Shown here: in pieces, positions 1 through 32,046 of the stretch
How positions within the stretch are numbered: the first letter of the stretch is position 1
Layout of the letters: each line of letters starts with the position of its first letter
From: a virus
IMG/VR virus record: IMGVR_UViG_3300031999_000131
Location: 1-32,046 of that record
DNA length: 32,046 nucleotides
Reading direction: 5' to 3' (one strand)
The notes under the pieces: generated by a model
What the model saw: the letters and a program-made list of their open reading frames with translations, nothing else
The model's database searches: none
Told to the model about the DNA's origin: nothing
Translations under genes and position numbers: made by a program

Positions 1-157
1 GACGGCGATGGGGGTCGCCCAGCATCCCCAGGAGGGTGTGCATGTTGGTCAGGTCGAAGCGCTTTGGCTCGTACTTGTCGGGCTGGAGCTTCTCCTGGTC
101 CACGAAGGAGTAGATGTAGTCAAGCGACTGTTGGTATCTGCGAGCTTGGCTAGGCAT
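1..157 (-). CDS. folC: Folylpolyglutamate synthase, N-terminal part (host gene, cut by window edge)
   Basis: FolC adds glutamate residues to folates in the cytoplasm. Only the first 52 codons are present; the gene continues past the left edge. The reading starts at an ATG (complement of 155-157) and gives a YQQSLDYIYSFVD segment followed by KRFDLTNMHTLLGMLGDPHRR-like sequence, which matches the known start of FolC (YxxALDYIYSFVD, FDLxRMxxLLxxLGNP) just before the ATP-binding loop. The ATG overlaps the stop codon of the upstream serine recombinase (ATGCCTAG), so the two may be translationally coupled. I infer that the prophage sits at the 5' end of this gene and supplies its upstream DNA. The first residues (MPSQAR) may therefore be phage-derived. 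The identification rests on a short stretch. Confidence 0.68.
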   Translation of the reverse strand, partial: MPSQARRYQQSLDYIYSFVDQEKLQPDKYEPKRFDLTNMHTLLGMLGDPHRR

Positions 158-1673
158 CGAGGCCGGGGCTGGCGGCGCCGCTGGTGATGGTGACGCGCAG
201 GCCGATCTGGCGGAGGAGGGCCTTGGTGGCCTGAAGATCGGTTCTGGCAGACCACCTCCGGCGGAAGGTGTCGATGGAGGGGGCGACCAGCTCAGCGAAA
301 GTCTGGCCCATGGTCTCCCGATCCAGGCGAGTGATGACGGTTCGCTTCTGCTCAAGCTCGGCCTGGATGGTCTCCAGTTCCTCCTCGAGCCGCTCCCGAT
401 GGCTGTAATATTCGGAGCGATCGATGAGCAAGGCCTCATAGTCCCGGGTCCATTGCTCCAGGCCCCGCAGGATCCTGTTCTCAGCGGCTTGTAGACTCGC
501 CACCTCATCGGCGGCATCGGCGTGTCCCCGATCGGCCAGGAGCAGCAGTTCCTCCTCGAGGAGGCTAGGTTCGGTGGCGCGCTCGATGAGCCAATTCAGC
601 ACCTGCTCCTCGACCTGATCCAGACGGAGACCATTGCGCGGGGTCGGCCTGGCGCACTCCGATCGGGGCCGCGGGCAGATCAGGTAATGGTAGAGGCCTC
701 TGGTGCTGCCTCCCCCGGTGATGGTCATGCGGCCCCCACAGTACCCGCAGTAGACGAAACCCGAAAGTTGGTAGTTGGTATAGGGATGCCTCTTGCCCTG
801 CTCGCGCCTGGCCGCCATCTCGCGTTGCGCCGCCTGCCAGGTCTCCTCCGGGATGATGGCTTGATGCTTGCCCTCGGCGGAGACCAAATCGACAGAGTCG
901 CGCCAGTCCCGCTTACGATGGTCCCAGCGGCGCCAGCTCACCCGGCCGGCATAGTAGGGCAAGCTCAGCATGTGTTTGACGGCTGTGGCGTTGTGGGGAT
1001 AGCGCTCGGTGGCATGGGCGCGGGCCAGGCGGAGGATGGCCTCGTAGGTCTGGCCTTCCAAGAACCAGGTGAAGATGCGCCGGACCAGATCGGCCTCGGG
1101 TCCATAAGGCACACCGTAACCCTCCTCACCGAGATGATAGCCGAAGGGGAGGTGATTGTTGGGGTGATAGCCGTCCTTGACGCGCCGGCGGGTGCCCATG
1201 CGGAAGCGCGCCTGGAGCTCCGCCACCTCATCCTGGGCCCGGGCTCGCTCGACGGAGCGCATCCAGATCGAGGCGCGATCGCGCTGTTCGGCGAACTGCA
1301 CCGGCTGCTGGACGGTGGTGGGCATGGAGAGGGAGAGCACCTGCACATTGTAGGAGGCCAGGTACTCCTCCACCTGGGCGATCAGCGCATCGGTGCGGCC
1401 GAGCCTGTCACGTCCACGGCAGATGAGCAGGTCAATACTACCCGAACGGGCTATTGACATCAGTTCTGTGTACACAGGCATATCGACGGCGGCATCGGCG
1501 AGGAAGATGTAACTCCTACTGTGGCCGGGAATGACGAGGGGTTCCTGGGCTTCATGCCAGCCGTCGGTGCGTTCGATGAGGCTGCGGCCGGCCTCGATCT
1601 GGGAGGGGATGGAATCCTTTTCGTCTGAGGCCTGGGAGGGACTGCTGACGGCGGCCCAGATCACACACCTCAT
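150..1673 (-). CDS. Large serine recombinase (probable phage integrase)
   Basis: Site-specific recombinase of 507 residues, in the normal size range for large serine integrases. The N-terminal resolvase domain (about 1-145) has the nucleophile Ser10 in WAAVSSPSQ and the DRLGR motif (Arg90, Arg93, matching Arg68/Arg71 of gamma-delta resolvase). A recombinase domain follows (about 160-290), then a zinc ribbon (Cys309, Cys312, Cys333, Cys340) and a coiled coil (about 385-455). Oddly, the usual Arg of the YxRVS motif is Ala8 here. No good Shine-Dalgarno precedes the ATG; a 16-base palindrome occupies that place. It is the last gene of the minus-strand lysogeny block and abuts host folC, the expected position for an integrase at a prophage end. 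Confidence 0.93.
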   Translation of the reverse strand: MRCVIWAAVSSPSQASDEKDSIPSQIEAGRSLIERTDGWHEAQEPLVIPGHSRSYIFLADAAVDMPVYTELMSIARSGSIDLLICRGRDRLGRTDALIAQVEEYLASYNVQVLSLSMPTTVQQPVQFAEQRDRASIWMRSVERARAQDEVAELQARFRMGTRRRVKDGYHPNNHLPFGYHLGEEGYGVPYGPEADLVRRIFTWFLEGQTYEAILRLARAHATERYPHNATAVKHMLSLPYYAGRVSWRRWDHRKRDWRDSVDLVSAEGKHQAIIPEETWQAAQREMAARREQGKRHPYTNYQLSGFVYCGYCGGRMTITGGGSTRGLYHYLICPRPRSECARPTPRNGLRLDQVEEQVLNWLIERATEPSLLEEELLLLADRGHADAADEVASLQAAENRILRGLEQWTRDYEALLIDRSEYYSHRERLEEELETIQAELEQKRTVITRLDRETMGQTFAELVAPSIDTFRRRWSARTDLQATKALLRQIGLRVTITSGAASPGLDA

Positions 1674-1681
1674 GGATCAGT

Positions 1682-1697
1682 TACCGAGCGCTCGGTA
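1682..1697. promoter_or_regulatory. 16-base perfect palindrome upstream of the integrase gene
   Basis: TACCGAGCGCTCGGTA is fully self-complementary and sits between the nuclease stop codon and the integrase start, 8 bases before the ATG. The same 16 bases recur at 27731-27746, also between genes. It could be an operator for a dimeric regulator (the sequence resembles TetR-family sites) or, as RNA, a six-pair hairpin hiding the start region. No TetR-family gene is present in this window. Confidence 0.6.
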
Positions 1698-1705
1698 GTC
1701 AAATG

Positions 1706-2500
1706 CTATCCGCATAGAGTCTCGCACGGCCTTCCATCATGATCATTGTCAAGCTGTGAGGGGTCGCCCGGGCAGGCATGCCAATAGGACATCACTTCCT
1801 CGCAAGAAGAGAAGTCGCCACAGTTGTATAGGTTCCCGTTGCAGTCCCACTCCGCCGTAGGAGGAACCGTCTCTTGGGGAACGGACTCGACCCAAAGTCC
1901 TCTTCCCGCTTCTCTGGCTTCCCGTTCTAGTTGCACAAAGAGATCCGCATGAGCGACATCTGGCGGATAGGTCGCGGCTTGAGCGTAGCCCCGGCGGACC
2001 AATTCAGCATTGACGAAAAGGTCCCCAGCATAGACATATCGCAGCAGGCGGTCATAGCGGTCTGTTTCAGAGACATCCTTGTCCAACTGGACGACCTGTC
2101 CCTCCACTAACTGCCTGTTTACCTCGGTGGCCTCACTACCGCCTGCCTGGTCGGTTTCGGGCGTGTTGATGCCGATATAGCGCACGGTGTAGATCCGTCC
2201 GGCGATGTCAACCTCTATGGTATCGCCATCAATGATGCGTGTAACCATGGCCTCAGTCCTGGCGGGCTGTGTCGGCGGCCCGGCAGGGAGCGTAGTCCCT
2301 GTTGGTGTGGCGGCATCCGTTGGTGTGGCAGTATGAGTGTTAGTGGGCGTAGGCATCAAAGTACTCGTCGCCACGTACGTTGGTGTGTATGTGGGTGTGG
2401 CCGTCCAGGCAATCGGCTCGGCCAGAGGGGGGCCTTCAGGCAAGAGGCTGCAAGAAATCGCTAGAATCGCTGCCAGGCAGACGATGATCATGGCTTTCAT
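1706..2500 (-). CDS. Secreted lipoprotein-type thermonuclease with Excalibur domain
   Basis: Predicted exported Ca-dependent nuclease of 264 residues. An N-terminal signal segment (1-16) precedes Cys17 in a lipobox-like AISC, suggesting membrane anchoring outside the cell. A Thr/Pro-rich stalk covers about 34-80. The staphylococcal-nuclease domain covers about 85-203, with DGDT (Asp91, Asp93), Arg107 in VRYIG, Glu115 in NTPE and Arg151 in RYDR, matching Arg35, Glu43 and Arg87 of the S. aureus enzyme. Asp40 of that enzyme is Asn112 here. The C-terminus (218-264) has an Excalibur pattern with six Cys and DNDHDGRPCE. The start has a GGAGGAG site and overlaps the repressor stop by 4 bases (ATGA), so it is probably made in lysogens together with the repressor. 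Confidence 0.9.
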   Translation of the reverse strand: MKAMIIVCLAAILAISCSLLPEGPPLAEPIAWTATPTYTPTYVATSTLMPTPTNTHTATPTDAATPTGTTLPAGPPTQPARTEAMVTRIIDGDTIEVDIAGRIYTVRYIGINTPETDQAGGSEATEVNRQLVEGQVVQLDKDVSETDRYDRLLRYVYAGDLFVNAELVRRGYAQAATYPPDVAHADLFVQLEREAREAGRGLWVESVPQETVPPTAEWDCNGNLYNCGDFSSCEEVMSYWHACPGDPSQLDNDHDGRPCETLCG

Positions 2501-2904
2501 GGATTCTTCTCCTCCCCATATTCCGGTGGGGACTCTGCTGGCTGCCGGGCCAGGTCCGCGTCTCTCGCGGTCTTGGCTATCCAGGTGAATTGCTCCAGCA
2601 GAAGCTGCCTTACGCTGGGAGTCGGGATGCTGCGTATGGCTGCGATCAGGCCCTGCTCCCCGAGATCCAACTTCCCGGGATCATATTGCGCTGATAACCA
2701 CCCCGCCTCCATGTAGAGGTAGTCAATGCTGACATCGAGCGCCCGAGCTATCCCCGCGACAAGCTCTGAACTCAGGTTCGGGATCTTTCCGCGTTCGATC
2801 TTGCCTATGTAGGACGGGTCTTTGGCTCCAACGAGCTTCGCCAAGTCATTGATGTTCAGGTCCCTCTCCCTCCGGAGCCTGCGGATAGTTGCGCCTAATG
2901 CCAT
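2497..2904 (-). CDS. XRE-family repressor (cI-like)
   Basis: 135-residue DNA-binding protein with an N-terminal helix-turn-helix (about 5-62). The pattern IRRLRRERDLNINDLAKLVG, then YIGKIERGK and IARALDVSIDYLY, is typical of the Cro/cI family. The C-terminal half (70-135) shows no peptidase motif, so a LexA-type self-cleaving domain is absent. It is the first gene of the minus-strand lysogeny block, transcribed away from the early genes, which is where a prophage repressor normally lies. A perfect TATAAT -10 lies just upstream (complement of 2933-2938). It probably represses the divergent promoter at 3003-3031; this is inference from position. Confidence 0.85.
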   Translation of the reverse strand: MALGATIRRLRRERDLNINDLAKLVGAKDPSYIGKIERGKIPNLSSELVAGIARALDVSIDYLYMEAGWLSAQYDPGKLDLGEQGLIAAIRSIPTPSVRQLLLEQFTWIAKTARDADLARQPAESPPEYGEEKNP

Positions 2905-2932
2905 TGTTCAAATGCCCCCGAAGTTTGACTCC

Positions 2933-2961
2933 ATTATAGGCCATTCCCTGCTCTTTGTGGG
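2933..2961 (-). promoter_or_regulatory. Probable promoter of the repressor operon
   Basis: The minus strand carries a perfect TATAAT (complement of 2933-2938) about 29 bases before the repressor start codon. The -35 position has only CCCACA/CCACAA, a poor match. A weak -35 with a strong -10 would fit a promoter helped or limited by a regulator. Confidence 0.5.
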
Positions 2962-2987
2962 GATTGGAAACCTCATCCAACCTTAAA

Positions 2988-3043
2988 CTTTACGGATGTG
3001 ACTTGACAACGGTAACGAAACGAGGTATACTACTACCGTAAAG
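2988..3043. promoter_or_regulatory. Inverted repeat flanking the early promoter (candidate operators)
   Basis: CTTTACGG at 2988-2995 and its exact reverse complement CCGTAAAG at 3036-3043 bracket the early promoter. A related half-site, CGGTAA (3010-3015), lies in its spacer. This spacing of related half-sites around a divergent promoter region is what phage repressor/Cro operators look like. Which protein binds is inferred, not seen. Confidence 0.45.
3003..3031 (+). promoter_or_regulatory. Early sigma70-type promoter
   Basis: TTGACA (3003-3008), a 17-base spacer and TATACT (3026-3031) form a near-consensus promoter pointing into the Cro-like gene and the early operon. Transcription would start near 3038. 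It lies inside the inverted repeat 2988-3043. Confidence 0.8.
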
Positions 3044-3074
3044 AGGCAGCGCGTAACCGGACAGGTGTTCTACC

Positions 3075-3386
3075 ATGGACGTAGTGGGGTTGCTCAGGGA
3101 AAAGCAGAGTGAGCTCGGCATAGAACTGGACCAGGACCTTGCCCGGTTGCTGGGGATCACGCATTCGTATCTGAGCCTGCTGTACTCAGGCAAGCGGCAG
3201 CCCGGCGGCAAGCTCTTGATGGCCATGCTGACGCTCTGGCCGGACATCTTCAGTGGGGACGGAGGCAGCGGTGAGCGACATTCAGAGGGCGACTCAGGTG
3301 ATGGCGGCGCTGATCATGGCGGCACTGGTGATGTGCACGCTGCTGGAGCTGGTGGGGATCCATGTACCACCCGGACTGTAGGGTGA
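3075..3386 (+). CDS. Small Cro-like HTH protein (C-terminal end uncertain)
   Basis: First gene after the early promoter, 103 residues as an open frame. Residues 1-60 look like a helix-turn-helix protein: DQDLARLLGITHSYLSLLYS followed by GKRQPGGKLLMAML. That fits a Cro-type partner of the divergent XRE repressor. Residues 61-103 are Gly/Asp/His-rich and look out of frame. Over the same bases another frame encodes a plausible 36-residue membrane peptide (3271-3381). Either the tail is a readthrough with no function, or the reading frame has shifted in this copy. No clear ribosome site precedes the ATG. Confidence 0.55.
   Translation: MDVVGLLREKQSELGIELDQDLARLLGITHSYLSLLYSGKRQPGGKLLMAMLTLWPDIFSGDGGSGERHSEGDSGDGGADHGGTGDVHAAGAGGDPCTTRTVG
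3271..3381 (+). CDS. Possible 36-residue single-pass membrane peptide
   Basis: A GTG codon at 3271, preceded by GGAGG (3261-3265, five-base spacing), opens a frame of 36 codons ending in TAG. Its middle is strongly hydrophobic (MAALIMAALVMCTLLELVGI, about residues 11-30) with polar ends, so it would span the membrane once. It overlaps the odd tail of the Cro-like gene in another frame. Function unknown; small membrane peptides near phage immunity regions sometimes act in exclusion, but nothing here shows that. Confidence 0.35.
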   Translation: MSDIQRATQVMAALIMAALVMCTLLELVGIHVPPGL

Positions 3387-3567
3387 CGGGCACTGAGTTG
3401 GATCCCACAGTGTATGGGGCGGGGTTGGAGTCGGCGGGTGTTCCCGGCCCCGCCCCGGCATAGGCAAATGACTGATTCAACCAGCCGGCTAACGATCAGG
3501 GCTCGGGCCAGCGATGCAGAGGTTGGCCGGGCCATGATCCGCTTTCTACTTTCTCTGGGAGGAGAAG
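3382..3567. other. Gap with a nested hairpin, no supported gene
   Basis: About 180 bases between the Cro-like region and sbcC. It holds a 9-base inverted repeat, GGGGCGGGG (3416-3424) with CCCCGCCCC (3448-3456), and a smaller CGGG-TGTT-CCCG hairpin in its loop. No T-run follows, so it is not a classic terminator. The ribosome site of sbcC (GGGAGGAG) ends the gap. Confidence 0.5.
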
Positions 3568-5652
3568 ATGAGACCAATCCGCTTGAGCATGACCAACTTC
3601 ATGCCCTACGCCCAACCGACGGAGCTGGACCTGTCGAGTCTGCACCTGGCCTGTCTGGCCGGCGAGAACGGCCACGGCAAGTCGGCGATCATCGATGCGA
3701 TCACCTGGGCATTGTGGGGGCAAGCACGAGCGCGGCGCGATGACGAGCTGATCCACCTCGGTGAGGAGCAGATGGAGGTCCGGCTGGACTTCCAGCTTGG
3801 CGATGAGCAGTACCGGGTCATCCGCCAGAGGGACAGCGCCGGCAGAGGGAACTCCACCCTGGAGTTCCAGGTCGGCAGTAACGGCCACTGGAGCCCGCTC
3901 ACCGGCGATACCATGCGGGAGACCCAGGAGATCATCGACTCCACGATCCACATGGACTACGACACCTTCATCAACTCCGCCCTCCTGCTGCAGGGCCGCG
4001 CGGATGAGTTCAGCAACCAGCCCCCGGGAAAGCGCAAGGAGATCCTGGCGCAGATCCTGAACCTGGGGGTGTGGGAGGTCCTGGAAGAGCGCGCGAAGCA
4101 ACACGTGCGGGAGGCAGAGGGGCAACTCACCGCGATCGCGTCCAAGGCCGAGGTTATGCGGGGCGATCTAGAGAGGCTGCCGGACTACGAGGCGGCGCTG
4201 GAGATGGCGGCCGGCGAGGCGCAGCGACTTGGTGCCGAACTGGAGGAAGCGCAGCAGGTGCTCAGCCAGGTGAAGGAGAAGGCGGCTGAACTTGGTTTCC
4301 AGAGACAGGGGCTGGCGGACCTGGAGAGGGAGATCGAGGTCAGGAAGCAGGAGGTGGCGGCCATACAGAGGCGGATCTCCGAGACCGATAGCTCGAAACT
4401 GGCGGCCTGTGCGGTGGAACTCGACGACATTCGGGCAAGACTGGCCGGCGTCGAGGAACTTCCGGCGGAAGGCGAGTCGATGGAGGAGAAAGAGATTGCT
4501 CGTCTGACGGCCCTTTCCGCAACCCTGAAAGCAAGGAATGACGGATTGAAGGCGGACATGGACGCGCTGCGGGAGGAGATGAATCTCCTGGAACAGGCAG
4601 GCGCCGCGTGTCCGGTTTGTGATTCTGAACTGACCGAGGAGCATCGGGGGGAGATCCTGGCGCAGAAGCAGACTGAGGGCGAATCGAAGGCGACTCAGTT
4701 CCGCGAGAACGCAGCCACAATCAAGGACGCCGAGCATAACCTGCAAAGATGGCAACAGCAATGGGCCGAGCGAAAGCAAAGCGTGACGCAGGGGAATCGC
4801 CTGCGGGTCCAGGAGAGCGAGTTGCTAGGCAAGATCGCCCAGCTCCAGGCGCAGGAGCAGAGAGTCGCCGAGTGGCAGGAGCAAGAGACGGCGCTGCGAG
4901 AGGGAATTGTCGAGAACGAGTTCAGGCAAAAGGAGATGCAGGCAGAGGTCCGAAATCTCCAATTACTGGCGGCGGGCGCGGATGAGGCCCGGCGGCAGGT
5001 GGACCGCCTAGGCGATGAGGTATCCCGGGCGAACCTGCGGGTGGGGGCGGCGACACAGCAGATCGACCACTGCCAATACCTGCGGGGTGAGGCTGAGAAA
5101 CTGGAGGCGCAACAGGCGGAGGAGACAGCGAAGAAGGCCACCTACGACGAGCTGCGGAAGGCCTTCGGCAAGCGCGGGATCCAGGCGATGATCATCGAAA
5201 CGGTGCTGCCAGAGATCGAGGAGAATGCCAACGAGCTGCTGGCGCGGATGAGCGACGGGCGGATGAGCGTGTCCTTCGAGAGCCAGCGGGAGACGAAGAA
5301 GGGCGACATCGCGGAGACGCTGGACATCCAGGTGAGCGACGAGCTGGGGGTGAGGAGCTACGACCTGTTCAGCGGTGGGGAGAGGTTCCGGCTGGATTTC
5401 GCCATCAGGATCGCCATCTCCAAGCTCCTCGCGCGGAGGGCCGGGGCCAGATTGCAGACGCTGATCATGGACGAGGGCTTTGGGAGCCAGGATGCCAGTG
5501 GGAGGGACCGGCTCGTGGAGGCGATTCAATCCGTGGCTGGTGACTTCGAGCTGATCCTGGTAGTGACGCACATCGACGAACTGAGAGAGGCTTTCCCGAA
5601 CCGGATCGAGGTGGTGAAGGGTCCGGCGGGGAGCCTGATCAGTGTGAACTAG
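3568..5652 (+). CDS. sbcC: SbcC/Rad50-type DNA repair ATPase
   Basis: SMC-like ATPase that works with SbcD (Mre11) to trim DNA ends and open hairpins. Visible motifs: Walker A GENGHGKS (32-39), long coiled coils (about 170-560), a zinc hook CPVC (348-351) at the coiled-coil turn, the ABC signature SGGER (602-606) and Walker B LIMDE (632-636) with the catalytic Glu636. At 694 residues it is shorter than E. coli SbcC (about 1,048) and nearer phage forms such as T4 gp46. A strong GGGAGGAG precedes the ATG. The sbcD partner lies downstream, separated only by a MazG-like gene. Confidence 0.95.
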   Translation: MRPIRLSMTNFMPYAQPTELDLSSLHLACLAGENGHGKSAIIDAITWALWGQARARRDDELIHLGEEQMEVRLDFQLGDEQYRVIRQRDSAGRGNSTLEFQVGSNGHWSPLTGDTMRETQEIIDSTIHMDYDTFINSALLLQGRADEFSNQPPGKRKEILAQILNLGVWEVLEERAKQHVREAEGQLTAIASKAEVMRGDLERLPDYEAALEMAAGEAQRLGAELEEAQQVLSQVKEKAAELGFQRQGLADLEREIEVRKQEVAAIQRRISETDSSKLAACAVELDDIRARLAGVEELPAEGESMEEKEIARLTALSATLKARNDGLKADMDALREEMNLLEQAGAACPVCDSELTEEHRGEILAQKQTEGESKATQFRENAATIKDAEHNLQRWQQQWAERKQSVTQGNRLRVQESELLGKIAQLQAQEQRVAEWQEQETALREGIVENEFRQKEMQAEVRNLQLLAAGADEARRQVDRLGDEVSRANLRVGAATQQIDHCQYLRGEAEKLEAQQAEETAKKATYDELRKAFGKRGIQAMIIETVLPEIEENANELLARMSDGRMSVSFESQRETKKGDIAETLDIQVSDELGVRSYDLFSGGERFRLDFAIRIAISKLLARRAGARLQTLIMDEGFGSQDASGRDRLVEAIQSVAGDFELILVVTHIDELREAFPNRIEVVKGPAGSLISVN

Positions 5653-5661
5653 GAGAACATC

Positions 5662-5985
5662 ATGGACCTGCAGGAATTCATCGCCAAGTGGTATGAAAGC
5701 AAGGGTTATAAAGCTGGGCCCACAACGCTGGCCTTGGGTGCCGTAGAAGAGATCGGCGAACTTAGCGAACCGATCTTACTGACGCAGTGCGCCGATTTCC
5801 AGTGCAGCAATCATAAGCGGAAATTGATCGAAACGGACCTGGTCCGAATCAATGTCGCGGCAGAGGTAGGCGATGTATTGATCTACCTATTGGCTCTCTG
5901 CAATAGCTTGGGCATCCGACCATATCTGAAATGCCTTAGCGCTGAAGTGAAGATTCTTGTAGAGGCAACGGGGGTGAGAGCATGA
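5662..5985 (+). CDS. MazG-like nucleotide pyrophosphohydrolase
   Basis: 107-residue protein of the all-alpha NTP pyrophosphatase type, which hydrolyses (d)NTPs to monophosphates. The metal-binding EExxE is seen as Glu29, Glu30, Glu33 (VEEIGELSE), and ExxD as Glu68 and Asp71 (EVGDVLIYLL). It lies between sbcC and sbcD, with its stop overlapping the sbcD start by 4 bases. Base composition is visibly more AT-rich than both neighbours, suggesting a later insertion into an sbcC-sbcD pair. Phage MazG proteins are proposed to alter nucleotide pools or alarmone levels; the substrate cannot be read from sequence. Confidence 0.82.
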   Translation: MDLQEFIAKWYESKGYKAGPTTLALGAVEEIGELSEPILLTQCADFQCSNHKRKLIETDLVRINVAAEVGDVLIYLLALCNSLGIRPYLKCLSAEVKILVEATGVRA

Positions 5986-7214
5986 AGATCCTGCACTTCG
6001 CCGACGCGCATCTGGGCGCGGATGACAGCGGGCCCATCGTGCCGGAGACGGGACTGAGCACGAGGCTGACGGATTTCCTGGGCTCGCTGGATGCCATCGT
6101 GGAGTACGTGGAGACCCACGAGATCGACTTGGTGATCTTCGCCGGCGATGGCTACAAGACGCGGACCCCGACACCGACGCTGGTGAGGGAACTCTGCCGG
6201 CGCCTCGCCAGGATTGCCGACACCTGCCCGCTGGTGTGGGTCATCGGCAACCACGACCTGCCTGGGGACGCGGCGCGCGCTAATACGGCGGAGATCTTGG
6301 GGACCCTGGCCGTGCGGGGGATCACCATCATGGACCTGCCCAAGATCACCCACCTCGCCACCACCTCGGGATCAGTGCAGATCATAGGCATCCCCTGGCC
6401 GACGCGCCACAACGTGATGGCATCGGAGAAGGTGGCAGGATTGCCCGCGGATGAGGTCAACAGGCTAATCGCAGCGGCGGTGGGAGACACGATCAGAAAG
6501 CTCGCGCAGCAGGCCGATCCGAACTGGCCGACCATCTTGGCCGCTCATCTCACGGTGGAGGGCGGGGCCTTCGGTGGGGAGCGATCGGTGATGCTGGGCA
6601 GCGACATCGTGATCCCGCTGGAGGCGGTGGCGCTGCCGCAGTTCGATTATGTGGCGCTCGGGCACCTGCACCGCCACCAGCAGCTCTACAACAACCCGCC
6701 GATCGTGTACTCGGGGAGCATCGAGAGGCTGGATTTCGGCGAGGAGAAGGAGGAGAAGGGGTTCGTGGTGGTGACCCTGGGCCAGCACCAGGGCGACGAA
6801 CTGTTTGGCGAGGGCGCATACACCGAGGTCGAGTTCGTTCCCCTGCCAGTGCGGCGGTTCCAGACGATCGCCGTCCACCTGGATGGGACGGATCCCACCA
6901 ATGCCGTGATGCAGTCGATCCAGGAGAGCCAGATCGACGGGGCGGTCGTCAGGGTGATCATCGAGGGGACGGCGCAGGCAGCGGCCATGCTGGATGAGGG
7001 CGCCATACACAAGGCGCTGGAGGGGGCGCTGAGAGCCACGGTGAGCAAACAGATCGAGCGTGTGACAAGAACTCGGCTGGATGGTCTCAGGTATGAGGAA
7101 ATGAAACCGCTGGAGCTGCTCGAGGCCTGGTTCGGCAGCAACGGCAAGCCGCCAGAGGAGCGAGAGGCGCTGATGAAGGCGGCGCAGGAATTGATGATGG
7201 AGGTGACGACGTGA
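5982..7214 (+). CDS. sbcD: SbcD/Mre11-type exonuclease
   Basis: Calcineurin-like phosphoesterase, 410 residues, the nuclease partner of SbcC. Metal-binding motifs are in order: Asp8 and His10 (FADAHLG), Asp56 (AGDGY), Asn90-His91-Asp92 (GNHD), His189 (AAHLTVEGG), and His228/His230 (GHLH). These cover the known two-metal centre. The C-terminal part (about 275-400) would be the capping and SbcC-binding region. The ATG overlaps the mazG-like stop (ATGA), and the gene overlaps the next start (GTGA), so all are translated as one coupled set. Together with SbcC it may process phage replication ends or aid recombination. Confidence 0.95.
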   Translation: MKILHFADAHLGADDSGPIVPETGLSTRLTDFLGSLDAIVEYVETHEIDLVIFAGDGYKTRTPTPTLVRELCRRLARIADTCPLVWVIGNHDLPGDAARANTAEILGTLAVRGITIMDLPKITHLATTSGSVQIIGIPWPTRHNVMASEKVAGLPADEVNRLIAAAVGDTIRKLAQQADPNWPTILAAHLTVEGGAFGGERSVMLGSDIVIPLEAVALPQFDYVALGHLHRHQQLYNNPPIVYSGSIERLDFGEEKEEKGFVVVTLGQHQGDELFGEGAYTEVEFVPLPVRRFQTIAVHLDGTDPTNAVMQSIQESQIDGAVVRVIIEGTAQAAAMLDEGAIHKALEGALRATVSKQIERVTRTRLDGLRYEEMKPLELLEAWFGSNGKPPEEREALMKAAQELMMEVTT

Positions 7215-8143
7215 CGATCAAAGGCATGAAAGACACCTACCGGCCGAAGAAGCTGGGCCGGATAGGGCTGGGAATCAAGGTCCCGGTGGAGGACGAGCAC
7301 GGCGAGATCAAGATGCGGGATGGCAAGGAAGTGACCCGGCCCCAGGCGGTGGATCACTTCGTAGTGCCCCAAGAGGTTGCAGAGATCTATGGCCCCGAAC
7401 CGAAGCGGCTCCCGATCTACTTCCTGATGGACCGTGAGGAGGACGTGTTCCCCCACAGTCTGATGCTGTACGCGGGCCGAGGTCTGGTCTGCATGGGAGA
7501 TGGAGAGAAGGTGCTCTTCCGCAGGCACATCATGGGCAAGGAGAGCGACGTCCTGGTCTATGGAGGCGTGGCGAAATGGGATGCCCTCAAGCGCAACGGT
7601 GTCCTCGATCAATGGGCCAGTGCGGAGGGGTACGGCACGATAGAGAAATGCGGGAACAGCGTGCGCTGTCTGTACAGGCAATGCCCCCGGCACAAGCCAA
7701 CGAAGTGTCGCCCCACCGGAATGCTGCGCTTCAGCGTCAAGGGGATCGTGCGGCAAGGGTACTACCAGATGACCATCCACCTGAACCCGATGGAGGAGCT
7801 ACTCTCTCAGCTCAGACACGGACGGGAGTTCATCGAGCAATACTGTGGCCGGCCGACGATCATGCACGCCAATTGGATCCTGGAGCTGACGGGGCCCGAG
7901 AAGCAGTGGGTGGACGGCCACCCATTGACCCTCTACACACCGCGGTTGGAGCTGGAGCCCGGGCCGGATGGCTGGATGGCCCGGGCCATGGAAGGCCGGG
8001 TGAGATTGCCCCACATGGAACGGATCACCGAGGAGGACGTCTGGGGGCCGAAGGAGACCGAGCCGCCGATGGATGCCGAGGTGCTGGAGGACTTACCTTA
8101 CGATCCTACGCCTGAGGGCGAAGATGATGATCTGGCGTTCTGA
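7211..8143 (+). CDS. phiC31 gp3-like protein (candidate recombination directionality factor)
   Basis: 310-residue protein. The order of motifs (a LGRIGLGIK start, AVDHFVVP, YGPEPKRLPIYF, a GLVCMGDG segment, then a four-Cys cluster Cys147, Cys153, Cys158, Cys166 followed by GMLRF) is one I recognise from a phage family often called 'hydrolase or metal-binding protein'. That family also includes gp3, the recombination directionality factor of phage phiC31. The Cys cluster probably binds zinc. The C-terminus is acidic. It starts with GTG overlapping the sbcD stop. A serine integrase is present in this prophage, so an RDF role is attractive, but many relatives occur in replication modules and their role is unproven. 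Confidence 0.6.
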   Translation: MTIKGMKDTYRPKKLGRIGLGIKVPVEDEHGEIKMRDGKEVTRPQAVDHFVVPQEVAEIYGPEPKRLPIYFLMDREEDVFPHSLMLYAGRGLVCMGDGEKVLFRRHIMGKESDVLVYGGVAKWDALKRNGVLDQWASAEGYGTIEKCGNSVRCLYRQCPRHKPTKCRPTGMLRFSVKGIVRQGYYQMTIHLNPMEELLSQLRHGREFIEQYCGRPTIMHANWILELTGPEKQWVDGHPLTLYTPRLELEPGPDGWMARAMEGRVRLPHMERITEEDVWGPKETEPPMDAEVLEDLPYDPTPEGEDDDLAF

Positions 8144-8224
8144 TGGAATAGCGCTGCCCCGTTCGTGACGGCGTTAGTGCCGAGCCTCAGAGAGGATCGA
8201 CGGCGGGGCGGCGCTGAGAGAGAT

Positions 8225-8282
8225 GAGGGGGCGGGAACCTTCCCGTTCATTCCGGTGTGAGCCGCACCAGAGCCGCCCCCTC
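8225..8282. other. Possible structured leader (stem with inner hairpins)
   Basis: In the 175-base gap after the RDF-like gene, GAGGGGGCG (8225-8233) pairs exactly with CGCCCCCTC (8274-8282). Inside lie two small hairpins, GGA-ACCT-TCC and GGTG-N7-CACC. No T-run follows, and the next gene starts 37 bases later with a GAGGAGGG ribosome site. It may be an RNA element controlling downstream translation, or chance in GC-rich DNA. Confidence 0.35.
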
Positions 8283-8318
8283 AACCAAGGTGTAACGGTG
8301 TGTCCCCTCTGAGGAGGG

Positions 8319-8570
8319 ATGATGGCTGCATGGGATGAGAAGACGCGAAGGATCATCGAACTGCTCGAAGACGTGATAGCTGTAGGTCATTGGTGCGAGG
8401 CCTACCTGGATGTCAGAGCGGACGCTGGGGACAAGGCGGCAGTCAAGGGCGGCTCTATGATCACAAGGCTGTACAGCGATGCCAGGGTGCTCAGGGAAGT
8501 ATTCTATGAGCAGGGGAGACTGTTCGAGAAGCCGAAGAAGAAGGGGAAGCATGGCAAGGGAGAAGATTGA
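8319..8570 (+). CDS. Hypothetical early protein, 83 residues
   Basis: Not recognised. It is mostly helical, with one Trp-Cys-rich turn (GHWCEAYLDVR, about 23-33) and a strongly basic Lys-rich C-terminus (KPKKKGKHGK), which suggests nucleic-acid contact. Two adjacent ATG codons (8319, 8322) follow a strong GAGGAGGG site. It overlaps the next gene by 20 bases. It belongs to the early operon and sits just before the probable replication initiator. Confidence 0.7.
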   Translation: MMAAWDEKTRRIIELLEDVIAVGHWCEAYLDVRADAGDKAAVKGGSMITRLYSDARVLREVFYEQGRLFEKPKKKGKHGKGED

Positions 8571-8814
8571 GCTGAGGATCCCCTACAGTGATGACATGCC
8601 CCTGGCCTTCCTCAAGGTGATGGAGAGCCTGGCTATCCCCTGCCGGTTCATGGCAGAGAACGGCAGCGGGGCCCTGCTGATCACGATGGGGGATGAGCAG
8701 GACGAAGCGGTGCTGAGGCTGTGGGATTGCCTGAGCGATCTGCGGGTGAGGTACATCGAGGCGAAGCAGCAAGCCGTCGCGGAGCAATTGACGTACCTGG
8801 AGGGGAGGGAATGA
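8551..8814 (+). CDS. Hypothetical early protein, 87 residues
   Basis: Not recognised. The start at 8551 is chosen because AAGGGGAAGC lies just before it and the upstream extension of the frame (Arg-rich) looks non-coding. The sequence is amphipathic with a Glu-rich C-terminus, no Cys cluster and no membrane segment; its stop overlaps the ATG of the next gene (ATGA). This tight coupling to the next gene suggests a linked role in replication, but nothing in the sequence states what it does. Confidence 0.72.
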   Translation: MAREKIELRIPYSDDMPLAFLKVMESLAIPCRFMAENGSGALLITMGDEQDEAVLRLWDCLSDLRVRYIEAKQQAVAEQLTYLEGRE

Positions 8815-9518
8815 TCCCGACCAGGTACACCCTCTATCCCACGGCGGCATTGAGACGGTCGGACGTCCCGATACATCTCAGATGGACCTACCTGGTGCTC
8901 TACGCACTGGCATGGACGCACCAGTACGAGTGGCTCAATGAGACCTATCAGCAGTTGGCCGGCACCTTCACAGCCCTCGAGGGCAGAGAGATTGGCCCGC
9001 AGGGGATCAGGCGGCGCTTGGATCGATTGGCGGAGTTCGGTTTGATCGAGAGGCGACGCACACACAGCCAGGAGTGGAGAACCTATCTCCTGGTCCGGCA
9101 CGACGCTGTGGGTGCTACTGGCAGTAGCACCCAGGAGGCCCTGGGTGCCACTGTAGAGGGGCACCCTATTAGTAATAAGACTGTGGTGTTGAATACTGAC
9201 ATTGTAGAAGAGACAGAGAACACACAACACCTATTACTTAATAGGGGTGCCACTGACGAAAACCGCCGGCTCCTAGAGGCCATGGGTGTGTTCCCCAAGA
9301 AGGCGAGAGCGCTGGCGCAGCTCCCCCATGTCACGCCGGAGTACCTGGAGGGCGTGATGGAGTATCGAGCCGGGGAGGCGGCCAGGGGAAAGGTGCTCGG
9401 CCCCGGCTGGGTGGTGACCACTGTGGCCGAGGCAGAGCAGATGCCGGATCAGGAGCCGGAGCCGGAAGGGCGCTACCGCTACATCCAAGGCAAGTACAAG
9501 GAGTTCGTGAGGCATTGA
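8811..9518 (+). CDS. Winged-helix protein, probable replication initiator (lambda O-like arrangement)
   Basis: 235 residues. The N-terminal half (about 20-100) reads as a winged helix: WLNETYQQLAGTF, then GPQGIRRRLDRLAEFGLIERR and a beta-rich RTYLLV strand. The C-terminal part (about 150-205) has MGVFPKKARALAQLPHVT and GKVLGPGWVVTTV, a helical pattern seen in phage and mobile-element replication proteins. The linker between them (about 100-148) is encoded by repeats and an AT-rich stretch (9109-9255) that look like an origin. This is the same layout as lambda O, where ori lies inside the gene. The start at 8811 follows GGGGAGGGA and overlaps the previous stop. Function is inferred from layout. 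Confidence 0.65.
   Translation: MIPTRYTLYPTAALRRSDVPIHLRWTYLVLYALAWTHQYEWLNETYQQLAGTFTALEGREIGPQGIRRRLDRLAEFGLIERRRTHSQEWRTYLLVRHDAVGATGSSTQEALGATVEGHPISNKTVVLNTDIVEETENTQHLLLNRGATDENRRLLEAMGVFPKKARALAQLPHVTPEYLEGVMEYRAGEAARGKVLGPGWVVTTVAEAEQMPDQEPEPEGRYRYIQGKYKEFVRH
9109..9255. repeat. Iteron-like repeats with AT-rich stretch: candidate replication origin
   Basis: GGGTGCYACTG occurs directly at 9110-9120, 9143-9153 and 9245-9255. The first copy is followed after one base by its exact inverse (9122-9132), making a 23-base palindrome. A partial inverse of the second, GGCACCC, is at 9160-9166. A longer imperfect inverted pair (9160-9179 and 9230-9251) brackets the segment. Bases 9166-9243 are clearly AT-rich in an otherwise GC-rich gene. 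Clustered iterons next to an AT-rich region inside an initiator gene is the known layout of lambdoid origins. Confidence 0.62.
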
Positions 9519-9519
9519 G

Positions 9520-9639
9520 ATGGCTGGCGGGCTGCAGGGGGACGGAGATTGGAGTTGGCTGGGATGTCTGATTGTGCTCGGGCTCCTGGTATGCGAGATC
9601 ATGGGGGCGCTATGGGTGCTGGTGAAATTGCTGGCATGA
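9520..9639 (+). CDS. Small single-pass membrane protein, 39 residues
   Basis: An ATG one base after the previous stop opens 39 codons ending at TGA 9637-9639, which overlaps the ATG of the next gene (ATGA). Residues 1-12 are polar. Residues about 14-38 are almost wholly hydrophobic (CLIVLGLLVCEIMGALWVLV), so one membrane span is expected. There is no clear ribosome site of its own; coupling to the upstream stop is likely. It could be an early-expressed membrane effector, but no function can be assigned. Confidence 0.55.
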   Translation: MAGGLQGDGDWSWLGCLIVLGLLVCEIMGALWVLVKLLA

Positions 9640-10076
9640 TCCCGAGGCTCAGGCCGGCTGAGTGCCTGCTGATCACCCATGAACCGGGCCTGCAGCGGCA
9701 GATCATCCTGGGCAAGTTCATCTGGATCCATGTCCGGGATGGCGGCGGCTATTATGCCTACGTCAACGACGTCACGCTGGAGTGGGACCTGATGAGGGAC
9801 CTGGATGCCTGGGGGATCGCGCCCTGCGTGTTGGAACGGATGAGCCGGATGGGCATCGATGAGGTCCATTTCTGCTGCAAGGATGAGAATGTGACCTACA
9901 TCACCAGCGTAGGGGACGTTCATAGGTTCGGGGAGCTGAAGCAGTTCGGGACGAGGGGGGCGCACTGGCACCTGCCCCGGAGGCATTGGGGCAAGGTGGC
10001 CGGGATCCAGAAGTACCGCCGCACGAATCGCAGGTTGGAGTTGGAATGGTTGGACCCGGAGGTGGTTCATGGCTGA
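9636..10076 (+). CDS. Hypothetical early protein, 146 residues
   Basis: Not recognised. I chose the ATG at 9636 because it overlaps the preceding stop codon, as is usual in this operon; the frame is open further upstream but that part overlaps the membrane gene. Features: IILGKFIWIHVRDGGGYYAY in a beta-rich first half, two adjacent Cys in HFCCKDENVTY, and a basic C-terminus (HWGKVAGIQKYRRTNRR). It ends with the gene-end motif EWLDPEV, which doubles as the ribosome site for the next gene. Confidence 0.7.
   Translation: MIPRLRPAECLLITHEPGLQRQIILGKFIWIHVRDGGGYYAYVNDVTLEWDLMRDLDAWGIAPCVLERMSRMGIDEVHFCCKDENVTYITSVGDVHRFGELKQFGTRGAHWHLPRRHWGKVAGIQKYRRTNRRLELEWLDPEVVHG
10044..10065 (+). repeat. Gene-end/ribosome-site cassette, copy 1
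   Basis: GAATGGTTGGACCCGGAGG plus TGG. It encodes EWLDPEV at the end of one gene and provides GGAGGTGG just before the ATG at 10069. Two close copies lie at 10279-10300 and 10458-10479. Confidence 0.7.
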
Positions 10077-10305
10077 CCTCGTGGCAATCCAGCGTTGTGA
10101 GGATGAAAAGACGTGGATCGGTTTCCCTGCTGAGGTCGTTCGGCAGGCGTGCATCAGCGTGTGCGGCGAAGAGATGATGACTTGGTGTTGGGGCAGTGAG
10201 GGCCCACAAGGTGGTGACTTATACGAGTGCAACTCGGCGTATTGTCAGATTGTCTGGACGATGCCTGAGCAGGAGATCCAGTGGCTGGAGCCGGAGGTGG
10301 CGTGA
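10069..10305 (+). CDS. Hypothetical early protein, 78 residues, Cys/Trp-rich
   Basis: Not recognised. It has five Cys (about residues 10, 28, 32, 40 and 54, with a sixth near 59) and several Trp, in patterns such as QACISVCGEE and MTWCWGSEG, hinting at a small metal- or disulphide-stabilised domain. The ATG overlaps the previous gene by 8 bases and has GGAGGTGG upstream. It ends with QWLEPEV, the same C-terminal motif as both neighbours. No signal peptide is present, so metal binding in the cytoplasm is more likely than disulphides. Confidence 0.65.
   Translation: MADLVAIQRCEDEKTWIGFPAEVVRQACISVCGEEMMTWCWGSEGPQGGDLYECNSAYCQIVWTMPEQEIQWLEPEVA
10279..10300 (+). repeat. Gene-end/ribosome-site cassette, copy 2
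   Basis: CAGTGGCTGGAGCCGGAGG plus TGG. It encodes QWLEPEV and places GGAGGTGG before the ATG at 10305. It differs from copy 3 (10458-10479) at only a few of 22 positions. Confidence 0.7.
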
Positions 10306-10484
10306 TGGCGGTACGAATCTACCTCGTTAGCGATGAAGGAGCTGCATCGACGAACAGTGAGGCGGCAGCGGATATATTGGAACTTGATGGGTACAAACGT
10401 TGCACCAAAGAAGAGTACCGGAAACGAATGCGGCAGATAAATCGAAAAGAGCGCAAAGAGTGGCTGGAGTCGGAGGTGATCTGA
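10305..10484 (+). CDS. Hypothetical early protein, 59 residues
   Basis: Not recognised. The ATG at 10305 shares a base with the previous stop (TGATG) and has GGAGGTGG upstream; an earlier in-frame ATG at 10281 would lie inside the repeat and is less likely. The N-terminal part starts MAVRIYLVSDEG and the C-terminal part is highly basic (KRCTKEEYRKRMRQINRKER). It ends with EWLESEV. Base composition is more AT-rich than the neighbours, suggesting separate acquisition between conserved cassette ends. Confidence 0.65.
   Translation: MAVRIYLVSDEGAASTNSEAAADILELDGYKRCTKEEYRKRMRQINRKERKEWLESEVI
10458..10479 (+). repeat. Gene-end/ribosome-site cassette, copy 3
   Basis: GAGTGGCTGGAGTCGGAGG plus TGA. 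It encodes EWLESEV and gives the strong ribosome site GGAGGTGAT for the GTG start at 10485. Confidence 0.7.
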
Positions 10485-12443
10485 GTGGCTCCGCAACCGG
10501 TTCGGGAGCGCATCTGGCAAGTTCTGGAGAGGGCGACGTATCCATTGACCAGCCAGGAGATCGCCCAACGCGCCGCGTGTGGGAGGGGGACTGTGCAGCG
10601 GTTGCTCCGGTGTCTCAAACTGTCGGATGAGGTGGAGGTCAGTATATTGTGGCTGGGGTGCAATTCGTACTCGAGGACCTACATTCTGAAGAGCCGAAAA
10701 TTGGGTCTCAAAATAGTGGCCGAGCTGGGACTCGGCGATCCCGGGGAGGGAGAGATGACTGAGAGGACTGAAGTTCAGGTAGCGGAGATCGTAGACAGCC
10801 GCTGGCAGACGCGCCAGGATGGGTACAGCGGGCCCAAGTTCGACGAGCTGGTGGAGTCGGTGAGGCACCAGGGGATCGTGAACCCACCCGGAGTATTTAG
10901 GAATCAGGCCGGAGAATGGGAACTCGTGTACGGGCATCGGCGCGTCGCAGCGGCACGTCAGGCCGGGTGCAGTTTGATACCGATAACGCGCCTCGATGGC
11001 GGATGTCAGGTGACTGACACGGCTGCACCTATCCTGGATCGATTCCAACAGATGGTGATCGCCGACAATCTCTACCACGAGGACCTGAGCCCGCTGGAGC
11101 TGGCTGAGGCGCTGCATGGCTTGATCGAGCAGCAGGGATTGAGGCAGGCCACGGTCGCGGAGATCTACGGCAAGAGCCAGCAGTGGGTGAGTGACAAGCT
11201 GCGGCTGCTGGACCTGGCGCCCGAGGTGCAGGAGAAACTTACCGCGCGCTCGGTGGAGGAGAGTGTGGCCCGGAGGTTGGCGCAGTTGCCCGAGGCATAC
11301 CAGGCGGCTGTAGCCAAGCACATCGAGGGCCGGCCGTCGCGGGAGGCCATTGGGATCATGCAGGAGATCGAGAAGGCGGCGGACCCGGCGTTCTGGGACC
11401 TGCCGGAGGACAGACCGTGGACACCGGAGCTGATCAAGGTGCAGGCGATGATGTATGACTGCCTGGAGAAGGTGCCGCAGGACAAGAAGGGGGAGGTCCT
11501 GGTCGCCCTGAGCAAGGCCTACATGTTGCAGCGCCCGGGCGGGGCAGGATGTTGGGGCATGGATCGGTTCGCCAAGGCCTGCGGCCTGAAGAGGCAGAAC
11601 CTCGCGGAGTGGCAGGCCGAGCATGGACGGGGTTGTGAGCAGTGCTTGTTCGCCGGAGAGGGCCTTTGGCGATATTGCGGTGAACCGGACACGAAAACCT
11701 GCACTCATTGCCTGATCGCCATCGATCCCGTGCGGCTGCCATATCCCGATGGCGAGGGGAAGTGCACCGAGTGCGTGAAGGAAGGGCACTGGTGCACGGA
11801 TGTTACCTGCTACATCGAGACGTTGAAGGTTGTCCGCGGAACGACCGAGCAGGCGGCCCAGGAGGAAGATCTCGAGGAGACAGTGGCCATGCTGGAGGAG
11901 TTGCGGGCCTTCTACGATCGGCAAGGGACAAATGAGGTGGAATGCGCGCACTGGCTGGCTCAGGCGTGCGAGTTTTGCGTGGAGTTTCGGGGGTCGGAGC
12001 ACAAAGAACAGTGCGGGGTTGAGGGGGCGAAGTACGTGGCCACGGCGTTCTGGCAGAGCGAGGAGATCGTCGTTCCGCGTTGCTCCGCCTTCGGGCTGAA
12101 GGACGCGAGTCGTATCCCGGAGATCGATCAGGGGTGCTTTGACGAGATCCTGCTGGGCTGGCTGGGTAAGATCGTGGCCCATGGAGGACTGGGTGACTGG
12201 CTACCGGGCGAGAGGGGAAAGGCCAGGATGGAATATCTGCGCTCGGGGGTCCTGAATCGGAAGCAGCTCGTGGCACTGCTGACCTATGTGGGGAATCCGG
12301 TTCTGACAAACTGGCACCCGTCGGACGAGTTGATGAATCCGATCACGGGGGAGAAGAGCACATGGACGGTGATGAAGGAAGCGGAGGAGGAACCGGCTCT
12401 GGACAGCGAGCTGCAGGAGACTGGGACGCCCGAGAGTGGATGA
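10485..12443 (+). CDS. ParB-like protein with N-terminal winged helix and Cys-rich C-terminus
   Basis: 652 residues. Residues 1-85 form a winged-helix-like region (TSQEIAQRAACGRGTVQRLL). The ParB/Srx-type domain spans about 95-195 with YGHRRVAAARQAG (149-161) and DNLYHEDLSPLELAEAL (194-210). A KorB/ParB-type HTH follows (ATVAEIYGKSQQWVSDKLRLL, 222-242). The tail has 17 Cys between 356 and 551, including CEQC (384-387), CTHC (406-409), CTEC (427-430), CTDVTC (437-442) and CEFC (495-498), suggesting zinc or iron-sulphur binding. GTG at 10485 follows GGAGGTGAT. An internal in-frame ATG at 10755 (residue 91) also has GGGGAGGGAGAG, so a short form without the winged helix is possible. No ParA is nearby, so plasmid-type partition is doubtful. 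Confidence 0.85.
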   Translation: MAPQPVRERIWQVLERATYPLTSQEIAQRAACGRGTVQRLLRCLKLSDEVEVSILWLGCNSYSRTYILKSRKLGLKIVAELGLGDPGEGEMTERTEVQVAEIVDSRWQTRQDGYSGPKFDELVESVRHQGIVNPPGVFRNQAGEWELVYGHRRVAAARQAGCSLIPITRLDGGCQVTDTAAPILDRFQQMVIADNLYHEDLSPLELAEALHGLIEQQGLRQATVAEIYGKSQQWVSDKLRLLDLAPEVQEKLTARSVEESVARRLAQLPEAYQAAVAKHIEGRPSREAIGIMQEIEKAADPAFWDLPEDRPWTPELIKVQAMMYDCLEKVPQDKKGEVLVALSKAYMLQRPGGAGCWGMDRFAKACGLKRQNLAEWQAEHGRGCEQCLFAGEGLWRYCGEPDTKTCTHCLIAIDPVRLPYPDGEGKCTECVKEGHWCTDVTCYIETLKVVRGTTEQAAQEEDLEETVAMLEELRAFYDRQGTNEVECAHWLAQACEFCVEFRGSEHKEQCGVEGAKYVATAFWQSEEIVVPRCSAFGLKDASRIPEIDQGCFDEILLGWLGKIVAHGGLGDWLPGERGKARMEYLRSGVLNRKQLVALLTYVGNPVLTNWHPSDELMNPITGEKSTWTVMKEAEEEPALDSELQETGTPESG

Positions 12444-13063
12444 CCACTCTCGAGGCCACAAGACTGCTGGGATTCCACACGGCCTCAGGTGGGGTGATTG
12501 ACGCTCTACGCAAGGCTGGCGTGGAAGAGACCAGGAATAACGGAGCGGGATCTGGCAGGAACGGCCGCTGCCTGTGGCGGCGTGACCAGGTGGAGTCGCT
12601 GGCCAAGGAACGGGAGCACGTGGCCTGGCTGAAGGCGCAGGGATTCCGGTTCTGCAATGGGTGCGGCGAATGGAAGGATCGGGCGAGCCACTTCGCTCCC
12701 TCTGGATACCGATGCAGGGAATGCATGAGGAAGGTGAACAAGGCGAAGGCGGCATGGGCGACGAGCAAACGGCAGAGGAGCCGGAGCACCTTCTGCAATA
12801 CCAATCCAGAGCGGCTCTCGGGGTCGGTGGAGAGCTATGTTGGACACCTCAGGCCGGCAGAACCGACGGATGCGCTGAAGTATGCCTGCATGGATGTGGG
12901 ATTTCATCATCGACCGATACCGAGGGGAACGACGAAAAGGAAGGCCTTCTGCGCGAAGTGCGGGGCCGAGAGGTGCATGTGGTATTCAAGGGTGGCACCC
13001 AAGGCGGTGGTGAAGATGGGGAGATTCCCCCATCAGGTGAGGGATTACCCTGATGCTGGGTAG
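12440..13063 (+). CDS. HTH/zinc-finger protein
   Basis: 207 residues from the ATG at 12440, which overlaps the ParB-like stop (ATGA). An upstream ATG (12362) has a fair ribosome site but adds a low-complexity stretch. Residues 1-55 resemble a MerR/excisionase-type helix-turn-helix (TTLEATRLLGF, RKAGVEE, LWRRDQVESL). Next is a zinc finger with Cys72, Cys75, Cys92, Cys95 (FCNGCGEWK and YRCRECMRK), a pattern common in phage HNH/endonuclease VII-like proteins, though no HNH catalytic residues are visible. A second cluster (Cys150, Cys171, Cys174, Cys179) lies near the end. It could be a DNA-binding regulator or an Xis-like factor. Confidence 0.68.
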   Translation: MTTLEATRLLGFHTASGGVIDALRKAGVEETRNNGAGSGRNGRCLWRRDQVESLAKEREHVAWLKAQGFRFCNGCGEWKDRASHFAPSGYRCRECMRKVNKAKAAWATSKRQRSRSTFCNTNPERLSGSVESYVGHLRPAEPTDALKYACMDVGFHHRPIPRGTTKRKAFCAKCGAERCMWYSRVAPKAVVKMGRFPHQVRDYPDAG

Positions 13064-13095
13064 TGCCGCTGGAATGTCCTAGGCGTCCGGCGGTA

Positions 13096-13131
13096 GGGCC
13101 GGAGGGGTTGTGCGGGCTACTTCTCCGGCCC
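13096..13131 (+). promoter_or_regulatory. Hairpin directly before a ribosome site
   Basis: GGGCCGGAG (13096-13104) and CTCCGGCCC (13123-13131) form a perfect nine-pair stem with an 18-base loop. It ends at the GAGGA ribosome site of the nuclease-like gene starting at 13143. It may modulate translation of that gene. Confidence 0.45.
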
Positions 13132-13142
13132 GAGGAATCGTT

Positions 13143-13733
13143 ATGAATGCCGACGACATCTATCAAGCGTTGCAAAGGCGCCACCAGATGCCGGAGTGGG
13201 TTTTGATTCGGGAACTTCGGCTCGGCACTGGTTTCGGCAGTATTGATTGGGCTAAGTGGCAAGCATCAGGTAGGAAATCGCGGGGCAGATATAGCATTCA
13301 GCAGCGGGTCGATGCTTGGGCCTTGAACTGCTACGCGGGCAACGGCTTCCGGCGGATTGCCTACGAGATCAAGGTCAGCCGTTCAGACTTCATCAAAGAG
13401 AAGCGGGATCCCGAGAAGCGCCAGCCGGCGATGGAGGTTTCGGACTACTTCTACTTCGCGGCGCCGAGGGGGCTGATAGCACCGATGGAACTGCCGCAGG
13501 GCTGCGGGTTGCTCGTGGTCTATGACAGTGGCCGCAGCGAGATCCTGGAGAGAGCGCCAAAGCTGAATCCCACGAGGCTTGACTGGTGCTTCGTGGCATC
13601 TCTGGTGCGGGGCATCACTGAGATGAGCAAGAAGGATCTGGCACGTGATCGATTCCTGGACCCGATTGAGCCTGCTGTCGTGCCGGTGGACCCTAATCGG
13701 CCTGATGGATGGCTGGACGTGGGGCTGAGATGA
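13143..13733 (+). CDS. PD-(D/E)XK nuclease-like protein
   Basis: 196 residues. The start at 13143 is chosen for the GAGGA site just upstream. The core matches a PD-(D/E)XK fold: Asp57 in QRVDAWALN, then Glu75-x-Lys77 in YEIKVSRSDF, followed by EKRQPAMEVSDYFYFAAP and GCGLLVVYD. The KVSRxDF...FYFAAPxG pattern is familiar from phage and MmcB-like DNA repair nucleases. It would act on DNA in the cytoplasm, in a block that also holds SbcCD, a recombinase and a RusA-like resolvase. The exact substrate cannot be read. Confidence 0.72.
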   Translation: MNADDIYQALQRRHQMPEWVLIRELRLGTGFGSIDWAKWQASGRKSRGRYSIQQRVDAWALNCYAGNGFRRIAYEIKVSRSDFIKEKRDPEKRQPAMEVSDYFYFAAPRGLIAPMELPQGCGLLVVYDSGRSEILERAPKLNPTRLDWCFVASLVRGITEMSKKDLARDRFLDPIEPAVVPVDPNRPDGWLDVGLR

Positions 13734-13736
13734 CCT

Positions 13737-14156
13737 ATGCCTTATGTAACGATGATCGCCAAGATGATCCTGTTGATCGCGGGCATCGGAGTGGGCAGCT
13801 ACGCGCAGGGCGTGGGGGCCTACTATCACGAGGTGTCGCTGCGGGACGTCTGTCAGCGAAGGGTGGAGAATGGGTGGTTCCCACAGGGAAACGAGCTGGT
13901 CTGTACCCATCCCTGCCTGGCGGCGGCTATGACGCCGGACCCCAGCCGGCTCGGGGAGTACTGGCTGGTGGACCTCCCCGGCGGCTCTTTGCACGTCTGC
14001 CATGTCGTCGATGTCGCGCAGGAGGCCCACCTGGAGGCCTTGCTGGAGCGCGGTGAGGTGATCGAGATCGATGGGGACACGGCGGCGGAATGCGGGTGGA
14101 CGGGATTCACGCCGGGGGTGAAGGTGTGGAGGTTGGATGCGCAACTGGCTGAGTGA
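13737..14156 (+). CDS. Exported or membrane-anchored hypothetical protein, 139 residues
   Basis: A hydrophobic N-terminal segment (about 5-27, IAKMILLIAGIGVGSYAQGVGAY) would act as a signal peptide or anchor. The rest is predicted outside: Cys39, Cys56, Cys60, Cys88 and a late CGW suggest disulphides. The stretch GEYWLVDLPGGSLHVCHVVDV is reminiscent of double-psi beta-barrel (RlpA/barwin-like) proteins, but the match is weak. It overlaps the next gene by 20 bases. An exported protein inside the early operon is unusual; it may act on the cell envelope or on superinfecting phage. Confidence 0.6.
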   Translation: MPYVTMIAKMILLIAGIGVGSYAQGVGAYYHEVSLRDVCQRRVENGWFPQGNELVCTHPCLAAAMTPDPSRLGEYWLVDLPGGSLHVCHVVDVAQEAHLEALLERGEVIEIDGDTAAECGWTGFTPGVKVWRLDAQLAE

Positions 14157-14376
14157 ACGGCTGCGGGGATGGTGCACCAGGGAAGAGGTGCCAGAGGATG
14201 CGCCGGCACCGAGTGAGGCGGAGAGCATCGAGGCGGAGGACCTGGCGGGGTGGCTGATACGCATGGCCAGGCAGCCTGGTCGATCTGCGATGAGCGTGCT
14301 CTTCGTCGGTAGGCTTCCCACACCGGATGATCTGAGACCAAGGGCAGGGACCTTCCGAGTGATATGGTGGAATTGA
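14137..14376 (+). CDS. Hypothetical early protein, 79 residues
   Basis: Not recognised. It has a basic N-terminus (RNWLSERLRGW), an acidic Pro/Glu-rich middle (about 17-37), then AGWLIRMARQPGRSAMSVLFVG and a Trp-rich end. It has no Cys pair or membrane span. The ATG lies 20 bases inside the preceding gene, and the next gene begins one base after its stop, so it is part of the operon. Confidence 0.55.
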   Translation: MRNWLSERLRGWCTREEVPEDAPAPSEAESIEAEDLAGWLIRMARQPGRSAMSVLFVGRLPTPDDLRPRAGTFRVIWWN

Positions 14377-14377
14377 G

Positions 14378-14569
14378 ATGAAGATCGAGGAGATTGGGGG
14401 CGATCGCTATGAATCGTTTGAGGGAGCACGCCGAGCGAACATCGGCGCCCTTGTCGAACTGCTCCATCGCCAGATTGAGGCCGGTATAGCAGAAGGGCGG
14501 TATGTTGTGAGAGATGGCAAGGTCATGCTTTCGGAAGAAGCCAAGGGAGATACTAGCGATGACAAATGA
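14378..14569 (+). CDS. Hypothetical early protein, 63 residues
   Basis: Not recognised. A short, mostly helical protein (FEGARRANIGALVELLHRQI) with an acidic end. It overlaps the start of the tyrosine recombinase by 11 bases and shares its more AT-rich composition, so the two may have arrived together. It could be a small accessory factor of that recombinase, but there is no motif to show it. Confidence 0.55.
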   Translation: MKIEEIGGDRYESFEGARRANIGALVELLHRQIEAGIAEGRYVVRDGKVMLSEEAKGDTSDDK

Positions 14570-15485
14570 GACGATGAGGCAGTTCAGGAGTTTCTTGAGG
14601 GAGGAATTGCCAAGTCCGCCTTGGTCTTCGAATACACACAGGACGTATTCCGCGCAGGCGCACCAATTCCTGTGGTGGTGTGAAAATCTGGGCCTGGATT
14701 TCCGTAACCTGGGACATCAAGACATTGTGCAATACCGAGCATATTTGATGGATATGCCCTATTCGGTTAGCACGATCGGTGGTCGTCTAAACGCGATCCG
14801 GAAACTTTATCGGATGCTACAGGTGCGCGAACATCGCATCGACAACCCCGCGGAAGGTCTCCGAGCACCTATTGATGTGCGGGATCCCGAGACGAGAACC
14901 AAGATCTTTACAGAGCAGCAGCTCGCCGCGCTATTCTCTGCGCCCGATATATACACGCAAATAGGCATTCGCGATCGCGCGATCCTGGCACTGTTCGCGG
15001 GCCAAGCCTTGCGGCGTATGGAGGTGGCTGGGCTTCTATGCGAGCAGGTAGATTTGGAGGGGCCAACTATTTTGGTGATCGGGAAAGCGAGAAAGCAGCG
15101 CACGCTCTTCCTTGGGGATGTGCCAGCAACCTGCTTGGGAGATTGGCTGCGGATCAGGGACGAAATAGCGGCCAAGGGCGAACATGCGGTCTTCGTCCGC
15201 ACACACAGCGGTGGAAATGGTGGTGTGGGCAAGCGTCTTTCATTGACATCAATAAACAGATTGGTGGACAAGTATCTCAACGAGTTGGGACTCAAGGAAC
15301 GAGGGATTGGGCCTCATACCTTTCGACGTACAGTCGCATCGATCATCTACGATGAGGGGGCTAGGATGCAGCATGTCCAGCGCTTGCTGGGACATGACGA
15401 CCCGCGTCAGACCAGCAGGTATATACACATCCTGGATCCTGTCGCCAGCAATCCTGCGCGGTTGATGGACAGGCTGCTGAGATGA
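14559..15485 (+). CDS. Tyrosine recombinase (XerC/D-like)
   Basis: 308 residues. The start at 14559 follows AAGGGAG; an earlier ATG would add 15 residues. The N-terminal SAM-like DNA-binding domain (about 1-100) is followed by the catalytic domain with the full set: Arg152 (ALRRMEVAGL), Lys179 (GKARKQR), His253 and Arg256 (HTFRR), His279 (LLGHDD) and Tyr288. It should cut and rejoin DNA through a 3'-phosphotyrosine. It is not at the prophage end; a serine integrase holds that place, so this enzyme may resolve dimers or circularise phage DNA, or be a passenger. Codon use is more AT-rich than on either side, a sign of transfer. It overlaps the RusA-like gene (ATGA). Confidence 0.93.
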   Translation: MTNETMRQFRSFLREELPSPPWSSNTHRTYSAQAHQFLWWCENLGLDFRNLGHQDIVQYRAYLMDMPYSVSTIGGRLNAIRKLYRMLQVREHRIDNPAEGLRAPIDVRDPETRTKIFTEQQLAALFSAPDIYTQIGIRDRAILALFAGQALRRMEVAGLLCEQVDLEGPTILVIGKARKQRTLFLGDVPATCLGDWLRIRDEIAAKGEHAVFVRTHSGGNGGVGKRLSLTSINRLVDKYLNELGLKERGIGPHTFRRTVASIIYDEGARMQHVQRLLGHDDPRQTSRYIHILDPVASNPARLMDRLLR

Positions 15486-15850
15486 AGATCACGGTTGAGA
15501 TGCCCTGGGGCAAGGACCTGAGCAAGAACCACAACCGCCTGGGCGAGCAGGCTCACCGCAACTATAAGCCCCAGGTGCGGGCCTGGATGGATCGCCTGGG
15601 CTGGGAGGTCAAGACCACGATGATGGCCATGGGCCAGAGGAACCTGAGGCCGCCGGTAAAGGTGACGGTGGATTTCCGCTATCCCGACAACCGCGCGCGG
15701 GACGATCACAACTATTACGAGACGATCTGCGACGCGCTGAAGGGCGTGGTGGGCGTGGACGACGACCAGATCAGGATCTCGACAGGGAGCATAGTCATCG
15801 ATAGAGAGGATCCTGGGTTCATGATCGAGATCGAGGACATGGCAGGGTGA
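15482..15850 (+). CDS. rusA: RusA-like Holliday junction resolvase
   Basis: 122 residues, the normal size for RusA. The N-terminal LSKNHNR and the core RARDDHNYYETICDALKG followed by GVDDDQI match the family signature (Asp70, Asp72 and Asp91 of E. coli RusA). The aligned acids are Asp74 and Asp94/95, while Asp72 of RusA is replaced by His76 in RDDHN, a variant also common among phage relatives. It would cut four-way junctions left by replication and recombination before packaging. It overlaps the recombinase upstream (ATGA) and the next gene downstream (GTGA). Confidence 0.88.
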   Translation: MKITVEMPWGKDLSKNHNRLGEQAHRNYKPQVRAWMDRLGWEVKTTMMAMGQRNLRPPVKVTVDFRYPDNRARDDHNYYETICDALKGVVGVDDDQIRISTGSIVIDREDPGFMIEIEDMAG

Positions 15851-16056
15851 CCGATAGAGCCACCGACCTGCTGACCGAGGATGGCCTCCGCCTGCCCCTG
15901 GGCAAGCGCACAGGCGCAGTGATGATGGAGGTCTACGCGCGCCAGGAGGCCATCGAGAAGCCACAGCGAGGGCGGGTGGAGATAGCTATTGACTTCGCCA
16001 ATGGCTCGCTGACAGTATCGGTGAGGGAAGTGGGGGAGAGCAGGAGGATCGAATAG
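15847..16056 (+). CDS. Hypothetical protein, 69 residues, end of early operon
   Basis: Not recognised. It starts with GTG overlapping the RusA-like stop. The second half (GRVEIAIDFANGSLTVSVRE) is beta-rich; the first half is charged and helical. It is the last gene before the late promoter, the position where lambdoid phages often keep a late regulator such as Q, but at 69 residues with no HTH it does not look like a known Q. Confidence 0.6.
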   Translation: MTDRATDLLTEDGLRLPLGKRTGAVMMEVYARQEAIEKPQRGRVEIAIDFANGSLTVSVREVGESRRIE

Positions 16057-16063
16057 TCGGGGC

Positions 16064-16093
16064 TTGACAAACTACCAGGACTTGTGGTATACT
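16064..16093 (+). promoter_or_regulatory. Strong sigma70-type promoter before the late genes
   Basis: TTGACA (16064-16069), an 18-base spacer and TATACT (16088-16093). It uses the same two hexamers as the early promoter at 3003-3031. Transcription would begin near 16100, a few bases before a three-hairpin leader that ends in a terminator. Confidence 0.8.
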
Positions 16094-16099
16094 ATCGGG

Positions 16100-16187
16100 T
16101 GACAACTACATAGGGCTGCTTCGGCAGCCGGAGCGGTTACCGCAGGAAGGGCCGCCAATTTCCCGCAAGGGAGTTGGCGGCTTTTTG
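16100..16187 (+). ncRNA. Short three-hairpin leader RNA (candidate antitermination element or small RNA)
   Basis: The predicted transcript of about 88 bases is nearly all structure. Hairpin 1 is GGCTGC-TTCG-GCAGCC (16114-16129), a six-pair stem with the extra-stable C(UUCG)G loop. Hairpin 2 is GCGG-TTA-CCGC in 16133-16143. Hairpin 3 is the terminator at 16151-16186. It could be a small RNA in its own right, a put-like RNA that makes polymerase ignore terminators, or the leader on which a late antiterminator acts. The start and end points are inferred. Confidence 0.55.
16151..16186 (+). terminator. Intrinsic terminator / attenuator before the late genes
   Basis: GCCGCCAA (16151-16158) pairs with TTGGCGGC (16174-16181). 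Inside is TCCC-GCAA-GGGA with a GNRA loop, and five T follow (16182-16186). This is the best terminator in the window, placed about 60 bases after a strong promoter and before all virion genes. Confidence 0.82.
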
Positions 16188-16244
16188 TGTTTGGGGCGGG
16201 GTCGAGTCGAGTTCAGTCAAGTTGGTAATAGGAGGTGTTTCGTC

Positions 16245-16454
16245 ATGGAAGAGCCAATCGACAAGGCTATGGGAGTGGTCACGACCTACTTTAAATTGAT
16301 CGAGGGTAGGGTCAAGACCATCGTGGAGGCAACAGTACCGGGAGATCGCCAGGCAGAGGCCGCCAAGAGCATCGTCGGCCAATCCATTTGGTCCTGTTGG
16401 GATGGCGTGAAGAGCGAATTGCAGGTGCAACTCGAGGACACGAAAGAGGCATAG
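16245..16454 (+). CDS. Hypothetical protein, 69 residues, first late gene
   Basis: Not recognised. The ATG at 16245 has the strongest ribosome site nearby (TAGGAGGTG). The protein is mostly helical (PIDKAMGVVTTYFKLIEGRV, then RQAEAAKSIVGQSIWSCW) and ends acidic. It lies between the leader terminator and the small terminase gene, so it should be made with the late genes. The Ser/Gly-rich reading upstream of 16245 crosses the terminator and is not coding. Confidence 0.68.
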   Translation: MEEPIDKAMGVVTTYFKLIEGRVKTIVEATVPGDRQAEAAKSIVGQSIWSCWDGVKSELQVQLEDTKEA

Positions 16455-16484
16455 GCGATTCGACCCCGCCTAGTTGTTTATACC

Positions 16485-16922
16485 ATGACACGAGGGAAGA
16501 AGCGCTCACCAGAGGACATCGAGATAGGGCTCCAGGCGCTCGCTGAGACGGGGGGGAATGCCGAGGAGGCGTCCCGCAAGACGGGCATCCCGGCCAATAC
16601 CCTGCGCGAGTGGAAGCTCCAGTTCGGAGATGAGTTCGGAGAGCTTCGGAGAGAAAAACGCTCCGACCTGATCGAGGACGTCTGGGCAGCGGCGGCCGAG
16701 GCGTTGGGATTCCTGCGAAAGAAGCTGCGGCGAATGAAAGGCAAAGACCTGGCCGTGACCTATGGTATTTTGACCGACAAAGCGCTACTGCTGGGCGGGG
16801 AGCCAACCGGGATCAACGAGAACCGCGAGAAGCCGATGATCTATTTGCCCAAGGTGGAGGATGATCCCTTGGAGGGCGAGCCCGGGACCTCAGTGGAGGT
16901 TCCATCAAAGCCCGGCGTTTGA
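16485..16922 (+). CDS. Terminase small subunit (probable)
   Basis: 145 residues. The N-terminal half (8-50) is a homeodomain-like HTH (GLQALAETGGNAEEASRKTG, then PANTLREWK), as in DNA-recognising small terminases. A helical middle (about 60-105) would make the ring, and an acidic C-terminus follows. It directly precedes and overlaps the large subunit gene by 62 bases, the standard order. No Shine-Dalgarno is visible before the ATG. It would bind the phage pac or cos site; no such site is identified here. Confidence 0.8.
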   Translation: MTRGKKRSPEDIEIGLQALAETGGNAEEASRKTGIPANTLREWKLQFGDEFGELRREKRSDLIEDVWAAAAEALGFLRKKLRRMKGKDLAVTYGILTDKALLLGGEPTGINENREKPMIYLPKVEDDPLEGEPGTSVEVPSKPGV

Positions 16923-18186
16923 GGTTCTGTATGGTGGACAGGCGGGCGGGGGCAAGACGGAATCGCTGCTCATCGAGGCGCTCCGTCACGTGCACGTCCC
17001 GGGTTACAACGGCATCCTATTTCGTCGCACCTTTCCAGAGCTAGAGCAACCCCAAGGCCTGATTGAGCGCAGCCGCGAGTTCTGTCCGAGGTTGGGGGGG
17101 CGGTTCAACGAGACCAAGACGGCATGGCGGTTTCCCGCCAAGTCCATGGTGCTGTTCAGACACATGGAGGGCGAGCCGGACCGGCTGAAACATCAGAGCG
17201 CGGAGTATGCCTACATCGGTTTCGATGAGCTGACTACCTTCACTGAGCAGCAGTATCTCTACCTCTTCAGCCGAGCGAGGACGACTTGCGGAGTAGTGCC
17301 CAAGATCAGGGCGGGGACCAATCCGGGTGGAATCGGTCATGAGTGGGTGAAACGCCGGTGGGGACCGTGGCTCGATAGGAGCCATCCGAGACCAGCGAAA
17401 GATGGCGAGGTCCGTTGGTTCAAGAGGGAGGGCGGCGAGGAAGTAGAATGCGCGCCAAACGACCCAGATGGGCTGTCGCGGACGTTCATCCGCTCGAGCG
17501 TATGGGACAACCCGTACCTGCTGAAGCGGGATCCGGGCTATGTGGCGCGGTTAAAGGCGCTGCCGCTGGTGGATCGACAGCGGCTCCTGGAAGGCAACTG
17601 GGATGTGATGGCCGGGGCCGGGAACGTGATCAGGCGGGAATGGTTCGAGATTGTCCAGGCGGTGCCGGCGGAGGCGGTGAGGGCGAGATACTGGGACCTG
17701 GCGGCCACGGAGAAGCAGGTCTCGGGCAACGATCCAGACTATACCGCCAGGGCGAAGCTGGCCCGGCACAATGGGGTCTACTACATCGAGGAAGTAGCGG
17801 CGGTGCAGCGGCGGTGGGCATCGGTCAAGGCCCTGCTGGTGCAGGTAGCGGAACTCGATGGCGCCGAGGTAATCATCGGGGTGGAGCAGGAGCCGGGGGC
17901 CTCGGGCAAGGCGCTGATCTACGAGATCGTGAGCCACCCGGGCTTGCAGGGGCGGTTCACGGTGCGGGGATACGCGCCCAGGAAGGACAAAGTGCAGAGG
18001 GCCAATATCTGGGCCAGCCAGGCACAGGTAGGGAACGTCAAACTGGTGAAGGGCGATTGGGACATGGAGGCCTTCCTGGCGGAGTGCGAGATGTTCCCGG
18101 AGGGCGTACACGATGACAGGGTTGACGCCGTGAGCGGGGCGGTGCACATGCTGGAGCGCGCCGGCTCGCTGATCGATTTCGGGTGA
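16861..18186 (+). CDS. terL: Terminase large subunit
   Basis: Packaging motor and nuclease, 441 residues. The ATPase has Walker A GGQAGGGKT (25-33) and Walker B YIGFDE with Asp122 and Glu123. The RNase H-like nuclease has Asp279 (RYWDLAATEK), an acidic pair Glu342/Glu344 (GVEQEPG) and Asp418/Asp419/Asp422 (HDDRVDAVSG). All key residues are in place. The start overlaps the small subunit gene; GTGGAGG touches the ATG with almost no spacer, so coupling is likely. The portal gene follows after 7 bases. Confidence 0.96.
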   Translation: MIPWRASPGPQWRFHQSPAFEVLYGGQAGGGKTESLLIEALRHVHVPGYNGILFRRTFPELEQPQGLIERSREFCPRLGGRFNETKTAWRFPAKSMVLFRHMEGEPDRLKHQSAEYAYIGFDELTTFTEQQYLYLFSRARTTCGVVPKIRAGTNPGGIGHEWVKRRWGPWLDRSHPRPAKDGEVRWFKREGGEEVECAPNDPDGLSRTFIRSSVWDNPYLLKRDPGYVARLKALPLVDRQRLLEGNWDVMAGAGNVIRREWFEIVQAVPAEAVRARYWDLAATEKQVSGNDPDYTARAKLARHNGVYYIEEVAAVQRRWASVKALLVQVAELDGAEVIIGVEQEPGASGKALIYEIVSHPGLQGRFTVRGYAPRKDKVQRANIWASQAQVGNVKLVKGDWDMEAFLAECEMFPEGVHDDRVDAVSGAVHMLERAGSLIDFG

Positions 18187-18193
18187 GGTTGGC

Positions 18194-19633
18194 ATGCCGC
18201 AGTGGCTCGATCAGTTGCTGAAGGGGTTCGGTTATCTGAGGGCGGATAGCGCGTTGCCCATGGTGGTCAGGGAGATCGCGGCCAACGCCGAGCAGAGGGA
18301 GGAGTTGTGGAGACCCGATCAATCGCGGGGCTACATGGACGCCTACGAGAAGGTCTCCTGGATCTACGGAGCGGTGAGCAGGATCGCGGAGGCGGCGGCC
18401 TTCGTGCCGTTTCACGTGACCGAGGTGGAGCAAGAGGAAGAGGAGCAGATCACCGATCACCCCTTCGAGAAGCTGCTGCGCCGGCCGAACCCGCAGATGG
18501 CACAGTTCCAGCTCATGGAGCAGACGGTAGGCTTCCTGAAGACGACGGGGAACGCCTTCTGGTATCTGAACATCGTGGGCAACGAGCCGAAGGAGATCTG
18601 GAACCTGAGGCCCGATCGGATGCGCCCCATCCCCGATCGGAAGGAGTACATCAAGGGCTGGATCTACGACATCGAGGGGCATGAGGAGACGCTGGAAGCC
18701 AGAGAGGTGGTGTGGTTCTCGCACTGGCACCCGCAGAAGGAGTTCATGGGGCTGTCTCCAGTGGCAGCCGCAGCCATGGCGGTAGAGACCGATAGCGCCG
18801 CTGCCGATTACAACCGCAAGTTCTTCGGGCAGGATGCAGCCAAGCCAGCCGGCATGGTGGTCATCGAGGAGATGGTCCCTGACGGCGAGTTCAAGCGGGT
18901 GAAGAAGGAATGGCTGGAAAGCTTCGGGGGCACGGAGCGCAGGACGGCCTTCACTCGCGGCCAGGCGGTGAAGTGGCAACAAGTGGGCCTGTCGCAGGAG
19001 GACATGCAGTGGCTGGAGGGGCGCAAGTTCTCCCAGGAAGAGATCATGACTGGTATCTACAACATCCCGCCGGGGATGTACAGGGAGAGCGCGACCCAGG
19101 CCAATGCCAAGATCGCCCGCGAGGTGTTCCTGGGCGACGTGATCTGGCCGATGCTGGTGAGGCTGGCGCAGACGATCACGGCCCGGGTGTTGATCCCCTT
19201 CTACGGCGAGGAGCTGGAGGGGCAGTTCGAGGACATCCGGCCGGTGGACCGGGCGCTCCTGGTGCAGGAGATGACGGCGGCCATGAATCCCATGCTGCCT
19301 TTGCTGACGGTGGATGAGGCGAGACGGCGGTACTTCCAGTTGGGGCCGATGGAGGTCGAGGAGGAAGAGCCAAAGCCCGAGGAGCCTGAGGTTGAACCCG
19401 AGGCCCCAGAGTCCGAAGAGGAAGTCCTGGAGCTGGACGAACATGAGGAGATCAGGGGCGAGCTGGAGAAGTGGCAGAGGAAGGCCAGGCGCTGGCTCAA
19501 GGATCGTGGGACTGCGGACGCCCCATTTAATACTGCCCAGGTTCCTGCTGGGGTGGCCGGGGCTATCCGCTACCGATTGGCAGAGGCAAAGACGGCGGAG
19601 GAGGTGAAAGCGGCCTTCGCGGTCCCCTTTTGA
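18194..19633 (+). CDS. Portal protein (HK97/SPP1-type)
   Basis: 479 residues, normal size. It forms the dodecameric ring through which DNA enters the head and to which the tail joins. Typical portal sequence: YMDAYEKVSWIYGAVSRIAE near 50-70, then ITDHPFEKLLRRPN, GNAFWYLNIVG, IWNLRPDRM, and FSHWHPQKEFMGLSPVAAAA. After about 375 there is a long acidic Glu/Pro stretch (about 390-420), then a small helical end domain (WQRKARRWLKDRG, YRLAEAKTAEEVKAAF). The acidic linker plus end domain is an extra beyond the basic fold. It is placed after terL as in most siphoviruses. Confidence 0.93.
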   Translation: MPQWLDQLLKGFGYLRADSALPMVVREIAANAEQREELWRPDQSRGYMDAYEKVSWIYGAVSRIAEAAAFVPFHVTEVEQEEEEQITDHPFEKLLRRPNPQMAQFQLMEQTVGFLKTTGNAFWYLNIVGNEPKEIWNLRPDRMRPIPDRKEYIKGWIYDIEGHEETLEAREVVWFSHWHPQKEFMGLSPVAAAAMAVETDSAAADYNRKFFGQDAAKPAGMVVIEEMVPDGEFKRVKKEWLESFGGTERRTAFTRGQAVKWQQVGLSQEDMQWLEGRKFSQEEIMTGIYNIPPGMYRESATQANAKIAREVFLGDVIWPMLVRLAQTITARVLIPFYGEELEGQFEDIRPVDRALLVQEMTAAMNPMLPLLTVDEARRRYFQLGPMEVEEEEPKPEEPEVEPEAPESEEEVLELDEHEEIRGELEKWQRKARRWLKDRGTADAPFNTAQVPAGVAGAIRYRLAEAKTAEEVKAAFAVPF

Positions 19634-19637
19634 TCGA

Positions 19638-20465
19638 GTGGGGCTATATGCCTGGGCGAAGGCGATGGATGCAGGGGCCCGGGCGTGGGAGGTCCGCTTC
19701 AAGGAGGCGGCGAGAGGGCAGTTCCAGCGGGAGTTGAAGGAGCTGCTGGCGGCGCTGAAGAAGATTGGTGAAGGGAAGGCGATCGATGAGGGGGAGATCT
19801 CTGGCGGGCCGCCGGTCAACTATCAGAGCTTCCTCATCGACATCGGGCACCTGGTAGAGGTATGGGGCGGAGAATGGAGAAGCCTGTATCACCCGTTGCT
19901 GAGGGCCTACACCATAGCGCAGGGGCGCACGATCGCGGCCAGCTTCGGGATCAGTTTCGACGTGGACAACGCGGCCACCATCGCCTGGCTGGAGCAGTAC
20001 ACGATGACCTTCGCCCAGGCGCTGATGGACGTCACCGAGCGCTCGGTGAGGGATGTGGTGATCCTGGGGCAAAGCGAGGGGTGGTCCATCCCGCAGATAG
20101 CGGAGCACCTGACCGAGCTGTACAGGGGCTGGAGCGAGGATCGGGCGGAGACCATCGCCCGCACCGAGACGATCCGCAGCTCCAACGCGGGCAGCCAGCA
20201 GGTATACCAGCAGGCCGGCATAGAGCGGAAGCAGTGGCTGGCGGCCATGGATCCGTGCGAGTTCTGCGGGGAGATGGAGGACAGGTACGGGCCCAACACG
20301 GAAGGGATCGGGGTGGAGGAGATCTTCTACCCCGTGGGTAGCGACATGACAGTGGGCGAAGGTGAGGAACAGAGGCGAATCGTGTTCGACTACGAGGACG
20401 TGTATCACCCACCGCTACACCCGAATTGCAGATGCACGATCTTGCCGGTGATTGAGAGGAGTTGA
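19638..20465 (+). CDS. Head morphogenesis protein (Mu F/SPP1 gp7-like minor head protein)
   Basis: 275 residues with a GTG start four bases after the portal stop. The C-terminal half carries the minor-head signature: ETIARTETIRSSNAGSQQVY, a metal-type DPCEFCGEM, and the final HPPLHPNCRC. These Cys and His residues probably bind zinc. Proteins of this family bind the portal and act in early head assembly or DNA injection. The first half is helical with an alternating basic pattern. It overlaps the protease-capsid fusion by 4 bases (ATGA). Confidence 0.92.
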   Translation: MGLYAWAKAMDAGARAWEVRFKEAARGQFQRELKELLAALKKIGEGKAIDEGEISGGPPVNYQSFLIDIGHLVEVWGGEWRSLYHPLLRAYTIAQGRTIAASFGISFDVDNAATIAWLEQYTMTFAQALMDVTERSVRDVVILGQSEGWSIPQIAEHLTELYRGWSEDRAETIARTETIRSSNAGSQQVYQQAGIERKQWLAAMDPCEFCGEMEDRYGPNTEGIGVEEIFYPVGSDMTVGEGEEQRRIVFDYEDVYHPPLHPNCRCTILPVIERS

Positions 20466-22921
20466 CCATGCCATATCCGAGCGAACATGCGGCCAGGGTG
20501 AGAGACCCGGACGAGTTCCAGCCAAACAGCTTCAGGAACAATACGCTGTCCGGGGGAGTGCGCATGATCCTGGGGCGATTGCGGGACGAGAGCACAATGA
20601 CGGTGCAGGCCTACAGGTTCCCGGCGGACTCATACAGCGTGGAAGAGGCCAAGGCGTGGCTGAAGGAGAACGACGTGAAGGACATCCTGTTCGAGGAAGC
20701 CACGGGAGAGGAGAAGGCTATGCGGGACATGCGGAACAGGAAAGCTCAGGACGAATTGAGCCTGTCGGACATCCAGAACATGATCTGGGAAGCATTGACC
20801 CCGAGCGAAGATCGTAAACCGTATGCCATGGATGTGGACGTTTATGAGGACTACATTACCTACAGGTTTGAGGGTAAGCGCTACATCCGCAATTTCGCCA
20901 TCATCGACGGGAAGCTCCAGTTGGGCGAGGCCGTGGAGGCCAAAGTGATAGTGCAGCCCATAGGCAGCGTGAAGGCGGTGGAGGATGGGGAGCAGTGGAT
21001 CATCGAGGGGTTCGGCGCTCCCTATTACGGGCCCGAGGCTGGAAAGGACCTGGTGGGAGAATACTTCAGCGCCAAGACGGACTTTGGGCTCGACTACTAC
21101 CCGAGCCGGCCGGTGGTCTTCCACCATGGGCTGACCGAGAAGGACCCCGAGGTGATTGGCCAGGAGCTCTCGGTGGAGGAACGCAAAGGTGGCAAATGGG
21201 TGCGGGTCCTCCTGGACAAGAGCAAGGCCCTGGCCAAGACGGCCTGGGAACTGGCGAAGAAGGGCAAGCTGTTCTACTCCAGTGGGGCCATCGCCCACCT
21301 GGTGAGGAAGGCCAAAGATGGACACCTGGATAAGTGGCCGGTGGCAGAGTGGAGCCTGACGCCACAACCGATCAACAACTACGCCGTCGCAACGGCGGCG
21401 GCGAAGGCGCGTTTCGAGGCTATAGGTATCGAGTTCGACGATGGAGCTTCCTCAGACGGTGGCCGAGAACCACCGGAGGAGCGGGGCGAGCGGATACCGC
21501 CAGTCAAAGGGACGCCCAAGAAGAAAACTGGAGGTATCAAGATGGGTGAGGAGATCACTCAAGAGCAACTGAGCACACTGGTCGCTGCAGCGGTGAAGTC
21601 TGCCCAAGATCAGGCGGCCGCTGCGGCCAAGGCGGAGGCTGAGGCCAAGGAACTGGAGCAGCTCCGCAAGGACATCCCCGCCCTGCAGAAGCAGGTCGAG
21701 GAGATGAAGGGCCAGATGAACCGGAAGGGCATCTTCCCGGAGCACGAGGGCGATCAGAACGTGACCGTGATCGGGACCTTCTGGGATAAACAGGCGCCGG
21801 CGGACCGCGAATTCGCAGCCATGATGCTACAGGGCGCGGGCAAACCCCTGTCCGACGAGCTGCGCATGTCCTTGAAGGGCGGCCTGGAAGAGGGCCTACC
21901 TGCGGCTGCGCCGTGGCTACGCATGGAGGGGCTATTGGACTCCCAGATGAAGGCCATCGCGCTCATGGACAAGACCGACACCGCCAACTGGGTGCCGTCG
22001 AACTATGAGCAGCGAGTATGGGACAGGTTGCGGCTGGAGAACAGGGCTGCGGCCCAGTTCACCAACATGGACCTGCCCACGGACAGCTACAACCTGCCGA
22101 CCGCGACTGCCGGGCCGACCGTGTACAAGGTCCCGGAGCAGACGGCGGGCACGCCGACCCTGGCCACCGGGATCATCACCAGCCAGATCACCGATGCGAA
22201 GGTCACGTTCGCTACCGGGAAGATGGGCTGCGCGGTGTGGTTCTCGGGCGAGTTGGACGAGGACGGGATCATCCCGCAGTTGCCTATCGTCAGGGACCAG
22301 ATGGCCAAGGCCATGGACGAGGGTGTGGAGGGCGTCCTGCTCAACGGTGACAAGACGACCGGGACCACGAGCATCACTGTGGCCACCGCCGCCACGACCG
22401 ATGCCTGCGTGATCGCCGATGGTCTGCGCCACTTCGGGCTGGTGACCCCGGGCACATTCAAGCGGGACTGCGGCGCGCTGGACATCGACGATGCCATTGC
22501 CATCCGCCAGTTGATGGGCAAGTATGGGATCAGGCCTTCCGATCTGGTCTGGTTCTGCGACTACAACACCATCTACAAGATCGTCGGCTTCGACGAGTTC
22601 ATGACCGTCGACAAGCTGGGATCGAAGGCGGTGGTGGTGGCCGGCGAAGTGGGAGAGTTGCTGGGATCCCCGCTGGTCGTCTCGGGAGAGATGAACAAGT
22701 ACGGGGTCGATGGCAAGTTCCATGCCACGCCGACCACGGGCATTCTGATGTGCGCGCACAAGCCGTCGTGGATCGTGGGTTGGCGCCGGAGGATCAAGTT
22801 CGGTGTGAACTACTACGATCATCTCGATGCGACCCGCGTGACGGCGCTGCTCCGCATGGACTTCCAGACGTTCGGAACGACCTACGGACATGCCTGCGTG
22901 GGCTATAACATCACCTTGTAA
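20462..22921 (+). CDS. Prohead protease - scaffold - major capsid fusion protein
   Basis: 819 residues in one frame. Residues about 45-125 resemble XkdF-like N-terminal regions (YSVEEAKAWLKENDVKDILF). Residues about 170-310 read as a prohead protease, with His221/His222 (PVVFHHG), Ser273/Ser274 (FYSSGAI) and WSLTPQPIN. Residues 361-425 are an Ala/Glu/Lys coiled coil as in scaffold or delta domains. The rest (about 430-819) is an HK97-fold capsid with LMDKTDTANWVPSNYEQRVW and a C-terminal DATRVTALLRMDFQTFG. An internal ATG at 21542 (Met361) has GGAGGT six bases upstream, so capsid plus scaffold may also be made alone. Separate genes are the norm; an in-frame fusion is rare. Confidence 0.9.
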   Translation: MTMPYPSEHAARVRDPDEFQPNSFRNNTLSGGVRMILGRLRDESTMTVQAYRFPADSYSVEEAKAWLKENDVKDILFEEATGEEKAMRDMRNRKAQDELSLSDIQNMIWEALTPSEDRKPYAMDVDVYEDYITYRFEGKRYIRNFAIIDGKLQLGEAVEAKVIVQPIGSVKAVEDGEQWIIEGFGAPYYGPEAGKDLVGEYFSAKTDFGLDYYPSRPVVFHHGLTEKDPEVIGQELSVEERKGGKWVRVLLDKSKALAKTAWELAKKGKLFYSSGAIAHLVRKAKDGHLDKWPVAEWSLTPQPINNYAVATAAAKARFEAIGIEFDDGASSDGGREPPEERGERIPPVKGTPKKKTGGIKMGEEITQEQLSTLVAAAVKSAQDQAAAAAKAEAEAKELEQLRKDIPALQKQVEEMKGQMNRKGIFPEHEGDQNVTVIGTFWDKQAPADREFAAMMLQGAGKPLSDELRMSLKGGLEEGLPAAAPWLRMEGLLDSQMKAIALMDKTDTANWVPSNYEQRVWDRLRLENRAAAQFTNMDLPTDSYNLPTATAGPTVYKVPEQTAGTPTLATGIITSQITDAKVTFATGKMGCAVWFSGELDEDGIIPQLPIVRDQMAKAMDEGVEGVLLNGDKTTGTTSITVATAATTDACVIADGLRHFGLVTPGTFKRDCGALDIDDAIAIRQLMGKYGIRPSDLVWFCDYNTIYKIVGFDEFMTVDKLGSKAVVVAGEVGELLGSPLVVSGEMNKYGVDGKFHATPTTGILMCAHKPSWIVGWRRRIKFGVNYYDHLDATRVTALLRMDFQTFGTTYGHACVGYNITL
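21530..21544 (+). promoter_or_regulatory. Internal ribosome site and start for the capsid part
   Basis: GGAGGT (21530-21535), six bases, then ATG (21542) in frame inside the fusion gene, exactly at the boundary between the protease part and the scaffold coiled coil. It would yield a 459-residue scaffold-capsid protein in excess over the full-length fusion. Confidence 0.7.
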
Positions 22922-22947
22922 GAGGGGTGATGGCGGTTGTGATGCTG

Positions 22948-22975
22948 GGGGGCGGGAGATTGCCGCCCCGCCCCC
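22948..22975 (+). promoter_or_regulatory. GC-rich hairpin after the capsid gene
   Basis: GGGGGCGGG (22948-22956) and CCCGCCCCC (22967-22975) form a nine-pair stem with a ten-base loop and no T-run. It is followed by CCATA and GGGAGG, the ribosome site of the next gene. A similar hairpin-CCATA-GGGAGG unit lies at 23560-23590. It may shield the capsid mRNA end or tune expression between neighbours. Confidence 0.55.
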
Positions 22976-22997
22976 GGTCTCCATAGGGAGGTGAGCA

Positions 22998-23546
22998 ATG
23001 GCATACGAAAGAATCGGTCTGAAGACGACGAAGAGGATCGTCCAGAACCTCAATCTCGATCCGGTGACCGGCGAACAGCATGGCACGGACCTGGACGTGG
23101 CAGGCAAGTTGAGTTCCGGCGACTCATTGGTGGGGCTGAACGTGACGGTCACGCCGACCGGGACGGCGGGGACGTGGGTCAGTGGGATCTACGCGAAGGT
23201 GACGCAGGGAAACACGAAGGCGGTCAACGGCTACATCAGCGGGGCCGAGCTGGAGGTCATCAACACCGCGAACAACGTGTCGGACAACTTCGTGCTGGTG
23301 CTGAACTCGAACAGCAGCGGGAACCAGAGGGGTCAGCACGAGTCCTACATTGCGCTGCGGAGCTACGGTACAAAGGCGGCCAACAGCTTCATCTGGATCG
23401 AGGACCAGACCATCGGGGCCGACAACGACGTGACTTCGCTGATTGCCGCAAACAACCCGACGGCAGCCACGCATACCATTCGCATCATCGTTGATGACAC
23501 GGCGTACTACTTGATGGTTTGCGCCGCGGCCAGCCTGGGTGCCTAG
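22998..23546 (+). CDS. Hypothetical head protein, 182 residues (possible decoration protein)
   Basis: Not recognised with certainty. Beta-rich, Gly/Asn/Thr-rich sequence without Cys until the end (VCAAASLGA), lying directly after the capsid gene, where head decoration or stabilising proteins are often encoded. The start has a strong GGGAGGTGAG. There is no signal peptide. The pattern SGDSLVGLNVTVTPTGTAGT and ISGAELEVINTANNVSDN suggests a beta-sandwich. The decoration role comes from position only. Confidence 0.7.
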   Translation: MAYERIGLKTTKRIVQNLNLDPVTGEQHGTDLDVAGKLSSGDSLVGLNVTVTPTGTAGTWVSGIYAKVTQGNTKAVNGYISGAELEVINTANNVSDNFVLVLNSNSSGNQRGQHESYIALRSYGTKAANSFIWIEDQTIGADNDVTSLIAANNPTAATHTIRIIVDDTAYYLMVCAAASLGA

Positions 23547-23559
23547 CAAATGAGGGGGC

Positions 23560-23576
23560 GGGGGGACCTGCCCCCC
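23560..23576 (+). promoter_or_regulatory. GC-rich hairpin, second copy of the head-gene spacer unit
   Basis: GGGGGG-ACCTG-CCCCCC (23560-23576), then TCCATA and GGGAGG before the ATG at 23596. It has the same design as 22948-22975: hairpin, CCATA, GGGAGG, start. Confidence 0.5.
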
Positions 23577-23595
23577 TCCATACAGGGAGGAAGAG

Positions 23596-23916
23596 ATGGA
23601 GCTGACGACGAAGCAACGGGTGATCCTGCTCAGTCTGGTCTCGGGGCTGCGAGGCCATGAGGTAGAGTTGCTGGCGCTGCGGGAACTCCGCGACAAGTTG
23701 GGTTTCCCGGAGGAAGAGCACACGCGGCTGGAGATGAAGCACGACGATGAAGGCAACATTACATGGAATCCGGAGATGGATGCGCCGAAGGAGATAGAGT
23801 TTGGCGAGGTGGGCCAGCACCTGATCTTGAGACAATTGCACAGGCTCGAGAGAGAAGGCGAGTTGGAGGATATGCACCTGGAGATCCTCCATCTCTTCCC
23901 ATGGACGGAGCGGTAA
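23596..23916 (+). CDS. Hypothetical late protein, 106 residues
   Basis: Not recognised. It is highly charged and helical: TTKQRVILLSLVSGLRGHEV at the start, an acidic middle (KHDDEGNITW), and heptad-like HLILRQLHRLEREGELEDMH near the end, so a small oligomer is possible. A strong GGGAGGAAGAG precedes the ATG. It lies among head genes and is presumably a virion or assembly protein. Confidence 0.65.
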   Translation: MELTTKQRVILLSLVSGLRGHEVELLALRELRDKLGFPEEEHTRLEMKHDDEGNITWNPEMDAPKEIEFGEVGQHLILRQLHRLEREGELEDMHLEILHLFPWTER

Positions 23917-23929
23917 GCGGAGGGTGGTG

Positions 23930-24127
23930 ATGGCACACAAGATATTCGTCTTTCCGTACAAGGGGGAAATCCGTGCGGGCATGACCGTCCTGATCCATGA
24001 GGATCATCTGGCGGAATGGGCGCCGGAAGTGGAGCGAGGGAGGGCCATAGAAGAGAGCAATATCCGCGCGGCGAATGCCCTGGCAGCCAAGATCAGGGGT
24101 GGGAAGTTCGTGTTCGGTGACAAGTAG
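23930..24127 (+). CDS. Small head-region protein, 65 residues (paralogue 1)
   Basis: Function unknown. The ATG at 23930 follows GGAGGG with good spacing. The C-terminal 50 residues align with those of the next gene: G-x(4)-G-x(2)-V, a D/EH/EEF/L-A-x-W core, an ER dipeptide, a shared A-x-AL-A-x-I stretch and a final G-x-FV. The two look like a tandem duplication. The lack of Cys or membrane spans and the position among head genes suggest a structural or assembly role. Confidence 0.65.
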   Translation: MAHKIFVFPYKGEIRAGMTVLIHEDHLAEWAPEVERGRAIEESNIRAANALAAKIRGGKFVFGDK

Positions 24128-24133
24128 GAGGGA

Positions 24134-24508
24134 ATGGTGGCGAAGAAAAAGAGCAAGCCTATCGTAGAACCGGCGCCTGTGGACGAGGAGCTGTTCGAGG
24201 AAGCAGAGCCGGAGGAGCTGAAGCCGGACGTGCCCAGCAAGCCGAGGATGATCTTCGTGGCGATCTACCCGACGGAACATGAGGGCAGGAAGGTTCAGCC
24301 TGGGGAGATCGTCCACGTGGGCGAGGAGGAGTTCGCCGGCTGGAGCAGGGACCTGGAGAGGTCCCAGGCGAGGATGGTGATGACCCTGGAGGATGCCGAG
24401 GCCTTGAGCGCATCGATCCTGGATGGCTCGTTTGTGCTCAGCCCGGAGGTCTCACAGACGCCGCATTCGATGGCTCATGGCGGGTTCGGCACGCCCAAGG
24501 AGAAGTAG
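24134..24508 (+). CDS. Small head-region protein, 124 residues (paralogue 2)
   Basis: Function unknown. It has a Lys-rich start, then an acidic, Pro/Glu-rich stretch (about 10-36), then a domain (about 38-103) similar to the preceding gene, and a Gly/His/Ser tail. The similarity is seen in VQPGEIVHVGEEEFAGWSRD against RAGMTVLIHEDHLAEWAPEV, and in ALSASILDGSFV against ALAAKIRGGKFV. It begins six bases after the previous stop with TAGGAGGGA. The pair probably arose by duplication followed by addition of an N-terminal extension here. Confidence 0.65.
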   Translation: MVAKKKSKPIVEPAPVDEELFEEAEPEELKPDVPSKPRMIFVAIYPTEHEGRKVQPGEIVHVGEEEFAGWSRDLERSQARMVMTLEDAEALSASILDGSFVLSPEVSQTPHSMAHGGFGTPKEK

Positions 24509-24515
24509 GCGAGCA

Positions 24516-25739
24516 ATGAACGTGCTCCTGCTGACCATCGATGCGCTGCGCAGGGACCGCTGCCTGAAGGTGATGAGGCGGTTCCAGAAGTGGGCGCAGA
24601 AGGAGGCAGTGTTCTTCGCCAATCACTACAGCGTGGCCCACTGCTCCGATCCCAACTACCTGAGCATGCTGAGCGGGATCCACCCGGACGACCATGGGGT
24701 GCTGGCGCAGATCTTGCAAGCCAAGGAGGACGAGGCCTGGCCCGGCTATCCGGCCTTCCCGAGCGTGGCGGTATGGCTGAAGAAGTATTTCGGGCACAAG
24801 TGCGGGGGCTGGACGGCCACCTACCCGCGATTCTACTACTATGGTTTCGACGAGGTCAGCCCGATGGGGCGCAACGTGAAGACCTTGCCGGGCTGGGTGG
24901 GGCTGAAGGAGTTCACCGAGCGCGCGGTAACGGAGGGGCGGCCCTGGTACTTCTTCGTGAGGACCATGGATTGCCACGGGCCCTACATGCACTGGAACGC
25001 CAGGAAGGGCGAGCACCGGGCGGGGTCGTACAATAAGGCGGTGAAGTGGACGGACGAGCTCGTCGGCGATCTACTGGAGTACGTGATGGAGGAGCATCCC
25101 AACACGCTGATCGTGTTCTGCTCGGACCACGGGGAGCTGCTGGGCGAGCACGGGATGACGCAGCACTTCAGCACGCTCTACCAGGAGCTGATCCACCCGC
25201 CGATGTACCTCTACTGGCCGGGGTGCCCGGGCGGGAAGGTGGTGGAGGAGTTCACGCAGCACATCGATGTCTTCCCGACGATCTTGGACCTCTTCGGCGT
25301 AGAGGGGGAGGCGCTGGTGGAGATGCTGGCGGGGATGGATGGGCTGCCCATGACCTGGGCGATGGAGGGCCAGAGGCTCAGGGAGCGCATGACCTTCGTG
25401 GGTGAGGGGGTGTATTCGCAATCATACCAGCAGCACCGGGCGCTGATCGAGTGGCCCTGGAAGTACATCGCCACGGCGCACATTGAGGAGGGGCCGAAGT
25501 TCGAGCTGTTCAACCTGGAGGAGGACCCACAAGAGCGGAGGAACCTGGCCCGGGAGGACCCGGAGCGGACGCTGAAGATGGCGCACACGCTGGCGGGCAC
25601 GCACTGGAGGGAGACGAACTTCGTCAGGCCGGACACGGCGGAGGCCTGGGAGCACCAGTATCGAGAGGTACTGGGCGTCACGAAAGAGGAAGCGGCGGTA
25701 GTGGTGGACCGCCTGCGGGCGTTGGGATACGCGGATTGA
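24516..25739 (+). CDS. Sulfatase-superfamily hydrolase inside the head operon
   Basis: 407 residues, alkaline-phosphatase/sulfatase fold. The start at 24516 begins MNVLLLTIDALRRD with the metal Asp9. Other metal and active-site motifs: MDCHGPY (His154), SDHGELLGEHG (Asp204, His205), and HIDVFPTILDL and LFNLEEDPQERRNL, all typical. The nucleophile region reads HCSDPNYLSMLSG (Cys43, Ser44): the sulfatase motif C/S-x-P-x-R is altered, with Tyr48 in place of Arg, so formylglycine formation is doubtful and a Ser or Cys nucleophile is possible. No signal peptide is present. Its place among head genes suggests a virion-borne or lysis-time enzyme acting on sulfated or phosphorylated surface polymers; substrate unknown. 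Confidence 0.9.
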   Translation: MNVLLLTIDALRRDRCLKVMRRFQKWAQKEAVFFANHYSVAHCSDPNYLSMLSGIHPDDHGVLAQILQAKEDEAWPGYPAFPSVAVWLKKYFGHKCGGWTATYPRFYYYGFDEVSPMGRNVKTLPGWVGLKEFTERAVTEGRPWYFFVRTMDCHGPYMHWNARKGEHRAGSYNKAVKWTDELVGDLLEYVMEEHPNTLIVFCSDHGELLGEHGMTQHFSTLYQELIHPPMYLYWPGCPGGKVVEEFTQHIDVFPTILDLFGVEGEALVEMLAGMDGLPMTWAMEGQRLRERMTFVGEGVYSQSYQQHRALIEWPWKYIATAHIEEGPKFELFNLEEDPQERRNLAREDPERTLKMAHTLAGTHWRETNFVRPDTAEAWEHQYREVLGVTKEEAAVVVDRLRALGYAD

Positions 25740-25775
25740 TGCCGAGCTGGTGCTCGGCGATCCCAGGAGGGGAAC

Positions 25776-26069
25776 ATGGCGATCATGAACACAGAGAAGA
25801 AGAGCGGCACTGCACATGCAATCTTTGGGACGGGGGCGGGGCATCTGATCAGTGCCGGGATCTGCGGGGGCGCCGATGCCGCCACATTGATCGTCTATGA
25901 CAACACGTCGGCGGCTGGCACGGTGATCTGCAAATTGGGAGTGGGCATCGGGTTGTCGGCGACGTTCACGCCGGCGGTGCCGATTGCCTTCGGCACGGGG
26001 CTGTATTTCGAGCTGACCGGCACCACGCCCGTGATCTTTGGGGCCTGGATAGGACCCAAGGCGGCATAG
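25776..26069 (+). CDS. Small beta-rich late protein, 97 residues
   Basis: Hydrophobic, Gly/Ala/Thr-rich beta protein: GHLISAGICGGADAATLIVY, DNTSAAGTVICKL, LSATFTPAVPIAFGTGLYFE. I have seen this pattern in small phage virion proteins of unknown detail, often near neck or fibre genes. It is not a membrane protein, since the hydrophobic stretches are short and broken by polar residues. The start follows CCAGGAGGGGAAC. A role as a head or neck ornament is a guess from position. Confidence 0.65.
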   Translation: MAIMNTEKKSGTAHAIFGTGAGHLISAGICGGADAATLIVYDNTSAAGTVICKLGVGIGLSATFTPAVPIAFGTGLYFELTGTTPVIFGAWIGPKAA

Positions 26070-26094
26070 TGAATCCTTCGATGAGGGACTCAGG

Positions 26095-26904
26095 ATGAAC
26101 GAGTACGCGCAGATCAGCCACTTCAAGGCCTACCCGGACGCGGTGATCACGGGGACGGGCGACGATACCCTGATCAAGGAGTTCCTTACGGATGCCTCGC
26201 GGCTCATCGACGAGGAGACCAGGCGCTTTTACTACGAGAGGCTCCAGACCAGGAAGTTCGACTGCCCGGCCAGCCCATATCGCGATCTGATGTTCGACTG
26301 GACATTGCTCTCTTTGAGCACGCTGACCAACGGGAACGCAGTACCCATCGCTGCCGGGGACTACTTCCTGTACCCGGATCCCAACACGCCGCCCTTCATG
26401 TGGCTGGAGCTGGACAAATCCTCGGGCATAGCCTGGGAGTACAGCGATACGCCGCAGCAGGCGATCCAGGTGGTGGGGCTGTGGGGCTGGCACGAGGAGT
26501 ACAGCCAGGCCTGGGGGAGCAGCGGCGATACCACGGAGGACAACCCACTAACGGCTGTGGCGACCACGATCAATGTGAACGTGGGGACCAACTTCGAGGC
26601 GCAGCAGATGCTGAAGATCGAAAGTGAACAGGTGTACGTGGTTTCGGTGGCCCTGAATGCGCTGACCGTGATCAGGGCCTGCAACGGGACCACGGCCGCG
26701 GCGCATCTCCAGAACACAGTGATCACCATCTGGCGGGCTCAGTCGAACGTGAAGCGGCTGACGATGAGGATCGCGCATTGGTTCTGGGGGCAGAGGGCCG
26801 GGCACTTCGGGAAGACGGGGCATACGGAACTGGGCATCGTGGAGATCCCGGAGGAGTTGCCCCTGGATGTGCAGCGGCAACTCAGGCGGCTGAGGCGGAT
26901 CTGA
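26095..26904 (+). CDS. Head-tail connector (HK97 gp6-like) with inserted beta domain
   Basis: 269 residues. The N-terminal part (LIKEFLTDASRLIDEETRRF) and the C-terminal part (VKRLTMRIAHWFWGQRAGHF) are the helices expected of a gp6-type connector that sits under the portal. Between them, about residues 145-215, is a separate beta domain, NPLTAVATTINVNVGTNFEA then LKIESEQVYVVSV and RACNGTTAAAHLQ. The same repeated-looking module is known from other phage structural proteins. The usual connector is about 100 residues, so this one is enlarged. It overlaps the next gene by one base. Confidence 0.78.
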   Translation: MNEYAQISHFKAYPDAVITGTGDDTLIKEFLTDASRLIDEETRRFYYERLQTRKFDCPASPYRDLMFDWTLLSLSTLTNGNAVPIAAGDYFLYPDPNTPPFMWLELDKSSGIAWEYSDTPQQAIQVVGLWGWHEEYSQAWGSSGDTTEDNPLTAVATTINVNVGTNFEAQQMLKIESEQVYVVSVALNALTVIRACNGTTAAAHLQNTVITIWRAQSNVKRLTMRIAHWFWGQRAGHFGKTGHTELGIVEIPEELPLDVQRQLRRLRRI

Positions 26905-27320
26905 TGGCCACCAAGGATGCGATGTCCATGGACTTGAGCGAGCTCGAGGACCTGCAGCGGGACATGGAGGATGCGGTCAAGAAGCTGCCGGAGATCACCG
27001 AGAAGCACATGGGCCGGGCCACCCTGATCGTGGAGCGGCAGGCGAAGATCCGGGCAACCACGTACCCCAGAGTGAGGACGGGGCGGCTGCGGGCGGACAT
27101 CCAGCCAGAGGTGAAGAGCCTGGGTGGTGAGGTCGTGGGGATGGTGGGGAACACCGTCTTCTACGCACCATACCAGGAGCTGGGGACGAGATACATCGAG
27201 CCGCGCGCGTACCTGCAGGGGGCACTGGCGGACAAGGAAGACGAGGTGCTGAAGGAGCTCGATGGGGTGCTGGAAGAGGTGGAGACGATGATCGAGACCG
27301 GCGGTGAATCATGGCTATAG
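26904..27320 (+). CDS. HK97 gp10-like head-tail joining protein
   Basis: 138 residues from the ATG at 26904, sharing a base with the connector stop. It has a helical N-terminus (LSELEDLQRDMEDAVKKLPE), then the family pattern YPRVRTGRLRADIQPEV and VFYAPYQELGTRYIEPRAYL, where TGxLRxSI...YAxxxExGT...ARPFL is typical of gp10-like neck proteins. The order connector, gp10-like, tail completion, tail tube is standard. A longer in-frame reading upstream overlaps the connector gene and is not used. Confidence 0.88.
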   Translation: MATKDAMSMDLSELEDLQRDMEDAVKKLPEITEKHMGRATLIVERQAKIRATTYPRVRTGRLRADIQPEVKSLGGEVVGMVGNTVFYAPYQELGTRYIEPRAYLQGALADKEDEVLKELDGVLEEVETMIETGGESWL

Positions 27321-27730
27321 AGGCGATCATCACTGCGCTGACGGCACTGGAGGCGGCGATCGCGGGCGTGGTGAAGGCCCACGATAACGTGCCCGGGGGC
27401 CTGAACGAGCTGCCGGCCTTCGTCAACTATCCCAAGAGCGGGCGTCTGCACTTCTCGGCCTCCGGCGGCGGGCAGAGCGACCACACCATCGTCTGCGAAC
27501 TCAGGTACTCCAAGGCGATCAGCGGAGAGGCGGACAAGAAACTGCGGCCCTTCATCAAGCTGTTCCGGGATAAACTGGCGGCCAACCTGACCATCAGCGG
27601 GACCGTGGACACGGTCAATGACATCCGGTACGACTATGGGATATTGCCTCCGATCGGAGGAGAGGAGCACATGGGGGTGCGCTTCGAGGTGGACGTGAAG
27701 GAGACGGAAGCGATCACGGTGAGCGCATGA
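27311..27730 (+). CDS. Probable tail completion / tail terminator protein
   Basis: 139 residues, overlapping the gp10-like gene by 10 bases. It has an initial helix (IEAIITALTALEAAIAGVVK), then beta strands with HTIVCELRYSK and GVRFEVDVKETEAI, the usual alternation of tail terminators that cap the tail tube. The name is mainly by position just before the tail tube gene. Its stop is followed at once by the 16-base palindrome. Confidence 0.65.
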   Translation: MAIEAIITALTALEAAIAGVVKAHDNVPGGLNELPAFVNYPKSGRLHFSASGGGQSDHTIVCELRYSKAISGEADKKLRPFIKLFRDKLAANLTISGTVDTVNDIRYDYGILPPIGGEEHMGVRFEVDVKETEAITVSA

Positions 27731-27746
27731 TACCGAGCGCTCGGTA
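27731..27746. promoter_or_regulatory. 16-base palindrome, second exact copy, before the tail tube gene
   Basis: TACCGAGCGCTCGGTA fills most of the 28-base gap between the tail completion gene and the tail tube gene, directly before the ribosome site GAGGAGG. It is identical to 1682-1697. A related 18-base palindrome within a gene (20032-20049) is probably a codon coincidence. Confidence 0.6.
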
Positions 27747-27758
27747 GAGGAGGACATC

Positions 27759-28754
27759 ATGGCTGGAAAGAAGAAACTGCGCAAGATCCAACTGGGGGAT
27801 GAGGCCATAAAGGGCGCCGCGGAGGTGGCCACCGCGATCTGGCGGGGCACAGGAACCCTGGAGGACCTGACCGAGGTGGTGACGCCCGAGGAGGACGTGG
27901 GCTATCTGTGCGACATCGACCGGGTGTACATCGCCAGGGTGGGCGGCCAGCTCGAGATGGACGAGATACCGGCCACCTACGAGCAGCTCCCATACATCCT
28001 CGAGGCAGGGATCAACACCGTGGCGGGAGTCCAGGACGGAGGGGGCAATACGGCCTATATGTACAACTTCCTCTTCCCCACGACTGCCGTGAATACGATC
28101 CTCACCTACACCATCGAGGCGGGAGACGATCAGCAAGAGGAGGAGATGGCCTATTGCTTCGTGCCCGAGTTCACGCTGAAGGGGGCGGCAGATGAGCCGG
28201 TGAAGATGGCGGCCACGTGGCTGGGACGCCAGATCGCGCCGAGCGCCTTCACTGCGCTCGCCACCCTGCCCACGGTGGAGGAGATCCTGTTCAACCCGGG
28301 CAAGTTGTATATCGATGATGCCACAGGGAACGTGGGGACGACAGTCAAGAGCAACACTCTGGTGGCCGGCGAGCTGAAGGTGGTCACAGGGAACATAGCC
28401 TACCAGACGGCAAGCGGGGCGCTCTATTTCGATGGGGACAAACAGGTGGGGCCGGTGATCGATCTGGACATCACCTTCGAGCACAACGCGACGGCGGTGG
28501 CGGAGAAAGCGGCATGTCTGGCGAAGACGTCGCGGCTGATCAGGCTCAAGTTCGAGGGCACGACGCTCACGGGGGCGACGTACCAGAAGAAGACGCTGAT
28601 CATCGACCTGGCGGGGACGTGGAAGAAGTTCGCCAAGATCGATGAGCGGGATGGGAACGACATCGTGACCGGAAGTTTCCATGCGGCATACAACGCAGCG
28701 GAGGCGCTGTATGCCCGGATCCTGGTGGTGAACGCGCTGGTCTCACTGCCGTAG
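27759..28754 (+). CDS. Major tail tube protein
   Basis: 331 residues with a GAGGAGG ribosome site. Beta-rich, with the sequence run expected of siphovirus tail tubes: GTLEDLTEVVTPEEDVGYL, PYILEAGINTVAG, an EMAYCFVPEFTLKGAADEPV middle strand, and VIDLDITFEHNATAVAE with LIIDLAGTWKKFAKI near the end. It is placed just before the two chaperone frames and the tape measure, the conserved order. It probably polymerises into hexamer rings around the tape measure. The capsid and the tube should be the most abundant products. Confidence 0.85.
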   Translation: MAGKKKLRKIQLGDEAIKGAAEVATAIWRGTGTLEDLTEVVTPEEDVGYLCDIDRVYIARVGGQLEMDEIPATYEQLPYILEAGINTVAGVQDGGGNTAYMYNFLFPTTAVNTILTYTIEAGDDQQEEEMAYCFVPEFTLKGAADEPVKMAATWLGRQIAPSAFTALATLPTVEEILFNPGKLYIDDATGNVGTTVKSNTLVAGELKVVTGNIAYQTASGALYFDGDKQVGPVIDLDITFEHNATAVAEKAACLAKTSRLIRLKFEGTTLTGATYQKKTLIIDLAGTWKKFAKIDERDGNDIVTGSFHAAYNAAEALYARILVVNALVSLP

Positions 28755-28791
28755 CACCCCCAACTGGGGAGAGATAACCGTGGAGGAGAAG

Positions 28792-29049
28792 ATGGCGGAG
28801 GAGAAGATCACCTGGCACGTAGATGTCGAGGCGCTGACACTGAACGACCTGGTATTCCTGGAGGAATTGAGCTCCAGGAAACCGCAGAAATGGGGCGACT
28901 TCAGGGAGCGCCTCGCTGCTATTGTGCACGTGGAACCCGAGGAGATCGGGAAAGTGCGGAGTGCGGAGCTATGGCCGCTGGTGAGGCAGTTGATCAAGGA
29001 GGTCAACGAGGCACTTGCACTCCCAAAAGCGAGTACGACCGACTCCTAG
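28792..29049 (+). CDS. Tail assembly chaperone G-type (short product)
   Basis: 85 residues from ATG 28792, preceded by GGAGGAGAAG; a GTG at 28780 would add four residues but has a poorer site. Acidic, helical protein (DVEALTLNDLVFLEELSSRK, LWPLVRQLIKEVNEAL). It ends at TAG 29047-29049 shortly after the slippery CCCAAAA. The G protein and its frameshifted GT form guide the tail tube around the tape measure in lambda-type phages. Confidence 0.85.
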   Translation: MAEEKITWHVDVEALTLNDLVFLEELSSRKPQKWGDFRERLAAIVHVEPEEIGKVRSAELWPLVRQLIKEVNEALALPKASTTDS

Positions 29050-29207
29050 CCTGGGGGTCGGGCCAGGGCAGCAATGCGCCGGCATGGGTTTTTCAACTGC
29101 AACTGGCGGAACGATGGGGCAAGTGGCCCTGGGAGATCGGGGAGATGAAGGCGCAGTGGGCGATCAGGGCAGCGCGGTACTACTGGGCGCGGGGTTTGAG
29201 GCGGTAA
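28792..29207 (+). CDS. Tail assembly chaperone GT-type (-1 frameshift product)
   Basis: Formed by a -1 slip at CCCAAAA (29022-29028). The first 79 residues come from G and 59 more come from the -1 frame to TAA 29205-29207, 138 in total. The added part reads KSEYDRLLAWGSG then LAERWGKWPWEIGEMKAQW, a good T-type domain that has no start codon or ribosome site of its own. This is the conserved G/GT arrangement before the tape measure gene. Confidence 0.85.
29022..29028 (+). promoter_or_regulatory. Programmed -1 frameshift site CCCAAAA
   Basis: In the G frame it reads C CCA AAA, an exact X XXY YYZ heptamer; after the slip it reads CCC AAA. The zero-frame stop lies 18 bases downstream, and the -1 frame then continues into a conserved-looking T domain. 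Confidence 0.88.
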
Positions 29208-29208
29208 G

Positions 29209-30297
29209 ATGGCCAGGGTTGTAGAGATCATCATCAGAGGGAAGGACGAGATCAGCCGGTCGCTGGGTGGGATCAGCGGCAATCTGCTGGGGCTGAGCGG
29301 GACCGCGGCGAAGTTTGGGCTGGTGGGCGTCGGCGCGATCGGCGCAGTTGGTGGCGTGCTGGCCAAGCTCGCGCTGGACGCCGCAGAGGGAGAGGCGGTA
29401 GAGCGGAGCTTCGACAACCTGGCGGAGAGCATCGGAACCACGAGCGACGTGATCTTGGACGAGATGGCGCCGGCAACATTGGAGCTGTTGAACAACGACG
29501 AGCTGGCGCTGGTAGGCGTCAAGCTGCTCACATCAGGACTGGCCGACAACAAGGAGGAGATGGCCCTCATAGCTGGGACCGCCGTGCGCCTGGGCAGGGC
29601 AGTAGGCAAGGAGGCGCTGCCCTCGGTGGAAGACTTCACGAACATGCTGATGACGGGCAGCACGAGGGCGCTGAAGGAGTTTGGGCTCAGCGCGGAGGAA
29701 GTAACCACCAGGGCCAAGGAACTGAAAGATGCAAATGCCGGCATGACGGATCAGCAGGCCTTCCTGCAGGCGGCGCTGGACATCTCGCAAGAGAAGCTGA
29801 AGCTGACGGGCGATGAGGCGGGCACCCTGGCGCAGGACAAGATAGAGGCGCTCAGGACGAAGTTCGAGAACGTGACCGATGAGCTCGGGGAGGCGTTGCT
29901 GCCGGCATTGGGGACGTTGCTGGATGAGCTGATCATCCCGCTGGCGGACGTCATTGTGACGCAGCTCGCCCCTGCGCTGGCGGAGACATTGCCGGGGGCG
30001 ATCAAGGCGACAGCGGATGCACTGCAGGGCGTCGCGGGTCTGATCAGTGGGATCCTGGAAGGGATCAAGGCGCTCGATGAGTGGACGGCGGCGCACCTGG
30101 CCCCTCCCGAGGCCAGGGGTTACCTGGGGCGGGCTGAGGCAGGCCAGTATGCGGCGACCTATATGGGGCCCAGCGAGGGCGGACGGTACGCGCAGAGGGC
30201 CCAGATCAATGTCTACGGCATGAACAGCCTGGAACAGGTCTTGAGTGCGATAGCCAAAGCAGAAGGGCATACCGTCGGGAGCATCGGAGGACCATGA
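29209..30297 (+). CDS. Tape measure protein (short)
   Basis: 362 residues. Helical throughout, with an N-terminal IIIRGKDEISRSLGGISGNL, a hydrophobic stretch (about 34-58, GLVGVGAIGAVGGVLAKLAL) and a second near 265-290. It follows the G/GT genes, the fixed place for the tape measure. At about 1.5 angstroms per residue it predicts a tail near 54 nm, at the short end for siphoviruses. No lysozyme or peptidase domain is seen. It overlaps the next gene by 4 bases (ATGA). Confidence 0.88.
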   Translation: MARVVEIIIRGKDEISRSLGGISGNLLGLSGTAAKFGLVGVGAIGAVGGVLAKLALDAAEGEAVERSFDNLAESIGTTSDVILDEMAPATLELLNNDELALVGVKLLTSGLADNKEEMALIAGTAVRLGRAVGKEALPSVEDFTNMLMTGSTRALKEFGLSAEEVTTRAKELKDANAGMTDQQAFLQAALDISQEKLKLTGDEAGTLAQDKIEALRTKFENVTDELGEALLPALGTLLDELIIPLADVIVTQLAPALAETLPGAIKATADALQGVAGLISGILEGIKALDEWTAAHLAPPEARGYLGRAEAGQYAATYMGPSEGGRYAQRAQINVYGMNSLEQVLSAIAKAEGHTVGSIGGP

Positions 30298-32046
30298 CCG
30301 AGTATTTCCGCATCGAGGGGAAGAACGACATCAAGTTCGATGAGGGGGCGACCGGCCCATATACGCTGGCCAGGGGGAATCCACCTCGGGACATGAGCAG
30401 GACGCTGACCAGGCAGGAGGTGATCAGCGAGCTGGGGAGGCTCCCTCTGGGGATCCGGGGGCACGCGCTCAATCGCGGGATGAGCATGGCCACCTTCCCA
30501 TTCAACGTGCAGGCGACAGCAGCCGCGTTCACGGATGTGGCCATGGAGCAGGCGCTGCACGATCTCAAAGAGACGTTGAACGAGGGCGAGCTCTACATCG
30601 AGAGTGAGAGCGCCAGGGGCACGCAGGCGGTGCTGCGCTACAAGAGCGATGGGGCGGTTCAGAACTCCTACAAGACGATCTATCATGGGATCCTCGAGGA
30701 CCCGGGGGCGCGCCAGGTGCTGGGGGCGACGGTCAAGAACCACCGGTTGGAGGGCCTGGGGCTGACGCTGTACATGGAGCCCAAGTGGAGGCCGACCAGC
30801 GCGATCATGCTGGGGCCGAACGAGATCTACTGCCCGGGCTTCGAGGAGGATGGGAACGCGGATGGGACGGCAGATCAGTGGACCGCGCTCAATGCGCCGG
30901 TGCTGACCATGGAGAGTACCATCGTCCTGCAAGGCTTCTACAGCCAGCAGGTGGACACCAATGCCGCCAACGAGGGCCTGTATAGCACGGTTGCAGTCGC
31001 ACCCGCAGCGGTCACCACGGCAATCGCCTATGCCTGGATCTGCAGACCGGCAGCGGGCACCAATATCACGGTGCAGGTATGGGATTCTACGGCTGGGGCA
31101 GAGCGGGGCCATGCCCATTTCGACACAGCAGGCTGGCCCACCGCCACCGCCAAGGATGGGACCAACACATTCAAGCGTGTGGCGGTTCCAGTCGCCGCGG
31201 GGATAGTCCCTGGCGCCAACCATGTACTGCGGATCTTCTCCGATGCGGCCACGGTCACCACTTTCTACGTGGACAAGGCCTACCTCAAGTGGGACACCAC
31301 CACCATCCCCGACGAATGGTGCGATCACTGGCTGATCTACAATCACTACGACACGACCGAAAGCGCCGCGCACGTTGGCCACCAGAACTACTTCGACGTG
31401 TCGGACCTGAAGGGGACGGATGAGGCACGTTTATTGATCAGAGTTGAACCCATACAACAAGCCGATTTGACACGAGCGGCGGATTTGATCCTGGCTCGCC
31501 GCAGCCAATTCACGTATCCGGGCGATATAACCAGCGCCGCAGGTAACGTTCGCGACGTGCATTGGTTGGAGGCCGAAGATGCTGTATTAAGCCTTTGGGC
31601 ACCTGCTGCCTTGCCCCGGTGTTCCGGCGGCAATCATGTTACCAATGCGGCGAATATCTCGGGGTTCGCGGAATGGTCATTCCCGCGCCTTACTCCAGGG
31701 GCGATGGGCGTCTCGAATTATAGTAGTCAGGTACGGGGGCGTTGGGATGTATTCGGTGTCGTCTATGCCAATGATATAGTCAATACACAATATCGTTTAT
31801 CATATTCCAATTTCATTGCTTTCGGCGCCACTGCTCTATGGTACTACAACCCTTGGGTCAAGCAGAAGGACGCGAACACATGGCAATTGGTATATTTGGG
31901 AGAAATCGACTTTGACCAATATCTCCGCACTGGCTTCACGGCGGGGGTGATGTCCTTATACTCCTGTAAAAATGAAGGCGGCGTGAGTACACTTTGGTGG
32001 TCTACGGATCACACAGCCCTCGAGGGGCAGAAAGGATACTCACGCC
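30294..32046 (+). CDS. Dit-like distal tail protein with possible carbohydrate-binding insert (incomplete at right edge)
   Basis: Open for 584 codons from the ATG at 30294 (overlapping the tape measure stop) to the window end. The first 160 residues (RTLTRQEVISELGRLPLGIR, YKTIYHGILEDPGARQ, LTLYMEPKWRP) resemble a distal tail/upper baseplate region. Then comes CPGFEEDGNADGTADQW (about 180-196), which opens a beta-sandwich of the carbohydrate-binding-module type, ending near FYVDKAYLKW (about 330). The last 200 residues, rich in Trp, Tyr and Asn, are unassigned. From about 31425 codon use becomes markedly more AT-rich, suggesting a recombined C-terminal part for host recognition. Placement after the tape measure supports a tail tip role. 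Confidence 0.75.
   Translation, partial: MTEYFRIEGKNDIKFDEGATGPYTLARGNPPRDMSRTLTRQEVISELGRLPLGIRGHALNRGMSMATFPFNVQATAAAFTDVAMEQALHDLKETLNEGELYIESESARGTQAVLRYKSDGAVQNSYKTIYHGILEDPGARQVLGATVKNHRLEGLGLTLYMEPKWRPTSAIMLGPNEIYCPGFEEDGNADGTADQWTALNAPVLTMESTIVLQGFYSQQVDTNAANEGLYSTVAVAPAAVTTAIAYAWICRPAAGTNITVQVWDSTAGAERGHAHFDTAGWPTATAKDGTNTFKRVAVPVAAGIVPGANHVLRIFSDAATVTTFYVDKAYLKWDTTTIPDEWCDHWLIYNHYDTTESAAHVGHQNYFDVSDLKGTDEARLLIRVEPIQQADLTRAADLILARRSQFTYPGDITSAAGNVRDVHWLEAEDAVLSLWAPAALPRCSGGNHVTNAANISGFAEWSFPRLTPGAMGVSNYSSQVRGRWDVFGVVYANDIVNTQYRLSYSNFIAFGATALWYYNPWVKQKDANTWQLVYLGEIDFDQYLRTGFTAGVMSLYSCKNEGGVSTLWWSTDHTALEGQKGYSR

Follow-up and report, generated by a model that had tools for sequence, protein, structure and literature searches.

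A predicted replication origin lying within its cognate initiator gene in an environmental phage, and its apparent exchange together with the DNA-binding domain

Introduction

Initiator genes that carry their own origin are known from phage lambda and from RepA_N plasmids. The lambda ori lies in the middle of gene O, where an AT-rich tract accompanies four iterons (PMC7466680; PMC5043065). In plasmid pSK41, the winged-helix N-terminal domain of the RepA_N initiator binds four boxes located centrally in rep, the linker is encoded by the origin and the C-terminal domain binds primase (PMC5703833). In pPR9, a segment of ~500 bp matching the N-terminal domain and the origin has been replaced (PMC5703833).

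The locus analyzed here lies in the window, the whole 32,046-bp virus contig IMGVR_UViG_3300031999_000131 (61% GC). It shares with lambda O/ori a putative origin placed mid-gene in the initiator, palindromic iterons, a directly adjoining AT-rich block and an origin-encoded linker. Lambda has four 18-19-bp iterons 20-24 bp apart, which are said to bind initiator dimers, whereas the window has two palindromes of 23-24 bp, their putative equivalents, 33 bp apart and, unlike lambda, one more half-site, the fifth site of the array, past the AT block. With pSK41, a staphylococcal plasmid whereas the window is a phage, the locus has in common a winged-helix N-terminal domain, sites central in its own gene, an origin-encoded linker and a separate C-terminal domain, although pSK41 carries four Rep boxes instead of two palindromes and a half-site. 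The joint exchange of N-terminal domain and origin in pPR9 is of the same kind as the one that seems to have taken place in the window phage. The locus thereby adds to this kind, exemplified by lambda O and the RepA_N plasmids, an initiator-origin pair without a named family.

Results

Gene neighbourhood and putative initiator

The following genes of the window are referred to below.

150-1673, minus strand: large serine integrase
3568-7214, rightward block: SbcC/SbcD-like genes
7211-8143, plus strand: Gp3-like recombination directionality factor
8811-9518, plus strand: putative replication initiator gene (235 aa), so assigned from weak phrog_270 and phrog_428 matches, a low-confidence model and three relatives
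9549-10076, rightward block: gene without assigned function
10485-12443, plus strand: ParB-like gene (ParB_N and HTH_ParB domains; ParB HTH E 3e-23)
14514-15485, plus strand: tyrosine recombinase
16861-18186, plus strand: terminase large subunit

Downstream of the ParB-like gene, the rightward block holds RusA-like, terminase, portal and capsid genes and the tyrosine recombinase, which, with the large serine integrase, gives the phage two recombinases of different kinds. The terminase large subunit is nearest, at 41% identity, to those of the methanogen viruses Methanoculleus virus Blf4, psiM100 and psiM2, so that the host may be either bacterial or archaeal.

Three relatives of the 235-aa protein were found, all on virus contigs: L005 (73% identity), L006 (60%) and L007 (53%). 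Genomes searched directly for a host or prophage gave no relative, nor did named phages, and a plasmid search returned a single insignificant match. Neither L007 nor the winged helix, used as queries in further scans, added a phage, and the Gp3-like protein gave nothing; with the ParB-like protein, a broader search yielded one additional short contig, L025. The predicted organization of the protein is as follows.

Residues ~1-98: N-terminal winged helix
Residues 47-98 (8949-9104, plus strand): predicted DNA-recognition part of the winged helix, 87% identical to L005 and 58-65% to L006/L007
Residues ~99-150: linker, encoded by the putative origin
After the linker: C-terminal helical domain

The original prediction described the product as a winged-helix initiator of the lambda O type. 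That it is an initiator with a winged helix is supported by weak homology to two PHROG families of 'replication initiation protein' (phrog_270, E 8.8e-5; phrog_428, E 0.009) and by a low-confidence structure model in which the order H-H-H-E-E, then a disordered linker, then helices is winged-helix-like. The homology to these families is confined to the N-terminal half, with the C-terminal domain unmatched, and phrog_270 is matched by just two of the four family members. A fold search of the protein against the PDB, with models of low confidence, gave no significant match. The protein has no Pfam domain, and RepA_N (PF06970) was absent from Pfam scans of all four proteins at E up to 10. Among the families of O-like proteins (phrog_277, 391, 678, 345 and others), the N-terminal domain scored best with phrog_345 at E 0.35, whereas lambda O itself matches phrog_277 at 1e-152. 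The term O-like therefore holds for the layout and not for the protein family; belonging by sequence to neither the lambda O nor the RepA_N family, the protein is classed by function among initiators whose genes carry their own origin. A rolling-circle origin was set aside, the protein being without an HUH motif as judged by eye.

Five sites in two palindromes and a half-site

The array and its adjoining block comprise the following elements.

9110-9120, plus strand: site 1, GGGTGCTACTG
9122-9132, minus strand: site 2, GGGTGCTACTG, forming palindrome A (9110-9132) with site 1
9143-9153, plus strand: site 3, GGGTGCCACTG; its distance from site 1 is 33 bp in each of the four phages
9156-9166, minus strand: site 4, GGGTGCCCCTC, weaker, forming palindrome B (9143-9166) with site 3; position kept in all relatives
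9167-9244, no strand: AT-rich block (33% GC), a putative DNA-unwinding element that begins with almost the same sequence in each of the four phages
9245-9255, plus strand: site 5, GGGTGCCACTG, beyond the AT block and inverted relative to site 4
9156-9255, no strand: dyad-symmetric segment whose outer arms are sites 4 and 5 and whose inner arms are partly complementary

Three direct copies and one inverted copy of GGGTGCYACTG had been claimed, and all four are exact (9110+, 9122-, 9143+, 9245+) and unique in the 32,046-bp contig. The count itself had to be revised, the array holding five sites of which the weaker one at 9156-9166 (-) had been missed. The predicted 23-base palindrome was likewise recovered at 9110-9132 (25 bases with its flanks, 9109-9133), yet the actual arrangement is two palindromes, the second imperfect and 24 bp long, at a spacing of 33 bp, close to three helical turns, plus one half-site past the AT block. 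The sites run + - + - +, with successive starts 12, 21, 13 and 89 bp apart. When one mismatch was allowed, GGGTGCYACTG had eight matches in the contig against 1.3 expected from dinucleotide shuffles, none of 100 of which reached eight. With a matrix built from the window and L005 sites, the five array sites are the five top scores of the contig, a partly circular result as the matrix includes them. Five clustered copies of one 9-mer arose in 0/100 protein-preserving permutations for the window, L006 and L007; L005, the sites of which vary between C and T, fails this test.

Repressors too combine a winged helix with palindromic sites, and autoregulation is common among initiators, so the array might be an operator through which the protein, as a regulator and not an initiator, would repress the operon it belongs to or a promoter close by. 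The array is however located mid-gene and no promoter-like site was found within it, while an origin is the better fit to the conserved adjacent AT block and the weak homology to initiators. Autoregulation is moreover compatible with origin function, and we judge a purely regulatory role to be very unlikely.

AT-rich block and dyad symmetry

No 78-bp stretch of the contig is lower in GC than the AT-rich block that had been noticed beside the repeats (GC fraction 0.333), which shares this minimum with a stretch at 31745. Its GC content is 28-33% in all four phages, against ~61% for the contigs, and its length varies slightly. A GC-skew check, suggested with the original prediction, showed no switch at the array, though the operon runs in one direction. 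The start of the block, CACCCTATTARNAATAA, was searched in viral contigs and found at 38 loci, with flanking iterons only in the relatives already found; several of the other loci are cell-wall-hydrolase-like genes or unrelated.

Folded as DNA, 9156-9255 beats shuffles in all four phages, with z from -3.0 (window) to -6.6 (L006). The same segment folded as RNA does so in three of the four (z -4.2 to -5.3; window just -1.4), as would be expected if the repeats reflected mRNA structure in the form of a regulatory hairpin between sites 4 and 5. Sites 1-3 have no need of such a hairpin, most of the pair-keeping changes fall within the sites, where binding is enough to account for them, and an Rfam search gave no match. 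Taken by itself, the inner AT block goes barely beyond a synonymous null and is significant for L005 only, so that a hairpin role is no more than possible; as the explanation of the repeats, an RNA structure appears extremely improbable.

We also considered, as a rather unlikely combination, that the block is a bounded dyad-symmetric element and not a plain melting region, and that the host could be an archaeon. If so, the flanking initiator sites, together with the complementary arms inside them, could cause a hairpin to be extruded or keep unwinding within a bubble of fixed size, a two-sided geometry that differs from the one-sided arrangement of lambda, and in an archaeal host the initiator would load a different helicase.

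Conservation of the array at the DNA level

The original prediction would have been contradicted by relatives that keep the protein and lack the repeats. In all three relatives the array is kept, the five sites occupying identical codons with the same 12/21/13 spacing in all four phages. Insertion of a transposon was rejected, as the array occupies the same place throughout. The site sequence falls into two classes: GGGTGYYACTG in the window and L005, and RGGTGACGYYS in L006 and L007, where it occurs five times each. L005 has four exact copies of GGGTGYYACTG and none elsewhere in its 37-kb contig, and this motif is absent from L006 and L007. Outside the arrays, RGGTGACGYYS has one copy in the L005 contig and two in that of L007, so the classes are largely private.

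Conservation at synonymous positions, the comparison proposed with the original prediction, was evident in the codons of the sites. Between the window and L005, codons for shared amino acids were identical at 21:2 in the sites versus 80:55 elsewhere (Fisher p 0.002), and between L006 and L007 at 22:1 versus 61:46 (Fisher p 0.0002). The excess is present in all six phage pairs (p below 0.04), which are not mutually independent. The encoded peptide changes along with the iteron class, from GAT to GDA, which argues that the DNA and not the protein constrains this stretch. Retention of the five-fold repetition while the site sequence changed is what is expected for binding sites of one changing protein.

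These data also bear on whether the repeats are a coincidence or the outcome of selection, at the level of the protein, on its repetitive Gly-Ala-Thr linker. Three of the five sites do encode peptides that are alike (GAT or GDA), but the inverted copies encode different ones (SST, GHP), the synonymous codons are frozen and the five-fold DNA repetition persists where the peptide differs between classes. We therefore attach next to no probability to this explanation.

Joint inheritance of sites and binding domain

The window is closer to L006 than to L005 in SbcD (82% versus 58%) and in ParB (73% versus 48%), whereas its winged helix is 87% identical to that of L005 and 58% to that of L006. Within the initiator gene, identity to L006 is 98% over the first 60 nt; nt ~120-500, spanning the recognition part and the origin, are mostly 70-90% identical to L005 and ~47-63% to L006, and toward the 3' end the difference fades. 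Four-taxon informative sites within 8982-9181 favour the grouping of the window with L005 at 37:3:1, while bins from 9582 to ~12,980 mostly favour the window with L006, as do most flanking bins. By these comparisons the iteron type goes with the winged helix of the initiator, not with its ParB or SbcD neighbours, in a covariation that rests on few independent events, each class being represented by two of the four known phages. The locus thus resembles other initiator genes carrying their own origin in that the array is kept at the DNA level in protein-keeping relatives and co-varies with the binding domain. The window phage is L006-like in most of the region and seems to have received the winged-helix and iteron segment from an L005-like phage, and the binding domain and its sites seem to have been swapped between related phages as one unit.

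This pattern separates the initiator from the ParB-like protein as the ligand of the sites. The ParB-like gene lies ~1 kb downstream of the array and parS sites are palindromes, so the array could be a parS-like centromere serving partition and not initiation. No ParA partner was identified for the ParB-like protein, and 9500-13000 is without a clear palindromic centromere. The ParB of the window, however, resembles that of L006, although the iterons are those of L005, so ParB did not travel with the sites, which track the winged helix of the initiator. An adjacent AT-rich block is also not needed by a parS. We consider a centromere very improbable.

Discussion

Taken together, sequence comparison indicates with good confidence that 9110-9255 is a theta-type origin located within the gene that encodes its initiator, and the 235-aa protein very probably binds the five sites. 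By analogy with lambda and pSK41, initiator dimers would bind both palindromes, strain from the nucleoprotein complex would open 9167-9244, and the C-terminal domain would recruit the host replicative helicase or primosome. No match to DnaB_C, IstB/DnaC-like or Pol I profiles was found in any of the four phage contigs, which may be incomplete, and the first two profiles likewise identified no partner of the lambda P type in the window phage; host factors are thus the likely source of these functions.

The predicted initiator-origin pair belongs to a previously undescribed phage group. Since the binding domain and its sites form one continuous piece of DNA, a recombination event can exchange the two together and leave specificity unbroken, and these environmental phages show how an embedded origin lets a binding domain and its predicted sites move jointly. 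They also amount to a natural experiment, with two iteron sequences matched to two winged-helix versions and a recombinant phage between them, through which the specificity code of the winged helix becomes directly testable by swaps of a few residues, with binding as the readout.

A similar grouping was observed elsewhere in the window. The serine integrase (150-1673, minus strand) is 75% identical to that of L005 and 51-52% to those of L006/L007, and the Gp3-like directionality factor (7211-8143, plus strand) is 59% identical to that of L005 versus 47-49% for L006/L007, although SbcD, located between them, groups the window with L006. Integrase and directionality factor thus seem to be a second specificity pair inherited together.

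Follow-up and report, generated by a model that had tools for sequence, protein, structure and literature searches.

Evidence for a conserved internal start of the capsid precursor in protease-capsid fusion genes of phages

Introduction

In a virus record of 32,046 bases, which was analysed over its full length and is called the window here, protease, scaffold and capsid lie in one frame, and this frame is very probably a nested head gene, which would yield capsid subunits in large number and protease-capsid fusions in small number. The fusion, as the minor product beside the many capsid subunits, would serve to place the protease inside the shell. Since a phage head takes hundreds of capsid subunits and needs few proteases, fusions of both in one gene are puzzling. 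An internal start at position 21542 had been proposed earlier from the letters of the window (the sequence-only reading), and the proposal gains weight from a family-wide start codon with Shine-Dalgarno (SD) sequence at the joint between protease and capsid precursor, which is found in the nearest relative L004, in fused relatives of the window's protease, and in NF045541-type and ClpP-type fusions.

The fusion itself has been known for some time. Among cultured phages, those of Synechococcus, Roseobacter, Escherichia, Halomonas, Vibrio, Pseudomonas, Acinetobacter, Rhodobacter, Xanthomonas and other hosts have fused genes that encode 600-974 residues and bear the annotation major capsid protein, and NCBIfam holds two families for protease/capsid fusions, namely NF045540 and NF045541. 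A tripartite capsid gene of the Salmonella phage Gifsy-2 was published in 2010 (Effantin et al., as cited in PMC8538268 and PMC3121763), and gene 11 of Rhodococcus phage Jflix2 is described as encoding the capsid together with the maturation protease (PMC13313380). The novelty that the sequence-only reading had suggested for a protease-scaffold-capsid fusion is not supported, as Gifsy-2, in the account of the two citing papers, and both NCBIfam families have it already. In the literature searched, where subscription papers are thinly covered, no earlier account of a start inside protease-capsid fusions was found, and a nested start conserved across the kinds of fusion appears to be undescribed there.

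Results

The head-gene module and the fusion gene

The head genes of the window stand in the order terminase, portal, Mu gpF-like protein and then the fusion frame, which extends up to 22921. The features are the following.

16861-18186, plus strand: terminase large subunit gene (PF03237, phrog_979)
18194-19633, plus strand: portal protein gene (PF04860, E 1e-54)
19638-20465, plus strand: Mu gpF-like minor head protein gene (PF04233, E 3e-9)
20468-22921, plus strand: complete fusion gene, 817 aa, ATG start, SD GAGAGGAG with dG -8.6
20468-20710, plus strand: accessory domain at the N-terminus, up to about residue 81 (45-48% identity by tblastn, E 1e-12 to 2e-13)
20969-21442, plus strand: S78-like prohead protease region, about residues 168-325 (24-row alignment, profile matches of relatives, homologue in L007)
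21443-21541, plus strand: variable, charged linker from protease to capsid precursor, poorly conserved in the L004 alignment
21530-21535, plus strand: internal SD GGAGGT, 6 nt before the ATG
21542-21544, plus strand: putative internal start ATG at residue 359, with GTG as its counterpart in L004
21542-22921, plus strand: nested capsid precursor, 459 aa, delta/scaffold followed by a T5-type HK97-fold shell domain
21542-21950, plus strand: delta (scaffold) segment, coiled coil first (approximate, from the T5 alignment)

The frame is open and free of stops from 20462 to 22921, and in this the sequence-only reading was right; the start it had taken, TTG 20462, has to give way to ATG 20468, and the nested start is residue 359 instead of 361. 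The true start is almost certainly ATG 20468, because the upstream sequence reads GAGAGGAG-TTGACC-ATG, with the SD at 6-7 bases before the ATG, while TTG 20462 directly abuts GAGGAG without spacing and lies inside the ribosome-binding site. The same reading had seen a protease-like region, a coiled coil and an HK97-like capsid in a single frame, which is borne out by the frame and by profile matches, the parts being in the order N-terminal domain, S78-like protease, charged linker, helical delta/scaffold and HK97-fold capsid.

It is hardly conceivable that two separate genes were joined here by an assembly or sequencing error, for which nothing speaks beyond the window being a single record, whereas an independent contig and many genomes of cultured phages are fused over the same boundary. 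This contig, L004, comes from another sample and is fused across the same parts at 63% identity, and together with the cultured-phage fusions it refutes the sequencing error, hiding a stop between the parts, by which the sequence-only reading had thought itself open to refutation.

Some further genes of the record may be mentioned. Directly 3' of the capsid gene lies a conserved gene (22998-23546; 5155-5709 in L004) without Pfam or PHROG match, which is a candidate for a decoration protein. The head-to-tail module contains a gene of the sulfatase/alkaline-phosphatase superfamily (24423-25739; PF00884, E 3e-27), kept at the same place in L004 (6792-7979). The 32 kb record also holds genes for an SbcC/Rad50-like ATPase and an SbcD-like nuclease with a small gene between them (3568-7214), a large serine recombinase (150-1673, minus strand), a tyrosine integrase (14514-15485, plus strand), a Gp3-like recombination directionality factor (7211-8143, plus strand), and a secreted-looking staphylococcal-nuclease-like protein with an Excalibur calcium-binding domain (1706-2500, minus strand).

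N-terminal domain, protease and capsid precursor

The N-terminal domain (YPSEHAARV...QAYRFPADSYSVEEAKAWL) is common to the fusions of the marine Synechococcus phages S-CBS1 and S-CBS3 and Roseobacter phages CRP-821 and CRP-831, and by tblastn it was not found in any other phage record. The protease segment of the window gave no match in profile searches of Pfam, PHROGs and NCBIfam, and PF14550 (XkdF-type protease) had no match in the window genome. An alignment was made of the window and 23 relatives (24 rows), where Peptidase_S78 (PF04586) is found in 3/24, TIGR01543 in 6/24 and phrog_80 (head maturation protease) in 6/24. Across this alignment the motif KDLxGE(Y/F)F is invariant or near-invariant, His220 and Ser271 are invariant and Glu294 is near-invariant (at least 90%); in the window His, Ser and the acidic residue stand in the order of Peptidase S78, the HK97 prohead protease. 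These three are candidate catalytic residues by analogy, and the window protease probably belongs to a distant branch of S78. L007 has the homologous protease as a gene of its own, of 207 residues, which stops shortly before the capsid gene, and the protease region is therefore a self-contained unit.

Residues 359-817 match TIGR01554 with 42.7 bits (cut-off 27.5; E 4e-11), and the capsid part further matches phrog_10, major head protein (E 2e-11), and the T5 capsid structures PDB 5tjt (E 2e-10) and 8ho3 (E 6e-10). The T5-type precursors 8ho3 and 8zvi have 458 residues, the mature T5 chain has 299 and the nested product of the window would have 459, a near-identity of precursor length which agrees with residues 359-817 being a complete capsid precursor. 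As window MCP position 156 aligns with chain position 20 of 5tjt, the comparison with T5 suggests that the delta segment would be cleaved off near residue 494. For the coiled coil the window offers a weak match to the Phage_scaffold HMM (E 0.04) and, in a model of low confidence, a long helix; the AlphaFold2 models, with mean pLDDT 42 for residues 1-358 and 33 for residues 359-817, were built on 2-3 usable sequences only and were left unused.

The probable internal start in the window and its nearest relative

GGAGGT and ATG 21542 are indeed present at the protease/scaffold joint, as noticed before, namely at the end of the linker. ATG 21542 surpasses all other in-frame ATG/GTG/TTG codons of the gene (73 in total) in SD strength, and an equally good score is reached at only 0.4% of the gene's codon sites. 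In L004 the SD AGAGAGGTGACAAA is followed by GTG at the homologous codon, and this exchange of ATG and GTG shows conservation of an apparent initiation site and not of methionine. By predicted mRNA structure the internal site, with an accessibility of 0.32, is not unusually open; random sites have 0.37 and the main start has 0.66. Internal initiation at 21542 is strongly supported by comparison of sequences, and the site is presumably used in the phage of the window.

The joint signal across NF045541-type fusions

For 21 genes, mostly from cultured phages, with linkers differing in length and sequence, a start codon stands at the joint in 21/21 and a recognisable SD, weak in some, in 18/21; the three genes without SD are from cyanophages and all have ATG. 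A larger set was collected by scans of IMG/VR and GTDB, which gave 175 fused loci of the NF045541 kind and 111 non-redundant ones, whose counts say nothing on the frequency of fusion as they were fetched by similarity to fusions. With the joint signal defined as an in-frame ATG with SD dG <= -5 within 40 codons of the protease end, 69% of the 111 fusions have it, compared with 12% of 1876 other in-frame windows, and with 15% and 1% when the two other frames of the same genes are scored. The ATG with the best SD of the gene falls at the joint in 54 of the 111 (7.8 expected), and SD four-mers are about 25-fold commoner at the right spacing before joint ATGs than before other ATGs, which does not hold further upstream.

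Because linkers rich in Lys, Glu and Asp could mimic SDs, a control was run in which the upstream codons were exchanged for synonymous ones. The SDs of joint ATGs are stronger than the peptide requires (Wilcoxon p 1e-10), and control ATGs show no such effect; for the window alone the test gives p 0.06. On this codon evidence the internal site is favoured beyond the amino-acid constraint (p about 1e-10). The test bears directly on the reading in which a hydrophilic linker, rich in Lys, Glu, Asp and Gly, yields the SD-like sequence as a by-product, with the methionine structural and no internal initiation at all. Such a by-product would explain the bias of the SD core to one codon phase (61/87), as Lys-Glu or Glu-Asp codons would give it, and would suit the weakness of the synonymous test per gene, but the aggregate of the test with its silent control ATGs, the enrichment of the motif confined to SD spacing, and GTG (valine) standing in for ATG make it very improbable.

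Relatives of the window's protease and ClpP-type fusions

Among fused relatives of the window's protease, SD and ATG follow the protease in L201, L202, L210, L229, L230, L236, L253, L263, L264, L273 and L278, while L239 has no good candidate for both after the protease. In the tree of the protease relatives fused and unfused genes are interspersed, with six changes needed, five of them forced by well-supported branches. Most unfused relatives have, 2-60 bases past the protease stop, a capsid gene with an SD of its own, and in L208 the two overlap; thus loss of the stop codon with the ribosome site kept would be the simplest origin of a fusion.

The unrelated ClpP-type fusions, including L286, L287, IMG/VR loci and the Escherichia phages LLS and PhiR40_1, have SD and ATG at the beginning of the capsid precursor, as in GAGGAATTTGAAAAA-ATG. 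A strict motif led to 6 loci only in the ClpP scan and a looser one to 25 non-redundant loci. Of these 25 genes 84% have the joint signal, compared with 28% of the remaining windows and 40% when the +1 frame is scored, and the support from this class is thus of lower contrast; the best-SD ATG is at the joint in 5/25, with 2.3 expected.

Fate and dosage of the protease

In Dinoroseobacter phage R4C (L022) the capsid chain of the virion (PDB 8gta) comprises residues 362-629 of the 629-residue fusion, that is the last 268, and therefore the mature shell model of R4C is without protease or delta segment. The internal start of R4C is at residue 189, far upstream of the beginning of this chain, and the R4C structure paper (PMC10276861) makes no mention of protease or cleavage. 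A rough volume estimate for T=7, which assumes an inner radius of 19-21 nm and speaks for plausibility, not proof, has the interior of the procapsid filled to 70-95% if all subunits are fusions and to 24-33% with 40 fusions.

These data have to be weighed against another reading, by which all subunits are full-length polyprotein, the protease cuts itself from each of them, and the internal ribosome site is left over, as a relic, from formerly separate genes. A relic is what one would initially expect, given that unfused relatives have a ribosome site for the capsid shortly after the stop of the protease; capsids of Gifsy-2 and R4C form from the fusion gene, as far as published descriptions go, and the internal site of the window is not specially accessible by predicted structure. 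A relic should decay, however, yet start codon and SD are kept in most of the 111 divergent fusions, where the SD is under synonymous selection, ATG and GTG are exchanged, and several hundred copies of the protease are disfavoured by the volume estimate. We regard the relic as unlikely.

Discussion

For the nested head gene, which we prefer, the following course may be proposed. Initiation at ATG 20468 would give the full-length protease-delta-capsid fusion, and initiation at the internal GGAGGT/ATG 21542 would give an ordinary capsid precursor of 459 aa, with delta and shell domain. Since delta and shell domain are common to both products, the few fusion subunits would be built in among the many short ones, and the procapsid would receive the protease by this co-assembly. 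Afterwards the delta segments would be cleaved by the protease, which would also release itself, and a shell of mature capsid protein would be left.

Beyond the window, we think it rather probable that a general rule applies to at least three kinds of fusion (T5-like with S78-like protease, NF045541 and ClpP), in which a nested start ensures high capsid output and a fusion minority delivers the protease, such that the fusion is a targeting device and not a polyprotein. A conserved nested start, if true, would answer both the dosage question and how the protease gets inside the shell. For many proteins of 600-970 residues annotated as "major capsid proteins", the main product would then begin several hundred codons further downstream, a point of consequence for structural studies, searches of mass-spectrometry data and phylogenies of the capsid.

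Comparison with known systems

Like the window, Gifsy-2 and the NF045540 class have protease, a central scaffold-like part and an HK97-fold capsid in one gene, according to the accounts available for Gifsy-2, and the members of the class analysed mostly also have SD and ATG at the joint. Unlike the window, whose protease is S78-like by its relatives, they have a ClpP-like protease and a capsid from another family, and the window has no match to NF045540.

The phages of the NF045541 kind (ep3, phiHAP-1, VP882, R4C, CRP-821, S-CBS1) share with the window an S78-type protease with delta and HK97 capsid and an internal start at the joint, and the N-terminal domain is common with CRP and S-CBS. The window differs by its T5-like capsid, by a protease placed in a distant S78 branch and by not matching the model (no match at E <= 1; cut-off 525 bits), below whose cut-off S-CBS1 and CRP-821 also fall, with E 1e-37 to 1e-39. 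Profile-profile comparison with this kind gives weak matches, A4 for the capsid part only (E 8e-4) and A3 for the protease part (E 0.06), with M359 paired with the joint methionine.

Jflix2 gene 11 resembles the window as a single gene of capsid and maturation protease, and differs as belonging to an actinophage; its description, as far as available, does not discuss an internal start. In T5, protease and capsid are separate genes. The T5 capsid pb8 (PDB 5tjt) is a sequence relative of the window capsid (E 2e-10), with a nearly identical length of the precursor. Unlike T5, the window has protease and capsid precursor fused in one gene. In lambda, an in-frame nested start in C/Nu3 gives a protease-scaffold fusion and the scaffold alone, and the capsid protein gpE is a separate gene. 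The window is like lambda C/Nu3 in its conserved in-frame internal ribosome-binding site and start codon, and unlike lambda in that the nested product would be the capsid itself.
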